Below, in pieces: positions 1 to 64,000 of a stretch of DNA of 64,000 nucleotides. A program made the position numbers and the translations under genes. The notes below the pieces were generated by a model. The model was not told the origin of the DNA and did not search any database. It was given only the letters and a program-made list of their open reading frames with translations. The stretch comes from Runella rosea. GTDB lineage: Bacteria > Bacteroidota > Bacteroidia > Cytophagales > Spirosomataceae. The stretch is from NCBI RefSeq assembly GCF_003325355.1, contig NZ_CP030850.1, positions 248,001 to 312,000 on the forward strand, in the 5' to 3' direction. Position 1 is the stretch's first letter, and each line of letters opens with the position of its first letter.

Positions 1-49
1 CACAATTTTTGTCCCGCTATTTTGTTATGATACCAAAAGGCTCAAAAAA

Positions 50-1522
50 ATGCGATTTTTGGGAAAATTATATCCAATAATAACCTTTACTTATTTCTGG
101 CTTACGCTTCTTCAATCCAAAAAGCGGTGTTTACTGTTTTTGACCTTGGGGCTTACTATTTCGTTGGCTTTTGGGCAACAAATAGTAGATAATCAATGCA
201 ATATTATTCCTCCGGGATGGGCAACGGGGGAGTTTAATATCCTTAACGAGGTAGGTTGTGCGCCTTTGCAGGTAAGAATCTCCAATAAACAAATTGTCTC
301 TTACAAAAATAACTACATATTTGATTATAGAGGCGGGAATCCCGATGCTTACAAGACTACTACTGATTCGACCTTTCCTTACACTAAGCCGGGTTTATAT
401 TATGTAATGAAGCTTTCAGAAACGGCCAATGGAGTGCGCCAACGAGCGTGCCGAGTAGTGACTGTGCAGAACCCGACACCGCCCACATTTAGGGTTTTGG
501 TATGTTCTAACGGAACGGCTAATCTAAGTATTACCAACCACGCTGTAACAGAGTATGAAGCCTACGATGTTGATTGGGGCGATGGCCAGTTTACGATTCT
601 TAACAAATTAAATCTGCTCGCAATCCATAAATATTCTGACAAAACGTCTAAAGTTATCACCGTCTACGGTCGGCACCGCATCAGTAATTGCGGCGGAAAA
701 AGCAGCCAAACCATTTCACTAGATTCGGAAGCAAAGCCCGCTATTCTTTCAAAACTTGAAATGCTTGATGCCACCACTGGAGAGCTAACCGTGACGAATC
801 CGAACCAATTTGAATTAGAAATCTTTCGGCAGGAAGGGGGAGGTAGTTTTAGAACGCTTGGCACGATTGTGAAGAATGCTGAAGAAAAAGTAAAAGTACT
901 GGTCGATACAAATAAGATATTTTGCTACAAACTTAAGGCCCGGGATAGCTGTGTGGCGTTGTTGGAGTCAAACGTATTGTGCAGTAGTTTTATCAAAATA
1001 ACCAAAGAAGCCGATGCAAACGTGGTTAGCATTGGGCCCTATTTATATCCTTCGGACGTAAAAGGGATGACGGTAACGCGTAACGACGAAAATTGGTGGA
1101 ACCCGACGTTTTCGCAATGGTTTAAACCCGACAATCAGGGTAATTGCGGAACTGAAACCTGTTATCGTCTTGAAATTAATACCAAAGACGCAACCATCCT
1201 TTCCAATAAGCTGTGTACTGACGCGCCTGCCTCTCTTTGTAATCCTTTCGGTAGGCTTTTTGTTCCAGATGCTTTTACTCCGAATGGGGATGGAGCAAAT
1301 GATTTTTTTGAAGTAAAAGGCGAAATAGAAGGTGAGCCGCTAGTGATGATTTATGATCGTTGGGGTTCTGTCGTATTCCGTAACAGTACGAATGTACGTT
1401 TTTGGAACGGGATGATTAATGGAAGCCCTGCCCCAGCAGGTGCCTACTTATACCGGATTAATGTCACTGACAAAATCGGGCGAACGTTTGTTAAACGCGG
1501 GACTGTTTCGCTACTTCGTTAA
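50..1522 (+). CDS. Secreted protein with gliding-motility (T9SS type B) C-terminal domain
   Basis: 490-residue protein. The N-terminus carries a basic stretch (QSKKR, about residues 22-26), then a hydrophobic run ending at AFGQQ near residue 44, consistent with a signal peptide after an atypically long leader. The central part has PKD/Ig-like patches (VDWGDGQFT, about residue 180). The last 85 or so residues form the gliding-motility C-terminal domain: FVPDAFTPNGDGANDFF, then IYDRWGSVVF and PAGAYLYRI. Proteins with this domain are exported through the outer membrane by the type IX system and processed at the C-terminus. The binding target is not evident. ATG 50 is the only ATG upstream of the signal region. 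The 3' end overlaps the convergent lpxK by 32 nt. Confidence 0.85.
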   Translation: MRFLGKLYPIITFTYFWLTLLQSKKRCLLFLTLGLTISLAFGQQIVDNQCNIIPPGWATGEFNILNEVGCAPLQVRISNKQIVSYKNNYIFDYRGGNPDAYKTTTDSTFPYTKPGLYYVMKLSETANGVRQRACRVVTVQNPTPPTFRVLVCSNGTANLSITNHAVTEYEAYDVDWGDGQFTILNKLNLLAIHKYSDKTSKVITVYGRHRISNCGGKSSQTISLDSEAKPAILSKLEMLDATTGELTVTNPNQFELEIFRQEGGGSFRTLGTIVKNAEEKVKVLVDTNKIFCYKLKARDSCVALLESNVLCSSFIKITKEADANVVSIGPYLYPSDVKGMTVTRNDENWWNPTFSQWFKPDNQGNCGTETCYRLEINTKDATILSNKLCTDAPASLCNPFGRLFVPDAFTPNGDGANDFFEVKGEIEGEPLVMIYDRWGSVVFRNSTNVRFWNGMINGSPAPAGAYLYRINVTDKIGRTFVKRGTVSLLR

Positions 1523-2546
1523 GGATATACTGGTCAAATGTGGGTGAATCAAAGCCAACCTGAATGGGCCAGTAGTAAAATTGCGCTTCCTGTAATCCCA
1601 TTTTTTCAAGCAAGGGAAAAAGCTTCACCCAATCTTTTTCAGTCGTTAAAATAGGGGATTTCTGCGCCATTTTTGCAAACGTCCAGACGTCTTCTTCGCT
1701 GTAATTGTGGTGGTCGCCGAGTGCATTGTGCCCTATTACTTTATAAATAGCCGAGGCAGCTTCTTCAAATAATAGGGGTTGCGCAATCCCAGAAATTAAG
1801 CTTATTGGTTGATTATCAATCAATAATGGTAAGTGGTTGAAGTAAGGGACGGGCGTTCCGTACCTAAAAGTCGAAAAAAATACTGGGGTAGAGGGCAAGG
1901 TAAATTTCTGAATTTGACGTACGATTTCATTTTTGTCCGTTTCGGATAGTTGCTGTGGGCATTTTGTGACGATAACGGCGTTGGCGCGCTTGGCTCCCAG
2001 CCTGAATTCCCGCAATAGACCCATCGGGAGCACATAATCTTGGTAAAATAGCCGCCGATAGTCGGTCAATAAGAGGTTGAGGTGAGGGCGTATGGCGCGG
2101 TGTTGAAAGGCATCATCCAGCAGAATGATTTGGGTATTCGGTTTTTCTTTTTCAATTCTCAGAATTCCTTCAACCCGTTTTTCACAAACGAAGACGGGTG
2201 TTTGATGACCGAATTTGTGGTAAAATTGTAAAGGCTCGTCACCCACTTCCAGCGCGGTAGATTGGTCCCTCACTTCTCGGTAACCCGTCGTTTTTCTTCC
2301 GTATCCTCTGCTCAAAACGGATATTTTCCAATTATGGCTTAAAAGTTGTTGTAAGTACTCAATATGAGGCGTTTTACCCGTACCACCGACTGTTAAATTT
2401 CCAATATTAATGGTGTATAATTCTGATAGGTATATTTTTTTTAATTCGTTGTTATACAAATAATTACGAATATAGGTAACGATACCATATAGGACGCTAA
2501 TGGGCCACAGTATCCATCGCAATACGTTTGATAACTTTCTTAACAT
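1491..2546 (-). CDS. lpxK: Tetraacyldisaccharide 4'-kinase
   Basis: 351-residue LpxK. This inner-membrane kinase phosphorylates the 4' position of the lipid A disaccharide precursor. An N-terminal membrane segment (about residues 10-30) is followed by the family's P-loop, GNLTVGGTGKTP (residues 49-60), then SRGYGRKT, the DDAFQHRAI motif and a C-terminal DHHNYSEEDVW block. Length and domain order are normal for Bacteroidota LpxK. It is divergent from the menC-like gene (78 nt between its start and the preferred menC start) and convergent with the secreted protein, with 3' ends overlapping 32 nt. Confidence 0.95.
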   Translation of the reverse strand: MLRKLSNVLRWILWPISVLYGIVTYIRNYLYNNELKKIYLSELYTINIGNLTVGGTGKTPHIEYLQQLLSHNWKISVLSRGYGRKTTGYREVRDQSTALEVGDEPLQFYHKFGHQTPVFVCEKRVEGILRIEKEKPNTQIILLDDAFQHRAIRPHLNLLLTDYRRLFYQDYVLPMGLLREFRLGAKRANAVIVTKCPQQLSETDKNEIVRQIQKFTLPSTPVFFSTFRYGTPVPYFNHLPLLIDNQPISLISGIAQPLLFEEAASAIYKVIGHNALGDHHNYSEEDVWTFAKMAQKSPILTTEKDWVKLFPLLEKMGLQEAQFYYWPIQVGFDSPTFDQYILNEVAKQSRV

Positions 2547-2560
2547 TTTCTTAAAATGAC

Positions 2561-2592
2561 TTTGGCAAAGTAAGGGATTTTTCTCTATTTTG
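2561..2592 (+). promoter_or_regulatory. Bacteroidota-type promoter for the menC-like gene
   Basis: TTTG at 2561-2564 and TATTTTG at 2586-2592, 21 nt apart, close to TTTG-N19-TAnnTTTG with one T missing in the -7 box. The predicted transcript starts near 2596, downstream of the GTG at 2592, so it supports ATG 2625 as the start. Confidence 0.5.
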
Positions 2593-2624
2593 TGAACCTG
2601 CTTACCCCAAACATTGTCTTTCGA

Positions 2625-3734
2625 ATGCCCTTACAAGTTCACTATCAGCCTTATAAACTGAATTTTCGGTTTGCCGCCGGTACTTCCAGGGGTATCTTGA
2701 CAGAAAAAACGTCCTGGTTAATCAAAATATATGATGATGACATTCCTTCCGTTATTGGCATCGGGGAGTGCGGGCCGTTGAGTGGACTGAGCATTGACGA
2801 TCGACCTGATTTTGAGGATATGCTGCAAAGCATTTGTCAAGAATTCAATAAATTGGATCTTGAAATTTACAGTTGGAATATCCCCATTATTCTTGAACAA
2901 TTAATCGGCAGTCAGTGGCCGTCCCTTCGTTTTGGGTTTGAGTCAGCCATGCTTGATTACCTCAATGGGGGTAAAAGAGTGCTGTTTGATAATGCTTTTG
3001 TCAATCAGCAAAAAAGAATTCCGATCAACGGCCTTGTGTGGATGGGGAGCCATGAGGCGATGCTCCAGCAAGTGGAAGAAAAAATTGCCGATGGATTCAC
3101 CACCATCAAACTGAAAATCGGTGCGATTGACTTTGATGAGGAATGCGCCATCTTAGCCTACATCCGTCGTCATTTTTCTGCTCAGGAAATTACCCTCAGG
3201 GTGGATGCCAATGGCGCGTTTACGGCCGCAACGGTGTATGACAAGCTGAATAAATTGGCAGAATATGACCTGCATTCGATTGAACAGCCCATTCAGCCCA
3301 AACAAAGGGAGTTGATGGCCGAACTGTGCGAAAAGTCACCCGTTCCAATTGCCTTGGATGAAGAGCTTATCGGAACCTTCGACTACGCCGAAAAAAGACG
3401 CTTATTGAAGCAGCTAAAACCAAAATATATTGTTCTAAAGCCAACCCTCCTCGGAGGATTTGAGTTGACTCGTGAATGGATAGAAACGGCCCAACGGCTC
3501 GATATTGGTTGGTGGATTACCTCCGCGCTCGAATCAAATATCGGATTGAATGCCATTTCGCAATTTACGGCTGAGTTTGATAATGCTCTCCCGCAAGGAT
3601 TAGGCACAGGCCAGTTATACCATAATAATATTCCAAGTCCGTTAATGATTAATCAGGGACACCTCCATTATGATCTCCTCCAACCTTGGGACTTCGGAGT
3701 GTTGAATTCCAGCCGTATTTCTTCAACGGCCTAG
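2625..3734 (+). CDS. menC: o-Succinylbenzoate synthase-like enolase-superfamily enzyme
   Basis: 369 residues from ATG 2625; an upstream GTG at 2592 would add 11 residues but lies in the -7 box. MenC dehydrates SHCHC to o-succinylbenzoate in menaquinone synthesis. The N-terminus has the Bacteroidota MenC pattern GTSRGILTEKTSW and GIGECGPLSGLSIDDRPD. Catalytic residues of the superfamily are visible: KLK (second Lys about 164), VDAN Asp about 194, EQP Glu about 220, LDE Asp about 245 and the VLKP Lys about 272. The C-terminal ITSALESNIGLNAI is also typical. A dipeptide epimerase is the main alternative, but the N-terminal block favours MenC. No other men gene is in the window. Confidence 0.8.
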   Translation: MPLQVHYQPYKLNFRFAAGTSRGILTEKTSWLIKIYDDDIPSVIGIGECGPLSGLSIDDRPDFEDMLQSICQEFNKLDLEIYSWNIPIILEQLIGSQWPSLRFGFESAMLDYLNGGKRVLFDNAFVNQQKRIPINGLVWMGSHEAMLQQVEEKIADGFTTIKLKIGAIDFDEECAILAYIRRHFSAQEITLRVDANGAFTAATVYDKLNKLAEYDLHSIEQPIQPKQRELMAELCEKSPVPIALDEELIGTFDYAEKRRLLKQLKPKYIVLKPTLLGGFELTREWIETAQRLDIGWWITSALESNIGLNAISQFTAEFDNALPQGLGTGQLYHNNIPSPLMINQGHLHYDLLQPWDFGVLNSSRISSTA

Positions 3735-3839
3735 TATTTTACGAACTTTTATTTGTTTAAGTCGTTAAGTAAATGAACAGGAACCATTCGAAGAAAGGGT
3801 TCTATTTCGGCGTTTTCTACTAACAAATGATTTAAAAAC

Positions 3840-4532
3840 ATGGAAGAAAGCAGTAAACTCGATAAAATCATTGAGGCTCGGATGAAGCTGAAGGCTCGTT
3901 TTGAGGATAAAATGAAAAATACACCGTCGATGGCGGATGAACGTCCGCAGGGTCACGGTGAAATCAATCGCCACGGTATGCCGCAAGTGCCCGTTGGGCA
4001 AACCCTGACGACCAAATGGCCCGTGCTGGATTTAGGATACCAACCCAACGTAACCCTCGACCGCTGGCGATTGTACATTGACGGTGAAGTGGAAAATCCA
4101 GTGATTTTAAAATGGGAAGATTTCATGGCGTTGCCCCAAACCGAAGATACCTCTGATTTTCATTGTGTAACCACTTGGTCCAAACTCGATATGTCGTGGG
4201 TAGGGGTTCGTTTATTAGATTTGGCGGCACTGGTGCAGCCCAAAGAAACGGCTACCCACCTGATGTGTTATGGATATGATACGTATACTACCAACGTATC
4301 GCTGGAAGAAGCACTCAAACCCGATGTATTATTGGCGCATACGGTGTACGGAGAGCCTTTGCCCAAAGAACACGGTGGCCCCGTTCGGATGATTACACCG
4401 CAGCTGTACGCGTGGAAAGGCTCAAAATGGATTAAAAGAATTGAGTTTTTGGATAAAAATAAACGCGGTTTTTGGGAAGAACGTGGGTACTCAAATACGG
4501 CCTACCCGTGGAGAAATGATCGTTACAGCTAG
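3840..4532 (+). CDS. Sulfite oxidase-fold molybdopterin oxidoreductase (soluble)
   Basis: 230 residues with the oxidoreductase molybdopterin-binding (SuOx) fold. LTTKWPVLDLG leads into RWRLYIDGEVENPVILKWEDF, the LPQTEDTSDFHCVTTW segment holds the Mo-ligand cysteine, and PLPKEHGGPVRMITPQLYAWKGSKW is the conserved C-terminal block. There is no twin-arginine or Sec signal, unlike MsrP/YedY, so it is probably cytoplasmic. Substrate unknown. It lies 105 nt after menC and 30 nt before the aminopeptidase and may be cotranscribed with the latter. Confidence 0.85.
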   Translation: MEESSKLDKIIEARMKLKARFEDKMKNTPSMADERPQGHGEINRHGMPQVPVGQTLTTKWPVLDLGYQPNVTLDRWRLYIDGEVENPVILKWEDFMALPQTEDTSDFHCVTTWSKLDMSWVGVRLLDLAALVQPKETATHLMCYGYDTYTTNVSLEEALKPDVLLAHTVYGEPLPKEHGGPVRMITPQLYAWKGSKWIKRIEFLDKNKRGFWEERGYSNTAYPWRNDRYS

Positions 4533-4562
4533 AGATATAAATAATTGATTCAATATTGTTTT

Positions 4563-6014
4563 ATGGAAATTCAAATTGTTGGTGCGCTTCAGCCTGAAAC
4601 CGAAGCGATTATTTATTTATTTCGTCAAAGTGATGATTTAGGCGACCGATTAAACATCTTTTCGAACACCGTTTTCCTGAAAGAGGATTTCAAAGCGGAA
4701 GCTAAACAAGTGGTAACGATTTACGAAAATGGCCGAAAAGTATATTTAGTAGGGTTAGGAAAAACGCCAAAAGAAGCTGATTTTATCAAAACACTTCGTT
4801 CGTTTTTTTACAAACAAAAAAGGAACTTGCCCAACGTCATTGCGATTGACCTCCAAACTAGCGGGATTGAGAATGAGTGGGTAGAGGTGGCTGTAAATGG
4901 TTGTATTTTAGGTGATTATGATTTGGATTTGTACAAAACCAAAAAGAAAGAGGGGCTGACAATCTTTGATAAAGCCGCTAAACTGCAAATCGTTGTTGAC
5001 TCAGATGCGGTCGAATCGGCCAGGCAACAAGCGCAACGCGGTGAAGCAATTGCACAGACTCAAATCCGAATCATGGATTTGATGAATGCACCTTCCAATA
5101 GAAAATCACCCCAAAGTTTGGCTGAGTGGGCTGTTGAGTCGGGCGAGAAATACGGTTATTCCGTTACCGTTTGGGATGAAAAACAGTGCGAAGAAGAAGG
5201 ATTGAAAGCGCTATTAGCGGTGAGTTTGGGCAGTAAAAATCCGCCCAGATTTATTCTATTGGAGTACAAACACCCTCAAGCGACGGAAAAAATAGGTTTG
5301 GTCGGCAAAGGTGTTACCTTCGATACGGGAGGAATATCGCTGAAACAGTCGACCAATATGCACTACATGAAATCTGACATGGGTGGAGCAGCGGCGGTAT
5401 TGGGGACGATTGAAGCCGCCGCTAAACTACAATTGCCCGTTCATTTGATTGGGGCAATTCCCGCCACCGAAAACAGCATCGATGGATTGGCCACAAAACC
5501 GGGTGATGTAGTGGGAAGTTATTCAGGAAAAACCATTGAAATTATTGATACCGATGCCGAAGGCCGGGTTATTTTGGCTGATGCGCTCAGTTATCTTGTG
5601 CGCACTGCAAAGCCAGATGCCATGATTGATTTGGCAACATTAACGGGTAGCTGTATCGCTACCTTAGGTTATTCGGCGGCAGGATTGTTTACCAACAACG
5701 AGCAACTTGCCAAAGATTTGTACGATTCGGGGCAACAAACGGGCGAAAAGCTATGGCGTTTGCCATTGTGGGATGATTACAAAGAAGAGTTGACTTCTGA
5801 TGTAGCCGATGTCAAAAACTTTCATGGGAAGCCTTTTGCGGGGGCGATTGTCGCGGCTAAATTTTTAGAAGTATTTGCCGAAGAGCATCCGCGCTGGGCA
5901 CATCTGGATATTGCAGGAACCGCTTTTGCCGACTCTGAATTTGGCACTATGAAATCAGCTTCCGCCTATGGTGTTAGATTATTGTTGCGATGGCTGCAAG
6001 GAAAAGGCGGATGA
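4563..6014 (+). CDS. pepA: Leucyl aminopeptidase, M17 family
   Basis: 483 residues from ATG 4563; an in-frame TTG at 4545 adds only MIQYCF. This is a cytosolic di-metal aminopeptidase that removes N-terminal residues from peptides. Metal and catalytic residues are seen in GKGVTFDTGG (Lys, Asp), MKSDMGGAAAVLG (Asp) and DTDAEGRVILADAL (Asp, Glu, Arg; the family signature is NTDAEGRL). The N-terminal domain is divergent, as usual in M17. The 3' end is followed by a 112-nt gap with a new promoter for the OmpA-like gene. Confidence 0.95.
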   Translation: MEIQIVGALQPETEAIIYLFRQSDDLGDRLNIFSNTVFLKEDFKAEAKQVVTIYENGRKVYLVGLGKTPKEADFIKTLRSFFYKQKRNLPNVIAIDLQTSGIENEWVEVAVNGCILGDYDLDLYKTKKKEGLTIFDKAAKLQIVVDSDAVESARQQAQRGEAIAQTQIRIMDLMNAPSNRKSPQSLAEWAVESGEKYGYSVTVWDEKQCEEEGLKALLAVSLGSKNPPRFILLEYKHPQATEKIGLVGKGVTFDTGGISLKQSTNMHYMKSDMGGAAAVLGTIEAAAKLQLPVHLIGAIPATENSIDGLATKPGDVVGSYSGKTIEIIDTDAEGRVILADALSYLVRTAKPDAMIDLATLTGSCIATLGYSAAGLFTNNEQLAKDLYDSGQQTGEKLWRLPLWDDYKEELTSDVADVKNFHGKPFAGAIVAAKFLEVFAEEHPRWAHLDIAGTAFADSEFGTMKSASAYGVRLLLRWLQGKGG

Positions 6015-6066
6015 TTTATCTAGTGGACGTTTGGTAATTCAGCCGTGTTCTATTAGCTTTAAGCCT

Positions 6067-6074
6067 TAATTTTG
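6067..6074 (+). promoter_or_regulatory. -7 element upstream of the OmpA/TSP3 gene
   Basis: TAATTTTG is a perfect TAnnTTTG box, 53 nt before the ATG. No TTTG sits at the right distance upstream, so the -33 half is weak. Confidence 0.4.
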
Positions 6075-6126
6075 CCCATTAAAAAAGCCACTAAGCTACA
6101 TTTTCAATTTAATTTGACGAATTTCT

Positions 6127-7944
6127 ATGAAGCTAACTGTACGATTTGCGCTCATGGCCATGTTATTGGTTGTCGGCCCAGCTTATAGTCAACAGGTTTA
6201 CAAACGATGGGAACTGGGCGCTGGAGTGGGCTGGTCTGGGTATCTGGGCGACCTCAATAAATCTGATTTTTTTTCACAGGAGCCTAAAATGAGTGGCGGC
6301 TTTTTGGGCCGCTACCATATCAGTCGCAACTGGGCATTGCGGGGAGCTTTGACATTTGGTACGTTGTCGGGCAACGATGCCAATTTTGAAGACCGGAAAG
6401 TCAGAGGCTTCAAAACGCGCTCATCGCTTACCGATTTGTCGGCGATTGTAGAATATGATTTCTTGGGTAAAAATCGTTTTAAATACGATTCTACGGCCTT
6501 TCAAGTGCGCTTTAAACGCAAGTTATCGCCTTATTTATTTACAGGGGCAGGGGTTGGATTCACCAATCCTAAACCTGATTTTACGGGGACTGCATCCACT
6601 CCCGCTAATTTTCGTCAGGGAGCAATTGCCGATCAGGCCGCCGATTATTCTAAATCAAACTTTGTCATTCCTTTTGGAATTGGTATTCGCTACGATTTGT
6701 CTGAAAAGTGGGTGGTGAGTGCCGAAGCGGGTTTTCGTTTAGCTTTTTCTGATTATTTAGACGGAATAAGCCAAGGCGCAAATCCCAATCGTGATGACCG
6801 TTATAAGCTTTCAACACTTGCCATTACGTACCGTTTTGACCATCAAGATAAAGACCGTGACGGCATTCCTGATGAAAAAGATGCGTGTCCGAACGAACCG
6901 GGTTCGGTAAGAATGAAAGGATGCCCAGATAAAGACAATGACGGTGTTGCTGATAAAGATGATGATTGTCCAGACGTAGCTGGATTGCAATCCATGAAAG
7001 GGTGCCCTGATACGGATGGTGATGGAATACGTGATAAAGACGATAGCTGTCCTACCGAAGCAGGTCTTGCATCATTGCAAGGCTGTCCTGACAAAGATAA
7101 GGATGGTATTGCCGACAAAGACGATGCTTGCCCAGATGTAGCTGGTTTGGCAAACCTTAAAGGTTGTCCTGACAAAGACAAAGATGGCATTGCCGACAAA
7201 GACGATACCTGCCCAGACGTCGCTGGTTTGGCCCAATTTGGGGGCTGTCCTGATACAGATGGTGATGGTATTCCTGACAAAGATGATGCTTGCCCAAGTG
7301 TTGCTGGTAAAGCTGATTTGAAAGGCTGCCCCGATGCAGACAACGACGGCGTGGCCGACAAAGATGATGCCTGTCCGACGGTGGCGGGCGTGGCTCAATT
7401 CAATGGTTGCCCCGATACAGATGGTGACGGTGTCGAAGATTCCAAAGATCGTTGTCCAGAGGTAGCCGGTAAGCCCGAGTTTGAAGGTTGCATTGATGCT
7501 AAAGCGTTGCAGGTTGTTATCAAAGCTGCGGAGAAAAAGGCCCGCTTAGAAGCTGAATTGGCTAAAAAACAAAAGGTAGCCATTGACCCTGCCAAATTGG
7601 TGGTTGACTTCAAAGTGGAATCAATTCTTTTTGCAACCAATAGTTCGGTGATACAAGACAAATACAAGTCAATTCTTGATGGTTTAGTGGATGTGCTAGC
7701 GAAAAACCCAACGTATATGCTTCGCCTGACGGGACACGCCGACAGTAGAGGCTCGAAAGCCTACAACGAAAAGCTATCAGAAGCGAGGGCGAAGGCTTGT
7801 TTGGAGTATTTATTGCTGAAAGGTGTAAGTGCTCCACGCGTAGTGATTCAAGGTTTAGGCGAAAATGTACCTGCAGCTGAGAATACCAACGAGGCAGGCC
7901 GCAAAATAAATCGCCGGGTGGAAGTTGAAGCATTTCGACAATAA
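6127..7944 (+). CDS. OmpA-family protein: outer-membrane barrel, eight TSP3 calcium repeats, peptidoglycan-binding domain
   Basis: 605 residues. Signal peptide (about 1-21, ending AYSQQ), then an 8-strand-like beta-barrel (about 25-238) beginning GAGVGWSGYLGDLNKSD. Eight 27-residue thrombospondin type-3 repeats (about 241-456) follow, each of the form DxDxDGIxDxxDxCP...GCP; the acidic loops bind Ca2+. A short Lys/Ala/Glu helix leads to an OmpA C-terminal domain (about 500-605) with LTGHADSRGSKAYNEKLSEAR and GRKINRRVEVE. Such proteins tether the outer membrane to peptidoglycan. Its barrel is paralogous to the next gene. Confidence 0.92.
   Translation: MKLTVRFALMAMLLVVGPAYSQQVYKRWELGAGVGWSGYLGDLNKSDFFSQEPKMSGGFLGRYHISRNWALRGALTFGTLSGNDANFEDRKVRGFKTRSSLTDLSAIVEYDFLGKNRFKYDSTAFQVRFKRKLSPYLFTGAGVGFTNPKPDFTGTASTPANFRQGAIADQAADYSKSNFVIPFGIGIRYDLSEKWVVSAEAGFRLAFSDYLDGISQGANPNRDDRYKLSTLAITYRFDHQDKDRDGIPDEKDACPNEPGSVRMKGCPDKDNDGVADKDDDCPDVAGLQSMKGCPDTDGDGIRDKDDSCPTEAGLASLQGCPDKDKDGIADKDDACPDVAGLANLKGCPDKDKDGIADKDDTCPDVAGLAQFGGCPDTDGDGIPDKDDACPSVAGKADLKGCPDADNDGVADKDDACPTVAGVAQFNGCPDTDGDGVEDSKDRCPEVAGKPEFEGCIDAKALQVVIKAAEKKARLEAELAKKQKVAIDPAKLVVDFKVESILFATNSSVIQDKYKSILDGLVDVLAKNPTYMLRLTGHADSRGSKAYNEKLSEARAKACLEYLLLKGVSAPRVVIQGLGENVPAAENTNEAGRKINRRVEVEAFRQ
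6847..7494 (+). repeat. Eight tandem 81-bp units encoding TSP3 repeats
   Basis: In-frame tandem array with a period of 81 bp (27 codons). Units 4 and 5 are nearly identical at the DNA level (the GACAAAGA...GGC(A/T)TTGCCGACAAAGACGA core recurs), which suggests recent duplication or conversion inside the array. Confidence 0.9.
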
Positions 7945-7966
7945 CCAAAATTGATAAATCGTTTTC

Positions 7967-8007
7967 AAAGCCGAGCAGGAGATTAATTTCCCGTTCGGCT
8001 TTTTTTT
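7967..8007 (+). terminator. Intrinsic terminator after the OmpA/TSP3 gene
   Basis: AAAGCCGA (7967-7974) pairs with TCGGCTTT, followed by a T run to 8007. It separates the gene from its paralogue at 8041. Confidence 0.8.
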
Positions 8008-8040
8008 GTAGGGTCAAAATACAGTAACAGGCATTTGTAA

Positions 8041-8790
8041 ATGCGCTATTTATACGTCCGCTTTTTATTGTTGTTTTTTGTCAACTCGTTCATTGTTAAC
8101 GCACAAGACCGATTTGAAGTTGGGGTATTTGGAGGTAGCTCAGGGTATCTGGGTGATTTAAACAAGTCAGATATTCTTTCCAAAGAGCCAAAGCCTTCGT
8201 TTGGGGTGTTGGGGCGTTATAATTTTTCAGATTACTTTGCGGTAAAAGCTGGTTTAATTAAGGGAAGACTTTCGGGCAAAGACAGCCATTATCCCGACCG
8301 AGCCTTTCGTAATTTTACAACGACCACGCCATTGACGGAGGTTTCTGCCCAATTTGAGTGGCATCCTTGGCCGCTAACCCAACCGCGACTGAGACACAGG
8401 TTTTCACCATCGTTTTCTCCGTTTCTGTTTGCGGGCCTTGGATTTGTGAGAACAAAACCCAAGGCGGATTTAGAAAATATGATTGTTGAAAAGCCCCAAT
8501 TTGTACAAGGAGCTGCCATTGACCGCAGCGCCGTGTATAAGTCAATGCATGGGGTTGTTCCTTTCGGGATAGGGGTTAAGTACCGATTCCATCCGCAATG
8601 GACCCTCGCGGCCGAGGCAGGTTTCCGCATTACTTTTTCTGACTACTTAGACGGAATCAGTTTTGCGGGCAATCCTGCAAAAACAGATAGGTACATCATT
8701 TCGGGAATAAGTGTTGTTTATCGCTTCAATAAAAGGCCCTTTGGGTTCAAGATTCGTAACCCAACCAAGTGTGATTTTGTGCAGGAATGA
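8041..8790 (+). CDS. Outer-membrane beta-barrel protein (DUF6089-like), paralogue of the upstream barrel
   Basis: 249 residues. Signal peptide (about 1-21, ending VNAQD), then a single barrel whose start GSSGYLGDLNKSDILSKEPK closely mirrors residues 37-57 of the OmpA/TSP3 protein. The distal segments also match: VVPFGIGVKYR and FRITFSDYLDGIS in place of VIPFGIGIRYD and FRLAFSDYLDGIS. It lacks TSP3 repeats and the peptidoglycan domain. The C-terminal VVYRFNKR would be the last barrel strand. Most simply, one gene arose from the other by duplication of the barrel. Function unknown. Confidence 0.85.
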   Translation: MRYLYVRFLLLFFVNSFIVNAQDRFEVGVFGGSSGYLGDLNKSDILSKEPKPSFGVLGRYNFSDYFAVKAGLIKGRLSGKDSHYPDRAFRNFTTTTPLTEVSAQFEWHPWPLTQPRLRHRFSPSFSPFLFAGLGFVRTKPKADLENMIVEKPQFVQGAAIDRSAVYKSMHGVVPFGIGVKYRFHPQWTLAAEAGFRITFSDYLDGISFAGNPAKTDRYIISGISVVYRFNKRPFGFKIRNPTKCDFVQE

Positions 8791-8821
8791 GTACTTTTAG
8801 CTTCCATTTTCACTACTCTGC

Positions 8822-9670
8822 ATGAAAAACATTCTCCTTCATCTTCGAATTCCGTTTTCTTTTTTCTTATTACCTATTTTTTTGTTTGCGCTCAGTCAGT
8901 CGCCGCATCCCGATACTGCTAAAGCTTGGTGGGTATTTTTCATTCTGCATTTTTTGCTCTTTCCCGCAAGCAATGCCTACAATAGCTATTACGATAAAGA
9001 TGAAGGGAGTATTGGATTACTAGAAACGCCTCCACCCGTCACCAAAGAATTGTATTACGTTGCGTGGGTTTTTGATATTCTGGCATTGGTATTGGGTTGG
9101 TTGCTTGTGGGCGAATCATTTACGGGGTATTTGCTGATTTATGGTTTTATTTCAAAGGCCTACAGTCATCCATTGGTTCGGTTGAAAAAGTACCCAATTT
9201 TGAGTTGGGTTGTAGTTACCATTTTTCAGGGTGCGCTTACGTACTTGGCGGTGTTTCAATCCATCAATAATCTGCAAACCTTTGAATCGCTTATTCCGCA
9301 ATTATTACCCGCCTTGGTCTGTACCTCAAATTTGTTGGCTATTTATCCGCTTACGCAGGTGTACCAACACGAAGAAGATGCCAAACGCGGCGACATGACC
9401 ATGAGCCGACTGCTGGGGATTAGGGGAACATTTATTAATGCTTGTTTTTGGCTACTGCTGTCGGGAGGTGGTTACATGGCTTATTTTGGGTTTACATTAC
9501 CGCTATTGTTCTTGGTAATTTTGCTCTTTCCGTTGTTGGCTTTTTTTGGATGGTGGACTTGGAAGACATGGCAAGACGAACGGAATGCTAATTTCAGAAA
9601 TACCATGTGGTTAAATGTGTTGGCGAGTGTATGTCTCAATATTTTTTTTGGAATCCTCTGTTTTTTATGA
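8822..9670 (+). CDS. UbiA-superfamily prenyltransferase-like membrane protein
   Basis: 282 residues, about eight or nine membrane helices. The two Asp-rich Mg-pyrophosphate motifs of UbiA enzymes are recognisable: NAYNSYYDKDEG (about residues 51-62) and QHEEDAKRGDMTMSRLLG (about 181-198). Family members transfer polyprenyl or similar groups to aromatic or lipid acceptors in the membrane. The acceptor cannot be read from the sequence, and no quinone-pathway gene is adjacent. A bidirectional terminator follows 35 nt after the stop. Confidence 0.75.
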   Translation: MKNILLHLRIPFSFFLLPIFLFALSQSPHPDTAKAWWVFFILHFLLFPASNAYNSYYDKDEGSIGLLETPPPVTKELYYVAWVFDILALVLGWLLVGESFTGYLLIYGFISKAYSHPLVRLKKYPILSWVVVTIFQGALTYLAVFQSINNLQTFESLIPQLLPALVCTSNLLAIYPLTQVYQHEEDAKRGDMTMSRLLGIRGTFINACFWLLLSGGGYMAYFGFTLPLLFLVILLFPLLAFFGWWTWKTWQDERNANFRNTMWLNVLASVCLNIFFGILCFL

Positions 9671-9705
9671 CGTGCCTAACATTCTGATAATCATGTGTAC
9701 AGCTT

Positions 9706-9744
9706 AAAATGGGCTTTTTTTATTCAAAAAAAGCCCATTTTTTT
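9706..9744. terminator. Bidirectional intrinsic terminator
   Basis: AAAATGGGCTTTTTTT (9706-9721) pairs perfectly with AAAAAAAGCCCATTTT across a 4-nt loop. A and T tracts flank both sides, so it works on either strand. Confidence 0.85.
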
Positions 9745-9753
9745 GAATAAAAA

Positions 9754-9785
9754 CTTGCATCATATACATCAAAAGACTACTTTTG
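9754..9785 (+). promoter_or_regulatory. Promoter of the tRNA-Gly gene
   Basis: TTG at 9755-9757 and a perfect TACTTTTG at 9778-9785, with a 20-nt spacer. Predicted start near 9789, 23 nt before the tRNA. Confidence 0.75.
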
Positions 9786-9811
9786 CACCACCAAATCACG
9801 GTAAAACATAC

Positions 9812-9887
9812 GCGAAAGTAGCTCAGCTGGTAGAGCGCGACCTTGCCAAGGTCGAGGTCGCGGGTTCGAACCCCGTCTTTCGCTCCA
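9812..9887 (+). tRNA. tRNA-Gly (GCC)
   Basis: 76 nt including an encoded CCA (9885-9887). The acceptor stem GCGAAAG pairs with CTTTCGC. The anticodon stem CGACC/GGTCG encloses TTGCCAA, with anticodon GCC at 9845-9847. The T arm contains GGTTCGAACCC. Confidence 0.97.
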
Positions 9888-9888
9888 A

Positions 9889-9914
9889 GCACCGCCGAAA
9901 ACGGTGCTTTTTTT
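9889..9914 (+). terminator. Terminator-like hairpin between the two tRNA genes
   Basis: GCACCG (9889-9894) and CGGTGC (9902-9907) form a 6-bp stem followed by seven T. It starts two bases after the CCA of tRNA-Gly, so it may also act in 3'-end processing. tRNA-Leu would depend on read-through or its own promoter. Confidence 0.7.
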
Positions 9915-9936
9915 ATCAACAATAAAATCACCGCCC

Positions 9937-10022
9937 GCCGGGGTGGTGGAACTGGTAGACACGCAGGACTTAAAATCCTGTGAGCCGAAACGCTCGTACG
10001 GGTTCGATTCCCGTCCCCGGTA
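9937..10022 (+). tRNA. tRNA-Leu (TAA)
   Basis: 86-nt class II tRNA with a long variable arm. The acceptor stem GCCGGGG pairs with CCCCGGT (terminal G-U). The anticodon stem CAGGA/TCCTG encloses CTTAAAA, with anticodon TAA at 9971-9973. The T arm contains GGGTTCGATTCCC. Unlike tRNA-Gly, no CCA is encoded (the next bases are CTT), so it needs CCA addition. Confidence 0.96.
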
Positions 10023-10041
10023 CTTAAAGTACAAGTAAGAG

Positions 10042-10080
10042 AAGCCTAAAACGTTGTAAAATAGCGTTTTAGGCTTTTTT
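10042..10080 (+). terminator. Intrinsic terminator after tRNA-Leu
   Basis: AAGCCTAAAACG (10042-10053) pairs perfectly with CGTTTTAGGCTT, with an 11-nt loop and a T run to 10080. Confidence 0.9.
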
Positions 10081-10132
10081 GCTTGTCTTTGTTTTCCCTT
10101 CTGCTGACGGTTTTTCGGGTCAATTCCAAAAA

Positions 10133-10163
10133 GTTGTGGAGAGCGTTGTATTTTTTAGGTTTG
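10133..10163 (+). promoter_or_regulatory. Consensus promoter in a gene-free region
   Basis: GTTG at 10133-10136 and a perfect TAGGTTTG at 10156-10163, spaced exactly 19 nt (10137-10155). No ORF follows before the strong palindromic terminator at 10426-10466. Confidence 0.65.
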
Positions 10164-10166
10164 TGT

Positions 10167-10466
10167 TTTAATTAAACCTTTTTTACCTCTGATTCAGTTT
10201 TTACTTTCTGCGTTTATTCTGGAAAATTTTACGCTTACTGCCGTTTGTGTCATCATCAAAGCGTTTGGAAATCAATGCAGAGGGGATGGAATGTTGAATG
10301 CATCCTTTACCTTCTAACGCAATTATATGCTAACTTCAAGTTGCTTTCTAAACTCTTTTTGCCTTGATCTATGGAGGGCGTTGATGGTGCCCTATTAACG
10401 TTACGCTACGAATCCCTAAGCATTGGCATTAAAAAGGCCAAGCAATTTGCTTGGCCTTTTTAATGC
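10167..10466 (+). ncRNA. Candidate noncoding RNA, about 300 nt
   Basis: Bounded by the consensus promoter (start near 10167) and a terminator palindrome whose 20-bp arms (10426-10445 and 10447-10466) match perfectly. The core GGCCAAGCAA...TTGCTTGGCC is followed by a T run. No ORF of useful length lies between. An internal hairpin AGGGC/GCCCT (10375-10393) sits about 30 nt before the terminator. I could not match it to tmRNA, RNase P RNA or SRP RNA motifs; a 6S-like or regulatory RNA is possible but unproven. The terminator is symmetric, so it could also serve minus-strand transcripts. Confidence 0.45.
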
Positions 10467-10676
10467 TTTATTTATTTTATTAGTAATAAGAATCACAACC
10501 GTGGCATAGAACCATTCTCCACTTTCTATCAGCCCATACAAAATCATCAAGCTAAATGCCTTAATGTTTTGTGTGTCCTTCCCTTACTAGCGACTCAAGC
10601 TTTGGTATTTTACATCCTAAGATTGATGGAGATTCAATTGTAGATGCAAACCAAAGATTGCTTCAATTAATAACGA

Positions 10677-10886
10677 TTATTGCTCCAGACCTTGCGGCAC
10701 AATTAACCGATCCCCGTACTTTTCCCGTTTTAGGGATAGTGACTTAGGGTCAAAGGTGATGGTAAAACTTTTAACGGGGTCTTTGACTAGACAGGTGATA
10801 AACCAAGACGGATCTTGTTTGATTTCATTCACGTCCCGCTTATTGCCTTTCATCGAAGAGGAGCCGTTTCTGTTGTTTGAAGCCAT
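10677..10886 (-). CDS. Small hypothetical protein (69 residues), uncertain
   Basis: Encodes 69 residues: a Ser/Asn-rich N-terminus (MASNNRNGSSSMKG), then a more ordered part with WFITCLVKDPVKSFTITFD. Codon choice resembles neighbouring genes, and the residue composition looks protein-like. I see no recognisable family and no consensus promoter upstream. It could be a real small gene or the remnant of a decayed one. A 10-bp inverted repeat lies upstream at 10976-11007. Confidence 0.35.
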   Translation of the reverse strand: MASNNRNGSSSMKGNKRDVNEIKQDPSWFITCLVKDPVKSFTITFDPKSLSLKREKYGDRLIVPQGLEQ

Positions 10887-10975
10887 AGGTGCATTTATAT
10901 AATTAGTACTATATTATACCTAACACCCGTATGACAATAAACGTGCTATGTTATTGATTATCTTTAGTAAATACT

Positions 10976-11007
10976 TTTGAAGTACGGTTGCTGGGTTGTA
11001 CTTCAAA
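10976..11007. repeat. Inverted repeat, possible 3' hairpin of the Band-7 transcript
   Basis: TTTGAAGTAC and GTACTTCAAA, 10-bp perfect arms with a 12-nt loop, 159 nt downstream of the stop of the minus-strand Band-7 gene. No T run adjoins it on the minus strand. Otherwise I see nothing in 10887-11165. Confidence 0.4.
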
Positions 11008-11165
11008 CTGAAAATAGTGATAAAAAGAGCCTTTATTCTCTTAAAATGGCACCTAAAAGGATATTTTTGGTCTTTTGCATTCAATTTCTTTTTAATAAAT
11101 ATTTAACGAAACTCTTCACGCACCGCTTCAATAAGTAGATTGTAGATGGTTAGCTCGCGCTGGGT

Positions 11166-11954
11166 TTATTGCTGGCCTAAGATAATAGGGGTGCGGCCAT
11201 CCGTGATGATTACTTTATTTTGGGTATTACGAATGGCTTCAATCCATTGCTCTTGCAATACCCTTGGTTCAAGGCCGCTTGCTTTTACTCGGTTGGCTTC
11301 GGCCTCAATTTTGGCTTTTTCTAAGTTCATGCGTGCTACTTCCAATTCGTTTTTTACCTGTTCGGCCTGTTGTTTGGCGTTGTTTCGGCGTTCGATGGCT
11401 TCGGCCATCGAGGTTGGGGGCTTAAGACCACTGGTCAGGGACGTAAGGGTGAAAAATTTTCCCTCAAAATCTTTTTTTAAGCGTATCTCAACCGACTGTT
11501 CAAAATGATTCAAGTTGTTCATTAAGCTATCGGTGCTGAAATTGCGGGCTTCTTCGCGATAGGCATTGACCACCAGTGCATTCAGAACGGCCCCTTCGAT
11601 GTTGTCCATAATTGTATTTTCATCATCAATTCCTACGTGTTTGTAGTTGAAGATAATATCGGCGCCTTTGGTTCGAATTGCCTGATAGGTGAGAGAAGGG
11701 TCGACTGTAAAGACGCCTGCATCTTTGGCGGTAATGACTACTTCTGCGGGGTCTGCTTTTTGTTCAAACATAGGTACTTGATAAAGTTCTGTTCCAGGGC
11801 CGAGTAGACCCTGAGAGCCTGTCACGACCGAGAAATCGCCCCGGCCTTCGCGGCCGTAATTTTTCATAAGTACCCCTTCATAATTGGGCTGTACACGAGT
11901 ACAACCCGTCAGAACCACGATAAACAAGAATGGATAGATTAGTTTGTTTTTCAT
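11166..11954 (-). CDS. SPFH/Band-7 (prohibitin-like) lipoprotein
   Basis: 262 residues. A lipoprotein signal peptide ends in LTGC (Cys about 18), so it is membrane-anchored outside the cytoplasm. The Band-7 domain follows (VQPNYEGVLMKNYG, then VVITAKDAGVFTVDPSLTYQA), with a C-terminal Ala/Glu/Lys-rich helix (about 185-235) typical of stomatin/prohibitin oligomers. The family forms large membrane rings or scaffolds. Its start codon overlaps the stop of a 56-residue membrane protein (ATGA), so the two are translationally coupled. Confidence 0.85.
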   Translation of the reverse strand: MKNKLIYPFLFIVVLTGCTRVQPNYEGVLMKNYGREGRGDFSVVTGSQGLLGPGTELYQVPMFEQKADPAEVVITAKDAGVFTVDPSLTYQAIRTKGADIIFNYKHVGIDDENTIMDNIEGAVLNALVVNAYREEARNFSTDSLMNNLNHFEQSVEIRLKKDFEGKFFTLTSLTSGLKPPTSMAEAIERRNNAKQQAEQVKNELEVARMNLEKAKIEAEANRVKASGLEPRVLQEQWIEAIRNTQNKVIITDGRTPIILGQQ

Positions 11955-12121
11955 TTTTTAAAATAGTTAGCGTAAGGGAAAAGAATTAAAAGGATGATAT
12001 GAAGTAAGCCCGTGGCCCAGCCTGCAAAAGGGTAAGGACCTCTGAATACCCAAAAATGGAACCAGAAAAGCAGGACATTGACTAAAAGAAAAATCAATGT
12101 GCGTAAAAGGGTATTTTTCAT
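11951..12121 (-). CDS. 56-residue two-helix membrane protein coupled to the Band-7 gene
   Basis: ATG at 12121, stop TGA at 11951-11953. It encodes 56 residues beginning MKNTLLRTLIFLLVNV and ending LFPYANYFKK. Two hydrophobic helices (about 8-26 and 34-50) are separated by a short FRGPYPFAGW loop. The stop overlaps the ATG of the Band-7 gene as ATGA in another frame, which argues strongly that it is a real expressed gene. No family recognised. By position it may be a small partner or membrane anchor of the Band-7 complex; that is an inference. Confidence 0.7.
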   Translation of the reverse strand: MKNTLLRTLIFLLVNVLLFWFHFWVFRGPYPFAGWATGLLHIILLILFPYANYFKK

Positions 12122-12407
12122 AGAAAAAAGGTTTGTTAGGGAAATAGAATAACTAAAATAGGCAAAACAAGTATCCGTTTGTAAGGGTGATTCAGTTTAT
12201 TATTATTCGGTTAAATTATTTAGATAATAATCATTTCGACAGGGATTGGAGTCTATGAGCCAAGGTGTTTTTGGATACAAAAGATAATTTTTGGTAAAGA
12301 CTCGTTGGGCTCAGGTTTTAAAATTTGCATTAGTTGTTTTGTAAGGTATTGAAAATGAGGTTTTTGTTTTTGCTTTATTTTAATTGATATGATATATCAT
12401 GGATATT

Positions 12408-12440
12408 TTTGTCTATTCTTCGTCGTGTGGGCTATCTTTG
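12408..12440 (+). promoter_or_regulatory. Promoter of the RND/MMPL transporter gene
   Basis: TTTG at 12408-12411 and a perfect TATCTTTG at 12433-12440, spacer 21 nt, 25 nt before the ATG. The rest of the divergent gap 12122-12464 is AT-rich with no ORF or RNA that I can support. Confidence 0.65.
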
Positions 12441-12464
12441 CACCTCTAAAAAGTTATCCTACCT

Positions 12465-14780
12465 ATGTGGAATAAAATTGCGGCAGGCATCATTCGTTTT
12501 CGGTTTGCGTGGATTGTATTGATCTTTGTAACAGTAGCATATATGGGTTATGAAGGAAGTAAAATCGAACTTTCTTATCAAATGGCTCGTATTTTACCCC
12601 CCAATGACCCCATCGAAAAAGAATATCAGGAGTTTAGGAAGGTGTTTGGGGAAGATGGCGCTATCATGGTGATAGGCTGGCAGGACCCCAACTTGTTTGA
12701 ACTCACTAAATTTCGGAACTGGTACGGGCTTGCGGAGCGTATCAAGGCCATGAAAGGCATTAAGAATGTGCTTTCGCTCGGTCATTTATACAAAGTAGAA
12801 CGAAATGACAGCCTGAGCAAATTTGAATTTAAACCGCTTTTTACGCAACTACCTTCTACTCAGGCGGAGATGGACAGCCTGAAAAATCAGGTTAAAAAAC
12901 TTCCCTTTTATGAAGGATTGGCCATCAATTCCAAAACCAATTCGACGCTTATTGTTATTACATTTAATGACAAAGACCTAAACTCTTCGCGCCGAATTAC
13001 GATTGTGGAGGAAATTAAGGCGATGGCCGATGAGTTTTCGATAAAAAATAAAACCGACCTTCACTATTCAGGAATGCCGTTTATTCGGACGGTCATCATG
13101 AAAAAAATATCGGGCGAGCTCAAGCTTTTTATGGCCTTAGCGGTGTTGGTGACGGCATTTATCCTCTGGCTTTTTTTTAGATCGCTTCGGCTTACGCTCT
13201 TGTCGATTGGTGTGGTATTGATGGGGGTGATTTTCTCCGTTGGTTTACTCCAGTTATTTGGGTATAAAATTACGGCTTTAACTGGCCTTATCCCGCCGCT
13301 CTTGATTGTGATTGGAGTGCCTAACTGTGTTTTTCTGTTGAATAAATACCAGCTGGAACTCAAAACGCACGGAAATAAAGACGAAGCGATTAAGGAAATG
13401 ATTTGCCAGATTGGACTTTCTATTTTTCTGGCCAATATTACGACCGCCATTGGTTTTGGGGTGTTTTATTTTACCAACAGTGCCTTGCTGGTTGAGTTTG
13501 GCATCGTGGCTTCCATTTGTGTGATGGTTACGTACGTACTTTGTTTGGTGCTTTTGCCCATCACGTTGCATTATATGAATCTACCCAAAGCGCGGCATTT
13601 GAAGCATTTGGAAGGAAAATGGGCCAAAGGCTTCCTGACCAAAGTTGATTATCTAGTACACAATCACCGTCGGGCTATTTATGGTGCCATGGTGGTGGTG
13701 ATTCTGGTCTCGGCGTATGGGATGACCAAAATTAAAGCCGTGGGGTACATCGTGGATGACCTTCCGCAAAATGACCCCGTTTACGTGGACCTTCGTTTTT
13801 TTGAGTCTAACTTCAACGGAGTTTTGCCTTTTGAAGTAATGATTGATACCAAACAGCCCAACGGAGTATTTGGCAATCAGGCACAGGTGTTGTACAAAAT
13901 CAAGGCATTACAAAACGAAATGGCTGATTTTAAAGAGTTTTCTAAGCCTGTTTCGGTGGTTGAGGCATCGCGGTTTTTGTATCAGGCGTATCGGGGAGGC
14001 GAAGCCAAATATTACGTGTTGCCGGGGGCATTAGAGTTATCAAAATTGACCGATTATGTGCAGGGAGACAACCGCGGCGTAAAACAATTAAACTCATTTA
14101 TGAACGAAGACCGCAGTATTACGCGGGTGAGTTTTCAAATGGCAGATGTAGGCTCGGAGCGAATCAAAGACTTAATCAATCAAATACGCCCCAAAGTTGA
14201 CTCTATCTTTAACCCGGCTCAGTATAAAGTCAGCCTGACTGGGCACAGTCTTGTGTTTTTGAAAAGCAATGATTATCTGCTGGGCAATTTGTACGAAAGT
14301 TTGTTGATTGCCATCGTTTTGATTGCCATTGTCGGGATGGTACTTTTCCGTTCGATTCCCATTATTTTGCTATCCAAACTTCCGTGTCTCATTCCTTTGG
14401 CCTTAACGGCGGGGATTATGGGGTACTTTAATATCCATTTTAAGCCCACTACGATTCTGGTTTTCAGCATTACTTTTGGTATTGCTTCCGACGGTACGGT
14501 TTATTTTTTAACGCGTTACCGTCAGGAACTCTACCAACGCGGACGCACAGCCTCGGAGGCGGTCTCACAGGCCATTTTCGGAACAGGATTAAGCATGATT
14601 TATACCGCTATCATTCTATTCTGCGGCTTTTCTATTTTTGCAGCTTCCAGTTTTGGCGGTACAGCGGCCATGGGCGTGATGGTTTCAATCACTTTATTGG
14701 TGGCTATGTGTACAAACTTGATTCTGCTGCCAGCCTTGTTGTTGTCAATTGCAAAAAGGCAAAAAGAGCGTCCGTCGTAG
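12465..14780 (+). CDS. RND-superfamily (MMPL/patched-type) transporter
   Basis: 771 residues. One N-terminal helix (about 15-30), a periplasmic domain (about 40-205), a five-helix bundle (about 215-375), then the same layout repeated from helix 405 onward, giving the two-fold RND plan with about 12 helices. Family patches include YSGMPFIRT and YKVSLTGHSLVFLKSNDYLLGNL ahead of the two bundles, and FGIASDGTVYFLTRYRQEL in the second. Proteins of this type export lipids or hydrophobic compounds by proton motive force. Substrate unknown; no membrane-fusion or TolC partner is adjacent. Confidence 0.85.
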   Translation: MWNKIAAGIIRFRFAWIVLIFVTVAYMGYEGSKIELSYQMARILPPNDPIEKEYQEFRKVFGEDGAIMVIGWQDPNLFELTKFRNWYGLAERIKAMKGIKNVLSLGHLYKVERNDSLSKFEFKPLFTQLPSTQAEMDSLKNQVKKLPFYEGLAINSKTNSTLIVITFNDKDLNSSRRITIVEEIKAMADEFSIKNKTDLHYSGMPFIRTVIMKKISGELKLFMALAVLVTAFILWLFFRSLRLTLLSIGVVLMGVIFSVGLLQLFGYKITALTGLIPPLLIVIGVPNCVFLLNKYQLELKTHGNKDEAIKEMICQIGLSIFLANITTAIGFGVFYFTNSALLVEFGIVASICVMVTYVLCLVLLPITLHYMNLPKARHLKHLEGKWAKGFLTKVDYLVHNHRRAIYGAMVVVILVSAYGMTKIKAVGYIVDDLPQNDPVYVDLRFFESNFNGVLPFEVMIDTKQPNGVFGNQAQVLYKIKALQNEMADFKEFSKPVSVVEASRFLYQAYRGGEAKYYVLPGALELSKLTDYVQGDNRGVKQLNSFMNEDRSITRVSFQMADVGSERIKDLINQIRPKVDSIFNPAQYKVSLTGHSLVFLKSNDYLLGNLYESLLIAIVLIAIVGMVLFRSIPIILLSKLPCLIPLALTAGIMGYFNIHFKPTTILVFSITFGIASDGTVYFLTRYRQELYQRGRTASEAVSQAIFGTGLSMIYTAIILFCGFSIFAASSFGGTAAMGVMVSITLLVAMCTNLILLPALLLSIAKRQKERPS

Positions 14781-14829
14781 CATCAGAAGTACTTTTAAGC
14801 ATTCATCACCGCAAAGAATTAAAAAACTA

Positions 14830-14871
14830 CCCCGACAATTCAGGACAGCACGGTCTGCCGAATTGTCGGGG
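14830..14871. terminator. Hairpin between convergent genes
   Basis: CCCCGACAATTC (14830-14841) and GAATTGTCGGGG (14860-14871), 12-bp perfect arms. On the minus strand it is followed within a few bases by six T, so it mainly terminates the M24 peptidase gene. Confidence 0.75.
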
Positions 14872-14877
14872 TTTGTA

Positions 14878-16224
14878 TTACTTCACATTCGTCAATTTTC
14901 TTGGGATGGTAAAGACTTCGGTTTGGCGTCCGTCCAAATAGCGGAAACCATCGGCGGTGTAGTAACCGTCTTCTTCGAGCATGATTCGGATGATTTTTTT
15001 CCATTCGGCAATTTCCACCGCGGCATTGAGCTCAATGGAATAACCCGTATTGGGAAACAAAGGATAATCGCCAGGACCGGGAACTCCCTTCTGCTGGTCC
15101 CACATGCCAATCGTTGGCCCCGCTGCGTGGCCGTGAACACCAATAGGGTGGGAGTAAATACTGGCCGTAATACCTTCTTTTTTTGCCTGTTCGAGCGCAC
15201 CCAACAGCATTTGATTGCCCGTTACGCCAGCCTTAAACCGTTCGGTCAAAAGGTCTTGCAGGCGATTCCCTTGCGCAAAAGCCTTTTTGATAAATTCTGG
15301 TACTTCAGACTCGCCCGGACGGAGGATGTAGGCGTGCTGTTGTTGGTCGGTATTGAGTCGCAAATATGTAATGCCAAAATCACAGTGAATCAAATCGCCG
15401 GGCATAATGACCTGCTTATCAGGGCGCTTGGAAAACGTGCGTAAATGGTCAAAATTGGCGGGGTCGTGGCGTTGAATGTCGACCGTAGGATGAAACCACG
15501 TTTCAAGCCCTAAATCAGTTACTTTTTGGCGCATCCACCACACCACGTCGTCGGTGGTAGTAATGCCCGGATGAATAACTTTTTCGGAAAAAGCTTCCTC
15601 AATAATTTCGTGTGAAATACGGCAAATCAAGGGGTAAAGGGCTGCTTCTTTTTCGGAGCGAGTTTCGAGCCAAGCCACCGCCAAACGGTCGGCAGATACG
15701 ATTTTAGCTTTTTGTTTTTCGGATAAATTAGCCATCAATTCTTTCTGCTCAGTATAGGTCAAACCGTCGGCATGACCGTAATCTTTGGAGAAATTGAGGG
15801 CGATTTTTTTGGGATTGCGCTCTTCAATCACTTTGCCCAATGCCAACCATTGATTGGGCTGTACGTTGATGTCCCATTCACCTTTTAGCAAGTTTCCTAC
15901 GTCGTAGCGAGCAATGGCCAGTTTTTCCAATGGTTTATCTCCTCCTGCGTCAAAAAATACCATGATGGTACGGCGGCGAGCCGATAGCCACGTGCTTGGT
16001 AGCATGGTTTTCATGACGGGGTCTTCGTTATATTCACGCGAGACGATTACCCACATGTCTATCCCTTCGCGCCGCATGAGTTGGGGGAGGAGGTTGGTGA
16101 GGCGATCTTCCAAAATCTCATCAATCACGCGGGCCCGTTCGCGCTCGGGCAGGATTGGATATTGGGCAAAAAGTGTTGTAGAAGAGAAAAGAGTTAAGAA
16201 GAGATAGAATAATGATTTTCTCAT
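14878..16224 (-). CDS. Secreted M24-family metallopeptidase (Xaa-Pro aminopeptidase-like)
   Basis: 448 residues from ATG 16224. An upstream in-frame extension to 16311 runs into an intergenic repeat and lacks a signal, so the start that gives MRKSLFYLFLTLFSSTTLFAQ is preferred. The pita-bread peptidase half (about 210-430) shows HCDFGITYLRLNTDQQ (metal Asp residues), SHPIGVHGHAAGPTIG (His), IELNAAVEI (Glu) and a final QTEVFTIP (Glu). A creatinase-like N-terminal domain precedes it. The signal peptide places it in the periplasm or outside, where it could trim proline-containing peptides. Confidence 0.85.
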   Translation of the reverse strand: MRKSLFYLFLTLFSSTTLFAQYPILPERERARVIDEILEDRLTNLLPQLMRREGIDMWVIVSREYNEDPVMKTMLPSTWLSARRRTIMVFFDAGGDKPLEKLAIARYDVGNLLKGEWDINVQPNQWLALGKVIEERNPKKIALNFSKDYGHADGLTYTEQKELMANLSEKQKAKIVSADRLAVAWLETRSEKEAALYPLICRISHEIIEEAFSEKVIHPGITTTDDVVWWMRQKVTDLGLETWFHPTVDIQRHDPANFDHLRTFSKRPDKQVIMPGDLIHCDFGITYLRLNTDQQQHAYILRPGESEVPEFIKKAFAQGNRLQDLLTERFKAGVTGNQMLLGALEQAKKEGITASIYSHPIGVHGHAAGPTIGMWDQQKGVPGPGDYPLFPNTGYSIELNAAVEIAEWKKIIRIMLEEDGYYTADGFRYLDGRQTEVFTIPRKLTNVK

Positions 16225-16240
16225 TTGTTGATTTGTTTTA

Positions 16241-16305
16241 ACCACAGAGAGAAGGAGAAACACAGAGGTTAAGTTTGTCTCTGTATTGCTCCTTTTCTCT
16301 GTGGT
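16241..16305. repeat. Imperfect palindromic intergenic repeat (ACCACAGAGA type)
   Basis: ACCACAGAGAGAAGGAG (16241-16257) and CTCCTTTTCTCTGTGGT (16289-16305) pair with one mismatch. Inside them CACAGAG/CTCTGT arms pair again, giving a long hairpin. It lies between the divergent peptidase and GNAT genes. Similar CACAGAG-rich palindromes are known as dispersed repeats in many bacteria. Confidence 0.7.
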
Positions 16306-16363
16306 AAGCATTTTTGTGGTTAATAGTTTGTTTGAATCGTGCCAAGCAAAGATAAAACCTTTA

Positions 16364-16395
16364 TTTGGCTTGTTGAAAGCCTATTATTACTTTTG
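16364..16395 (+). promoter_or_regulatory. Promoter of the GNAT gene
   Basis: TTTG at 16364-16367 and a perfect TACTTTTG at 16388-16395, spacer 20 nt. The start near 16399 rules out the upstream in-frame ATG at 16286 and supports ATG 16436. Confidence 0.75.
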
Positions 16396-16435
16396 TGAGC
16401 GAATTACAGAGCCTTTCAGGGTTACAAATAAAAGG

Positions 16436-16990
16436 ATGCCCATCACTTATACGACTGCACAATCGGACGAAGATCTCCGCCAAATCATGGCCCTTCAGCG
16501 CCAAAATTTATATAAAAACACCCCTGCTACTTACCAGCAAGATCAGGGGTTTACGACCGTTGAGCATTCATTTGAGGTGCTGAAGCAAATGAATGATGCA
16601 CTACCCCAAATCATTGCCAAAGACGGTGACACTTTAGCGGGTTATGCCTTGGTTATGCCGCGCACGTTCGGTCAGTTGGTGCCAGAATTGGTGCCGATGT
16701 TTGACATTGTGGCCGAACTGGATTGGCAGGGCAAGCGCATCGGCGACTATCGTTTTTACGTTATGGGTCAAATTTGTGTTGCCGAATCGCACCGTGGGCA
16801 AGGAATTTTTGATGGTTTATATACCGCCCACAAAGAGCACTTTTCTCCTGATTTTGAACTCTGCGTTACGGAAGTAGCCGTGCGGAACACACGTTCACAG
16901 CGGGCGCATGAACGCGTAGGATTCCGCACGATTTATACCTACGAAGACTACACCGACGTATGGAACGTGGTGGTATGGGATTGGAGTTAA
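16436..16990 (+). CDS. GNAT-family N-acetyltransferase
   Basis: 184 residues from ATG 16436, chosen because the promoter lies inside the longer reading frame. The GNAT core is visible: central strand FYVMGQICVAESHRGQGIFD, where RGQG is the acetyl-CoA pyrophosphate loop, then EVAVRNTRSQRAHERVGF with the conserved Asn and the motif-B helix. Acceptor unknown. Its stop overlaps that of the convergent TIM-barrel gene by four bases. Confidence 0.85.
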   Translation: MPITYTTAQSDEDLRQIMALQRQNLYKNTPATYQQDQGFTTVEHSFEVLKQMNDALPQIIAKDGDTLAGYALVMPRTFGQLVPELVPMFDIVAELDWQGKRIGDYRFYVMGQICVAESHRGQGIFDGLYTAHKEHFSPDFELCVTEVAVRNTRSQRAHERVGFRTIYTYEDYTDVWNVVVWDWS

Positions 16991-17910
16991 GCTTTCATCG
17001 CCTCACGCAACATCGCCACGCTTTTTCGAACGCCCGTTTCTGGGGCTTCTTTCCCTTCAAATTCCAGCGCAATGTACCCTTTGTAGTTGGCTTGGCGTAG
17101 GATGTTGACGATGCGTTTGTAATCCAAATCCAACGTATACCACTCACCGCCGCCGTAGTAGGTTTTGGCTTGTACAAAGTTGGCTACGGGTGCTACTTTT
17201 TCGAGTTTAGTGTAAGGGTCTTCCAGAAAATTTCCTGTATCCAATAGCACGCCCAGCCATGGCGAATCAATTGCCTTGCGGATACGCAGCAGGCCTTCGG
17301 GGGTGGAAGTAAGCCCCCAGTGATTTTCCAAAGCAAGCATTACGCCACATTCGGCGGCTTTGGCCAGGCATTTTTCGATGCTGTCAATACACCATTTGAA
17401 CCCATCATCTTCAGTATAACCGGGCAAAATCGGCTCTACGCCGCGCTTGGCCATGAGTTCGTCAAATGATTTGATGGTATTCCAGCGTCCAGAGTTAAGC
17501 CGAATGCTCGGAATCCCCATTTTGTAGGCCAGCTCGATGCAGTGCAGTGTGTGGTCGATGTTTTTCTGGCGCTCGGCCGCATCGGGCGATACAAAACTTT
17601 GATGGATGGAAAGACAAATCAAATCTACCCCGTTGACAAACGCGTGTCGTTTGAGTTTTTGAAGATAGGCGTTGTCTTCGTTGTCCATTTGGCGGTGCAA
17701 AATATCCACGCCTTCAATCTCCATGCGAGCAGCTTCGTCGATGACCGTTTCGATGGCAACTTTGGGGGTTTTGAAATGCCAATACGAGTAGGTCGAAAGG
17801 CCGAGCTTGAACGGATTAAGGTCTTTTGTGGAAGTTAAAAGCGGGCTTTCAGGGGAAGCCAATGCCGCAGTTCCGAGGGTAGCTTGTTGAAAAAAATGGC
17901 GACGGTTCAT
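16987..17910 (-). CDS. Exported xylose-isomerase-like TIM-barrel protein (sugar phosphate isomerase/epimerase family)
   Basis: 307 residues. The N-terminus MNRRHFFQQATLGTAAL carries a twin-arginine motif, so export in folded form is likely. The AP-endonuclease-2/xylose-isomerase-like TIM barrel follows: GLSTYSYWHFKTPK, GVDILHRQ, IPSIRLNSGRWN, MLALENHWGLTSTPEGLL, WLGVLLDTGNF and GYIALEFEGKE. The metal ligands (Glu, Asp, Glu) lie at strand ends. The substrate is probably a sugar or inositol but cannot be specified. Confidence 0.82.
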   Translation of the reverse strand: MNRRHFFQQATLGTAALASPESPLLTSTKDLNPFKLGLSTYSYWHFKTPKVAIETVIDEAARMEIEGVDILHRQMDNEDNAYLQKLKRHAFVNGVDLICLSIHQSFVSPDAAERQKNIDHTLHCIELAYKMGIPSIRLNSGRWNTIKSFDELMAKRGVEPILPGYTEDDGFKWCIDSIEKCLAKAAECGVMLALENHWGLTSTPEGLLRIRKAIDSPWLGVLLDTGNFLEDPYTKLEKVAPVANFVQAKTYYGGGEWYTLDLDYKRIVNILRQANYKGYIALEFEGKEAPETGVRKSVAMLREAMKA

Positions 17911-18114
17911 GGAGAAAAAGGGTTTAAATAGCGCTTCAATATAAGGAATTATTCATAAAATAATGGGATGGGCTGTTGAATATAAAATTGAACTTAATCG
18001 GTAAATACGGCCCAAATCGTCGGTATTCTTTGTCTTTTCATCGCTTTTGCTAAATGCATCGCTAAACTTTGTGCTATTTTATCTGTCTAACGGGCAAACC
18101 CAACACAGCACACC

Positions 18115-20949
18115 ATGCAATACATTCGCTTTACTATCGTTTCGTTGTTTTTTTTAGTCACCAGCCAACTGCTTGCTCAGCAAGTAGAAGTGAAGGGCCG
18201 TGTGGCAGACCAAGGAGACAAATCCCCCTTGATCGGGGCCAATATTCTGCTCATAAATGCCGCCGATTCTACCCTTCGGTTTGGTGTCGTGGCTGATACG
18301 GCTGGGGCATTTACCATAAAATCGGTGCCGCTGGCCACCTACCGCTTATTTATCAGCTTTGTGGGCTATACCGCCTACGACCAACGCATTAATTTGCGAC
18401 GTACTGCTCCTGATTTGGGAATTATTTCATTGAAACCCGACGCCCAGCTTCTGAAAGATGTGGTGGTCAAAGGAGTAGCCGAACGGGTGGCTCAAAAAGG
18501 AGATACAACCGTCTATAACGCCAGTGCTTTCAAAACAAACCGCGACGCCACCGCGCAGGATTTGATTGAAAAAATGCCCAATATCACCATCGAAAACGGA
18601 CAGGTAAAAGCGCAGGGAGAGAATGTGCAGAAAGTGACGGTCGACGGGCGCGAGTTTTTTGGCGATGATGCCACGTTGGCCCTGAAAAATTTGCCCGCAG
18701 AGGTGGTTGACAAAATTCAGGTATTTGACCGCCTTAGCGACCAGTCGCAGTTCACGGGTTTTGATGATGGCCAAACCGTAAAAACCATCAATGTTGTTAC
18801 GCGCTCAGATCGTAACAATGGCCAGTTTGGAAAAATATACGCTGGCTACGGCACCGACGACCGCTACATGGTGGGAGGCAGTACCAATTATTTCAAGAAA
18901 GATACCCGTATTTCTGTCATTGGAATGTCTAATAATGTCAATCAGCAAAATTTTGCGAGTGAAGATTTATTAGGTGTATTGGGAGGCTCAGGCGGTGGCG
19001 GCGCACCAGGTGGAGGCAATCGTGGCGGCGGTGGAAATCGTGGCGGTGGCGGCAACAATGGCGGCGGTGGCAACTTTGGCGGAGGTAATTCGGCAGGTAA
19101 TTTTTTGTCGGGGCAGCAAGGAGGTATCAATAAAACAAATGCCATTGGACTGAATTACTCCGACAATTGGGGTAAAAAGTGGAAAGTCTCGGGTAGTTAT
19201 TTCTTCAACGATGCCAGTAATAATAACCTGAGCCAATTGGCAAGAACTTTCTTCTCGACCGAAGGGCCAGGGCAGCTTTACAATGAAGATTATTTTTCGT
19301 CAAACAATAACAAAAATCACCGCCTAAACGCCCGCTTGGAATATACCATCAATTCCAAAAACTCGCTCATCATTACGCCCCGAATCAGCTTTCAGGGCAA
19401 TACCGCTTATAGTAGTTTGTTGGGGGGGAATAGTATTAATGCGCTGCGTATTAGTCAAACCCAAACCGAAAAAGAATCAAAAAACAATGGATATAATTTC
19501 GGAAACAGTATTTTGTGGCGGCACCGTTTTGGTAAAATAGGGCGTACGTTGACAGTGGGATTAACGACTTCAGCCAATGACCGGAGCGGCGAATCGTTGT
19601 TAAATTCCGTGGTTAATTATTATACCCGCAAAACCGCCGATTCATTGCAGATAACCGACCAACGTACCGATTCCAAATCAGATGGCTACACGATTTCTAG
19701 CAATATTTCATTGACCGAAAACATAGGTCGGGGCGGACAGTTGCAGCTTAATTATACCCCTTCTTTCACCAAAAACTATTCTGACCGCAAAACCTATAAT
19801 TATAACCAAAGCACGAGCGAATACAGCACGCCCGATTTGCGGTTGTCAAACGAATTTGACAATACCTACATCACCAATCGAATTGGAGGAAGTTACCGGT
19901 TGCGCATCAAAAAAACGATGGTAACGGCGGAAGTAAATTACCAAAATGCGCAATTGAGCGGCAAACAGAATTATCCGCTGGAATTTTCGATCAACCGATC
20001 GTTTAATAACATCTTGCCTTCGGCAATGATCAATTACCGAGGCGCAGATGGAAAGAGCTTTCGGTTCAATTACCGTACGGGCACCAATGCGCCATCCATC
20101 AGTCAATTACAAAATGTAGTGGATAACTCAAATCCCCTGTTTTTAAGAACGGGTAATCCCAACTTAAAGCAGGAGTATAACCATAACACGTCGCTCCGCT
20201 ACGGCGTTACCAATCCTAAAACAGCCCGCAGCTTCTTTATTAATTTGAATGGTTCATTTACACAGAACAACATCAGTACGGCTACGTACATTGCCGCTCG
20301 CGATACGGTGGTGGGTGGGTTTCCGCTCAACCGTGGCTCACAGTTTTCGCAGCCAGTCAATGTAAATGGAAACTGGAATGTTCGTTCGTTTATCACGTAC
20401 GGATTACCCGTGACTTCGCTCAAAAGCAACTTAAACTTCAACATCGGAACGGGCTATACCCGCACCATTGGGTTGATTAACAACATCCAAAATACCTCTA
20501 ATACGCACTCTATCAACGGAGGGCTGGTGCTGAGTAGCAACATCAGCGAGCAGCTTGATTTTACGGTGTCGGTCAATGGAAATTACAACACCGTTACCAA
20601 CTCGTTACAGCCTTCATTGGATGGTACGTATTATTATCAAAACAGCAATTTTAAGTTAAACTGGCTGACAAAAGCAGGTTTTTTTGTCAACACCAACCTC
20701 AATCATACGTTTTATACGGGGTTGGGGCAGGATTTTAACCTCAATTTTACCCTTTGGAACGCAGCCGTCGGCTATAAATTCCTGAAAAAACAGGCGGGAG
20801 AATTGAAATTGAGCACTTTTGATGTCTTGGGACAAAACAACAGCATCAGTCGTACCGTTACCGAAACCTACATAGAAGACCTACAAACCCGGGTATTGCA
20901 GCGGTATTATATGCTGACCTTCACGTATACACTCCGTAATTTTAGATAA
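18115..20949 (+). CDS. TonB-dependent receptor-type outer-membrane protein with Gly-rich insert
   Basis: 944 residues. Signal peptide ends LLAQQ (about 22). A CarboxypepD_reg-like domain (about 25-110: VEVKGRVADQ...GANILLIN, FTIKSVPLATYRLFISFVGY) precedes a plug-like region (about 120-230: VEKM-type IEKMPNITIENGQVKAQG, VTVDGREFFGDD, IKTINVVTR-like) and an outer-membrane barrel of the OMP_b-brl_3 type. A low-complexity Gly/Asn run (about residues 290-329) interrupts the first barrel region, probably a surface loop. It ends MLTFTYTLRNFR, an aromatic-rich last strand. Ligand unknown; no SusD partner is adjacent. Confidence 0.85.
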   Translation: MQYIRFTIVSLFFLVTSQLLAQQVEVKGRVADQGDKSPLIGANILLINAADSTLRFGVVADTAGAFTIKSVPLATYRLFISFVGYTAYDQRINLRRTAPDLGIISLKPDAQLLKDVVVKGVAERVAQKGDTTVYNASAFKTNRDATAQDLIEKMPNITIENGQVKAQGENVQKVTVDGREFFGDDATLALKNLPAEVVDKIQVFDRLSDQSQFTGFDDGQTVKTINVVTRSDRNNGQFGKIYAGYGTDDRYMVGGSTNYFKKDTRISVIGMSNNVNQQNFASEDLLGVLGGSGGGGAPGGGNRGGGGNRGGGGNNGGGGNFGGGNSAGNFLSGQQGGINKTNAIGLNYSDNWGKKWKVSGSYFFNDASNNNLSQLARTFFSTEGPGQLYNEDYFSSNNNKNHRLNARLEYTINSKNSLIITPRISFQGNTAYSSLLGGNSINALRISQTQTEKESKNNGYNFGNSILWRHRFGKIGRTLTVGLTTSANDRSGESLLNSVVNYYTRKTADSLQITDQRTDSKSDGYTISSNISLTENIGRGGQLQLNYTPSFTKNYSDRKTYNYNQSTSEYSTPDLRLSNEFDNTYITNRIGGSYRLRIKKTMVTAEVNYQNAQLSGKQNYPLEFSINRSFNNILPSAMINYRGADGKSFRFNYRTGTNAPSISQLQNVVDNSNPLFLRTGNPNLKQEYNHNTSLRYGVTNPKTARSFFINLNGSFTQNNISTATYIAARDTVVGGFPLNRGSQFSQPVNVNGNWNVRSFITYGLPVTSLKSNLNFNIGTGYTRTIGLINNIQNTSNTHSINGGLVLSSNISEQLDFTVSVNGNYNTVTNSLQPSLDGTYYYQNSNFKLNWLTKAGFFVNTNLNHTFYTGLGQDFNLNFTLWNAAVGYKFLKKQAGELKLSTFDVLGQNNSISRTVTETYIEDLQTRVLQRYYMLTFTYTLRNFR

Positions 20950-21045
20950 TTAATTGTTAATGTAACCGCCCGAGCATGCATACCGCATAGTAATTTTTTA
21001 CTAACTATGTGAGCTTGTATCCGTGTGGTTACTACTTTTACGTTT

Positions 21046-21942
21046 ATGAAAAAAATTCTTATTACAGGTTCTAACGGACTGCTGGGCCAAAAATTGGTCG
21101 AACTTCTTTTAAAACAGCCTCATATTCAATGTATTGCCACTGCTCGGGGCGCCAACCGTTTACCATTTACGGAAGGTTATGAGTATTACTCCATGGATAT
21201 TACCAAGCGGGAAGAAGTGGAAGACATCATCGGAAAGACCAAGCCTGATGTCGTTATTCACGGAGCGGCCATGACCAACGTGGATCAGTGCGAATCGGAG
21301 AAAGACAATTGTTGGGCGCAAAACGTACACGCGGTTCAGTACATTGTGGATGCCTGCCGTACCCATGACATTTTTCTCTGCCACGTTTCTACCGACTTTA
21401 TTTTTGACGGCGCCGCAGGGCCGTATACGGAGGAAGGTGAGGCTAATCCGCTGAGTTTTTACGGTTGGAGCAAGTATGCCGCCGAAAAGATTGTGCAACA
21501 TTCGGGTATTCGTTGGGCCATTGCCAGAACCGTGCTGGTTTATGGTATTGCCTACGATATGTCACGTTCCAACATCATTTTGTGGGTGAAAAAATCACTC
21601 GAAGAGAAGAAAAATATCAAAGTGGTCACAGATCAATGGCGCACACCTACGTTGGCGGAAGATTTAGCCATGGGTTGTTTTTTGATTGCCGACCAAGAAG
21701 CGAAAGGCATTTTCAATATTTCAGGAAAAGATTTTCTCACTCCCTACGAAATGGCCATCCTGACTGCTGATTATTTTAGCTTAGACAAATCATTGATTGC
21801 TCAAGCCGACTCTTCTACGTTTTCGCAACCCGCCAAACGCCCCGCCCGTACGGGGTTTGTGCTAGATAAAGCGCGTAGCGTTTTGGGCTATGAGCCGCGT
21901 AGCTTTTCGGAAGGAATCGCAATTTTGGCCAACCAGTTGTGA
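21046..21942 (+). CDS. RmlD-like NAD(P)-dependent sugar reductase (SDR)
   Basis: 298 residues from ATG 21046 (the ORF opens seven codons earlier at a non-ideal start). The extended-SDR Rossmann motif is ILITGSNGLLGQKLV. HVSTDFIFDGAAGPY is the RmlD-type STDYVFDG block, and YGWSKYAAE holds the Tyr-Lys pair. The C-terminal GIFNISGKDFLTPYEMA is typical of dTDP-4-dehydrorhamnose reductases and related SDRs. No rmlABC is present, so a rhamnose role is only a suggestion. Neighbouring surface-glycan genes would fit. Confidence 0.75.
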   Translation: MKKILITGSNGLLGQKLVELLLKQPHIQCIATARGANRLPFTEGYEYYSMDITKREEVEDIIGKTKPDVVIHGAAMTNVDQCESEKDNCWAQNVHAVQYIVDACRTHDIFLCHVSTDFIFDGAAGPYTEEGEANPLSFYGWSKYAAEKIVQHSGIRWAIARTVLVYGIAYDMSRSNIILWVKKSLEEKKNIKVVTDQWRTPTLAEDLAMGCFLIADQEAKGIFNISGKDFLTPYEMAILTADYFSLDKSLIAQADSSTFSQPAKRPARTGFVLDKARSVLGYEPRSFSEGIAILANQL

Positions 21943-21978
21943 CGCACTTCATTTTTGTATTACCGCTGCGGCGGGTCG

Positions 21979-22018
21979 CGCAAAGACGTTTTATTCTCTG
22001 CGACTTAGCGTCTTTGCG
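21979..22018. repeat. Palindromic intergenic repeat (GCAAAGACG type)
   Basis: CGCAAAGACG (21979-21988) and CGTCTTTGCG (22009-22018) with a 20-nt loop, between convergent genes. GCAAAGACG/GTCTTTGCG repeats are a familiar dispersed type in Bacteroidota. It probably doubles as a transcription barrier. Confidence 0.65.
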
Positions 22019-22021
22019 TGA

Positions 22022-23473
22022 TTAAAACTGAAAATAGATAAACTGATTGGATTCAAAAACGCCGAAGAAATAACACAGGATGGACAACGTGATGAATACA
22101 CTCCAAAATGTGACATCGCGGCGGGTTGGAATGTGCAATACAAAGTGCTCTTTAATCAGTAAAATACCAATAAGTACAACACAAAAAATCATTTCGACGG
22201 AGTTGAGTGCCGATTGGATAGGGGAGTGAATCGACAGCGTGGCTATCTTCTTTAAAATCAAGAAAGAACTCCTTACTTCTTCACCAATGGTCATTTTGGG
22301 GTTGTCGCCTACCGCAAAAAATACCCACGTAAGCATCACCAAAACAAAGGTGACGAGCGTTTGTAGATAACCATACCAAGCACCAGTGGGCAATGTGATG
22401 TTCCAACGTTTTAAGTATTTGTCCCTAAGGGAGGCAAACACGAGATAAAATCCGTGCAATCCGCCCCAAATGATGAAGTTCCAACTAGCCCCGTGCCATA
22501 GCCCGCTAACGAGAAAAACCGTGAATCGGTTGAAATAAGCGCGCCCTTCACTGACCCGATTTCCGCCCAACGGAATGTAGAGGTAATCCCGAAACCACGT
22601 AGAAAGGGAAATGTGCCAGCGTCCCCAAAACTCTGAGATGGATTTGGAGATATAAGGTGTCTTGAAGTTTTCCATGAGCTTAAAGCCCATCACTTGGGAA
22701 GCCCCCAAGGCGATGTCGGAGTACCCCGAAAAGTCGCAATAAATTCGGAATGTATAAAAAAACGTAGCTACTAAAAGCGTCAGTCCGTTGTGATGGACGG
22801 GATCGAGGTAAACGGGCCCTTGCATCAAGGCGAGCCGGTCGGCAATGACCACTTTTTTAAAGAATCCAAAGGCCATTCGGGTCAGGCCCGCTTTTACATT
22901 TTCCCAATCGTAAGGATGGTTTTCGTGGAATTGATGTAGCACGTTTTGCGGACGTTCAATCGGCCCCGCCACCAACTGGGGATAAAACATAACATACAGG
23001 GCATAGATTCCGAAGTGTTTTTCCGCTTTTTGATTGCCGCGATACACTTCAATCGTATAGCTCATGGCCTGAAACGTATGAAACGACAAACCAATGGGCA
23101 GAATTAAATCGGGATTTAGGTGTTTTAGAATGGGCATACTCCACGCAATTCCCATTTTCCAACTGAAAGAATTGAACGTTTCGGCAAAAAAATCAAAGTA
23201 TTTAAAAACGGCCAGAATCCCCACGTTGGTCACAATACTCAGTACCAAAAGCCATTTTCGGCGTGGGCCAGCCGCTGAGGCAATCCAAATCCCCGCAAAG
23301 TAGTCGATTACAATGGTGGCAAACAGAATAAGGATGTAAATCGGTTTGAACACCAAGTAAAAATAACAGCTTGCTAACAACAGCAAAAACCAGCGTAGAT
23401 TCCAGCGCAGGCTGAAATACGCCAGTGTAATAACAATGAAAAATAGCAGAAACTGGACCGAATTAAACAGCAT
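22022..23473 (-). CDS. MBOAT-family O-acyltransferase (AlgI/DltB-like)
   Basis: 483 residues, about ten to twelve membrane helices. Family blocks: FYPQLVAGPIERP, FCDFSGYSDIALG (here YCDFSGYSDIAL), FWGRWHISLSTWFRDYLYIPLGG, and GLWHGASWNFIIWGGLHG with the invariant catalytic His. These enzymes pass acyl groups across the membrane to extracytoplasmic sugars, usually with an SGNH/AlgX-type partner, which is not visible here. It is last in a five-gene minus-strand run (90 nt after the GtrB-like gene), so surface-glycan acylation is the likely job. Confidence 0.88.
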   Translation of the reverse strand: MLFNSVQFLLFFIVITLAYFSLRWNLRWFLLLLASCYFYLVFKPIYILILFATIVIDYFAGIWIASAAGPRRKWLLVLSIVTNVGILAVFKYFDFFAETFNSFSWKMGIAWSMPILKHLNPDLILPIGLSFHTFQAMSYTIEVYRGNQKAEKHFGIYALYVMFYPQLVAGPIERPQNVLHQFHENHPYDWENVKAGLTRMAFGFFKKVVIADRLALMQGPVYLDPVHHNGLTLLVATFFYTFRIYCDFSGYSDIALGASQVMGFKLMENFKTPYISKSISEFWGRWHISLSTWFRDYLYIPLGGNRVSEGRAYFNRFTVFLVSGLWHGASWNFIIWGGLHGFYLVFASLRDKYLKRWNITLPTGAWYGYLQTLVTFVLVMLTWVFFAVGDNPKMTIGEEVRSSFLILKKIATLSIHSPIQSALNSVEMIFCVVLIGILLIKEHFVLHIPTRRDVTFWSVFITLSILCYFFGVFESNQFIYFQF

Positions 23474-23563
23474 GGCCTTTGGAAACCGAAAAATATAAAA
23501 CTGAAAAAAGAAAAATTAAAAACCGAAATACCATCATCTGTTTTGCGAAGGTTCGCCGTGAAT

Positions 23564-24532
23564 TTACTCCGTTTTGAGATTTTGCGGTTCTTTTAACCGC
23601 CCATCAACAATCTCTTCTTTGATGATGTACAGTGGGCGGCCTTTTGCTTGAAAAAAGATACGCAAAACGTATTCTCCGATGATACCAAGGGCAATCAATT
23701 GCACACCGCTGAATAAAATAACCACAAAAAGTAGGGCAGTAAACCCTTCGATAATATCAGAAAAGAATAATTTTTTTACGAGTACAATCATGAAATAAAC
23801 CAAGGCAATACCAATGGCTGTGCCGCCTGCCCGGGTCATAAATTTTATAGGAAATTCGCTAAAATTAAAAATTCCGTTGTAGGCCAAATTGAAAAGTTGC
23901 TTAAACGAATATTTTGATTCACCCGCGATTCGCTCGCTGCGTTCGTATTCAAATCCCGTTTGCTTGAATCCTACCCAAGTGCGCATTCCGCGTAAAAAAC
24001 GGCTCTCTTCGGGCATTTGATTCATTACATCCACCACGCGCCGGCTAATGAGCGAAAAATCCCCGCTGTCGAGCGGAATTTCTACGTATGAAATGGATTT
24101 CAACAGGCGATAAAACAAATAATATCCCGTGCGTTTTACGAAATTCTCTTTCCGTTTACGCCGAACGGCATACACCACATCGTAGCCTTCTTGGTACAGT
24201 TTGTAAAAATCGGGCAGTAATTCGGGTGGGTCTTGAAGGTCGCCATCAATGACAAACACCGCTTCGGTCCCTCTCGCCGCGGCCAATCCCGCCGTAAGGG
24301 CCAATTGGTGCCCGTGATTGCGCGACAAAAAAACGCAGTGGTAACGTTTATCAAGCAGCGCAAGTTGGCGCATAAGCGTCGCGGTGTTGTCGCGGCTGCC
24401 ATCATCCACCAATACAACCTCGATAGAAAGCGAAAGACTGTCCATCAGTTTGCTGAGGCGAGCTACCAAATGCGGAAATGATTCGGTTTCGTTATATAAC
24501 GGGGCAATAATTGAAATTTGAGGTTTTTCCAA
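23564..24532 (-). CDS. GtrB-like polyprenyl-phosphate glycosyltransferase (GT2)
   Basis: 322 residues. A cytosolic GT2 domain (SIIAPLYNETESFPHLV, VVLVDDGSRDNT, FLSRNHGHQLALTAGL, VFVIDGDLQDPPELL) is followed by two C-terminal helices (about 235-255 and 265-290) and the GtrB ending IGEYVLRIFFQAKGRPLYII. The family loads a hexose onto undecaprenyl phosphate at the inner leaflet. It sits 49 nt after a polytopic GT-C-like gene and may supply that protein's lipid-linked sugar. Confidence 0.9.
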   Translation of the reverse strand: MEKPQISIIAPLYNETESFPHLVARLSKLMDSLSLSIEVVLVDDGSRDNTATLMRQLALLDKRYHCVFLSRNHGHQLALTAGLAAARGTEAVFVIDGDLQDPPELLPDFYKLYQEGYDVVYAVRRKRKENFVKRTGYYLFYRLLKSISYVEIPLDSGDFSLISRRVVDVMNQMPEESRFLRGMRTWVGFKQTGFEYERSERIAGESKYSFKQLFNLAYNGIFNFSEFPIKFMTRAGGTAIGIALVYFMIVLVKKLFFSDIIEGFTALLFVVILFSGVQLIALGIIGEYVLRIFFQAKGRPLYIIKEEIVDGRLKEPQNLKTE

Positions 24533-24581
24533 AACAAAATGTTTTTAACAATGGATGTTCAACAGTGATTAGTGGGGTTGT

Positions 24582-26210
24582 CTATGGCCATTCAATGGGT
24601 TGATAAATCATGGCTTTGGCTTGGCCGTGCTTGACATAAACAAAACCTAACGAATATTTGCCTGCTGCAATGGCCTCTTTGGGAATCAATACCAAACTAC
24701 CTCTATCGTACCGATGAAACCAATTTCTCCCTTTGTAAAGATTGGGTTCCAATTTGAATAAATAATTGTGGCTGTCGGAACGCAAAAAGGCGTACAAAGC
24801 AGCGTCGAAACCCGAATCGTAAGAAAAATCGTCGGTAAATATAGACAATCCATCTTCTTGATTTGTAATGACGGGCTTGATTTTCAGGCTTGTATCGGCC
24901 TGAATTGCCTTTAAAGCGGGGACCAAATCGGTTGGATAGTGGTACGTCTTATGGTTGACGTGATACTTCATCAACGTGTCGACGTAAAGGGCGGCGGGTG
25001 AATTCGGGGTAAGGCCCAGTCCAAACCCGTTGTGTTGTTGATTATAGGCAAAAGCGAGCAAAGTCTTTCGGCGCTCGCTGACGGTAGGCCAGTAATGTAA
25101 AAAACTCAGTCCCCAGACCAAAATACTGAACCCAAGTGCGGCATTTAGCCATTTTCTTTTGAGCGGAAAAAGGCCCAAATAAAACCCATAGCTGACCATC
25201 ATAAATAGCGCAGGATAGATTTTGTAATTGCTGACTAGCATCACAAAATACCCAAAACGAGGCCGTAAAAAGGCAATAATGGTGGCATTGGCGAGCAAAT
25301 ACGTAGATACTCCAATCAAAAAAAGCAGCAGCGTATTGGGGGCGAGGGCATGTTTTTTATGTAACTTCCACAACCGTACCACCACGATACCGAGCCAACT
25401 GGTCATTATCATGCCAAAAATAGTGGGCAAAACGGAGCGTTCGAACGTACTGCGGTCGGGAAAGAAGTCGAAAAGTCCGCCAATAAAAGTAAAAAAACCG
25501 AAGAAAGTTTCGTGAGGATGTTGGAGAAAATACCCAAAACTGGATTCATTATTAAGGGTTTGCATTCCATTGAAGTACAAAAAGACTGCCACGATTCCCA
25601 CCAACAGCCAACTGCCCAACCACCGATAATTTCCTTGTAAAAATAAAATGACAAATCCCGCTGGCCAGACAAAGATGCCGTTGCTCATCGCAAAATTGGC
25701 ACAAAGCCCCGCGAGGAGGGCCCAAGCAAAGCGTTTTTGAGCCAAGAGATAGGACGTTAAACAAACAAAAAAGATAACTGGTTGGTGTTGCAGACCCGTA
25801 ATGGCCCACAGCGACGTCATGTGGTACTGCAACTGAAATAACAAGAACGGGAAAGGCAATAAATAAACCCATGGAATATTGCCTTGTCGAATGGCTCTGA
25901 TAAAAATGGCGAAGGTGCCGAGCGTAAAAAAAGTGCCAGCCCAATGCAAAAACGTAAAATTAAGCGTTCCAAATAGCCAAAAATACCCCAATGCCGCCAG
26001 TTTTCCGAATACCATTCGGTGCTCGTTGTTGGGCTTGAAAAGTAATTTAATGTAGGAAGCAAAATCAGTGGTTCGTTGCCATTCGCGTAAAAAATCTGGA
26101 AACGGGTCAAAGTCGTCAAACCACGGCACATTGAGTGAATACCGGGCTATAATCAAAAGAAATAGACCAATGGGGAAAGAAGCAATAAGCCAAAAAATAA
26201 TCCGACGCAT
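24582..26210 (-). CDS. Polytopic membrane protein, GT-C glycosyltransferase-like
   Basis: 542 residues from ATG 26210. About eleven membrane helices lead to a soluble C-terminal domain (about 390-540). The first periplasmic loop has acidic pairs (LNVPWFDDFDPFPDF), the position and style of the catalytic Asp motif in GT-C enzymes, followed by a conserved-looking NNEHRMVFGKL. I do not recognise a named family. Its ATG shares one base with the upstream stop (TGATG), so translation is coupled. Given GtrB-like genes on both sides, a GtrC-type transferase using lipid-linked sugar is the best guess. Confidence 0.65.
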   Translation of the reverse strand: MRRIIFWLIASFPIGLFLLIIARYSLNVPWFDDFDPFPDFLREWQRTTDFASYIKLLFKPNNEHRMVFGKLAALGYFWLFGTLNFTFLHWAGTFFTLGTFAIFIRAIRQGNIPWVYLLPFPFLLFQLQYHMTSLWAITGLQHQPVIFFVCLTSYLLAQKRFAWALLAGLCANFAMSNGIFVWPAGFVILFLQGNYRWLGSWLLVGIVAVFLYFNGMQTLNNESSFGYFLQHPHETFFGFFTFIGGLFDFFPDRSTFERSVLPTIFGMIMTSWLGIVVVRLWKLHKKHALAPNTLLLFLIGVSTYLLANATIIAFLRPRFGYFVMLVSNYKIYPALFMMVSYGFYLGLFPLKRKWLNAALGFSILVWGLSFLHYWPTVSERRKTLLAFAYNQQHNGFGLGLTPNSPAALYVDTLMKYHVNHKTYHYPTDLVPALKAIQADTSLKIKPVITNQEDGLSIFTDDFSYDSGFDAALYAFLRSDSHNYLFKLEPNLYKGRNWFHRYDRGSLVLIPKEAIAAGKYSLGFVYVKHGQAKAMIYQPIEWP

Positions 26211-27628
26211 CAAGGATTTGTTTTAAGTACAACTTCTTTTTTACCAAAATAACCACCCATGCACTTAGCCCACCAGTGTTTGGGGTCGGGGTTGGCATCG
26301 TCCAAAAACAACGACTGGGGTCTGGCTTTGAGTGGCTCTACATACACACGGTCGCCGGGGGTGTTTTCGATGTATTCGTAACGTTGTTTCAACTCTGAAT
26401 CATAAGCGGCTGCTCTTCCGCGTAGCCAATCACCGTACACCATGCGAAAGTTTTGACTAAAGAGCGCACTTACCAGAATAAGTATGGCAAGCACCAATTT
26501 GATGGAAGGGGGTAAATACCAATTTTTTGCCCCCCAAAAATCCTGTTGATAAAAATATCGAACCAACACGGCAAGGCAATAAAACCAGCCAATCAGGAAA
26601 TAAAGATAAATAGAGTTGATAACGCGGGGGGCTGGTTCAATACCGATACCGTAGTAAGACGGGAAAATCTGGACGAACAAAATGCCAAAATAAGCCAACA
26701 CTGCCACCCATAAAGGGACCGAAAAATAGCGCATCGTTTGCTGATTGACAAAAATTTTGGGCAATACGGCAATCCACAAGATTGTAAATACCAACAAAGG
26801 CGTTCGGGTCATCCACTCTATGCTCAGTCGGGCCAATAATTTGATGGATTGCATGGCAGAAAACGGGATATTTCTACCCTCTGGGTTGCCGCTCATTCGG
26901 AGGAGGTTGCCGGGTGAGGTAAAGAAAATATAACACGAAAAAGCGGCTACTGCCACCAAAAAGACCGCAAACCAATCCCAAGTACGATTGATAACCAATT
27001 GATAGCCCCACCATCCTGCCACCAATAGCACCATGATGGTTAGATTGGTTTCGCTGCATCCGATAACCGCAAACACCAAAAAGCCTGCTAAAATGGAGGT
27101 GAAATTTTTGAGACCACCTTTGGGCAATTGATACCAGCGCATCATTACTACGAGCCAATAAATAGTAAGTGCATTGGGAACGGTATACGTTACGAAGGCG
27201 GCCATCCAATAAAAGGCTTCGGCGATACTGGCAATTTTAAGAATAAATAAGAACACCAATCCACCCACCAAACCCAACGCGCCAAGTCGGGTCCATTTGG
27301 GGAATACTTCTTTAACTAAGGCGAAAAGACTGCCCGCTAGTCCCAAAATTAAGAGAAAAGAAAGCAGTTTGACCCCCCCTGGCCATTTGAGAATGAGCGG
27401 ATTGGAGTGATTCATCAGAATCCCAAAATAGCGCCCCGTCCAGCCAGTATAGTAAAAATTCATGGCCTCAAAATAGCCATATTTAAAAACCGTATCAATA
27501 TAACAGTAATCATCAACGGGCGAGGGATGATTGTAACAAGCCAATACCAACAACGGAATTAACACCAAAATCAGTAATCCGATGTTAAAAAGATTCTGAA
27601 ATAAAGGCTTTTGTAATGTTTTCAGCAT
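26210..27628 (-). CDS. DUF6056-like polytopic membrane protein, probable GT-C glycosyltransferase
   Basis: 472 residues, about eleven helices. The first loop carries HPSPVDDYCYIDTVFKYGYF and then YYTGWTGRYFG, the Asp-Asp loop plus Gly-Arg-Tyr pattern I associate with DUF6056 and related GT-C proteins. A short soluble tail (about 400-472) holds YEYIENTPGDRVYVEPL. It follows the first GtrB-like gene by 74 nt and is translationally coupled (TGATG) to the next GT-C-like gene. Sugar and acceptor unknown. Confidence 0.65.
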   Translation of the reverse strand: MLKTLQKPLFQNLFNIGLLILVLIPLLVLACYNHPSPVDDYCYIDTVFKYGYFEAMNFYYTGWTGRYFGILMNHSNPLILKWPGGVKLLSFLLILGLAGSLFALVKEVFPKWTRLGALGLVGGLVFLFILKIASIAEAFYWMAAFVTYTVPNALTIYWLVVMMRWYQLPKGGLKNFTSILAGFLVFAVIGCSETNLTIMVLLVAGWWGYQLVINRTWDWFAVFLVAVAAFSCYIFFTSPGNLLRMSGNPEGRNIPFSAMQSIKLLARLSIEWMTRTPLLVFTILWIAVLPKIFVNQQTMRYFSVPLWVAVLAYFGILFVQIFPSYYGIGIEPAPRVINSIYLYFLIGWFYCLAVLVRYFYQQDFWGAKNWYLPPSIKLVLAILILVSALFSQNFRMVYGDWLRGRAAAYDSELKQRYEYIENTPGDRVYVEPLKARPQSLFLDDANPDPKHWWAKCMGGYFGKKEVVLKTNP

Positions 27629-27699
27629 TGGTTAAATTTGATAATATCATTTGTGAATAAACCCGAAGGGCTACAAAAAACCTCCGAAGCAATTTGTTC

Positions 27700-27724
27700 T
27701 TCTCACTTCTCACTTCTCACTTCT
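27700..27724. repeat. Tandem heptamer (TTCTCAC)x3 at a gene end
   Basis: Three exact TTCTCAC units (27700-27720) plus TTCT. On the minus strand this reads GTGAGAA repeats and encodes the last residues (EVRSEK) and the stop of the GtrB-like gene. Slippage here would change the C-terminus. Confidence 0.8.
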
Positions 27725-28674
27725 GGCACTTCCACAACCTTTTCAATAATGTACCGGGGTCTTCCTTTGACTTCTTCATAAATCTTGCCAACGTACTCGC
27801 CAATCAACCCAATGGCAATCATGTTGGCGCCGCTAAAAAAGGTCATGGGCAATACAATTGAGGTCCAACCCGCCACCGTACTTCCGTACAAGTACGAAAT
27901 ACCGATGTAGACACTGACCGCCATCGCGATAAAAAAGTTGAAAAGACCAAAATAAAGCACCAGTCGCATGGGAAACGTACTGAAAGAAGTGACCCCGTTC
28001 CAGGCAAAAAGTAACATCTTTTTGAGCGGATACTTGGTTTCTCCCGCTTCTCGTTCCAATCGTTTGTAAAAAACTTTCTCCGAACGGAAGCCAATCAGCG
28101 GAATAATTCCCCTCAAAAACAAGTTTACTTCCTTGAAATGCGCAAACTCTTCAAGTATACGGCGGTCCATCAACCTAAAATCGGCGTGATTAAACACAAC
28201 GGGCACGCCCATCCAGCGCATCATTGTATAAAATGACTCAGCAGTGGTGCGTTTAAACCAACTGTCATTGCTGCGGTCATCGCGGACTCCGTAGACCACC
28301 ATTGCCCCGTCGCGGTGTTGTTCGAGCATTTTTCCGATGGCGGCGATGTCGTCCTGCAAATCGGCGTCGATGGTAATAAAGCAATCGTAATCGTTGGTAT
28401 ATTGCGTCAATCCAGCCAAAATAGCGCTTTGGTGGCCAAAATTGCGGGATAATTTAATGCCGATACTTTTGGAGTCATTCTGGCAAATGGTTTCGATGAG
28501 CTGCCACGTACGGTCGCGACTGCCATCGTTTACAAAACATATCTTGCTCTCTGGCGAGATGAGTTGTTCTGCTTCTAGATGCGTATAGTATTCTTGAAGA
28601 GTACGGTGGGTTTTCAGTAAAATTTCTTCTTCGTTGTAACAGGGAACAACAAGTAATAACTTGGTTGGAAGCAT
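27703..28674 (-). CDS. GtrB-like polyprenyl-phosphate glycosyltransferase (GT2)
   Basis: 323 residues, the same architecture as the GT2 at 23564: LLLVVPCYNEEEILL, ICFVNDGSRDRT, LSRNFGHQSAILAGL, FITIDADLQDD, two C-terminal helices and AIGLIGEYVGKIYEEVKGRPRYI. It heads the five-gene minus-strand cluster. The two GT2 copies are clearly diverged, so they may load different sugars. The C-terminus runs into a heptamer repeat. The 242 nt upstream, to the KAS III start, show no ORF. Confidence 0.9.
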   Translation of the reverse strand: MLPTKLLLVVPCYNEEEILLKTHRTLQEYYTHLEAEQLISPESKICFVNDGSRDRTWQLIETICQNDSKSIGIKLSRNFGHQSAILAGLTQYTNDYDCFITIDADLQDDIAAIGKMLEQHRDGAMVVYGVRDDRSNDSWFKRTTAESFYTMMRWMGVPVVFNHADFRLMDRRILEEFAHFKEVNLFLRGIIPLIGFRSEKVFYKRLEREAGETKYPLKKMLLFAWNGVTSFSTFPMRLVLYFGLFNFFIAMAVSVYIGISYLYGSTVAGWTSIVLPMTFFSGANMIAIGLIGEYVGKIYEEVKGRPRYIIEKVVEVPEVRSEK

Positions 28675-28916
28675 TGACCTCGATTTTCAGTACTGGGCAA
28701 AAATACGGTACATTCCGGAACGAAGCGTCATTCTGTGAATAGATTTTATTTATTGGCAGAAAATAAGTCTACTTTTTCAGCGCAGTTGGGAAAAAGGTAC
28801 TGAGTGAAATGGTAAATTATGATGACTTTGTTGTAAGATTTCAATATAGTGTGATATGATTTCTAGGAAATGTTTAACTTTCGGCTTTAAAAGTTTCGGT
28901 TTAAACCAACCACAGT

Positions 28917-29861
28917 ATGTTTCTTCACCAAGTTGGTCACTACCTGCCCGAGCAAGTTGTTGACAACGAACATTTTACCAAGCTGAACGGCCTCTCGGAC
29001 GAATGGATTGTACAGCGTACCGGAATTCAACTCCGTCGTAAAGCTGCCTCTGCCGAAAACTCTCACACCATGGGAGTAGAAGCGGTGAAGGCATTACTTG
29101 ATAAAATTGAAATTCCTGCGAGTGAAATAGATTTAATTGTAGGCGCTACTTATACTTCATACGATACAATCGTAACATTAGCTCACGCGGCCCAGCATTT
29201 TCTGGAAATTCCTGATATCCCAGTCGTCACGATTTCGTCGGCTTGCTCGTCTTTACTCAACGCGATTGAAGTAGTGGAAGGGTATTTTGCCATGAACAAA
29301 GCCACCAAGGCGCTGGTCATTACGTCGGAACACAACACGGGTTATTACAACGAAACCGACACCGTTTCGGGGCACTTGTGGGGTGATGGCGCGGCGGCGT
29401 TGTTGATTACCAAAGAGCGCAGCAGCGAAGAAGATTTGGAAATCCGCGCCTTGCTCACGGGCGGTGCCGCTACCAGCGGAAAAGCCACCGAAGCTGTGGT
29501 GCTTCGTCCCAACGAACGGGGGGTGATCATGCCTTTCGGGCGGGATGTGTTCATCAATGCTTGTACGTACATGCCCAAGGCAAGTTTGCAGGTGTTGGAG
29601 CGGTGCGGACTTACGGTGCAAGACGTGGATTATGTGTTGCCGCACCAAGCCAATTTACGTATCAGTATGAACGTAATGAATACGTTGGGCCTTTCGGAAG
29701 ATAAACTTATCTCTAATATTCAATATTTAGGAAACACGGGTTGCGCTGGTTGCGCCATCGGTCTTTCCGAACATTGGGGGCGCTTCAAAAAAGGAGAACG
29801 AATCGTCATTACCGTTTTTGGGGGTGGGTATTCTTTTGGGGCAATGCTCTTGGAGAAATAA
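28917..29861 (+). CDS. 3-oxoacyl-ACP synthase III (KAS III)-like thiolase-fold enzyme
   Basis: 314 residues. The KAS III catalytic triad is present: Cys110 (TISSACSSLLNAIE), His243 (LPHQANLRIS) and Asn273 (YLGNTGCAGCAIGLSE). DEWIVQRTGI and LWGDGAAALLI are also typical. It condenses an acyl-CoA with malonyl-ACP. No other fatty-acid synthesis gene is adjacent, so it may be a specialised copy rather than the housekeeping FabH. Its TAA overlaps the first bases of a strong hairpin. Confidence 0.88.
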   Translation: MFLHQVGHYLPEQVVDNEHFTKLNGLSDEWIVQRTGIQLRRKAASAENSHTMGVEAVKALLDKIEIPASEIDLIVGATYTSYDTIVTLAHAAQHFLEIPDIPVVTISSACSSLLNAIEVVEGYFAMNKATKALVITSEHNTGYYNETDTVSGHLWGDGAAALLITKERSSEEDLEIRALLTGGAATSGKATEAVVLRPNERGVIMPFGRDVFINACTYMPKASLQVLERCGLTVQDVDYVLPHQANLRISMNVMNTLGLSEDKLISNIQYLGNTGCAGCAIGLSEHWGRFKKGERIVITVFGGGYSFGAMLLEK

Positions 29862-29895
29862 AATAAATTACGCTGATTGCAGCGTAATTTATTTT
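29860..29895 (+). terminator. 16-bp hairpin between KAS III and the ELWxxDGT gene
   Basis: AAAATAAATTACGCTG (29860-29875) and CAGCGTAATTTATTTT (29880-29895) pair perfectly around ATTG. The stem overlaps the KAS III stop and ends four bases before the next ATG (29900). It can act as a terminator, or as a leader structure that hides the downstream start region. Confidence 0.75.
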
Positions 29896-29899
29896 AGCC

Positions 29900-32800
29900 A
29901 TGATTAAACACACTATTTTCAGCCTCCTTTTATTAGGTTGTTGGTTTACTTCGCAGTCTCAACAACAACTTTCAGCCATTCAGCACCGAACAGGTTCCTC
30001 TTCCAACCCCCGCGCTTTTCATAGATTGGGGGACAAATTGTTATTTATTGCCGATACAAAAGAATATGGTGCCGAGTGGTGGGTGACTGACGGAACCGAT
30101 ACGGGTACAAAATTACTGAAGGATATTGCTCCGGGCCTAGCAACCACGTTGGTTAGAAATCTTAATACGTCTTTGCTAGAAGTGGAGCGGAGTATAGTGG
30201 TTGCCAATGGAATTTTATATTTTCTGACAAAGAATGCCCTTAACCAGTCAGAGCTTTGGCAAACGGACGGTACTACCGAAGGTACTATAAAGATATTTAC
30301 TTACGAGGGCATCATAGAGCAATTCAGGCCCACACCGCAAAAGGATAAGTTTTACGTAATTGAAAACTTCGCGCTGTATTACCTTGATATTACGGCTAAA
30401 ACCAAAAGGCGAGTAAGCAATCCTGGTGGGTCAATCACTTTTGTACTGCCTGATTATTACTTAGATACCAATGTCCCCCCCGTATTAGACTATCAATTAT
30501 ACTTCACCTACAACGAGCTGGGAGAATATGAGCTATGGCGTGCTGATGGTACTACTACTGGCAATCAGCGCCTTTTTGCACAACGTATTCGCCTTGGGCA
30601 GCCACTCTATAACGTGTATAAAGGGGATGTCTATGTATACAATAGCCAAAATGATAAAGTGCTAATCAAGACCCGTGGAACCACCGCAACTACTGAAGTC
30701 TTGATTCCACCCGTGAACCTTTTTCCTGTGTCGTTACAAGAACGTTTTCGCGGAATGACTTCTCGAATCATTGACAATGAGTTTCAACTTATCGAGTTTC
30801 CCAATCCTAGTAGCTCCGTTTTAAATCAGTTTATCGTTAAGAATACCACTGACGGTCGTACGTTTCGCAATGTATTGACAAAAACGGATCCTTTAGGCTC
30901 TATTTCGGGTGTAGAGGTGTCGGGGAATACCCTTTACTACGCGTCGCAAACATTCATCACCGCGATGGATTTGACCTCGGGAGACACCACAAAGACCTAC
31001 ATTAACTGGACTTTATCGGGACTAGATGTTGCCCGTGCAAAAAAGTTGAGTAATAACTCAGTGGCTTATTTTGTCAAGTCAGCCGATTTTCGGGGGCAAC
31101 TTTACCTGTTTGATGGGGGCACCCGAAAAATTACTCCGCGTAACGTTTTTGTGTCGCAAATCCTCGAATTTAACAATTCGTTGGTTATTTCGGGAGGGAC
31201 GACGGCCAAAGGGAATGTCAACCTATATGGGGCGGATTTGAACGGACTAAATTTTAAAGTGAAAGGGAATCTACAACAGGTCGAAGATAATGAAATCCCG
31301 CAGTTTATGCTGGGTACGCAATTATACTATATTGGCGATGATGCTGGACCAGGAATTACGCTTAACAAAACCGATGGTCTGACTGTTGGGCAGACCGTAA
31401 AAATTCTGAATAACTCACCGACCGTACTTCTCAACGCAGCCGCTTCAGGGTTGATGTATTCAGATGGGCAGCGGGCGTTGTTTTCGTACGTCGACCGAAG
31501 CAATAATCGATATATCTGGGTAACCGACGGAACCGCCGCTGGTACAAATTTGCTGGGAAGTATTACCAATGCACAAGATCGGCCTTATGTTTATTCAATT
31601 GATAATCAGCTATTACTTTGGTTTGGATCTCTATCGTTTTATAAAGTGGATTTTAGTGGATTGAGACTTGTGCGTTCTTCTACCATTAATACTGTATCGG
31701 GAAATAGAAAGACGTTGGCGCTCGACAATAAAGTGCTGTTGTTTGATGAAAAGTCAGTGACCGCGGTAGATGCTAATCTGTCGCTTACCACGCTTGAAAA
31801 TCGTACCCTTTTCACGGTTGACTCCACGTTGGTACCCTTGGGAATCGGGGCACGTTTCTTTTATTTACGACTTAAAACGTCTGGAAAGCTGGGCGTCATG
31901 ACTGGAGCCTCTGCGTCTGAAGCCCCGCGTGAGTTAATAGAAATTCCCTCGGCAACGGCTATGTTTAAAGTCTCCGATGGAATTCTTATCCACCGTACAG
32001 AAGTAACTTCTGGCGGAAAAATCAGCAGCTTTCTGACTTTTGTGGATGCTAACGGTCAACGTGCACAAGAAATGGGGCCGTTTGATTTTACAACGGTACG
32101 GGGCGTGCAAAAAACCGGAAATACCTACACTCTAGCTGTTGTGACGGCCCCCAATCGCCTCAATGTGGCGCTCTTGGATGTTACTGCGAAAACCATTCGT
32201 TTCCTGAAAGGCGATGCCGCCGACTCGCAAAACCCCAAGTTTGTTACCTCGGGGTCAGCGTTGTACGTGGTAGGAAGCAATGTATGGAAAGTTCTTCCTG
32301 CCAAGGATTCATTGAGTAGGTTGCTGCCAGCAAAGTTTTATCAGAATGGGCGCACGTTTATGCAGGCCCCAAAAATGTACGTCTCTTTTGCCGACCCAAC
32401 CCCGGAAACTTGGGAGATAGACAGCCTTAAAACCCAACAACTAGGAAATTTCTTTGTTACAACCCAATTCACGGATCTGATTGAAAAGAAAGGTTTTCAG
32501 GGCTATACACAAAATAGTAGTGGCCGACAAAACGGAATATTTCTCGTAGAATCTCCAACTCAAACGACATTACTGAAATCATTACCCGCTAATCAGGTTG
32601 TTCCCGAACAGGCTTTTTCTGGAATGTTGATTTTCGCCGCCGAAAATGAAGCTGGAGGCAATGAACTTTGGCTCACCGAAGGAACCCCCGAAAGAACCAG
32701 ACAATGGGCGGATTTAAGAACGGGGGCACTGAGTTCAAACCCTAAAGACTTGAGGGTGATGGGGAATATGGTAGTGTGTTCGGCATTCAGTGGTGACCAA

Positions 32801-33103
32801 GGTCGGCAACTTTGGAATGTAACCCCTCCTGTGTTGGCTATAAAAACGCCGGAACCGATATTTTCATTAAATGTATTTCCGAACCCGGTCAGTAAAATTG
32901 TATCAATTCGTATCACAGACGCTAAAGGAGCATCTATGTACCTCAAAATCTTTGATATAAATGGACGGTTGATTATGGAAAAGTCATTGCCTTCAACAGA
33001 GCAAGTGGATGGAATTGATGTTTCGCATCTGCCCACAGGAACGTACATTGTTTGGGTGACCGATGGGGAACGTTGGGCGTCTAAAAAAATAAATAAGTAC
33101 TGA
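29900..33103 (+). CDS. Giant secreted ELWxxDGT-repeat protein with T9SS type A sorting domain
   Basis: 1067 residues. Signal peptide ends FTSQSQQ (about 22). ELWxxDGTxxGT repeats are seen at about residue 57 (EWWVTDGTDTGTKLLKDI), 117 (ELWQTDGTTEGT), 211 (ELWRADGTTTG), 538 (YIWVTDGTAAGT) and 922 (ELWLTEGTPERT); between them are beta-propeller-like strands. The last 75 or so residues are the type A sorting domain (LNVFPNPVSKIVSIRI ... LPTGTYIVWV). It should be exported by the type IX system. Function unknown. The next gene is a paralogue in the same frame direction three bases downstream. Confidence 0.88.
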   Translation: MIKHTIFSLLLLGCWFTSQSQQQLSAIQHRTGSSSNPRAFHRLGDKLLFIADTKEYGAEWWVTDGTDTGTKLLKDIAPGLATTLVRNLNTSLLEVERSIVVANGILYFLTKNALNQSELWQTDGTTEGTIKIFTYEGIIEQFRPTPQKDKFYVIENFALYYLDITAKTKRRVSNPGGSITFVLPDYYLDTNVPPVLDYQLYFTYNELGEYELWRADGTTTGNQRLFAQRIRLGQPLYNVYKGDVYVYNSQNDKVLIKTRGTTATTEVLIPPVNLFPVSLQERFRGMTSRIIDNEFQLIEFPNPSSSVLNQFIVKNTTDGRTFRNVLTKTDPLGSISGVEVSGNTLYYASQTFITAMDLTSGDTTKTYINWTLSGLDVARAKKLSNNSVAYFVKSADFRGQLYLFDGGTRKITPRNVFVSQILEFNNSLVISGGTTAKGNVNLYGADLNGLNFKVKGNLQQVEDNEIPQFMLGTQLYYIGDDAGPGITLNKTDGLTVGQTVKILNNSPTVLLNAAASGLMYSDGQRALFSYVDRSNNRYIWVTDGTAAGTNLLGSITNAQDRPYVYSIDNQLLLWFGSLSFYKVDFSGLRLVRSSTINTVSGNRKTLALDNKVLLFDEKSVTAVDANLSLTTLENRTLFTVDSTLVPLGIGARFFYLRLKTSGKLGVMTGASASEAPRELIEIPSATAMFKVSDGILIHRTEVTSGGKISSFLTFVDANGQRAQEMGPFDFTTVRGVQKTGNTYTLAVVTAPNRLNVALLDVTAKTIRFLKGDAADSQNPKFVTSGSALYVVGSNVWKVLPAKDSLSRLLPAKFYQNGRTFMQAPKMYVSFADPTPETWEIDSLKTQQLGNFFVTTQFTDLIEKKGFQGYTQNSSGRQNGIFLVESPTQTTLLKSLPANQVVPEQAFSGMLIFAAENEAGGNELWLTEGTPERTRQWADLRTGALSSNPKDLRVMGNMVVCSAFSGDQGRQLWNVTPPVLAIKTPEPIFSLNVFPNPVSKIVSIRITDAKGASMYLKIFDINGRLIMEKSLPSTEQVDGIDVSHLPTGTYIVWVTDGERWASKKINKY

Positions 33104-33106
33104 GCC

Positions 33107-36100
33107 ATGAGATACCGCTTTTTTTTGCTCTCTTTTTTATGGTTGGTTGGGGGAGCGTTATGCGCTCAAAATCAATTGACTGCGGTAAAGCATGTGGCCA
33201 ATGCCTCTTCCAATCCGCGCAAATTCGTGCGGCTCGAAAATAAGATATTTTTTATTGCCAATACAAATCAGCATGGAGATGAATGGTGGGTGACCGACGG
33301 AACCGAAACGGGTACTCAGCTCTTAAAAGACGTGGTGCTGGGCGCGGGTTCGGGGCTTTACTATGCCAACGACCTTACCGTAAATCCAACGGTGGTGGCG
33401 GATGGGAAATTTTATTTTACTTCTTTACAAGCTGATGGACAATGTGCCGTGTGGCAAAGTGACGGAACGCCCAACGGCACTGTTCGCCTGGCGCAGTGGG
33501 GTGTGGCCATCACAGAATTGATGCCGCTTAATGGTCAACTTTATATTGCGGATAAGGCCCAAAAGATATGGGTGGTTAATCCCTCCACCTCAGGCAGTAC
33601 CCAACTCGCCGAGCTTGGGTTTGGGGAAAGTGGGGCAGCTTTTTTTCCTCATAACGGCAAAATGTACTTCAATAACAGAAGACGCTCGGCGGTGTTCCAA
33701 ACGGATGGTACGACCACAGGGACGATACGGGTGGGGGATTTTGGTAGTTTTTCCTCAGAACCGAAAATGTTTATCTGGCGTGATTATTTGTATTATTACT
33801 GTAATGCGTTCAATGATGGGCATATAGTTCGGATTAAAAATAACAACCCTGCTACTGCCGAAGTGGTCTACGCCTGGGGATTTGCCAATCCTAATCCGAC
33901 CCTTAGCCTTAGCGGTGTGATAGAAATGCGGGTAAAGGAGGATAAGATTCAGATTGTAGAACACATCAATTTCTATAGCCCCTCGGTGCGGTTGTTAGAA
34001 AGTACCGATGGGTATAACTTTCGTACAGTTGATAAAACCGCTCTGCCAGCTTTAGCAAGCAATTTTTTGTGGATTGATGCCAAATTCTACGGTATTTCAA
34101 AGAAGGGAACGCTAGTCATTCGTGACTTTGAGAAGGCTGGAACTACTGAGGTGGCCGATGCTTGGAAAGTGATTCCTGATGTTGTTACAACGCTCAAAAA
34201 GGTCGGGAATTTTCTTCTAGTGGGTGGAAGCACCGCCGTTGATATTCCGAAATGGTATAATTTAAAGGATGGGAGATTGGCAGAGGTATCTGTTGCGCCG
34301 TCCAATTATGAACTCCTGGCAGATGCAATGGTTCATTCGGGACGTTTGGCCGCCAATGGCGATACAGAGCTGTATAAAACCGATTTGACGACGCTTAAGT
34401 CTAACATTGTCAAAAACATCAAAACCGTCGGAAATGATGATTTTGAAATAATACGGGTAGGTAAAAAAGTTTTTTTTCTGACGCGTGATGAAGCCACCGC
34501 CACTGCATCAACGTCCCTGTGGATAACCGATGGAACCATCGGTGGAACCACCAAAGTAATAGATATACCGAGTCTTTCAGTATCAAAAGTACTTTCAACG
34601 TATCAAGATGGCACGTTTTTATACCTACAAACTCAGGTTGGTTCAAATGAAAGTGCCATTTGGGTAAGTGATGGAACGTCTGAGGGTACGAGGGAATTAA
34701 AACGTTTTGCGGGGCCGCAAACTGAACCTATGAAAGTGGTTATTCGGGAAAAACGTCGAATGTTTTTGCATCCTCATGTTTCGTTTATTTATGATAGCGA
34801 CAGCAAAAATGTCATTGATTTTAAGGTTGGGAGCAATGACAATTGGGGAATTGATTTCAGACAATTATCAAACAAAGTGCTGATTAAGGTGAGTTCTACG
34901 TTGTATTCTGTTGATTTTGAGGGAAAATTAACGGTGCTGGAAGCGGGAGGGGTAATATCTCAGCAAACGTGGGCGGCTACCTCAAACAAAGTATTTTACA
35001 ATCGCTTTATTCGTTTTGATTTCAGCATCGGCGAACCTACCATTGCCCTAATGGTTACCGATGGGACTTTAGAAGGGACCAAAGAGGTAAGCCGTTCATT
35101 GTTCGGTGGGTTTAGTGTACAGGCGCTCAAAACGGACGTTATCGTTACCTATACATCCGCAGCCACTCCAACGCGGATATTCGATGCAGCCATTGTAAAT
35201 GAAAATGCACTCACTTTGAGGAAAGTGATGGCGGGTGGTGCCCGACAGATAGTGGAGATATTCATGGTAGATGATATGGCTGCCTTTCAGTTGGATAATG
35301 GCCGTTTTTTTGCGCTTAACACACGTACGGCCTTTATCACTGAATTACCGACCTTGGCTTATTCTGATAAGGCGATTGTACACGAAGGGGAACTCTATAT
35401 TATAGGGCAGAATTGTAGAAGAATAAACCTTAAAACTTTAGAAACGCGTCTATTGCTGCCACAAGATGATCGATATACTCGGGCGTTTTCATTTTTTCAG
35501 GATGGTCGAGACCTTTATTTGTCTTGGGATGGCAGAATCCCCCAGACATGGTTGATTCGCCCGACAGAGGTGCGTAAACTGGGCGAATTTGTTTTAAACC
35601 AACGGCCCTTAACATTTAACGGGCGTAAGGCATTTATGGCTTCCAAAACTGGATATCCTCCCATCATGCTTTATACCGCCGATTCGTTGGCAACCCAATT
35701 GGCCTACGTACGCGATGTTGAAAATAACGGAGAAGAAGGTTGGACCGTTTTTAATAACTATTTGATTGTAGGTAGCTATGATACGCAGGCAGGCGTAGAG
35801 CCCTGGACCACCGACGGTACTCCCGAAAACAGCCGCGTGCTTGATGACTTACAACCCGCAGCTGAAAGCTCTTTTCCTTCCCGTTATTTAGTTAACGACA
35901 GTAAGCGCCTTATATGCATCGCGGACGCAGGAGCTATGGGAAAACAACTTTGGGCCTTGCGTTCTCCCATTTTGGCGGTAGCGCCTCCGTTAGTTAATTA
36001 TCACACATATCTCTATCCCAATCCTGCCTCAACCCATTTTACGGTCATTTCAGAAGTCCCGTTCGAACCTACTTCTCGGTTGTTAATATACAATTCAATC

Positions 36101-36247
36101 GGCCAAATGATTGGAGAGCACCGCTTGCCCAACAACGCTACCCAAGTGGAAATAGGCCTGAAAAATATTGTTACGGGTATGTATTTTGTAACGATAGACG
36201 CAGGCTTAGGCCAAAGAGTTACCCATAAGCTTGTTGTAATACGATGA
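33107..36247 (+). CDS. Second giant ELWxxDGT-repeat T9SS protein, tandem paralogue
   Basis: 1046 residues, signal peptide ending GALCAQ (about 20). Repeats at about residues 59 (EWWVTDGTETGTQLLKDV), 113 (AVWQSDGTPNGT), 470 (SLWITDGTIGGT), 517 (AIWVSDGTSEGT), 646 (ALMVTDGTLEGT) and 898 (EPWTTDGTPENS). The type A sorting domain starts TYLYPNPASTHFTV and ends THKLVVIR. The N-terminal 90 residues are strikingly like those of the upstream gene (SNPR-F-RL-NKIFFIANT). A GC-rich stem near 36274-36296 closes the unit against the convergent HD gene. Confidence 0.88.
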   Translation: MRYRFFLLSFLWLVGGALCAQNQLTAVKHVANASSNPRKFVRLENKIFFIANTNQHGDEWWVTDGTETGTQLLKDVVLGAGSGLYYANDLTVNPTVVADGKFYFTSLQADGQCAVWQSDGTPNGTVRLAQWGVAITELMPLNGQLYIADKAQKIWVVNPSTSGSTQLAELGFGESGAAFFPHNGKMYFNNRRRSAVFQTDGTTTGTIRVGDFGSFSSEPKMFIWRDYLYYYCNAFNDGHIVRIKNNNPATAEVVYAWGFANPNPTLSLSGVIEMRVKEDKIQIVEHINFYSPSVRLLESTDGYNFRTVDKTALPALASNFLWIDAKFYGISKKGTLVIRDFEKAGTTEVADAWKVIPDVVTTLKKVGNFLLVGGSTAVDIPKWYNLKDGRLAEVSVAPSNYELLADAMVHSGRLAANGDTELYKTDLTTLKSNIVKNIKTVGNDDFEIIRVGKKVFFLTRDEATATASTSLWITDGTIGGTTKVIDIPSLSVSKVLSTYQDGTFLYLQTQVGSNESAIWVSDGTSEGTRELKRFAGPQTEPMKVVIREKRRMFLHPHVSFIYDSDSKNVIDFKVGSNDNWGIDFRQLSNKVLIKVSSTLYSVDFEGKLTVLEAGGVISQQTWAATSNKVFYNRFIRFDFSIGEPTIALMVTDGTLEGTKEVSRSLFGGFSVQALKTDVIVTYTSAATPTRIFDAAIVNENALTLRKVMAGGARQIVEIFMVDDMAAFQLDNGRFFALNTRTAFITELPTLAYSDKAIVHEGELYIIGQNCRRINLKTLETRLLLPQDDRYTRAFSFFQDGRDLYLSWDGRIPQTWLIRPTEVRKLGEFVLNQRPLTFNGRKAFMASKTGYPPIMLYTADSLATQLAYVRDVENNGEEGWTVFNNYLIVGSYDTQAGVEPWTTDGTPENSRVLDDLQPAAESSFPSRYLVNDSKRLICIADAGAMGKQLWALRSPILAVAPPLVNYHTYLYPNPASTHFTVISEVPFEPTSRLLIYNSIGQMIGEHRLPNNATQVEIGLKNIVTGMYFVTIDAGLGQRVTHKLVVIR

Positions 36248-36289
36248 AATAGAAAAAGATTTGGAAAAAATGTGGGGGAGAATATCTCC

Positions 36290-36841
36290 TTACCCCAACA
36301 CTTCTTCGCACAATTTTAAGTATTTTTCCAAATCAGGCTTAGGTAGTCCAGTCACTTTGGCGGCTTCGTCCCAGCGGCGCATCTGGATAATGAGCTCAAA
36401 ATAAGGGTTTTGCTCAAAGGCTTTGGCTTCGTCTGCCTGCATAGGCCCACCCTGAAATTCCAGTGTTTTGCGGCTGGCGTCGGATAATCCTGCGAAGTAT
36501 TTGGGGTTTTTGTAGGTCAAATACCGCTTGGCGTTGACGTGATTGGCGACAAGAATGCATACTTTTTCGGGAAAGCCCTGATCGCGCAGCCAATCGGCGG
36601 CCACTTCTTCATGGTCTTTGCGACCGTACATCTCCATGAGTTCTTCTTCCTTTTCGGCGGGCATCAAATGGCCGATGTCGTGCAAAAAAGCCGCGGCCTG
36701 TACTTCTTTGTCAAAGCCGCCTTTGCGGGCTAGCTCCGCTCCTTGGGCGGCGTGTTCGAGTTGGCTTACGTCTTCGCCGTAGTATTGTTCATCGCCTTGT
36801 GATTCAAATAATTGACGAATTTCGGTGATAGATGAAGGCAT
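36290..36841 (-). CDS. PhnZ-like HD-domain mixed-valent diiron oxygenase (phosphonate-type)
   Basis: 183 residues. The pattern matches the phosphonate-operon HD family (TIGR03276, PhnZ/TmpB) rather than ordinary HD phosphohydrolases. Candidate metal ligands are His30, His54-Asp55 (in HDIGH), His77, His101 and Asp158. Candidate substrate residues are Tyr20, Glu23, His58 and Lys105, the same order and spacing, from memory, as in marine PhnZ. PhnZ splits 2-amino-1-hydroxyethylphosphonate to glycine and phosphate. No PhnY-type hydroxylase is in the window. It is last in the SusCD/phosphoesterase run and may have its own promoter. Confidence is high for the fold, moderate for the substrate. Confidence 0.75.
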   Translation of the reverse strand: MPSSITEIRQLFESQGDEQYYGEDVSQLEHAAQGAELARKGGFDKEVQAAAFLHDIGHLMPAEKEEELMEMYGRKDHEEVAADWLRDQGFPEKVCILVANHVNAKRYLTYKNPKYFAGLSDASRKTLEFQGGPMQADEAKAFEQNPYFELIIQMRRWDEAAKVTGLPKPDLEKYLKLCEEVLG

Positions 36842-36862
36842 TTTGGTGTTTATTTAAGGAAG

Positions 36863-36920
36863 CAAATGTAGTTGTTTATGTCAAAAATTGGGAGGCAGTG
36901 GGTGAAATAACACCCACTGC
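36863..36920 (-). promoter_or_regulatory. Hairpin and -7 element between phosphoesterase and HD genes
   Basis: GCAGTGGGTG (36895-36904) and CACCCACTGC (36911-36920) form a 10-bp hairpin right after the phosphoesterase stop. On the minus strand TACATTTG, a perfect -7 box, lies at 36863-36870, 22 nt before the HD start codon. The HD gene may therefore be transcribed separately as well as by read-through. Confidence 0.45.
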
Positions 36921-36924
36921 GGCT

Positions 36925-39639
36925 TTAGTTATTTTGCTGCCGATAATGCTCCCTGCGCTGCTCATCGGGGTCATCCATTTTAGGGCCTGGCTTGGCGGTT
37001 TTCCAGTCGTACGTTTTTTTGTAAATTTCCATTGCTTTGTCTACGTCATAAATGCGTTTGTCAGGAATCAGCATCTGATACGGCGTAAAATCGGGCTTGT
37101 CAGTAAAAAAATCTTGTAGTAAGGAGGCCGTAGCGTCGTATTGGTTGACGTAGGGTACGCCCAATGTATTATAAACTACTTTCAAAATGGACCCAAAATT
37201 GGCGTGGGTGTGCGATACGTGCCCACGCTTTACGTAAGGTCCGGCGAACATCAATACCGAGCGGTGCGCATCGATATGGTCCACGCCCCCCTGCGGGTCG
37301 TCTTCAGTAATCACAACGAGCATATTTTTCCAATACGGCGTATGCGAAAGGAATTGTAAGATTCGACCCAATGAAATGTCATTATCGGCCATAAAAGAAT
37401 GGGGATACGGAAATCCTGCTTCTGGACGGACGCCCGCGCCGTGGTCATTGGGAAGTTGGAGGGCAATCAGTCGGGGCAAATCCACTTTTTTGCCTTTCTG
37501 CGGAGTCAGCCATTTTGCGGTAAATTCTTTCTCAAACTGGTCCATTCGGAGCCAATCAGGAATGTTCATGTCAAAACCAGCATAGTTGCGCGAGGTATGC
37601 TCAAAAACCGCTTTTTGCAAAGGAAACACCACGGGCTGCCGTGCGCCGTATTCAAAATGGTTCCATTCTTCCGCGACGGCAGCAAACTCATTTCCTTCGC
37701 CAAAATTATAAAATGGGATTTTTTTGCGTTCTAGAGCTTCCCATAGTCCGCCAATTTCGTTGTAGTCCTCGGGGTCAATTCCGCCCGTAGCTTTTGGAAA
37801 ACGCCGTCCGGGTGCTTTAGAGAATGCATTGAAGCTAGAAGAGTGATTGGAATTGGCTTCGACCCATTCGTTGGGGATGACGCCCATCATCCAATGGTGG
37901 CCGTGAATGGATGCATCAGAGTCGCAGTAAAAATTATCAGAATACGCAAATTGTTGGGCAATGCGCAGGTGATTGGGCATCACATCTACCTGGCGCAAAG
38001 TGTCCGTTTTTGTCGTTACCGTCACATTTGTTCCATATCGAGCGAGCGTAGGGTCACCTTTTGAAAGCTGTCCCAAGACTTCGTCGTATGTGCGGTTCTC
38101 TTTGGTAATGTACACAATGTATTTGATGGGACTTGTCCGCGAGCCGGGCAGGGGAGGGAGGGGATTTTTGCCGTCGTCGGTGACTGACACGGTCTCAAAA
38201 GTATTGTCGATGGCTTGTTGTGTCCATTTTTTCAATTCGGTGGGTGTCGGGAGCGTAACTTTTTGGAATGTTCCGAGCTGAATGTCGCCGATGTAGGTAC
38301 CTCGGTCTGGTTTTACAAAACCGCTACCGCCGTTTTGGCCCGCGCCCAATCCCCGGGCAGAGACCACATACAGATTTTTCTCATCGGGCGATAATTTCAC
38401 TTTGGTCGGTCCCCAACCCGTGGGAATCAATCCCTTTACCCTACGGGTGGTCAAATCAACCACTGCTACGGCATTGAAGCCCAAAAGGGCCACGTATAGC
38501 GTTTTTTCATCTTGGGTGAGCGCCATCCCAAATGGCATCAATCCTCGGTACTTGTCAATGCTGGGGTGCACTTTCAGCGCGATATGTCCCGCGATTTTGC
38601 GCGTTTGGCAATTGATAATCGAAATGTTGTCATTTGTGGCGTTGGAAACGTAGGCAAAGCGTTTTCCGACCGCAACGGAGTTGGGACTTGCACCGCCCAC
38701 GATTTCGGCTTCCTCAATCATTTCCCCGATCTGATGTCCAGTTTTAAATTTACCCTTGACTTTGTTGGTGGCTAAGTCTACCATCCAAACGCTCATGGCT
38801 TCGGGCACGAGTGGGCTACCCAAGCCAGGGATTTTTCGTCCTTCGACTTCTACTCCTTCGATAGACTCTTTGGTGACGGTTGCGTAAGGGGGAAATTTTA
38901 GCATCATGGTGTCTTTGTTTTTGGGCGTTACGCCTGGCACCAAAGGGTACGCATATAATCCAACATTGGCTACAAACGCGTATTTTTTGTCGGGACTTAA
39001 CGAAAGCCCAAACGGCTGCCGCCCTACGGGAATGGAAGCCGTGATTTTTTTTGTGGCCAAATCAATCCGCACCATTCTAAAATGCGCCCGGTCAAGAACA
39101 AGCAGCTCATTTTTAGCAGAATTTAGGATTAAATCTGAAGTAAAACTTTCTTCAAAATTTTGATTATCAATGGGTTGGTTGAGTGAAATGTCGTCAATTT
39201 TTTCCTTTTTTTCGGTGTCAAAAATGATAATATTCCCCTTGTCGCCGCCGCTCAGATATACCAGTTTGGAGTCAGTCGCAAAGGCAGCGCCCAAAAATGT
39301 GGCACCTTTGAAAGGGTCCGCAAACGTTTTGGCGTAATCGGGAATGCGAAGGGCCTGACGTGGATTTTCGGCATCGATGAGTGAAATAGCGCCGCTGTGC
39401 AGTGCCACGACCCGCCTCCCATCAGGACTGACAGCTAGTCCGAAAGGGTCGTTGGTGATGCGGAGGGTAGTGCCGACGGGTGTGACGCGCCGCCCGCTGG
39501 GCAGTACCGAGTAGCCGCCTGTGGTGTCAATTTTGCAATACTCGGCTCGGCTCGGTACTTGAAGGGTTTTGATTGTACGGAGTTGAGCGGTAAGCAAAAG
39601 GGGGGAAAAGAGAAGAGAAAAGGGGAAAAAGAAACGCAT
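36925..39639 (-). CDS. Secreted beta-propeller / phospholipase C-type phosphoesterase fusion
   Basis: 904 residues from ATG 39639, which gives a clear signal peptide (MRFFFPFSLLFSPLLLTAQ); the 23-residue upstream extension is not signal-like. The N-terminal half (about 25-490) is a YncE/YVTN propeller with repeated SPDGR/SPDKK strands. The C-terminal half begins YIVYITKENRTYDEVLG (about 510), the ENR-[ST]-[FY]-D motif of the PF04185 phosphoesterases (phospholipase C/AcpA). It continues with DNFYCDSDASIHGHHW and ends near VVITEDDPQGGVDHIDAHR. It should hydrolyse phosphate or phosphonate esters in the periplasm or at the surface. It is placed after susCD. Confidence 0.85.
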   Translation of the reverse strand: MRFFFPFSLLFSPLLLTAQLRTIKTLQVPSRAEYCKIDTTGGYSVLPSGRRVTPVGTTLRITNDPFGLAVSPDGRRVVALHSGAISLIDAENPRQALRIPDYAKTFADPFKGATFLGAAFATDSKLVYLSGGDKGNIIIFDTEKKEKIDDISLNQPIDNQNFEESFTSDLILNSAKNELLVLDRAHFRMVRIDLATKKITASIPVGRQPFGLSLSPDKKYAFVANVGLYAYPLVPGVTPKNKDTMMLKFPPYATVTKESIEGVEVEGRKIPGLGSPLVPEAMSVWMVDLATNKVKGKFKTGHQIGEMIEEAEIVGGASPNSVAVGKRFAYVSNATNDNISIINCQTRKIAGHIALKVHPSIDKYRGLMPFGMALTQDEKTLYVALLGFNAVAVVDLTTRRVKGLIPTGWGPTKVKLSPDEKNLYVVSARGLGAGQNGGSGFVKPDRGTYIGDIQLGTFQKVTLPTPTELKKWTQQAIDNTFETVSVTDDGKNPLPPLPGSRTSPIKYIVYITKENRTYDEVLGQLSKGDPTLARYGTNVTVTTKTDTLRQVDVMPNHLRIAQQFAYSDNFYCDSDASIHGHHWMMGVIPNEWVEANSNHSSSFNAFSKAPGRRFPKATGGIDPEDYNEIGGLWEALERKKIPFYNFGEGNEFAAVAEEWNHFEYGARQPVVFPLQKAVFEHTSRNYAGFDMNIPDWLRMDQFEKEFTAKWLTPQKGKKVDLPRLIALQLPNDHGAGVRPEAGFPYPHSFMADNDISLGRILQFLSHTPYWKNMLVVITEDDPQGGVDHIDAHRSVLMFAGPYVKRGHVSHTHANFGSILKVVYNTLGVPYVNQYDATASLLQDFFTDKPDFTPYQMLIPDKRIYDVDKAMEIYKKTYDWKTAKPGPKMDDPDEQRREHYRQQNN

Positions 39640-39661
39640 GTTTGGGTAGCAGTTTATAAAC

Positions 39662-39702
39662 AAAAAAAATAAAGCAGGAGATAGACGATCTCCCACTTTA
39701 TT
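39662..39702 (-). terminator. Intra-operon terminator between susD and the phosphoesterase gene
   Basis: On the minus strand, arms 39688-39702 and 39668-39682 form a 15-bp stem with two G-U pairs and a 5-nt loop, followed by eight T (39662-39669). No promoter is evident in the remaining 22 nt before the next ATG, so it probably works as an attenuating, leaky terminator that lowers enzyme expression relative to SusCD. Confidence 0.7.
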
Positions 39703-39726
39703 GTGCATTCTTAACCTATTAAAAAA

Positions 39727-41292
39727 TTACTTCAAAAGCCAAAGCTCATCATTGATGCTCTCAGTAGCTTTGCCGAATTGAGCTTGTACCGCAGTTTTAT
39801 AGTTGGTTTCGTTGTAGATACGCTCTGAGTTGGGATATAACCAACGGCGCGGAATCACGCCAGAGTTTCCTGTGCCTGGCCCGCCCTTGGCAAAATTGGT
39901 TGGGAAGCCAGTACGACGCCAGTTATAGAATGCTTCCATTCCTGAGTTCATAAAAAAGCCGAGGTATTTTTGATTGTTGATTTGTTCCAATCCTTTTGCG
40001 TTGTTGCCAGCGTATTTTACCGAAGGCTGGGCGTAAAAGTCGGTGAAATTAAATTTGATGGTATAAGACGCCAATGAAGCATTAGCTCCGTTGCGGGTTT
40101 CCAATACGACACTGTTTTCACCGTTTTTAATCTCAAAGAATCCTTGAGAAGCCTGAATTCCCTTTGTGTACCAATCTTCGGCATTTGCCGTAACCCAGCC
40201 CCGGTTGGCGGCTTCGGCAATGTTGAAACACATTTCGATGTAGCCGATTTGGATGGTTGCTTCGGGAGAATAGTTTTTGTAATAACGATTACGGTTGATG
40301 TACGAATATTGTCCAGCCAGTGCTTTTGTAGACATATCATCCAAGCTTTCTGCGGGATTTGCACCCACAAAAGCGGCGAAGTCCGTTTGGGTGAGTCCTT
40401 TTTTCAACTGGGCTTCTGCGGGCTCGGCAATGTAGAACAGACGCGGGTCTTGGGTCGCTTTAAGGAGGTCTATGTTGGTCGTTGACATCTGCTGGCGTGT
40501 GGCATCAAACCCGAAGTTGTCGGGGTTGATGGGGTATTTGTTGTACGTAGCATTGTACTTGTACGCCATATTGTCGGCCATTCCCGTCATGATTGGGTAT
40601 TTAGCGGGATTGTTGATTACTTCGGCAAATTTACCTTTGATGTTTAGCTCTGCGTCGCTTTCTTTTTTGCTCAACGAAACCAGCACGCGCAGTTTGAAGG
40701 TATTGACTACTTTTTGCCAAGCCCGAAGATTGTTGCTCAAGTAAATATCACCCTGCAATGAAATATCTCCTGCGGCAATCAACTTGGTCAAGTCATCGTT
40801 TGATTCATCGAGCCATTTGAGCGCTTGCACGTAGATTTCCTTTTGCGTATTGTATTTAGGGCTGGTATTTTCGGTGCCTTTCAGTGCTTCATTCATGGGC
40901 AGGTCGCCGAGGCGTTGCGTCATCCAAACGAAGAAGTAAGCCTTAAAAAATTTACCCAGTGCCGCGTACGGATTTAAGTCTTTTCCCGTCGATTTTTTGG
41001 CTTCTTCCTCCATTTTTACCACGTTTTTAAGCGCGTCAAAATAAGTGCCCGACGTAGTCCAGTCGTATTCGTTGTTGCCGTAATAGTTATAATTGATGGT
41101 ATAAAACTGATTCCAACGGGTGTCTTTGCCCCAAGGACGTTCGGTCATACTATTAAGGATACCATTGAATACCAAGTTAGCAGGTGAGCTTGCAGGAACG
41201 TTGGGGTTGGTTTCCAACTCTTGGAAGGTTTGGCAGCTACTCATGGTCAGAGCGGCAATGGCAAAAATTAAATATATTTTATTGATTTTCAT
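39727..41292 (-). CDS. susD: SusD/RagB-family outer-membrane nutrient-binding lipoprotein
   Basis: 521 residues. Lipoprotein signal ends MSSC (Cys about 20). It is of the SusD-like_2 type: ELETNPNVPASSPANLVFNGIL, YGNNEYDWTTSGTYFDALKNV, helical TPR-like core, and C-terminal NSGMEAFYNWRRTGFP with IPRRWLYPNSERIYN. SusD lids the SusC channel and binds the imported ligand at the cell surface. It lies 59 nt after susC. The symbol denotes family only; this subgroup often handles ligands other than starch. Confidence 0.9.
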   Translation of the reverse strand: MKINKIYLIFAIAALTMSSCQTFQELETNPNVPASSPANLVFNGILNSMTERPWGKDTRWNQFYTINYNYYGNNEYDWTTSGTYFDALKNVVKMEEEAKKSTGKDLNPYAALGKFFKAYFFVWMTQRLGDLPMNEALKGTENTSPKYNTQKEIYVQALKWLDESNDDLTKLIAAGDISLQGDIYLSNNLRAWQKVVNTFKLRVLVSLSKKESDAELNIKGKFAEVINNPAKYPIMTGMADNMAYKYNATYNKYPINPDNFGFDATRQQMSTTNIDLLKATQDPRLFYIAEPAEAQLKKGLTQTDFAAFVGANPAESLDDMSTKALAGQYSYINRNRYYKNYSPEATIQIGYIEMCFNIAEAANRGWVTANAEDWYTKGIQASQGFFEIKNGENSVVLETRNGANASLASYTIKFNFTDFYAQPSVKYAGNNAKGLEQINNQKYLGFFMNSGMEAFYNWRRTGFPTNFAKGGPGTGNSGVIPRRWLYPNSERIYNETNYKTAVQAQFGKATESINDELWLLK

Positions 41293-41351
41293 CGTCTTAA
41301 AGTTTTGTACGAAAGATTGGTTTTCATTTACAGTTTGCCAACAACAATCTC

Positions 41352-44300
41352 TTAGAAAGTGAAATTGATATTGATACCGTAACGACGCATGGTAGGTGTC
41401 TGTAACGACGACCCACGGTCAGTGTAGTTAACAAATTGCTCTACATCCAAATCTTTAGAATGAGCAAAATACAACAAGTTACGTCCAACCAGCGAAATCG
41501 TAGCCTGCTTGATATTCTTACCTAATAAACCCGCTGGGAGTGAATAACCTACCTGTAATTCACGTAATTTCACAAACGTACGGTTTATCATGTTGCCCTC
41601 ATTGGAGTTGTAATATCGGCTAATCCAATCTTGCAAAAACGTAGCATTCGCAGAAGACATCGGGGTAAAATTCAATTCACCGTAGTTTGTTACCAAACCA
41701 TCTGGATCGTATTTAATCGTACCACCCGTTAAAACAACTCCTTCTCCTACCCAAGTTTTCTGTCCTTGCGTATCGGCCAAACGAGCAATACCCATGGCAC
41801 CCTCGACCGTAGCTTGGTGGCGACCACCGCGGAACGTTTGTTTTTGGATGTAATTCTCAATAACACCACCTACGCGTCCGTCAAATTGGAAGCTAAAGTT
41901 AAAGTTCTTGTAGCTAAATTTGTTTTGGAAACCAAACGTCCAGTCAGGGTTAGTGTAGCCTAAGAATTGATTGACGGGATTGTAAATCGGACGTCCGCTG
42001 GCATCGTTGACGATTTGACCATCTTGGGTACGAACAAAGGCGCGTCCATAATAAGCATCCAAACGGTCGCCAATTTTATAAAACTGATTCAAGCGAGTTT
42101 GTGAACCGTAAATCTCCTTGAGGGTTTCTTGCCAAGTGGACCAGTTGGCCAAGATGTCCCAGTTAAGACCGGTGCCGCTTTTGAGAACATTACCACTTAC
42201 CGCAATCTCTAATCCTTTACGTTGGGTTTTGATACCGTTGGTGGTGAGTGCCCCATAACCCGTTGATTCTGGGAGCGTTAATCCAAAAATTTGGGGGCCA
42301 TCTAAGTAGTTAAAATAAGTTACATCTAAGCCCAAACGGTTGTTCATAAACTTCATTTCCAATCCTCCCTCGTAGTTGGTACGCGTTGAGGGCTGAATGT
42401 TAGGGTCAACAAGGCGAGTTGAATAATAAGCCGCGGCTTCGTTGTTGTAAGGACGCGATATGCTGTAAGCAACGGTTGTACCATAACTTGGCCCGTCGTA
42501 AGATGAAGTATAGTTGGCACCGTAAGGGACTGGCGTATTTGGCGGAACCCCAATCGTAGCTTGCGTAAAGGCCTCTTTTACCCGAGCAAACGAAGCCCGA
42601 AGTTTGAGGAATGTAATTGCATCTGGCAACTTTACGTAGTCCGAAAGGACCGTTGTTAGACCCACAGAAGGATAAAAACCTACGTTACGACCTGACGGCA
42701 ACGTAGAGGTTTTATCCCAACGTCCTGTTACTGAAAGGTTAGCGTATTTGCTCAAAGAAACGTCTGCAGAGTAATAGCCACTCAATACTTTCATGTAAGC
42801 CGCAAAGTTATAAGCTTGTACGGGGTTGCGTGAGTTGGAGAAACTATATACGCCTGGTACGTTGAGATAGTCGGTAGAAGCAAAGTTGGAGTTGTAGCGG
42901 AACAAACGCATACTTGCACCGACGGAAGCTCTCACGGTAATGTTTTTAGCCACCTCTTTGTCAAAATTAACCAAGGCGTCAGTATTGTTTTCCCAAAGGC
43001 TACGACGGTCTTCACGGTAGTCACCGCGGGCTTCTTCACGTCCATAAGAAGTAGCAGAGAAAGGCATTTTCTCGGTACGAAGAATGTCATAAGTCGTTAC
43101 TTGCGTACGAATTTGTGCATTTAGGTAATCCGTAATTTGGTATTTACCAAGCGCATAGGCGTAGATGTCATTTTTGTAATGACCACGCAACCACTCTTTA
43201 ACCACAAACCAAGGATTGTTGTAGCGTTGGTACTCAGCGTATATTTGCTGGACCCCTTCTTTGCCAGGTTGCCACAATTGTTTCATATCATCTACGTTCC
43301 AGTCTGCGCCACCCCAAATGATTGAGTTGTAAATGAGGGAGTTAGGGCCATAGTCTACGTCAGGTATATTAGGCGTATATTGACGGCTGTAGTTGATGGT
43401 ACTTTCAAAACGCAATTTTTTGGAGAAACTATACCCAAACGAGGTATTGAGGTTAGTAATGTTCAGTTGCGTATTAGGAATGATACCCCGTTGGTATTGG
43501 TGCGACAACGACACCCGAAGGTCTGCTTTGTCGTTACTGGCTGATACCGATACGTTGTTATTAGATAAAATCCCCGTACGAACAAAACGTTGTAAATTGT
43601 TGGCACCACGCGGCAACCAAGGAGTAGGAATCCGCTTACCTGTTGCAGGGTCAATTGGGCTATCGTACTGAGTTAGCAAACGACCATCCAATGGCGGTCC
43701 CCAAATGTCGTAGTCGCCATCGTTTACACCACCTCCACGACCGTCCACAAACGCATATTTGCCGTGGTCGCCTGGACCGTATTGGTCTTGTACTCTAGGC
43801 ATAGAAATAAATCCATTGTCAAACATTGTAGAAGAGTTGACATCAACCGCAAAGCCTCTTTTATCTTTCGACCCTTTCTTAGTTGTAATCATAATCACCC
43901 CATTCTGAGCCCGAAAACCGTACAAAGCCGTTCCCGAAGGCCCTTTTAATACGTCCATTGACTCTATATCGTCGGGGCTGATATTCCACGTATCGGAGTT
44001 GATCGGAATACCATCTACTACATATAGTGGGCGACCACCACGCAACGACACCTGTGGAGCACGCAAAAGTTCGGCGCTTGCCCCTACGTTTAAGCCAGCC
44101 ACTTTCCCCACGAGGGAGTTGATGGGGTTGGGCTCGCGGGCTTTGATAAGGTCAGAGCCTTTTACACTTTGCGTTGCAAAAGCCAGCGTTTTCTTATCTT
44201 TTTGAATCCCCAATGCTGTCACAACAACTTCTTGTAGTTGTTTGAGGTCCTGTGCCATTTTTAGGTCAAGGGTGCTACGATTGCCCACCGATATTTCTTG

Positions 44301-44567
44301 GGCATTGTAGCCTACAAAGGAGAATACTAACGTAGAATTGGGAGCTACACTAAGGCGATATCTGCCTTCACCGTCTGTGTTCGTTCCGCGATTTGTGCCT
44401 TTTACAACCACACTCACCCCGGGGAGCGGTGCGTTGTTTTCGGCGTCTGTAATTCTGCCCTGCACCGTTATGTCTTGTGCAAGGAGACTGGAGGCTACAC
44501 CGAGTGTCAATATAAAGAATGACACCCAAAAGGATTTCCCTAGATTTTGGGGTAAAAAGTACCGCAT
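41352..44567 (-). CDS. susC: SusC/RagA-family TonB-linked outer-membrane transporter
   Basis: 1071 residues. Signal peptide ends SSLLAQD (about 31). CarboxypepD_reg-like domain (VQGRITDAENNAPLPGVSVVVKG-type start, FSFVGYNAQE), TonB-box region (LQEVVVTALGIQKDKK), plug (INSLVGKVAGLNV, SLRGGRPLYVVDGIPI, DIESMDVLKGPSGTALYG, NGVIMITTKKG) and a 22-strand barrel ending MRRYGININFTF. It first in a minus-strand run: susC, susD, phosphoesterase, HD oxygenase. No SusR/HTCS or sigma/anti-sigma gene adjoins it. Confidence 0.93.
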   Translation of the reverse strand: MRYFLPQNLGKSFWVSFFILTLGVASSLLAQDITVQGRITDAENNAPLPGVSVVVKGTNRGTNTDGEGRYRLSVAPNSTLVFSFVGYNAQEISVGNRSTLDLKMAQDLKQLQEVVVTALGIQKDKKTLAFATQSVKGSDLIKAREPNPINSLVGKVAGLNVGASAELLRAPQVSLRGGRPLYVVDGIPINSDTWNISPDDIESMDVLKGPSGTALYGFRAQNGVIMITTKKGSKDKRGFAVDVNSSTMFDNGFISMPRVQDQYGPGDHGKYAFVDGRGGGVNDGDYDIWGPPLDGRLLTQYDSPIDPATGKRIPTPWLPRGANNLQRFVRTGILSNNNVSVSASNDKADLRVSLSHQYQRGIIPNTQLNITNLNTSFGYSFSKKLRFESTINYSRQYTPNIPDVDYGPNSLIYNSIIWGGADWNVDDMKQLWQPGKEGVQQIYAEYQRYNNPWFVVKEWLRGHYKNDIYAYALGKYQITDYLNAQIRTQVTTYDILRTEKMPFSATSYGREEARGDYREDRRSLWENNTDALVNFDKEVAKNITVRASVGASMRLFRYNSNFASTDYLNVPGVYSFSNSRNPVQAYNFAAYMKVLSGYYSADVSLSKYANLSVTGRWDKTSTLPSGRNVGFYPSVGLTTVLSDYVKLPDAITFLKLRASFARVKEAFTQATIGVPPNTPVPYGANYTSSYDGPSYGTTVAYSISRPYNNEAAAYYSTRLVDPNIQPSTRTNYEGGLEMKFMNNRLGLDVTYFNYLDGPQIFGLTLPESTGYGALTTNGIKTQRKGLEIAVSGNVLKSGTGLNWDILANWSTWQETLKEIYGSQTRLNQFYKIGDRLDAYYGRAFVRTQDGQIVNDASGRPIYNPVNQFLGYTNPDWTFGFQNKFSYKNFNFSFQFDGRVGGVIENYIQKQTFRGGRHQATVEGAMGIARLADTQGQKTWVGEGVVLTGGTIKYDPDGLVTNYGELNFTPMSSANATFLQDWISRYYNSNEGNMINRTFVKLRELQVGYSLPAGLLGKNIKQATISLVGRNLLYFAHSKDLDVEQFVNYTDRGSSLQTPTMRRYGININFTF

Positions 44568-44903
44568 AATGTTAATTTGTTAAGTGGAAAATGAAGGAGT
44601 GTAGGACTTACTAAACCCGTTGCAAAGTAAGTTTAGTGAAATTAATAAATAGTTAACTAATAGTAAAGTAATTATTAATATATTTTTTTAATCATAACAT
44701 TCGGTTGAAGTTCCATATTCCAGTATTATTTATACACAATGGGCGAAATTTGCGGTTTAATTCGTATATGTTATCTAATTATTACCAAATTATTATGGAA
44801 TGAATATTAAATAAATTGTATACTTAAACTAAACTTTAATTCGAAATTTATTAACTTTGTTTACGAACTATTACTTTTGTATTATTCAAATGCATATAAA
44901 TAA
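44568..44903. promoter_or_regulatory. Divergent control region between susC and the phosphonatase-like gene
   Basis: 336 nt, very AT-rich, no ORF. Rightward: a perfect TACTTTTG at 44872-44879 (start near 44883, 21-nt leader); the -33 half is weak. Leftward: a near-consensus TTACTTTG on the minus strand at about 44622-44629. An inverted repeat ACTAAAC (44610-44616)/GTTTAGT (44631-44637) spans that leftward box and could be an operator. The shared region would allow joint control of both arms of the locus. Confidence 0.5.
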
Positions 44904-45674
44904 ATGGAGCAACAACAGATAAAATTGGTCGTTTTGGACATGGCCGGAACGACCGTAGCCGATCAGCATGAGGTGGAGGCCTGCTTTGCAAAAGCAGCGC
45001 GTATGTCGGGACTCGAAGCTTCTGACGAAGCAATTTTGGCGGCACAGGGATTATCGAAGCGTTATGTATTTCAATTGTTTTGGAGAGCCCAGCTCGGAGA
45101 ATCTCATCCGGATGTAGAAACACAGGTTGATAAGTCGTACGCTATTTTTAAAGAGGTATTGGAAGCACACTATCAGACTCAGCCCGTTTTTCCGACCGAC
45201 GGCTGCCTGAAGCTGTTTAGCTACCTTAAACAAAATAACATTAAGATTGCTTTGACGACGGGCTTTTATCGGGTTGTGACCGATATTATATTGGGTCGTT
45301 TGGGCTGGCTCGAAGGCTTGGATGAAAATCGTATTGGCAATGACGACAGCATAATTCAAGCATCTATTGCCAGTGATGAAGTAGAGCATGGCCGCCCTGC
45401 GCCGTTGATGATTCAAAAAGCAATGCGCCTCTTGGGTGTCACTGATCCTAAACACGTGATTAATGCGGGCGATACGCCTTCTGATTTGCAATCAGGTAAT
45501 GCAGCAGGCGTTTTGTTGAACTTAGGCGTAACGAACGGCACCCACACCGTCGAGCAGCTCATAGGCCATCCACACGATGCGCTGATTGGCTCGATTGACG
45601 AAATTATTAATCTAATAGAAGGAATTAAACAGGGCCGCCCAAGCGGTAAAACAGCGGATGCGTACTCATTTTGA
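44904..45674 (+). CDS. Phosphonatase-like (PhnX-like) HAD hydrolase, TIGR03351 type
   Basis: 256 residues. The features that set phosphonatases apart from other HAD enzymes are present: DxAGT nucleophile motif (Asp12, DMAGTT), a cap-domain lysine at residue 52 (QGLSKRYV) matching the Schiff-base Lys53 of PhnX, TTG motif II (118-120), Arg164 (HGRPAP) in place of the usual Lys, and GDTPSD (189-194). PhnX splits the C-P bond of phosphonoacetaldehyde. This clade is thought to act on the same or a closely related 2-oxoethylphosphonate. It overlaps the FAD oxidoreductase gene by 17 nt, so the two are coupled. Confidence 0.82.
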   Translation: MEQQQIKLVVLDMAGTTVADQHEVEACFAKAARMSGLEASDEAILAAQGLSKRYVFQLFWRAQLGESHPDVETQVDKSYAIFKEVLEAHYQTQPVFPTDGCLKLFSYLKQNNIKIALTTGFYRVVTDIILGRLGWLEGLDENRIGNDDSIIQASIASDEVEHGRPAPLMIQKAMRLLGVTDPKHVINAGDTPSDLQSGNAAGVLLNLGVTNGTHTVEQLIGHPHDALIGSIDEIINLIEGIKQGRPSGKTADAYSF

Positions 45675-46806
45675 CCTAATCGTGGTCGGTGGCGGTATCA
45701 TGGGGACTTTCCATGCTTACCATGCCGCTCGACAAAATAAATCTGTATTACTCTTAGAAAAGGATAATTTTCCGGTAGGCGCAACCGTTCGAAATTTTGG
45801 CCAAGCGGTTCCGTCTGGGTTGGCTGGGAGATGGTTCGAGTACGGCCAACGTAGCTTGGAATTATACCAAGAACTTCAATCAAAAACCGATTTAACCGTT
45901 CGCAAAAACGGCTCGGTCTACATCGCTTCTGACGCCGATGAGTGGCAGTTGGCCAATGAATTGTACGATTATTATCAGAAAATCGGCTACCCCTGCGAGC
46001 TGTTGACTCGGGAGAGTTGCCTAGAGAAATATCCCTACTTACAAAAGGAATATCCCGTAGGCGCTGTTTTCTTTCCTGGTGAATTGACCGTTGACTCCCC
46101 GAAACTGATGAAACAGTTTTTGGCGTATTGTTCAGAACAAGAAGGTATTACGTACATCAACAATGCAACCGTGGTGGAGTGCCAATCCTCAAACGGAAAA
46201 GCTACCGTGCGGCTTACCAACCAAAAGACGTTTGAAGCAAGCAAAGTGCTCATTTGTAATGGTCACGAGTTTCGGATGCTTTATCCCGAACTGTTTGCCA
46301 AAAGTGGCTTGATTGTCAGCAAATTGCAAATGCTTCAAACCATTGCTTTTCCTGAGTTGAACATGAAAGGGAATATTCTGACGGGATTGACGATTCGGCG
46401 TTATGAGTCTTTTCAGCAACTTTCATCATACGCCAACCTCACCACGCCCGCCCATTATGATGAACTTAAAAAGTGGGGTATTCACGTGCTGTTCAAGCAG
46501 GCTTTGGATGGCTCGGTTGTGGTGGGTGACTCGCACGAATACGCAGGGGCGCAAAACGTGGATGATTTGGGCTATCATATCAACGATTACATCAATCAAT
46601 TGATTATTGACGAAGCCAAGCGCATTGTAAGTTTCCCCGTCGAAAAAATGCAAATGAGCTGGGCAGGGTTTTATAGTCAAACGTCCGACGAAATTTACGA
46701 ATACGATGTCGACGAACATATTCGTATCATTACGGGTATTGGCGGAAAAGGAATGACTTCCAGCGGTGGATACGCGGAGGAAAGCATTGCTCGCCTGTTT
46801 TCATAA
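45658..46806 (+). CDS. FAD-dependent oxidoreductase, TIGR03364 (phosphonate-associated) family
   Basis: 382 residues of the DAO fold. The dinucleotide motif is FDLIVVGGGIMGTFHAYHAA, then RNFGQAVPSGL and a C-terminal ITGIGGKGMTSSGGYAEE that closes the FAD site. Members of this clade are found next to TIGR03351 phosphonatase-like enzymes and have been proposed to deaminate an aminophosphonate oxidatively, giving the aldehyde for that hydrolase. Starts 17 nt inside the preceding gene. A general amino-acid oxidase activity cannot be excluded from sequence. Confidence 0.8.
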   Translation: MRTHFDLIVVGGGIMGTFHAYHAARQNKSVLLLEKDNFPVGATVRNFGQAVPSGLAGRWFEYGQRSLELYQELQSKTDLTVRKNGSVYIASDADEWQLANELYDYYQKIGYPCELLTRESCLEKYPYLQKEYPVGAVFFPGELTVDSPKLMKQFLAYCSEQEGITYINNATVVECQSSNGKATVRLTNQKTFEASKVLICNGHEFRMLYPELFAKSGLIVSKLQMLQTIAFPELNMKGNILTGLTIRRYESFQQLSSYANLTTPAHYDELKKWGIHVLFKQALDGSVVVGDSHEYAGAQNVDDLGYHINDYINQLIIDEAKRIVSFPVEKMQMSWAGFYSQTSDEIYEYDVDEHIRIITGIGGKGMTSSGGYAEESIARLFS

Positions 46807-46817
46807 TCCTAAAATAC

Positions 46818-46859
46818 AGAACGCTGATTGGATGAAATCATGCTGAAAATCAGCGTTCT
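46818..46859. terminator. Hairpin between convergent genes
   Basis: AGAACGCTGATT (46818-46829) and AATCAGCGTTCT (46848-46859), 12-bp perfect stem, no T run. It lies between the stops of the FAD oxidoreductase and the esterase. Confidence 0.6.
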
Positions 46860-46865
46860 AGTGTA

Positions 46866-47510
46866 TCAAAGCTTTAGGTTTTTCAATACTTCTCGGTCAA
46901 TAGTATGTTTTCCGTCAAACGTAACCACCGCCAAATGAGGAATGTCCGTCTTTATGTCGGCTTCGTACTTATCTAAATCGACCTGAACCAAATATTCATC
47001 CTGCGTGCCGTAGACCAACGTCGTCGGAACGTTGGATAATTTAGCGGGGGCGATTACATCGGCTATGCCATTGCCAAAGAATCCTGCCCAAATCACCACC
47101 CTATCGTACCGAACATGGCCATTGTTGAGCCATCGCAGCAGGGTTGCATTCCCCTGCGAAAATCCTAACATATTAATTTGAATGTTATTGGGGTTTCGTT
47201 CTTCCAGTAAGGTGTCGTACAATTGATTGAGGTAAAAAATGTAATCGTCGATTTCGTAAGCGCGCTCCTCTTTCGTCATCCAAGTAGCACCTACCCGCCC
47301 ACTGACACCCTGTAAATAGAACCGTGAGAGTGCTTCTGGGGCCACAATAACGGTTTGGCTATCGTTAAGAACGTCAAATTTTTTGATAAAAAATTGGGCT
47401 AGTTGGCCATAGCCATGAAGGACAAACCAAACTTGTTTTGTGCGTTCATTGAGCGTCCCCAACGTGAAATACCGGGCTGTTCGTTTAACTTGCAGGTGGT
47501 GTTCTTGCAT
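46866..47510 (-). CDS. Alpha/beta-hydrolase, phospholipase/carboxylesterase type
   Basis: 214 residues, cytosolic. VWFVLHGYGQLAQFF forms the oxyanion-hole region, NMLGFSQGNATLLRW the nucleophile elbow (Ser in GFSQG), VYGTQDEY the Asp and FDGKHTIDREVL the His. The fold and size match small serine esterases (YpfH/APT-like). The start ATG 47510 is followed, on the other strand, by the divergent promoter of the membrane-protein gene within 10-20 nt. Confidence 0.82.
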   Translation of the reverse strand: MQEHHLQVKRTARYFTLGTLNERTKQVWFVLHGYGQLAQFFIKKFDVLNDSQTVIVAPEALSRFYLQGVSGRVGATWMTKEERAYEIDDYIFYLNQLYDTLLEERNPNNIQINMLGFSQGNATLLRWLNNGHVRYDRVVIWAGFFGNGIADVIAPAKLSNVPTTLVYGTQDEYLVQVDLDKYEADIKTDIPHLAVVTFDGKHTIDREVLKNLKL

Positions 47511-47519
47511 AATTTGAAG

Positions 47520-47527
47520 TATATTTG
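47520..47527 (+). promoter_or_regulatory. -7 element for the 135-residue membrane protein
   Basis: TATATTTG, a perfect TAnnTTTG box. It overlaps the upstream TTG codon (47525) of the reading frame, so translation must begin at ATG 47585. No clear -33 box. Confidence 0.5.
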
Positions 47528-47584
47528 CCGCACCTAAATGGGCGCCTGCGCAAGTTATTCGTTATTTACAAATTGTTGTTTTTT

Positions 47585-47992
47585 ATGAACCGGAATCTTT
47601 CTTTTTACCTTATTTTAGTTGTTTTAGTGGTCGTTGACGCGTGGCTTTTGGCCCATCCCAACCTACTGGGGAAATTGGGGGTTTTGGTTTTTAAATACGA
47701 TATGATCAGAACATTCTCCCGGGCCTTGGCAACGGTTGGAATCTCCGCTTTGGTCAGCATTCTCATTGTGGCGTTTATGCCAAAAGCGGGCAAACAAACT
47801 GCCCTGATTGTTTTAGGAATCCTTACGGTTGGCTCGATTGGGTTGTTGATCAATACAATAATGAAATTTTCTTCGGGCTCTTATGCCATGACGGGAGCTG
47901 GCTTTAAAACAGGAGCCATCCTGATGCCGATTATCTTACTGTTGATTTTTGGAAATGGCTTGTTAGAGACCTTTAAGCTTAAAAAAGCCTGA
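47585..47992 (+). CDS. Small four-helix membrane protein, function unknown
   Basis: 135 residues from ATG 47585. Four hydrophobic helices: about 5-22, 43-65 (VGISALVSILIVAFM), 70-92 and 109-128 (ILMPIILLLIFGNGLL). Charged residues are few and lie in the loops. I recognise no family. It stands alone between a divergent esterase and a gene with its own promoter. Confidence 0.7.
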   Translation: MNRNLSFYLILVVLVVVDAWLLAHPNLLGKLGVLVFKYDMIRTFSRALATVGISALVSILIVAFMPKAGKQTALIVLGILTVGSIGLLINTIMKFSSGSYAMTGAGFKTGAILMPIILLLIFGNGLLETFKLKKA

Positions 47993-48177
47993 CAGCGCTC
48001 GGTATCCCAAACGGTTTAGGGCTTTCTTGCTTCCCTTCAGCCACTTTTTTCTACGCCTGAGCTACGATAAATTGAGTTCCTTTTTCTTTTTTCTGACTTT
48101 TGATGTGTCAAAAAGGCAGTCGGTATCGTTGTATTACCGATAACTAAGATTATAAGTCTCTATGCCTCAGAGAAGTA

Positions 48178-48185
48178 TATCTTTG
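48178..48185 (+). promoter_or_regulatory. -7 element upstream of the 250-residue lipoprotein-like gene
   Basis: Perfect TATCTTTG box, 24 nt before the ATG; no matching -33. Confidence 0.45.
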
Positions 48186-48208
48186 CACCTGATTACAATT
48201 TAACAGCT

Positions 48209-48961
48209 ATGAAAAAGATAAAGTACACCTTGATTTCGTTGGCGATTGCCATTGGACTGAAAGCCTGTTGGGTTAAAAACGACAGTCAAATTGCGTTAAA
48301 AGGTACATTTTTGAACGAATCGTACCTCGCACATGCTTCCGATACGCTTTTAAGCGCGATTCCCTTTTATTGTACCGAATTGGTTTTCGACCGTCCCGAC
48401 AGCGTTCTGGTCCGAAATGGTGTGGAAGAGTATCCGTTAAAATACGAAATCCATCAGGATACCTGTTTTGTGAAAAATGCGTATCAGCACCAGGGTAAAC
48501 TGCGGGATTTAGTGTTGATTTTGTCGTCGGATACTTCGTTTGTGGCTTTAGAACAGGAGTTTACGGGCCAAAGTCAACCTGCGTCTTTTCGAAAAACTTC
48601 CATTTTTAAAGGATTTGAATACGGCTTGAATAATGCCACCGTTGCTGGAAAGTATACCATCGGTGATGCCGCTACCCAAAAAGAAGTAGTCGTCACGTTT
48701 ACGGCGGATGGTCGGATTGAGGGGCTTCCAACGTACCAAAAATTTTCGGTATGTTATTCGGGAGATTGTGTTTCGGAGCCTCTGGAGGCCTCCAACGTAA
48801 TAATGCTAGAAAATGCCCAAAAGGAAGTCGAGTTTGCCGTTTGGCGGTTTGATAAGTCGACGAAACGCCTGACTATATTAAAACTTGCGAAGCCACAGCC
48901 CGACATCAAAGGCGAAAGAGCGATTCAATCAACGCTGCTGGAAGCTGGAAAAATCAGTTAG
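48209..48961 (+). CDS. Putative lipoprotein, hypothetical
   Basis: 250 residues. MKKIKYTLISLAIAIGLKACWVK looks like a lipoprotein signal with Cys about 20 (LKAC, an acceptable lipobox). The mature part is beta-rich with repeated short strands (KYTIGDAATQKEVVVTFTADGRIEGL, about residues 150-175), reminiscent of META/HslJ-like or lipocalin-like domains, but I cannot name a family. It lies 43 nt before another lipoprotein gene, and the pair may form an operon. Confidence 0.7.
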   Translation: MKKIKYTLISLAIAIGLKACWVKNDSQIALKGTFLNESYLAHASDTLLSAIPFYCTELVFDRPDSVLVRNGVEEYPLKYEIHQDTCFVKNAYQHQGKLRDLVLILSSDTSFVALEQEFTGQSQPASFRKTSIFKGFEYGLNNATVAGKYTIGDAATQKEVVVTFTADGRIEGLPTYQKFSVCYSGDCVSEPLEASNVIMLENAQKEVEFAVWRFDKSTKRLTILKLAKPQPDIKGERAIQSTLLEAGKIS

Positions 48962-49004
48962 AACTGAGGTGTTTAACCTATTTATTATCCTATTTAGTTC
49001 AGCC

Positions 49005-49592
49005 ATGAATTTAAAAATGACCCACGTTTATTTGCCATTGATTTTTCTGCTTTTTATCGTATTGGGGTGTAAAACCGAGCCAGAACGAACAAATAAAAAT
49101 GCTACGAATCCGAAGATAACGCAAACTTCGACCTTAGAAAAGACGGCTGAGATACCGCCGAGGATGAAGCCTTTCGCTTTGACTTTCAATGATTTGATTG
49201 AAAAAGGTCGGTTGAATAAATTACCAACATTGACCCAGAAAGAAATCGCTACTTATTTCGTGGAAGCCATTGATGAAAACTTTACTGAAGAGTACAAGTA
49301 TCATCTTTTGGACGAAATCGTTACGGCGACCAACGGAAAAATGCTGCTTATAGCCCGGGAATACGACAACGAAAACACCGTCTGGCTGTGTTTGTATGAC
49401 AAAAATCATAAAATTCTGAATGCCAAAGAGGTGTATTACGACAATGCCGAGGGGAACTATCAGGTAGAAGCAAGCCTTAAAAATGATACGCTGACGCTTT
49501 TTATGGACGATGTCAACGAAGGAAAATATACTGAGAAGTATACCTTCGAAAAAGATTTTAAAATCAAGCAGTTAATTAAAAAAAGTAAATAG
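49005..49592 (+). CDS. Putative lipoprotein, hypothetical
   Basis: 195 residues from ATG 49005 (a longer frame to 48885 lies inside the previous gene and lacks a signal; ATG 49017 is also possible). The signal MTHVYLPLIFLLFIVLGC ends in a good lipobox (VLGC). A Thr/Asn/Lys-rich linker leads to a soluble domain with LPTLTQKEIATYFVE and YNLLD-like segments ending FEKDFKIKQLIKKSK. No family recognised. It is followed by 445 nt without a protein gene. Confidence 0.7.
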   Translation: MNLKMTHVYLPLIFLLFIVLGCKTEPERTNKNATNPKITQTSTLEKTAEIPPRMKPFALTFNDLIEKGRLNKLPTLTQKEIATYFVEAIDENFTEEYKYHLLDEIVTATNGKMLLIAREYDNENTVWLCLYDKNHKILNAKEVYYDNAEGNYQVEASLKNDTLTLFMDDVNEGKYTEKYTFEKDFKIKQLIKKSK

Positions 49593-49672
49593 CATAGTTG
49601 TAGTTGCTCCAGTGTAGTCGTGTAGAGCGTTGATTTTAAGGAGCTTAAATGGAAAGTAGGGTTGAGTGTTTG

Positions 49673-49882
49673 CAAAAAAAACAGGCCTCAACTAAAAGTC
49701 GAGGCCTGTCCAACCCATACAGCCATTTTAAAAATATTTTACTTAACGTAAGTTTCTGTTTTGAAATTGTGTTATAACTTCATTTGTCATAACAATTAAA
49801 TAACAAAGTTTCTGCTTTAAAAAGTTCCCACTTGTGATACTTTACAGACAGAACAGGATTTTATCTATTTTGTTTAAAACTT
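49673..49882 (-). ncRNA. Candidate noncoding RNA, about 210 nt, with intrinsic terminator
   Basis: On the minus strand a promoter at 49886-49915 predicts a start near 49882. Transcription would end at a strong terminator: ACAGGCCTCGAC (49698-49709 complement) and GTTGAGGCCTGT pair in a 12-bp stem with one G-U, then eight T (49673-49680). Only very short reading frames occur; one of 12 codons (MAVWVGQASTFS) runs into the terminator stem. The unit lies 155 nt beyond the stop of the TonB receptor gene, so it could instead be that gene's 3' UTR. I cannot assign it to a known RNA family. Confidence 0.45.
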
Positions 49883-49885
49883 TTG

Positions 49886-49915
49886 CAAGGTAGCAAAATA
49901 GTTTAATCCAACAAA
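49886..49915 (-). promoter_or_regulatory. Promoter of the candidate minus-strand RNA
   Basis: Minus-strand TTTG (49912-49915), exactly 19 nt spacer, then TACCTTG (49886-49892), which is TAnnTTTG with one T missing. The remaining bases to 50037 contain no gene that I can support. Confidence 0.5.
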
Positions 49916-50037
49916 TGTACATTAATCGTATTTTTTTTATCCTCTGATGCGACAAACTCGCCCAAAAAAGCGTCGAAAATTGGAATCTTAATTCCGAAAG
50001 TTAGACAGTTTATTTTCTCAAAAGTTTAACAATTTTG

Positions 50038-52143
50038 CTACGATTTTTTTTGAACATTTATTTTTAATCCCCCAAACCAGAAGCGCCCCTGAGCGGGTTC
50101 GAAATAGCGCCCGTTGGCGGCATTGATTTGGACGTTTTGAAAATAAATGGTATTCAGTAAGTTGTTTACCCCTACAAAAGGCTCAATTCCTAAACGTCCT
50201 GCGCGAAAAGTGCCCCCAATTCTTAGGTTCAAGTTGGTATATCCATTGGCAGTCACGGCGTTGGCATCGTCGGCGTAGAGGTCAGAAGCATGGCGTACCT
50301 GCGCAATGGCAAACAAACCCGACGGTCGGAAGTACCTTAATTCGGCCTGAGCGGCGTGTTTGGGAATGCCGGGTAGGGTATTTCCGTCAAATTCACCTGC
50401 CGTGGTTTTATAGGTTTTGTACTTAAAATCAGAGTAGGTATAGTTTGAAAACAAGGACAAACCTTTGGCCAAGATCGTGTTGAAACTAAGCTCAATCCCC
50501 TGCCGGCGCGAGCTTCCCGCATTGCGATAAAAAACGCGCCCCGGTTGCCCAGTGATTTGATACGGCACTAATTCATCTTTTACATTTATGTTGAACAAAG
50601 CCACATCTACCCGCAGACGACTGCTCAGAAAGGTTTTGGCTCCGATTTCATAGTTGGTGGCGCGTTGAGGGTTTAATTCAGGGTTTAGCCCGCCCGTTCC
50701 TGATGGATTGTTGGAGAGTTCGCTGAGCGTAGGGGTTTCGAAGCTGGTACCCAAATTGGTGTAAACATTCACCTTTGATGAAAGCTCGTACGAAATTCCG
50801 AGGGTAGGGTTGAGGCGGCTGTATTGCCGTTTGCCCGATTGGTCGCCGTCGCTCAGGAAGGCATCTTCGGCTTTCATCCGAATGGCATCCGAGCGTAAGC
50901 CAGTAAGGAGAGTCGCTTTGCGAAAAGAAAGTTCTTGGGTAATGTAGGCGGCAATGTTTTTGAAAGATTCGATTTGGTCAAACGTGAGTTTTCCGCGGGT
51001 TCCCGTTAGGTTATCAAAACGGCGGCGGGTATCGGCCTGAGTTTCAAAATCGGTGCCTAGTCGAAACCGATAGTTGAGCTCTCCAAATTGTTGGGTGTAT
51101 TGGTATTGCCAGCTTGCGCCTGCAAATGCGCGATTGATGGTTCCTGCGCCTGCGGCCTGAAACGCTAGGTAATTGGCAAAGTCACGTTTTGTGCCAAAAA
51201 CACGCGCAAAAATCAAACTCTTGCCCATCCGCTTTTCGAAAATAATGCCAATACGCCCCTGATTTACGGATTCTGTGGCCAGAAAACGAAGGTTATTGGG
51301 GTGCGCTTGACGGCGATTTTCGTTTACCTGCGCCAATGTAAGCCCACCTGGATCGTCTGCTTCGGGGCTGGTGCCGTAGTTGGCCAATATCGAAAGGCGC
51401 GTCAGCGAATCAAAATCATAACGGAGTTTTAAGTTGAAAATACTACTCTCCATGCGACTATTGCCGCGATAACCATCTGATTGGTTGTGCGTTCCGATAA
51501 AAACGTATTGGAATTTTCCTTTTTGTCCCCCCGTTTTTACCCGAAAGCTCCTAAATCCGTAGGAGCCTATGGTGGCTTGTCCTTCTACCAATGGCATATC
51601 GGCGGCGTTATCGGTTTGTAGGCTGATGATTCCCCCGGCCGCGTTTCCGAACAATCCCGATGAAGGCCCGCGCATTACTTCCAACCGACGCATGGCGCCC
51701 ATGTCTAAGTTGTCGACGTCGGCTTGCCCGTCGGGGGTTGATTCAGGAATTCCATCTACCACCAATCGAATGCCACGAATTCCGAAAGCCGCCCTTGCGC
51801 CGAATCCACGGATAGAAATCCGCAAATCTTGGTTGAAATTGTCGGGATTTTGGGCAAAAAGTCCAGCCACGCCGCCCAATGATTCAAACAATGAAAGTTG
51901 GGGTTGTCCAATTTGAATTCGGCTGCCATCCAAAACAGTGAGGGCAGCGGGTAGGCGTTTTTCGTTGGTCTCTAGGCGCGTCGTGGTGACGGTGACAGGC
52001 GCAAGCGACAAGGTTTTTAGAGAATCTTTTTGTTGGGCAAAACTGGTAAGAGAAAATAAAATATAGGCCAGACCGCTCAGCTTTGAACAGAAAGCAGGAA
52101 ATGAACACTGGCGAATAGTATAAACCGATAGATTTAAGGACAT
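50038..52143 (-). CDS. FecA-like TonB-dependent siderophore/metal receptor
   Basis: 701 residues. A long N-terminal leader contains a hydrophobic segment ending SLTSFAQQ (about 37). TonB-box region APVTVTTTRLETNEKRLP, plug with DLRISIRGFGARAAFGIRG and VVDGIPESTPDGQADVDNLD, MRRLEVMRGPSSGLFGNAAGGIISLQT, then a barrel ending GRFWFGGLKINVQKKS. This pattern is typical of ferric-chelate receptors such as FecA. It is divergent from an AraC regulator (121-nt gap), which may control it. Confidence 0.88.
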   Translation of the reverse strand: MSLNLSVYTIRQCSFPAFCSKLSGLAYILFSLTSFAQQKDSLKTLSLAPVTVTTTRLETNEKRLPAALTVLDGSRIQIGQPQLSLFESLGGVAGLFAQNPDNFNQDLRISIRGFGARAAFGIRGIRLVVDGIPESTPDGQADVDNLDMGAMRRLEVMRGPSSGLFGNAAGGIISLQTDNAADMPLVEGQATIGSYGFRSFRVKTGGQKGKFQYVFIGTHNQSDGYRGNSRMESSIFNLKLRYDFDSLTRLSILANYGTSPEADDPGGLTLAQVNENRRQAHPNNLRFLATESVNQGRIGIIFEKRMGKSLIFARVFGTKRDFANYLAFQAAGAGTINRAFAGASWQYQYTQQFGELNYRFRLGTDFETQADTRRRFDNLTGTRGKLTFDQIESFKNIAAYITQELSFRKATLLTGLRSDAIRMKAEDAFLSDGDQSGKRQYSRLNPTLGISYELSSKVNVYTNLGTSFETPTLSELSNNPSGTGGLNPELNPQRATNYEIGAKTFLSSRLRVDVALFNINVKDELVPYQITGQPGRVFYRNAGSSRRQGIELSFNTILAKGLSLFSNYTYSDFKYKTYKTTAGEFDGNTLPGIPKHAAQAELRYFRPSGLFAIAQVRHASDLYADDANAVTANGYTNLNLRIGGTFRAGRLGIEPFVGVNNLLNTIYFQNVQINAANGRYFEPAQGRFWFGGLKINVQKKS

Positions 52144-52264
52144 ACGAATTTGTTGTAAAAAGGTTGGTGTTGTTTATTTGTGGAAATAATTATAAAATTG
52201 TAAGGATTTGTACTATTAATCAGGTGGCGCAGTCGAAAAGCGTTTTAAATAGGATGTTTTCTTT

Positions 52265-53182
52265 ATGAATTCTTTTAATTTATCACATCATCTTCAGTCG
52301 CGCAAGTTAGAGCTTGTTGTTGAAAATCGCACCGCTTACACCCTCGAAAATGCCGAGCTCAACATTTATGAAACGCACCAAATTGCTAAAAATGTAGAGC
52401 TGACTTTCAGCAATCCTGTATTGGCAAGTATGATTCGGGGCAAAAAAGTGATGCACCTCGACAATTCACCCTCGTTTGATTTTTTACCTGGCGAATCCGT
52501 CATTGTGCCCGCCGATCAAACCATGCGGATTGATTTTCCCGAAGCTCATTTTGATAATCCAACACAGTGTTTGGCGCTGGCCATTTCTCCTTCCAAGATA
52601 AAACAAATAGTTGAAACCCTTAACGAAAAGGCTCCCTTGGTGGACAATCAACAAGGATGGCAATTTACGAACGAGAATTTTTACTTCACCAACGAGAATT
52701 CTATTCATCTGCTTATTCACCGCTTGATTTACATCTTTACGGAAAACAACGAAGCAAAGGATTTTTTTGCTAATCTGGTGCTGCAAGAGCTTATCGTGCG
52801 TTTGATGCAGACCAAAGCCCGTAATGTATTGACCAACAACCTGCCGAAATTGGCCAATACAAATCGTTTGGCGTTTGCCGTCAAATATGTTCAAGACAAT
52901 ATTCATAAAAATCTAACTGTCGGAGAGTTGGCCGATAAGGCTTGCATGAGTGAGCCTAATTTTTTCCGTTGTTTCAAACAGCAATTTGGCATTACGCCCG
53001 TAGAATACATCAATCAGCAACGTATCCAGTTGTCAATCAAACTGTTGCGAAATACGCAGTACAGCATTGCCGATATTTGTTTTGCGTGTGGGTACAACAA
53101 CCTCAATTATTTTCTGAAAGTATTTAAAAAAGCGGTTGGAACGACTCCCGCCAACTACCGCCGACAGTTTATTGTCTTCTAA
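52265..53182 (+). CDS. AraC-family transcriptional regulator
   Basis: 305 residues. The N-terminal half (about 1-190) looks like an AraC_N-type cupin sensor (DNSPSFDFLPGESVIVPADQTMRIDFPEA). The C-terminal 100 residues carry both HTH motifs: LTVGELADKACMSEPNFFRCFKQQFG and YSIADICFACGYNNLNYFLKVFKKAVG, ending TPANYRRQF. It lies between the divergent FecA-like receptor and the downstream Cox-type operon and could regulate either. The effector is unknown. Confidence 0.9.
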   Translation: MNSFNLSHHLQSRKLELVVENRTAYTLENAELNIYETHQIAKNVELTFSNPVLASMIRGKKVMHLDNSPSFDFLPGESVIVPADQTMRIDFPEAHFDNPTQCLALAISPSKIKQIVETLNEKAPLVDNQQGWQFTNENFYFTNENSIHLLIHRLIYIFTENNEAKDFFANLVLQELIVRLMQTKARNVLTNNLPKLANTNRLAFAVKYVQDNIHKNLTVGELADKACMSEPNFFRCFKQQFGITPVEYINQQRIQLSIKLLRNTQYSIADICFACGYNNLNYFLKVFKKAVGTTPANYRRQFIVF

Positions 53183-53293
53183 TTCCCGCTCAACGCTTCG
53201 TTAAACTCGTCTCAATCTTTCTTTTTTTCCCTAGTTGATAGAATAGTTCTATTTTTTAAGATGATTGTTTAAAGTCTTACAAGGGGTGTTTTT

Positions 53294-53338
53294 TACATTT
53301 GGATATTATTTTATCAATAAATTTTATAAATTTATTGA
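53294..53338 (+). promoter_or_regulatory. -7 element plus palindromic leader/operator of the Cox-type operon
   Basis: A perfect TACATTTG at 53294-53301 predicts a start near 53305. An inverted repeat TCAATAAATTT (53314-53324)/AAATTTATTGA (53328-53338), 11-bp perfect arms around 3 nt, begins about nine bases downstream of it, 43 nt before the first start codon. It is placed like a repressor operator or a leader hairpin. The -33 half is not at the right distance. Confidence 0.5.
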
Positions 53339-53380
53339 GCAAGTTAAACAACATTACCCTAAATTTAAATCTTATATTAA

Positions 53381-53833
53381 ATGGAACTAAACGGTAGTTA
53401 TATTCTCCCTGCTTCAACGCAAAAAATTTGGGAAATGCTGATGAATCCTGATACGCTGGCCAAAGTGACGCCCGGTATATCGCGGTTAGAATTGGAAAGT
53501 GAAAATGTGTACAAAGCCATTGCCGAAGTGAAAATTGGCCCTGTTTCTGGGAAATTTGAGGGGAAGGCAGAAGTGCTTCACCCCGTTGTCGCCCAAAGCT
53601 TTACCCTGAATGTCCACCAAAACAGTAAGATTGGGAACGTATCAGCCCACATTAAAATGCACCTGAAAGCGGTGTCTGAGCATGAGACCGAGCTGTCTTT
53701 TGCGGGCAAGGCACACATGTCTGGACTGTTGGCTCGTACTGGTAACCGTGTGATGAGCGGCGTGGCCAATACGCTCACGAAGCAATTCTTTCAGAATTTT
53801 GAGGATGAATTGGCGGCGAAGGTAGAAGTATAA
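53381..53833 (+). CDS. coxG: CoxG-like SRPBCC protein (CO dehydrogenase subunit G family)
   Basis: 150 residues. MELNGSYILPASTQKIWEMLMNPDTLAKVTPG is the classic CoxG opening, followed by SRPBCC strands (VKIGPVSGKFEGKAEVL) and a C-terminal NTLTKQFFQNFEDELA helix. In CO-oxidising bacteria CoxG helps bring the enzyme to the membrane and feeds it quinone. It is first in the G-S-L-M cluster, 115 nt before the 2Fe-2S gene. The symbol denotes family. Confidence 0.85.
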   Translation: MELNGSYILPASTQKIWEMLMNPDTLAKVTPGISRLELESENVYKAIAEVKIGPVSGKFEGKAEVLHPVVAQSFTLNVHQNSKIGNVSAHIKMHLKAVSEHETELSFAGKAHMSGLLARTGNRVMSGVANTLTKQFFQNFEDELAAKVEV

Positions 53834-53948
53834 TGATGCCGCTTCCTCTAAGACTGTTGTCGATTTTGTTTTTAACTGTTTGTTAGATAATACCCTAAAA
53901 ACCAATTGAGTCTGTGCGCAAGCACCTAACTTTTACCTTACCTACATT

Positions 53949-54422
53949 ATGCCAAAAATCACATTAACCGTAAACGGAAAAACGCACACCCACGAGGTAG
54001 AGGGGCGTTTGTTGCTAGTACATTACCTGCGTGATACCCTCGGCTTGACGGGGACACACGTAGGCTGTGATACAAGTAGCTGCGGCGCCTGCACCATTCA
54101 TTTGGATGGCAAAGCTATTAAATCATGCTCGTTGTTGGCGGCCCAAGCCGATGGCAGCAGCATCACTACGATTGAAGGACTCGCGCCCGAAGGCGAACTA
54201 CATCCGTTGCAGGAAGGCTTCAAGGAAGAGCATGGATTGCAGTGCGGCTTCTGTACTCCCGGAATGATTATGTGCGCGGCCGACTTGCTTAGCCACAATC
54301 CCGACCCCTCAGAGCAGGAAATCCGCGAAGGGTTGGAAGGAAATATCTGTCGTTGCACTGGTTATCACAACATCGTACGGGCCATACAGTACGCGGCGCA
54401 AAAATCGGCGGTTGCGGTTTAA
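53949..54422 (+). CDS. coxS: 2Fe-2S small subunit of a molybdenum hydroxylase (CoxS-like)
   Basis: 157 residues, two 2Fe-2S centres. The plant-ferredoxin-like cluster has [20 protein letters not shown] plus a later Cys (IKSCS). The second four-helix cluster has [11 protein letters not shown] and [13 protein letters not shown]. It passes electrons from the Mo site to the FAD subunit. No signal sequence, so cytoplasmic. Spacing to the large subunit is 55 nt. Confidence 0.93.
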
Positions 54423-54477
54423 AACAGGTAACTGAATCCGATTTAAAACATTTCCATCACTCTCTAGAAAAAAGAAA

Positions 54478-56847
54478 ATGAGCAATAAATTCATTGGCAA
54501 ATCCGTAAAACGCGTTGAAGACAAGCGCTTTATTACCGGAAAAGGTCGTTATACCGACGACATCGTACTGCCGGGCATGACCTACGCGTACATTTTGCGA
54601 AGCCCTTATGCCCACGCCCGTATCAGAAGTATTGATTATTCTGCAGCCGAGGCCATGCAAGGCGTAGTGACCATCATGACCGGTGAGGAGGTTGGCCACT
54701 ATGGCGTGCCTTGTGGGTGGCAGGTAAATTTCAAAAACGGCGACATCATGAAAGAGCCGCCGCATCCGTTGTTGGTGAAAGATAAAGTGCGCCACGTGGG
54801 CGATGCCGTGGCGATGGTTGTGGCCGAAACCCGTGAATTGGCGCAGGATGCGGCTGAAGCTATTATCATTGATTACGAAGTTTTGCCAGCCATTACCGAC
54901 GCTTCAAAAGCGGTACTGCCCGGGGCTCCGCTGGTGCATGACGATGTTCCGAATAATATTTGTTTTGATTGGGAAATCGGAAATCCAAAAGCGGAAGTCG
55001 ATGAAGCAATGGCAAGCGCCCACCACGTTACATCGTTGGACTTTGTCAACCAGCGCCTTTCGCCCAACGCCATGGAGCCGCGCAGCTATATAGGTCAATA
55101 CGACAACGTTTACGACAAATACACCCTTTATACCTCCACTCAAAACCCCCATTTGATTCGTCTGCTGATGTGCGCGTTTGTATTAGGATTACCAGAGCAT
55201 AAGGTGCGCGTGGTGGGGCCTGACGTGGGCGGTGGTTTTGGCAGTAAAATATACCATTATACCGAAGAAGCGTTGGTTACATTGGCCTCCAAAAAAATTG
55301 GTCGCCCCGTAAAATGGACCGAAACACGCTCAGAAGCATTTCAGACCGACGCCCACGGGCGCGACCATGTCACGCACGCTGAAATGGGGTTTGATGACCA
55401 AGGAAATATTGTAGGTTTGCGTATCAAAACATTTGCCAACTTGGGGGCCTATCTTTCAACCTTTGGGACGGCCGTTCCTACGTATTTGCACGGAACACTA
55501 TTGCAAGGATTATACACCACACCTAAGATTCACTTGGACATGACCTGTGTTTTTACCCATACCACGGCTGTAGATGCGTATCGCGGTGCGGGACGTCCGG
55601 AAGCAACTTTCTTGCTGGAGCGTTTGGTCGATTTGGCGGCGTTGGAAATGGGAGTAGACCCCGCCGAACTGCGCCTCAAAAACTTCATTCCCGCCTTTGA
55701 CGGGGTAACTCAGCCGGGCTATCAGACCAATGTTGCGTTGCAATACGACAGCGGCAATTACCACAGTGTATTGGAAAGAGGCTTGGAAATGCTTGGTTAT
55801 GAGAATTTTAGAAAAGAACAAGCGGAGGCAGCCAAGACCAACAAAATTCTGGGGGTAGGCTTCTCTACCTACATCGAGGCCTGCGGTATTGCGCCGTCGG
55901 CGGTAGTTGGTTCGTTGGGTGCCCGCGCTGGTTTGTACGAAGTGGGGCAAGTAAGGGTTCAACCTACTGGAAAAATCAGCGTGTTTACGGGGGCGCATTC
56001 CCATGGACAGGGGCACGAAACTACTTTCGCGCAAGTGGTGGCCGACCGTCTCGGCATTCCTATGGAAGACGTTGATATTATCCACGGAGACTCTGATACG
56101 GTGGCTTTCGGAATGGGAACCTACGGCTCGCGCTCGTTGGCCGTGGGAGGAAGCGCCATTGTAAAAAGTTTGGATAAAATCATTGAGAAAGGTGCGAAAA
56201 TCGCCGCCCATAAATTGGAATGTTCGGCCGATGATATTGAGTTTAAAGATGGAAAGTTTACTGTAAAAGGAACCGACAAATCGTTGAGCTTTGGCGATAT
56301 TGCCTTGACTGCGTATGTTCCGCACGTGTATCCTGCCAACTTAGAACCAGGCTTGGATTTCAGCAGTTTCTACGACCCCACCAACTTTACGTATCCGTTT
56401 GGATGCCACATTGCGGTGGTAGAAATCGACAAAGAAACGGGCTTTACCAGAGTGAAACGCTTTATTGCCGTCGATGACGTGGGCAACGTGATTAACCCCA
56501 TGATTGTAGACGGACAGATTCACGGTGGATTGGCGCAAGGAATCGGTCAGGCGTTGTTTGAAGGCGTTGAATTTGACGAAAATGGGCAAATTACCAACGG
56601 TAGCTACATGGATTATACCATGCCACGCGCCGACGACCTCCCGATGTTTGAGTTGGACCGTCAGGTGACGCCTTGCCCGCATAACCCGTTGGGGGTGAAA
56701 GGTGCGGGCGAAGCTGGCTGCATTGGATCTACGCCCGCCGTGGTGAATGCCGTGATTGACGCGTTGTGGTCTGCTGGCCATAAAGTCAAAGATGTGCGGA
56801 TGCCCATGACACCGGAGCGTGTTTGGAAAGCGATGCAACCGGCCTAA
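54478..56847 (+). CDS. coxL: Molybdopterin large subunit, form-II CoxL/xanthine dehydrogenase family
   Basis: 789 residues. It starts FIGKSVKRVEDKRFITGKGRYTDD as in CoxL. The active-site loop reads AYRGAGR (about residue 366), the form-II signature, rather than AYxCSFR of true CO dehydrogenases. Pterin and catalytic blocks include GPDVGGGFGSK, SHGQGHETTFAQV, GTYGSRSLAVGGSA and GVKGAGEAGCIGS with the catalytic Glu. It is therefore an aerobic Mo hydroxylase whose substrate is probably not CO. Symbol used for homology only. Confidence 0.9.
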   Translation: MSNKFIGKSVKRVEDKRFITGKGRYTDDIVLPGMTYAYILRSPYAHARIRSIDYSAAEAMQGVVTIMTGEEVGHYGVPCGWQVNFKNGDIMKEPPHPLLVKDKVRHVGDAVAMVVAETRELAQDAAEAIIIDYEVLPAITDASKAVLPGAPLVHDDVPNNICFDWEIGNPKAEVDEAMASAHHVTSLDFVNQRLSPNAMEPRSYIGQYDNVYDKYTLYTSTQNPHLIRLLMCAFVLGLPEHKVRVVGPDVGGGFGSKIYHYTEEALVTLASKKIGRPVKWTETRSEAFQTDAHGRDHVTHAEMGFDDQGNIVGLRIKTFANLGAYLSTFGTAVPTYLHGTLLQGLYTTPKIHLDMTCVFTHTTAVDAYRGAGRPEATFLLERLVDLAALEMGVDPAELRLKNFIPAFDGVTQPGYQTNVALQYDSGNYHSVLERGLEMLGYENFRKEQAEAAKTNKILGVGFSTYIEACGIAPSAVVGSLGARAGLYEVGQVRVQPTGKISVFTGAHSHGQGHETTFAQVVADRLGIPMEDVDIIHGDSDTVAFGMGTYGSRSLAVGGSAIVKSLDKIIEKGAKIAAHKLECSADDIEFKDGKFTVKGTDKSLSFGDIALTAYVPHVYPANLEPGLDFSSFYDPTNFTYPFGCHIAVVEIDKETGFTRVKRFIAVDDVGNVINPMIVDGQIHGGLAQGIGQALFEGVEFDENGQITNGSYMDYTMPRADDLPMFELDRQVTPCPHNPLGVKGAGEAGCIGSTPAVVNAVIDALWSAGHKVKDVRMPMTPERVWKAMQPA

Positions 56848-56879
56848 TTTTTTTGTTTCACTAATTCACTCTTTTAAAA

Positions 56880-57734
56880 ATGATTCCATCATCTGTTGAC
56901 TATACACGCGCCAGTTCAGTGGGGGAGGCGATTCGCCTCCTTGCTGAAAACCCTGACGCTAAGTTACTGGCAGGCGGCCACAGCTTGATTCCTGCCATGA
57001 AATTGCGCCTCAATAGCCCCGCTTTGCTCATTGACATTGCCCGCATTGCCGAGCTACGATTTATTGAAGATACAGGAAACTCCATCGTCATCGGGGCGGC
57101 AAGTACCCATGCCGATATTATCACAAATCCGCACCTCAAGGGCTTGACGGCCATGATTGAAGCGGGGGAATTGATTGGAGATACGCAAGTTCGCAACATG
57201 GGGACACTCGGTGGCAGCATTGCCCATGCCGACCCTTCGGCAGATTGGCCCGCTGTTTTGCTGGCTTTGAAGGCCCAAATCAAAGTTCAGGGCGCTGATG
57301 GTGAGCGTATTATTCCCGCTGCTGAGTTTTTTACTGGATTTTTTAGCACCGCACTCGATATGGGCGAGATTGTGACGGAGATTCACCTGCCGAAGGCTGC
57401 GGTGGGAAGCGCTTCGGCTTATCGTAAATTTATGCAACCCGCCTCGCGTTTTGCCATTGTGGGCTGTGCGGCATCGGTAACGGTTGAAGGCGGTGTCATT
57501 TCTGCTGCTAATGTGGCATTTACGGGGGTCTCTGATGCGGCCTTCTTGGATGAAGGGGTTGCCTCGGCCTTGACTGGAAAACCAGCAACGCTCGAAAACA
57601 TCGAAGCGGCGGCATCAGTTGCAGCCGAAGGAGATATGCACATCAACGAAGACCATTTTGCTTCGCAGGCTTATCGTAAACATTTGGCGAAGGTATACGC
57701 CAAACGTGCATTGGTGGGGGCGTGTGGTCTATAA
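56880..57734 (+). CDS. coxM: FAD-binding medium subunit of the molybdenum hydroxylase (CoxM-like)
   Basis: 284 residues. FAD-binding motifs LLAGGHSLIPAMKLRL (about 28-43) and MGTLGGSIAHADPSAD (about 104-119) are typical of CoxM/XdhB. The C-terminal domain includes INEDHFASQAYRKHLAKVYAKRAL. It accepts electrons from the 2Fe-2S subunit and passes them to quinone. Lies 32 nt after the large subunit and ends just before an intrinsic terminator, closing the operon. Confidence 0.92.
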   Translation: MIPSSVDYTRASSVGEAIRLLAENPDAKLLAGGHSLIPAMKLRLNSPALLIDIARIAELRFIEDTGNSIVIGAASTHADIITNPHLKGLTAMIEAGELIGDTQVRNMGTLGGSIAHADPSADWPAVLLALKAQIKVQGADGERIIPAAEFFTGFFSTALDMGEIVTEIHLPKAAVGSASAYRKFMQPASRFAIVGCAASVTVEGGVISAANVAFTGVSDAAFLDEGVASALTGKPATLENIEAAASVAAEGDMHINEDHFASQAYRKHLAKVYAKRALVGACGL

Positions 57735-57770
57735 ACATTTCCTGTTTGTTTTTTTTATTACCTGTAGAAT

Positions 57771-57799
57771 GGGCGGCTGAAAGGCTGCCCGTTTTTTTT
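57771..57799 (+). terminator. Intrinsic terminator of the Cox-type operon
   Basis: GGGCGGC (57771-57777) pairs with GCTGCCC (one G-U) and is followed by eight T to 57799. Confidence 0.85.
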
Positions 57800-57827
57800 G
57801 TAACTTTCGCAAAAAACAGCCTTTTCA

Positions 57828-58430
57828 ATGCTTCCTGAATCTTACCTTGCATCAAAAGATGCCACTTTAGCTTCCATTATTGAATCTACGCCAACGTTCA
57901 AAAAAACGGATTGGAACAACGATGTTTACCTAGCGTTGCTGGAAAGCATTGTTTCGCAACAAATTTCGGTCAAGGCCGCTGATTCTATCTTTGCCCGTTT
58001 TAGGGCGCTGTTTGAGGATTTGTATCCACACCCCGAATTGCTGCTGCAAAAATCAAACGAAGAGTTGCGCAGTGCGGGTCTTTCGTTTCAAAAAATCAAT
58101 TATCTGCAAAATGTCGCAGTTTTTGCCACTGAAAAAGGCATTGATTACCAACATCTTAATCTGCTTTCTGACGATGAAATCGTGGCCTTTCTCACACCTA
58201 TCAAGGGGGTTGGACGCTGGACGGTCGAGATGTTGTTGATGTTTGTGATGGACCGCCCCGATGTATTCCCCGTCGATGATTTGGTGATTCGGCAGAAGAT
58301 GGTGCGGGCGTATCATTTGACCGAAACGGGTCGTGCTTTACATAAGCAACTTCATATAATTGCTGAAAATTGGCGCCCGTATCGAACCATGGCCTGCCGT
58401 TATTTATGGCGTTGGAAGCCTGAGAGTTAG
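57828..58430 (+). CDS. DNA-3-methyladenine glycosylase, AlkA-like HhH-GPD
   Basis: 200 residues. HhH-GPD fold: ALLESIVSQQISVKAADSIF, then the helix-hairpin-helix LTPIKGVGRWTVEMLL (about 122-137) and the catalytic Asp in FPVDDLVIRQ (residue 150 or 151). AlkA-type enzymes remove alkylated purines to start base excision repair. The protein lacks the N-terminal TBP-like domain of E. coli AlkA, as in the short bacterial forms. Confidence 0.9.
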   Translation: MLPESYLASKDATLASIIESTPTFKKTDWNNDVYLALLESIVSQQISVKAADSIFARFRALFEDLYPHPELLLQKSNEELRSAGLSFQKINYLQNVAVFATEKGIDYQHLNLLSDDEIVAFLTPIKGVGRWTVEMLLMFVMDRPDVFPVDDLVIRQKMVRAYHLTETGRALHKQLHIIAENWRPYRTMACRYLWRWKPES

Positions 58431-58500
58431 CTCCATTTAATAAATAGAAGACCTGTTTTTGCGCAAAAATCATTATTTTGCGGGCCAAAATTGTTTTTTT

Positions 58501-59019
58501 ATGGATCAAAAAATCCTGACGAGTAAGCAATACTTTAAACTTTTATTGCTTGTGTATGGTGTTATGTTGGTGGCGCAGGTAGGGACAGGAACCGTTTTCT
58601 TTTTTTTACGCAGTACCCAATCGAAGTCAATGCCCAATGAAGTGACACTCGGGCAATTATTTGGTTATTTGGTGCCTTGTGCGGCGGTGATACTTCCACT
58701 GGTGGGGATATTATTGGCCAAAAAAACGATTAAAGCGTTAAGAATTAATGATTTATTGTCGGATAAGCTTCGCAAATATCAGAGTGCCCTGATTTTTAAA
58801 TATGCCTTTTTTGAAGGGGCAACTTTCTTTTCATTGGTCGCTTATTTTATTACGGGAGAGCTGCTGCATTTAGGAGTTGCTGGTGCACTTGTTATGGTCT
58901 TCCTTACCCAACTTCCCACCCGAAATCGGGTTTTTAATGAAGTGCCTTTGTCAACTTTGGACGAGTCAAAACTCAATAATCCAGATGCAGAGGTAGCGGC
59001 TATTCCGGTTAAAGATTGA
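58501..59019 (+). CDS. Four-helix membrane protein, function unknown
   Basis: 172 residues from ATG 58501; the frame opens 14 codons upstream at MRKNHYF, but a TATTTTG box precedes 58501 closely, so that extension is unlikely. Helices at about 14-35, 50-71, 97-118 and 122-136. Charged segments lie between helices 2 and 3 (AKKTIKALRINDLLSDKLRKYQ) and in the acidic tail (DESKLNNPDAEVAAIPVKD). No family recognised. The GH25 gene starts 24 nt downstream. Confidence 0.72.
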   Translation: MDQKILTSKQYFKLLLLVYGVMLVAQVGTGTVFFFLRSTQSKSMPNEVTLGQLFGYLVPCAAVILPLVGILLAKKTIKALRINDLLSDKLRKYQSALIFKYAFFEGATFFSLVAYFITGELLHLGVAGALVMVFLTQLPTRNRVFNEVPLSTLDESKLNNPDAEVAAIPVKD

Positions 59020-59043
59020 TTTTTTTCTAAAATTTGCCTACTT

Positions 59044-59838
59044 ATGGCGCGTCGAGTTTCCACCCCATCTTCTCCCAAAAAACGTGCATTACCTCCCATC
59101 GGTTGGGTAGTTATTGTAGCCCTTGTATTGCTTATAGGAGGAGGTATTTGGTATGTTAATCGGCTGAATACCAACGAATGGCGGCACGTTTCAAAAATAG
59201 GAATTCGGTTGCCATTCAAATATTCTATTCACGGAATTGACGTTTCTAAACACAACGGACGCATCAATTGGCAAGAACTAAGACAGATGCGTTTTGAAGA
59301 ATTGCGGCTTCAGTTTGTTTTTATCAAAGCCACGGAAGGCGCTTCGTTGACCGACAAAGACTTTAAAAATAACTGGAAGCAGGCGGATGGCGTAGGACTT
59401 TATCGCGGAGCGTACCATTTTTACATTCCTTGGCGAACGCCCGAGTCGCAGTTTGAGAACTTCAAGCGATCGGTCAAACTCAAAAAAGGAGATTTACCTC
59501 CAGTGCTGGATTTTGAGTTGGGCACCAATGCGTTATCCCAAGAGCAGGTCATTGCGAATCTGAAAACGTGGCTTACATTGGCCGAAAATTACTACGGTGT
59601 GCGGCCAATTATCTACACCAACGCCGATTTTTATCGCCGATACATCAAAGAAAACTTTGTGGGTTATCCGCTCTGGATTGCCGATTATTCGGGCTGGACC
59701 CTCAATCGTTACGACGATGCCGTCATTCATTTTTGGCAACATTCCAAAAGCGGTTACACCGACGGTATTCGTGGCCCCGTCGATTACAACGTTTTTTTGG
59801 GTGAAGTGGAAGATTTGAAAGCGCTTTGTTTGAAGTAA
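59044..59838 (+). CDS. Membrane-anchored GH25 lysozyme (N,O-diacetylmuramidase)
   Basis: 264 residues. A basic N-terminus and one helix (about 19-37) anchor it with the catalytic domain outside the cytoplasm. GH25 motifs: IHGIDVSKHNGRINW (catalytic-region Asp66), FVFIKATEGASLTD, YRGAYHFY, LPPVLDFELG (Asp, Glu) and ending GPVDYNVF. It cleaves the MurNAc-GlcNAc bond of peptidoglycan and is probably involved in wall turnover. Confidence 0.92.
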   Translation: MARRVSTPSSPKKRALPPIGWVVIVALVLLIGGGIWYVNRLNTNEWRHVSKIGIRLPFKYSIHGIDVSKHNGRINWQELRQMRFEELRLQFVFIKATEGASLTDKDFKNNWKQADGVGLYRGAYHFYIPWRTPESQFENFKRSVKLKKGDLPPVLDFELGTNALSQEQVIANLKTWLTLAENYYGVRPIIYTNADFYRRYIKENFVGYPLWIADYSGWTLNRYDDAVIHFWQHSKSGYTDGIRGPVDYNVFLGEVEDLKALCLK

Positions 59839-59887
59839 ACCTTATCTGCCTAAAAATTGATATTTGTCGGTTAGACCCTTGTGTGAA

Positions 59888-60283
59888 TTATAGGTCGATT
59901 TTTTGGCCGAAACAGTAACATAATCCGTCGGGCGCAACCACAAAAAAGACTTTGTAGCTGACGCCATATTTCTGAATTTGAAAATCAGCTTCTTCTTTTT
60001 CATAGCCGTTGGCCCTCAACTCTTCAAAAATAGCTTCGACGTCGTCTACTTCAAAAAAACAGCCGTCCTGCGTAGGGTCACCTCCATTTTCGGCAAGGCC
60101 GATTTGGATGGTATCTCTTGCCAGCGTTGCTGCCTTAAAGGGGTGGTCATGTCGTGATACAACCTTAAATCCCATAAGGGTTTCGTAATAGGGGATAGCC
60201 GTTTCTAAATTTCCAACTGGCAGATTCATGGCATCCTTTTGGTAGGGCCACACATTTTTGAGTACTGCTTTTGAAGTTTTCAT
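59888..60283 (-). CDS. VOC-family (glyoxalase/bleomycin-resistance-like) protein
   Basis: 131 residues with two beta-alpha-beta-beta-beta modules: ETAIPYYETLMGFKVVSRHDHPF and then CFFEVDDVEAIFEELRANGY with YKVFFVVAPDGLCYCFGQ. His and Glu positions could form a metal site, but the substrate is not evident. Downstream of a TolB-like propeller gene, separated by a palindromic repeat. Confidence 0.85.
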   Translation of the reverse strand: MKTSKAVLKNVWPYQKDAMNLPVGNLETAIPYYETLMGFKVVSRHDHPFKAATLARDTIQIGLAENGGDPTQDGCFFEVDDVEAIFEELRANGYEKEEADFQIQKYGVSYKVFFVVAPDGLCYCFGQKIDL

Positions 60284-60305
60284 GGGTAAATAATCTGTTT
60301 TTTGA

Positions 60306-60354
60306 TACCCGTCCGACGGTTTGGTTACGGTGTTATGGAACCGTCAGACGGGTA
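60306..60354. repeat. Long palindromic intergenic repeat (CCGTCCGACGG type)
   Basis: TACCCGTCCGACGGTT (60306-60321) and AACCGTCAGACGGGTA (60339-60354) pair with a single mismatch over 16 bp, loop 17 nt. There is no T run, so this looks like a REP-type element rather than a classic terminator. Confidence 0.65.
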
Positions 60355-60365
60355 CGTCGTTTTGT

Positions 60366-61418
60366 CTAGTCAACCCAATCGGCAATGTACAAATTTGTAT
60401 CGCGAGAGCCAGGGGCGTTGTTGCGGTTAGAGCTGAAAATGAGCTTTTTACCATCGTGTGAAAACATCGGGAAAGCGTTGAAAATGCTGTTGTTGGTCAC
60501 TCGTTCCAACCCTGTTCCGTCAAGATTAATGACGTATAATTGAAAATCATACCCACGCTGTGAGTGGTGATTTGACGAAAATATAATCTTGTCGCCCTTG
60601 GGCGTAAAATATGGTGCCCAGTTGGCTTTGCCCAACGTAGTGATTTGACGTAAATCGGTACCGTCAACGTTGCAGGTATAAATTTCCATGTCAGTGGGGG
60701 CAACCAAGCCCAACGAGAGCAATTTTTTATATTCGGCTATTTCCTCTTCGGTTTTGGGGCGCGAGGCGCGAAAGACCAGTTTTTTGCCATCGGGAGAGAA
60801 AAAAGCCCCACCGTCGTAGCCCAATTGATGGGTGATACGTTTCACATTTTTACCATCAATGTCCATGGTGTACAGGTCAAGGTCGCCGTCGCGGGTGGAA
60901 GTAAACACGATTTTGTCGCCCTTGGGTGAAATCGTGGCTTCGGCATCGTAGCCCTTTTCGGTGGTCAATTGCTTTACAATCTTCCCTTTAAGGTCAGATA
61001 CGAAAATGTCGTATGTGTCATAAATGGCCCACAAATATTTGTTGAGGTAGGCTTTGGCGGGAGGTGGGCAAGAATCGTTGCCGACGTGCGTACTGGCAAA
61101 AAGAATGTGTTTGTCGCCTGGCATGAAATACGAGCAAGTGGTGCGTCCCTTGCCCGTGCTGATGAATGCCGGGCGTTCGTCGGGATTAGTTAAGCCTTTG
61201 TTGACGTCCAAATAAAAAATCTGGTCGCACTGCAAGCCCCATTTGGGGTTGTTGGACTGAAAGCTGACGTATTGGTCGTTGAAACTGAAATAAGCCTCGG
61301 CGTTGTCGCCCCCAAAAGTGAGTTGTTTTACGTTTTTGAGGTGTTTCTCTTCCCCCGACTGCGCGAAAGTTTGTAAAGATATAAGCAAAAAAGCAGTGAA
61401 TAAATGATTGATTCTCAT
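60366..61418 (-). CDS. Exported TolB-like (PD40) beta-propeller protein
   Basis: 350 residues, signal peptide ending LQTFAQ (about 19). Repeated PD40/WD40-like strands: ATISPKGDKIVFTSTRDGDLDLY, FFSPDGKKLVFRASRP, YFTPKGDKIIFSSNHH and MFSHDGKKLIFSSNRN, giving a five- or six-bladed propeller. The Asn/Arg-rich blade ends are like TolB and DPP-type sensor propellers. No peptidase domain is attached. Probably periplasmic; ligand unknown. Confidence 0.85.
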   Translation of the reverse strand: MRINHLFTAFLLISLQTFAQSGEEKHLKNVKQLTFGGDNAEAYFSFNDQYVSFQSNNPKWGLQCDQIFYLDVNKGLTNPDERPAFISTGKGRTTCSYFMPGDKHILFASTHVGNDSCPPPAKAYLNKYLWAIYDTYDIFVSDLKGKIVKQLTTEKGYDAEATISPKGDKIVFTSTRDGDLDLYTMDIDGKNVKRITHQLGYDGGAFFSPDGKKLVFRASRPKTEEEIAEYKKLLSLGLVAPTDMEIYTCNVDGTDLRQITTLGKANWAPYFTPKGDKIIFSSNHHSQRGYDFQLYVINLDGTGLERVTNNSIFNAFPMFSHDGKKLIFSSNRNNAPGSRDTNLYIADWVD

Positions 61419-61582
61419 GAGTTTTATAGGTGATTTTGCGTTTTACAAAGAACGGTAGAGATGCGCAAAAAAAACAGCTTTAGGCCCAGTTTTTGATGAT
61501 TTTTGTCATATTAAAAGGCATCTTTCTCGCTAATTTTGAACCAAAACTAATGTACGTGAGAAAAAAAATGACAATTTTCTTG

Positions 61583-61612
61583 TTTGTATTTAATCTAAAT
61601 AAACTACTTTTG
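61583..61612 (+). promoter_or_regulatory. Consensus promoter of the 54-residue cysteine-rich protein
   Basis: TTTG at 61583-61586, an 18-nt spacer and a perfect TACTTTTG at 61605-61612. Predicted leader about 25 nt. This is one of the best promoters in the window. Confidence 0.75.
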
Positions 61613-61640
61613 CGTTAGTATTAGAAACATCAAGACCACA

Positions 61641-61805
61641 ATGAACCTCTCAGAAGTATCTGCTTGCTCACTTGTTGAAACCGAAGAAAAGTTTTTTACA
61701 AAGAACTCATTCATGGGCTGTGCGTTTGCCTGCGACCTGAAAAAATGCTGCAAAGCCTACAAAAAGAAGGGTAAGCACTGCAAAAAATGCCCTAAAGTGG
61801 ACTAG
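61641..61805 (+). CDS. 54-residue cysteine- and lysine-rich small protein
   Basis: ATG 61641, TAG 61803-61805. Seven cysteines: Cys9, 27, 31, 36, 37, 47 and 50. The last 28 residues (from about Gly26) have GCAFACDLKKCC and a Lys-rich run ending HCKKCPKVD, a layout like a small metal (Zn or Fe-S) knot. A consensus promoter just upstream and a separate convergent neighbour 18 nt downstream support a true gene. I recall similar tiny CC...KKCP proteins in other Bacteroidota but cannot name a function. Confidence 0.7.
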   Translation: MNLSEVSACSLVETEEKFFTKNSFMGCAFACDLKKCCKAYKKKGKHCKKCPKVD

Positions 61806-61823
61806 TAAATATAAGTCTAATAG

Positions 61824-62537
61824 TTACAGTTTTTGGGCTGACTTAACTACAATGGCTGAGCCTTCGGCCAACAGCGCCGAGTGGGGAGATTGATGGGAGA
61901 GAAACCCAAAGTTGGGCCCGTACACTGCCTCAAAATTCACATCGACATTATGCGTTTTGACGGGATATACTTCCCAACGCGGATGCTCAACGCCGTACTC
62001 GTACGTGGTGAAGTTGTTATATTTTGTGTATCCCCAATAATGCTCGGTGATAAATTCTTCCAAACTTCCTGCCGTTAGCGGAACGGACGTAGCGTCGGCG
62101 AGAAGTTCCAGACGATTCCATTCCTTTTGTTTCCATTCGTAACTTACCCTTAGTTGCTCATTGGCTGTTTGCCATTCGTGACGCATGGGCAGAGTGACAT
62201 AAGGCTCATTATATACCACGTTGGCTACCCAACTGACGGCGTATTTTGGGACAATTTCCTTCACAAACGTAACGCCCCGTTTCCATTGGCCATCTTTAGT
62301 GCGGTGTTTGACGTAAAACCGCAAATTGACTTCCTCAAAGGTGGTATGAAAGGGTATCGGAACGCCCAAAAGGCTCACTTTATCGAATAAAAAGCCAATC
62401 AAACTCACAAAACATTGGCCTTCAAACAAATCAAGTTCGGTATGTTTAGGTACGAAAGGTTGCAGCAAATCGGGGGAGACGGTATAATTGACCATCGCCA
62501 ATTTGCGCCATTCGGCAGTGAGAAACGATGTGAGCAT
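61824..62537 (-). CDS. DUF2071 (YqjF-like) protein
   Basis: 237 residues from ATG 62537; an extension to 62612 is unlike the family's start. DUF2071 features: FLTAEWRKLAMVNYTVSPDLLQPFVP, GQCFVSLIGFLF, FEEVNLRFYVKHR, RGVTFVKEIVPKYAVSWVANVVYNEPY. The fold resembles acetoacetate decarboxylase barrels; activity unknown. The C-terminus ends SAIVVKSAQKL. Faces the small cysteine-rich gene with 18 nt between stops. Confidence 0.85.
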   Translation of the reverse strand: MLTSFLTAEWRKLAMVNYTVSPDLLQPFVPKHTELDLFEGQCFVSLIGFLFDKVSLLGVPIPFHTTFEEVNLRFYVKHRTKDGQWKRGVTFVKEIVPKYAVSWVANVVYNEPYVTLPMRHEWQTANEQLRVSYEWKQKEWNRLELLADATSVPLTAGSLEEFITEHYWGYTKYNNFTTYEYGVEHPRWEVYPVKTHNVDVNFEAVYGPNFGFLSHQSPHSALLAEGSAIVVKSAQKL

Positions 62538-62625
62538 GATTCGGACAAAATTTAGAAAGGTGGACAAGGGCAAACCCTTACCGACTTTAATTACATGTAA
62601 ATGTAACTGCAAAAAGGCAGCTTTG

Positions 62626-64000
62626 TTACTTTGTCAATGCTGATTCTAAGACTTTTATTAAGTCGTTGCCATTGTTTTGGGTGGGTTTAGGTGGCTGGAT
62701 GGTCTGAAAATTCCCGTAGCGGTCAATAATGAAAGTTGAGGGAATGCCACTGACTCCAAAGGCTTTCGATACATTCTGATTATCTCTTACGTGTAGGCCC
62801 GTTATTTGATGTTTTGCAATGGCTTTTTTCCAGTCGGCTTCGTTTTTATCCGTTGAAATATACAGGAACACGATTTCGTCGTGACCTTTAAAATGTTCCT
62901 TGATTTTTAAAGAAGGTTTCATCTCGGCAAGGCAAGGTCCACACCAACTGGCCCAAAAATCAAGATATACGATTTTTCCCTTAAAATCAGCCAATTGCAC
63001 ATTTCGCCCTGCGGTATCGGGGAGTGTAAATGCAAACGCAGGTTTTCCTGGCAGAAATGCTTCTTTTTCAATAAGTCGATTTTTGATTCGGGCTAAAAAA
63101 CGACTGTTGGGGTACTCCTTTTCAAATGCAATAACCTGTTTTACGACTTCTTCATTGCTGCCTTTGTATGCAATCTCCTCCTCTAAGAGTTCGCTGCTCA
63201 ATGTTTCGGCAAAAGCGGGATGAAACTTCGATTTGTTGGCTTTTAAATAGGCGTTACGGTCTCCAAATTCAACACCTTGGGTAGGGTGATTAAGCATGAA
63301 AAGATACATTAATGTAAATGGATACCCCATCGACTTTGCCGTTATACTATCTTGCGGCGGTGCCATGCTGGTCAAAGCTGCCCGAAACGCGGCTGGTATA
63401 AGTTCTGGGGTAACGTCAATCTTCCGTTTTTGGGCTTCCTGATATACCGCTCGCACTGTTTTTGTGGAAATATCTGATTTTATATCGGCTTTACAAATGG
63501 TATAAAATTGAGTTGTAACTTTTGATTTGTACTTTTCTAAGAGTTTGAGTTTTAATCTTTCTATTTCAACCAGATATTGGTAAAAGTCAGTCTTTGATTT
63601 TGTAAGTTTTGTTTTAGCAGTAGTTTCCCAGTCTTTTTGCAGATTTGTGGTTATCAAATCTTCTTTGTAGTACTCAAACTTGGGCGCGGCATTGCCCGTA
63701 TAACGCATGGTTTTCCAAAAATATTTGGCATCAAACGTCATTGAAATGGTGTCATTGGGCTCCAAAATATACCATTGTAATCGACCACCTTGGCTAATGG
63801 GGCGGTTTTTGTCAAACGTCAGCGTTACATAAGCAATGTCTGTTAATGTCGTTTTGAATTCAAATTCATTTTTTTCATTAAGAAGAAGCGTCTCAAAAAT
63901 ACTTTTTTGTGCATAAGGGAAAATCATAATTTCAACGGTCTGCGAAACTGGATTCATTATTTTGCCCCTAATGAACACGTTTTGGGCTTGAATCTTAATA
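62626..64000 (-). CDS. TlpA-like thioredoxin-domain protein, 5' end cut by the window
   Basis: About 457 residues visible. The frame stays open to the window edge and begins IKIQAQNVFIRGKIMNP, which looks like the end of a signal peptide, so the true start lies beyond 64000. N-terminal part (about 1-110) resembles the DUF4369-type domain of Bacteroidota thiol-disulfide proteins. A helical middle follows, then a TlpA/AhpC-like domain with WASWCGPCLAEMKP and GIPSTFIIDRYG (cis-Pro). Probably a periplasmic thiol-disulfide reductase. Upstream context is not visible. Confidence 0.85.
   Translation of the reverse strand, partial: IKIQAQNVFIRGKIMNPVSQTVEIMIFPYAQKSIFETLLLNEKNEFEFKTTLTDIAYVTLTFDKNRPISQGGRLQWYILEPNDTISMTFDAKYFWKTMRYTGNAAPKFEYYKEDLITTNLQKDWETTAKTKLTKSKTDFYQYLVEIERLKLKLLEKYKSKVTTQFYTICKADIKSDISTKTVRAVYQEAQKRKIDVTPELIPAAFRAALTSMAPPQDSITAKSMGYPFTLMYLFMLNHPTQGVEFGDRNAYLKANKSKFHPAFAETLSSELLEEEIAYKGSNEEVVKQVIAFEKEYPNSRFLARIKNRLIEKEAFLPGKPAFAFTLPDTAGRNVQLADFKGKIVYLDFWASWCGPCLAEMKPSLKIKEHFKGHDEIVFLYISTDKNEADWKKAIAKHQITGLHVRDNQNVSKAFGVSGIPSTFIIDRYGNFQTIQPPKPTQNNGNDLIKVLESALTK

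Follow-up and report, generated by a model that had tools for sequence, protein, structure and literature searches.

SusCD systems usually carry glycans or peptides, and the uptake of organic phosphorus by Bacteroidota is still poorly known. A group of six genes in Runella rosea, in which a SusCD pair adjoins a secreted phosphoesterase and three enzymes of phosphonate-type families, raises the question of whether such a pair can feed C–P bond cleavage, and with which ligand. We analyzed the locus in a 64,000-nt stretch of contig NZ_CP030850.1 (positions 248,001 to 312,000; the window), together with its counterparts in other genomes, and consider that, taken as a whole, it is probably a dedicated SusCD-fed aminophosphonate utilization locus.

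Organization of the Locus

The minus strand carries the genes of an HD oxygenase, a PF04185 phosphoesterase fused to a beta-propeller, SusD, and SusC (36290..44567), and the plus strand those of a HAD hydrolase and an FAD oxidase (44904..46806). The initial annotation had described six adjacent genes on two divergent arms, which was borne out by an ORF check of the window: all six reading frames are intact and in place. The HAD and FAD genes overlap by 17 bp.

36290..36841, minus strand: HD-domain diiron oxygenase of the PhnZ/TmpB kind, 183 aa (TIGR03276, 218.9 bits; cut-off 214.6)
36925..39639, minus strand: secreted beta-propeller fused to PF04185 phosphoesterase, 904 aa from the likely start (PF04185, 32 bits; cut-off 23)
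39727..41292, minus strand: SusD-like surface lipoprotein (PF12771, 191 bits; cut-off 27)
41352..44567, minus strand: SusC/RagA TonB-dependent outer-membrane channel with plug and CarboxypepD_reg domains (TIGR04056, 490.7 bits; cut-off 368.25)
44568..44903, no strand: divergent promoter region between the susC and HAD genes, 336 bp separating the two starts, alignable in L150 and L151
44610..44637, no strand: inverted repeat ACTAAAC-N14-GTTTAGT, candidate operator
44852..44859, plus strand: TAACTTTG, upstream of the HAD gene and present in L150 and L151 too, which we take to be a candidate Bacteroidetes-type -7 promoter element
44904..45674, plus strand: HAD hydrolase of the phosphonatase (PhnX-like) group, proposed phosphonoacetaldehyde hydrolase (best NCBIfam match, TIGR03351)
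45658..46806, plus strand: FAD-dependent amine oxidase, TIGR03364 (PbfD family; 344.7 bits; cut-off 285.1)

Active-Site Signatures of the Three Phosphonate-Type Enzymes

TIGR03276 has a single match in the 7.16-Mb genome, the HD oxygenase, which lies above the family cut-off; against the TmpB and Gimesia PhnZ1 equivalogs it reached 152.3 and 144.7 bits, below the cut-off of 300. PDB matches were PhnZ (4mlm, E 6.6e-42) and TmpB (6npa, E 5.9e-33), and no signal peptide was seen by eye. Among 22 aligned sequences, Y20 and E23 of the YxxE loop, H30, H54, D55, H58, H77, H101, K105, R155, and D158 are invariant. Both the H...HD...H...H...D metal ligands and the YxxE loop, described as PhnZ-type features (PMC8177086, excerpt), are present. 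We propose that the enzyme converts (R)-1-hydroxy-2-aminoethylphosphonate (hydroxy-AEP) to glycine and phosphate. This complete diiron and YxxE signature is what the locus shares with the oxidative PhnY/PhnZ and TmpA/TmpB pathway; in contrast to that pathway, the six genes include no hydroxylase, and the HD oxygenase would act directly on free hydroxy-AEP.

The HAD protein scores 169.8 bits against TIGR03351, its best match, under the cut-off of 218.9, so that "phosphonatase-like," as it had been called, holds only in a loose sense; against PhnX itself (TIGR01422) it reached 88.2 bits (cut-off 220). At E 1e-8 it has six PDB matches, every one a phosphonoacetaldehyde hydrolase (2iof scoring best, with E 1.8e-11). 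Across 20 aligned sequences D12, A14-G15-T16, K52, R164, D190, and D194 are invariant, and the protein has the DxAGT motif and the cap-domain lysine of PhnX-like chemistry, K52 being presumably the Schiff-base residue. The catalytic residues for C–P cleavage are invariant in the HD as well as the HAD alignment.

One of the 11 TIGR03364 matches in the genome, the FAD oxidase, is above cut-off. PbfD1 is named as a member of this family, and assayed members of the family oxidize N-methyl-AEP and AEP to phosphonoacetaldehyde (PMC10590968, excerpt); we propose the same activities and product for the enzyme here. The initial annotation cited TIGR03351 and TIGR03364 proteins as proposed to act on aminophosphonates such as hydroxy-AEP. 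Because the FAD family is reported to yield phosphonoacetaldehyde from N-methyl-AEP and AEP (PMC10590968, excerpt), hydroxy-AEP is better assigned to the HD oxygenase alone. The locus resembles the route by which PbfD and PhnX degrade AEP and N-methyl-AEP (PMC10590968, excerpt) in that a TIGR03364 oxidase adjoins a phosphonatase-type HAD hydrolase without PhnW. It differs in that SusCD, a secreted phosphoesterase, and an HD oxygenase adjoin these two genes here, and in that the HAD protein is PhnX-like, under the PhnX cut-off.

It is very improbable that the HAD, FAD, and HD enzymes act on non-phosphonate substrates. The HAD scores under the PhnX and PhnX-like cut-offs would allow this, but the three phosphonate-type families occur together in many Bacteroidota, and the presumed Schiff-base lysine and the DxAGT motif are invariant in the aligned HAD set. 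So is, in the HD set, the YxxE loop, a feature described before (PMC8177086, excerpt).

Co-occurrence across Bacteroidota

Two overlapping draws were analyzed, of 177 genomes from the order and of 392 from the phylum, the latter at least 90% complete; some genomes are in both, and G168 and L150, whose contigs are equally long (1,154,832), are apparently one strain. In the order draw, HD was found in 28 genomes and FAD in 38; all but one of the HD genomes also carry FAD (27, against about 6 expected). The two genes lie within 12 kb of each other in 19 of these 27 genomes and clearly apart in two (G004, G054), the remaining six having them on short or edge-cut contigs where the distance is not readable. 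In the phylum draw (HD 18/392, FAD 35/392), FAD accompanies HD in 17 of 18 genomes, within 12 kb in 15 of the 17, with one clearly split set (G272). Among 80 named loci, 48 are from Bacteroidota; SusCD is present in 36 of these, FAD or HAD in 40, the membrane protein DUF5690 in 33, and a phosphoesterase of the four modeled kinds in 36. For the 30 Bacteroidota loci with a full 20 kb, the respective numbers are 27, 27, 21, and 24, the first being loci where SusC and SusD share the 20-kb stretch with HD.

The six-gene grouping is not chance; a chance neighborhood was dropped in view of co-localization in the order draw, the phylum draw, and the named loci. C–P lyase or PhnW as the working enzyme was also dropped: among 27 locus-bearing genomes PhnJ was found in none and PhnW above cut-off in one. 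Families, active sites, and co-localization together support the phosphonate reading and its link to SusCD. An orthologue of the phosphoesterase (at least 55% identity) was found in 13 genomes and lies by HD or FAD in 10 of them and apart in three (G029, G114, G086).

The Secreted Phosphoesterase

The phosphoesterase gene likely starts at 39639 rather than at 39708, the start of the longest ORF, since the L150 orthologue begins there with a signal-like stretch. The N terminus is hydrophobic by eye (MRFFFPFSLLFSPLLLTAQ), and the propeller is YncE-like, with propeller matches in the PDB. Numbered from the long ORF (start 39708), E537, N538, D598, S600, H602, D775, E802, D803, D804, H811, and H815 are invariant among 11 aligned phosphoesterases. 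The AlphaFold model is poor, with a mean pLDDT of 57.6 and the catalytic part largely under 50. The type of secreted phosphoesterase varies among relatives, some of which have PF01663, metallophosphoesterase, GDPD, or PhoD enzymes.

A SusD Lineage That Tends to Accompany HD

SusC and SusD are adjacent members of the SusC/RagA and SusD families, both above cut-off, and by eye SusD has a lipobox-like MSSC close to its N terminus. In a FastTree phylogeny, whose branches are long and whose support values are local only, the clade of the window SusD has 60 members, 48 of them from phosphonate loci, and none of 27 ordinary SusD-like_2 paralogues was placed inside it. Of 55 sampled places, 30 had loci; three of these were locus copies, and the 27 non-locus paralogues entered the tree. 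Two of 70 locus-labeled rows (L179_12, L242_2) fall outside both SusD groups, and L175 was counted as off-locus although HD was matched there by tblastn.

The initial annotation had held that conservation of SusCD and phosphoesterase without the other three genes would refute its reading. This was mostly not what relatives showed: beyond the absence of ordinary paralogues from the clade, a SusD orthologue (at least 46% identity) was found in 24 genomes of the order draw, 22 of which also have FAD or HD. Exceptions are G139 and G169, with neither, and G073, G159, G176, and G054, where SusD lies away from both, besides the three genomes with a separate phosphoesterase.

Of 27 FAD loci that include HD, 24 have SusD, versus 4 of 30 that lack HD, counts that ignore kinship; a phylogeny-aware test gave the same direction but was not significant (median p 0.125). 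Four of the 30 HD-less loci (L124, L127, L132, L260) are in genomes that hold HD elsewhere. Since only 4 of the 30 have SusD, FAD and HAD alone do not need SusCD. As a yardstick, six genomes have 3 to about 17 SusD-like_2 genes each, so that a random 20-kb stretch holds one at 2–5%; these genomes were picked among known holders of SusD at the locus, and only their SusD density was used. An ordinary glycan pair was dropped, as no glycoside hydrolase was found among the neighbor representatives scanned (one per family, 8 of 26 extra clusters); two of the scanned clusters (195 and 438 aa) had no Pfam match.

DUF5690 and an XRE-Cupin Regulator in Relatives

Relatives add to the locus a DUF5690 membrane protein and an XRE-cupin regulator, neither of which is at the window copy; in Runella, DUF5690 is unlinked, encoded elsewhere in the genome. 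No DUF5690 match was found in four locus-bearing genomes (G087, G101, G024, G040). The DUF5690 model (pLDDT 91.6) has an MFS fold, and its first seven PDB matches by E-value are all the glucose-6-phosphate antiporter G6PT1/SLC37A4. The match is to the MFS fold in general: 294 PDB entries matched with E-values up to 0.001. Sialin, FLVCR1, and sugar carriers follow G6PT1 closely, some of them with higher TM-scores (0.64–0.65 versus 0.62). A comparison with GlpT by hhalign was weak (probability 1.2%, E 0.045), R39-K40 being aligned on GlpT R45-K46. No open-access literature on DUF5690 was found. Bacteroidota apparently lack ABC transporters for small molecules (PMC8812569, excerpt).

The working scheme would be that of E. 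coli GlpQ-GlpT, a secreted diesterase and an organophosphate:phosphate antiporter whose genes adjoin, with an ester cut outside the inner membrane and import by an MFS antiporter. In contrast to that system, the similarity of DUF5690 appears to be at the level of fold only, and E. coli glp has neither SusCD nor C–P chemistry. The best named match of the XRE-cupin regulator is PuuR, a weak one (39.6 bits; cut-off 211); this would be more in keeping with a switch that responds to substrate than with a Pho switch.

Proposed Function and Alternatives

SusC and SusD would capture and import an ester-linked aminophosphonate, either a headgroup diester or a phosphonate-decorated oligomer, and the secreted PF04185 phosphoesterase, or one of the other kinds in some relatives, would cut the P–O ester to release free aminophosphonate. 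An inner-membrane carrier, for which DUF5690 is a candidate, would bring this in. Family and active-site evidence supports the predicted next steps, namely that the FAD oxidase converts AEP or N-methyl-AEP to phosphonoacetaldehyde, that the HAD hydrolase splits this into acetaldehyde and phosphate, and that a parallel HD arm turns (R)-1-hydroxy-AEP into glycine and phosphate. Together the two arms would cover plain, N-methylated, and hydroxylated aminophosphonates.

A general organic-phosphorus island, in which ordinary phosphate esters are the targets of SusCD and the phosphoesterase, and the phosphonate enzymes adjoin only through shared induction, seems unlikely to us. Flavobacterium is known to have low-Pi-induced SusCD loci that include phosphatases and diesterases (PMC8115612, excerpt), members of SusD clade I that lie apart from phosphonate genes adjoin a secreted PF13350 phosphatase (L234–L236; L235 by eye), and G029 and G114 have the phosphoesterase and DUF5690 side by side but not near HD or FAD. 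Against these stand the absence of all 27 ordinary paralogues from the window SusD clade, the tendency of SusD, with kinship ignored, to follow HD and not FAD loci generally, and the weakly PuuR-like regulator of relatives. We also doubt the narrower proposal, raised first, of a phosphonolipid headgroup as the ligand. PF04185 takes in bacterial phospholipases C, and in L108 (Pfam) and its congener L109 (by eye) SusD and HAD flank a GDPD-family lipoprotein, but glycans or peptides are the usual SusCD cargo, and no lipase, ceramidase, or fatty-acid gene was found among the scanned neighbor representatives (8 of 26 extra clusters). Hydroxy-AEP has been reported in a sphingophosphonolipid of Bacteriovorax stolpii (PMC4642753, excerpt), but phosphonate-decorated glycans account for the same genes; the phosphonolipid is not established as ligand, and a phosphonoglycan fits equally.

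Besides the preferred reading of a dedicated aminophosphonate locus, we put forward a broader one as tentative and somewhat doubtful. Here, in a locus scattered through Bacteroidota, two dedicated SusCD lineages would import aminophosphonate-bearing polymers or headgroups, interchangeable secreted phosphoesterases would release the aminophosphonate, DUF5690 would be a novel phosphonate carrier akin to the organophosphate antiporters, and HD would mark the loci with a hydroxy-AEP-bearing SusCD ligand. The odds of this broader reading are lowered by the limited specificity of the DUF5690 fold match and by the four locus-bearing genomes without DUF5690.

Relation to Described Systems

The initial annotation knew of no described SusCD-coupled phosphonate locus of this kind, which is too strong: the Pi-responsive SusCD loci (PusCD) of Flavobacterium co-localize with phosphonate-degrading enzymes according to their authors (PMC8115612, excerpt). 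In those loci, as here, SusCD adjoins phosphoesterases, which are secreted or periplasmic, and the co-localization of SusCD and phosphoesterase that is one mark of a phosphate utilization system (PUS) is found at the window locus. In contrast, PusD1 and PusD2, two of six PusD forms, are PF07980/PF14322 proteins, whereas SusD here is PF12771; the HD, FAD, HAD, and DUF5690 set is not named in the excerpt; and low-Pi induction was shown for the Flavobacterium loci (PMC8115612, excerpt). Among the open-access matches listed, no description of the present gene set was found, nor did the open-access literature link Runella with phosphonate.

Similar gene kits in scattered Bacteroidota hint at an overlooked route to a phosphorus source. 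A conserved SusCD-coupled C–P route would add phosphonates to the glycans and phosphate esters of the SusCD paradigm, point to a role for DUF5690, and provide marker genes for phosphonate turnover. It would also make directly testable whether hydroxy- and N-methyl-aminophosphonates, as parts of glycans or lipids, really serve as food.

The Intergenic Region

No full -33/-7 promoter pair was found upstream of the HAD gene in the 44568..44903 region. A search of 3.12 Mb of partly overlapping stretches for ACTAAAC-N14-GTTTAGT gave five matches, all from the same region of Runella copies in four genomes (L097 and L150 are apparently one). In R. zeae (L151), the arms of the repeat are intact and the spacer has diverged.

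Gene content and predicted chemistry

The six adjacent genes on two divergent arms described in the initial annotation are all intact and neighbouring in the window, which belongs to a Runella genome of 7.16 Mb; among named genomes, the closest HD gene is that of Runella sp. CRIBMP, at 99%.

Genes of the locus and their family assignments
36290–36841, minus strand: HD oxygenase (HD); over the curated NCBIfam cut-off
36925 (end) to 39639 (likely start), minus strand: secreted propeller-phosphoesterase; PF04185 over the Pfam cut-off
39727–41292, minus strand: susD; over the Pfam cut-off
41352–44567, minus strand: susC; over the curated NCBIfam cut-off
44904–45674, plus strand: HAD hydrolase (HAD); below the TIGR03351 and TIGR01422 cut-offs
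45658–46806, plus strand: FAD oxidase (FAD); over the curated NCBIfam cut-off (TIGR03364); overlaps the HAD gene by 17 bp

PDB searches matched HD to PhnZ (4mlm, E 6.6e-42, residues 4–182 of 183) and TmpB (6npa, E 5.9e-33, residues 8–176). The YxxE loop, a feature of PhnZ and TmpB according to PMC8177086, is Y20/E23 in the window protein; loop and metal ligands were unchanged across 22/22 aligned sequences. The label "phosphonatase-like" for HAD is borne out in a loose sense by its PDB matches at E 1e-8, six of six being phosphonoacetaldehyde hydrolases, and by D12-x-A-G-T, K52, R164, D190 and D194, kept across 20 aligned sequences, but not by its family scores. K52 occupies the position of the lysine that forms the Schiff base in phosphonatase. 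The window FAD falls in TIGR03364, the family that includes PbfD1. PMC10590968 reports that PbfD enzymes oxidise N-methyl-AEP to phosphonoacetaldehyde and that PbfD2 does the same with AEP. The hydroxy-AEP originally proposed for the FAD family thus gives way to N-methyl-AEP and AEP. The same paper names phnX alone as the commonest partner of pbfD genes other than pbfD1, in agreement with the FAD gene lying beside HAD without PhnW here. PhnW scored above cut-off in one of the 27 locus-bearing genomes (G465) and the C-P lyase protein PhnJ was found in none of them.

In the most likely scheme, SusCD would take up an esterified aminophosphonate, the secreted phosphoesterase would free the aminophosphonate from its ester, and an inner-membrane carrier, for which the membrane protein DUF5690 is a candidate, would deliver it to the cytoplasm. 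There, FAD and then HAD would release phosphate from AEP and N-methyl-AEP, and HD would do so from hydroxy-AEP. Phosphate release by both arms is predicted from family and residue evidence; import, ester cleavage and the inner-membrane carrier we infer from the genes present, the N-terminal sequences and the fold. The phosphonolipid initially suggested as ligand is compatible with the genes, but a phosphonoglycan is equally possible, so the SusCD ligand may be either a phosphonolipid headgroup or a phosphonoglycan. Phosphate-responsive SusCD loci have been described in Flavobacterium, and the authors mention that phosphonate-degrading enzymes are encoded alongside them (PMC8115612). PbfD/PhnX and PhnZ chemistry is already known; in the open-access literature no description was found of DUF5690 or, among the matches listed, of the combined locus, its spread in Bacteroidota or a role for DUF5690.

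Conservation of the gene set

The set is conserved, yet uncommon: fewer than 5% of the genomes in the phylum draw have HD, and about 9% have FAD. The order set comprises 177 genomes, of which 28 contain HD and 38 contain FAD; every HD genome except G136 (27/28) has both. The two genes lie within 12 kb in 19/27 genomes and are clearly separate in two, G004 (1.8 Mb apart on the same contig) and G054 (different contigs, with ends too distant for one locus); the other six (G010, G017, G082, G110, G141 and G155) have short or edge-cut contigs that leave linkage undecidable. The G010 locus is probably whole, since both contigs stop inside the susC–HAD intergenic stretch. In the phylum draw (392 genomes, at least 90% complete; six HD genomes shared with the order draw), the counts are 18 genomes for HD and 35 for FAD. 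FAD is present in 17 of the 18 HD genomes (exception, G298), within 12 kb of HD in 15/17; G272 is clearly divided into an HD-SusCD and a FAD-HAD-DUF5690 part, and G010 is undecidable.

Scanning named genomes with the HD alignment returned at least 80 loci; 48 of the matches listed are Bacteroidota by title, including Runella, Larkinella, Hymenobacter, Algoriphagus, Mucilaginibacter, Chitinophaga and Lewinella. Among these listed Bacteroidota loci, FAD or HAD was present at 40/48 (27/30 with a full 20 kb), DUF5690 at 33/48 (21/30) and a phosphoesterase of four modelled kinds at 36/48 (24/30). The linkage to SusCD is borne out: SusC plus SusD accompany 36/48 of the listed loci and 27/30 of those at full length. 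SusCD was found at 0/32 listed non-Bacteroidota loci; it is expected to be absent outside Bacteroidota. In six genomes, chosen as locus-bearing and usable for density alone, the number of SusD-like_2 genes ranges from 3 to about 17 per genome, and the calculated chance that a random 20-kb stretch contains one is therefore 2–5%.

SusCD association and SusD phylogeny

For 57 FAD loci spanning 16 kb or more and taken from both draws, SusD was present at 24/27 with HD versus 4/30 without (Fisher 6e-9, a value inflated by kinship). Across independent pairs on the FAD tree, SusD was concordant with HD in 4.0 of 6 and opposite in 0.1 (median p 0.125). Should this association hold, it would link the SusCD ligand to hydroxy-AEP and not to AEP generally.

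On a FastTree phylogeny of 109 SusD proteins, the window SusD falls in a clade of 60 (local support 97) comprising 48 phosphonate-locus copies and 12 classed as off-locus, one of which (stretch L175) is actually a locus copy; of 27 ordinary paralogues placed, none lies inside. A further 20 proteins, all of them locus copies, group together (support 90), and two more locus-labelled proteins fall outside both groups. The other off-locus members are distant from FAD or HD of the same genome (L230–L232 in G073, G159 and G176; L237 in G054), are second copies (L235 and L236, in G101 and G151), lie on 3–8 kb contigs where linkage is undecidable (L238–L240, in G136, G141 and G017), or belong to genomes without HD or FAD (L233 in G139, L234 in G169).

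A secreted PF13350 phosphatase follows SusD in L234 and L236 (Pfam) and in L235 (by eye). These three stretches, with phosphonate-clade SusCD and no HD or FAD gene, possibly represent a sister phosphate-ester system.

Some FAD-HAD-DUF5690 loci have neither HD nor SusD. Of these, L241, L244, L245 and L248 share a protein cluster of ~950 aa (the L244 member is a TonB-dependent receptor by Pfam); L137–L139 carry a class-III aminotransferase (Pfam in L138) and a PF01663-type enzyme, and their genomes hold the window-clade SusCD elsewhere (L230–L232). In G100, HD (L104:14019–14633) has an N-terminus that, by eye, looks like the beginning of the metallophosphoesterase found ahead of HD in L105, as though a deletion had merged that gene into HD.

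Phosphoesterases and the candidate carrier

Several families, each named by Pfam from one representative, recur within 8 kb of core genes in the order set. Among them, DUF5690 is present at 19 loci, an XRE-cupin regulator at 16 and the PF04185 enzyme at 11; two PF01663 enzymes recur at 8 and 6 loci, and a metallophosphoesterase and a PHP phosphatase at 4 each. A GDPD lipoprotein adjoins SusD in L108 (likewise, by eye, in L109) and a PhoD-like enzyme does so in L258. With PF04185, PF01663, metallophosphoesterase, GDPD and PhoD-like enzymes at different loci, phosphoesterase type thus differs from locus to locus. The window genome has a second propeller-phosphoesterase (G000:C1:5498067–5500748, in L149; 44% identity); nearby lie a third, less similar one (27%) and a protein of 704 aa resembling an outer-membrane receptor (by eye). 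When this 20-kb stretch was searched by BLAST with the six window proteins, HD, HAD, FAD and SusCD gave no match.

The structure model of DUF5690, built from 24 sequences (pLDDT 91.6), has an MFS fold. Among 294 PDB matches at E 0.001, the glucose-6-phosphate antiporter G6PT1/SLC37A4 takes ranks 1–7 by E-value (best E 8.5e-9, TM 0.62), directly followed by sialin and the choline carrier FLVCR1. The model only leans towards organophosphate antiporters, because many other carriers match, some with higher TM (0.64–0.65). E. coli GlpT matched weakly (E 0.045, probability 1.2%); in this weak profile match the invariant R39-K40 of DUF5690 aligns on GlpT R45-K46, of which R45 is a phosphate ligand in GlpT. 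In Runella, DUF5690 is encoded outside the locus, in another part of the genome; G029 and G114 have it beside the phosphoesterase, away from HD and FAD, and it is absent from locus-bearing G087, G101, G024 and G040. A different MFS protein, forming one cluster (Pfam MFS_1 for the L201 member), lies near core genes of L115, L116, L176 and L201.

Regulation and neighbouring genes

An inverted repeat, ACTAAAC-N14-GTTTAGT, at 44610–44637 in the divergent susC–HAD region is a candidate operator. A scan of partly overlapping stretches totalling 3.12 Mb found its arms, with spacers of 8–20, five times, always in the divergent region and from four Runella genomes; R. zeae retains the arms with a changed spacer. 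The best named match of the XRE-cupin regulator of relatives is PuuR, at 39.6 of 211 bits and far under cut-off; PuuR responds to amines.

Elsewhere in the window, 29900–33103 and 33107–36247 encode adjacent large proteins, the first with ELWxxDGT repeats and the second with a Por secretion tail. The product of 50038–52143 is a TonB-dependent receptor (best NCBIfam match PqqU, 419 bits against a cut-off of 1200), and that of 54478–56847 is a molybdenum hydroxylase large subunit, near aerobic CO dehydrogenase (695 bits) and glyceraldehyde dehydrogenase (693 bits), both below cut-off.
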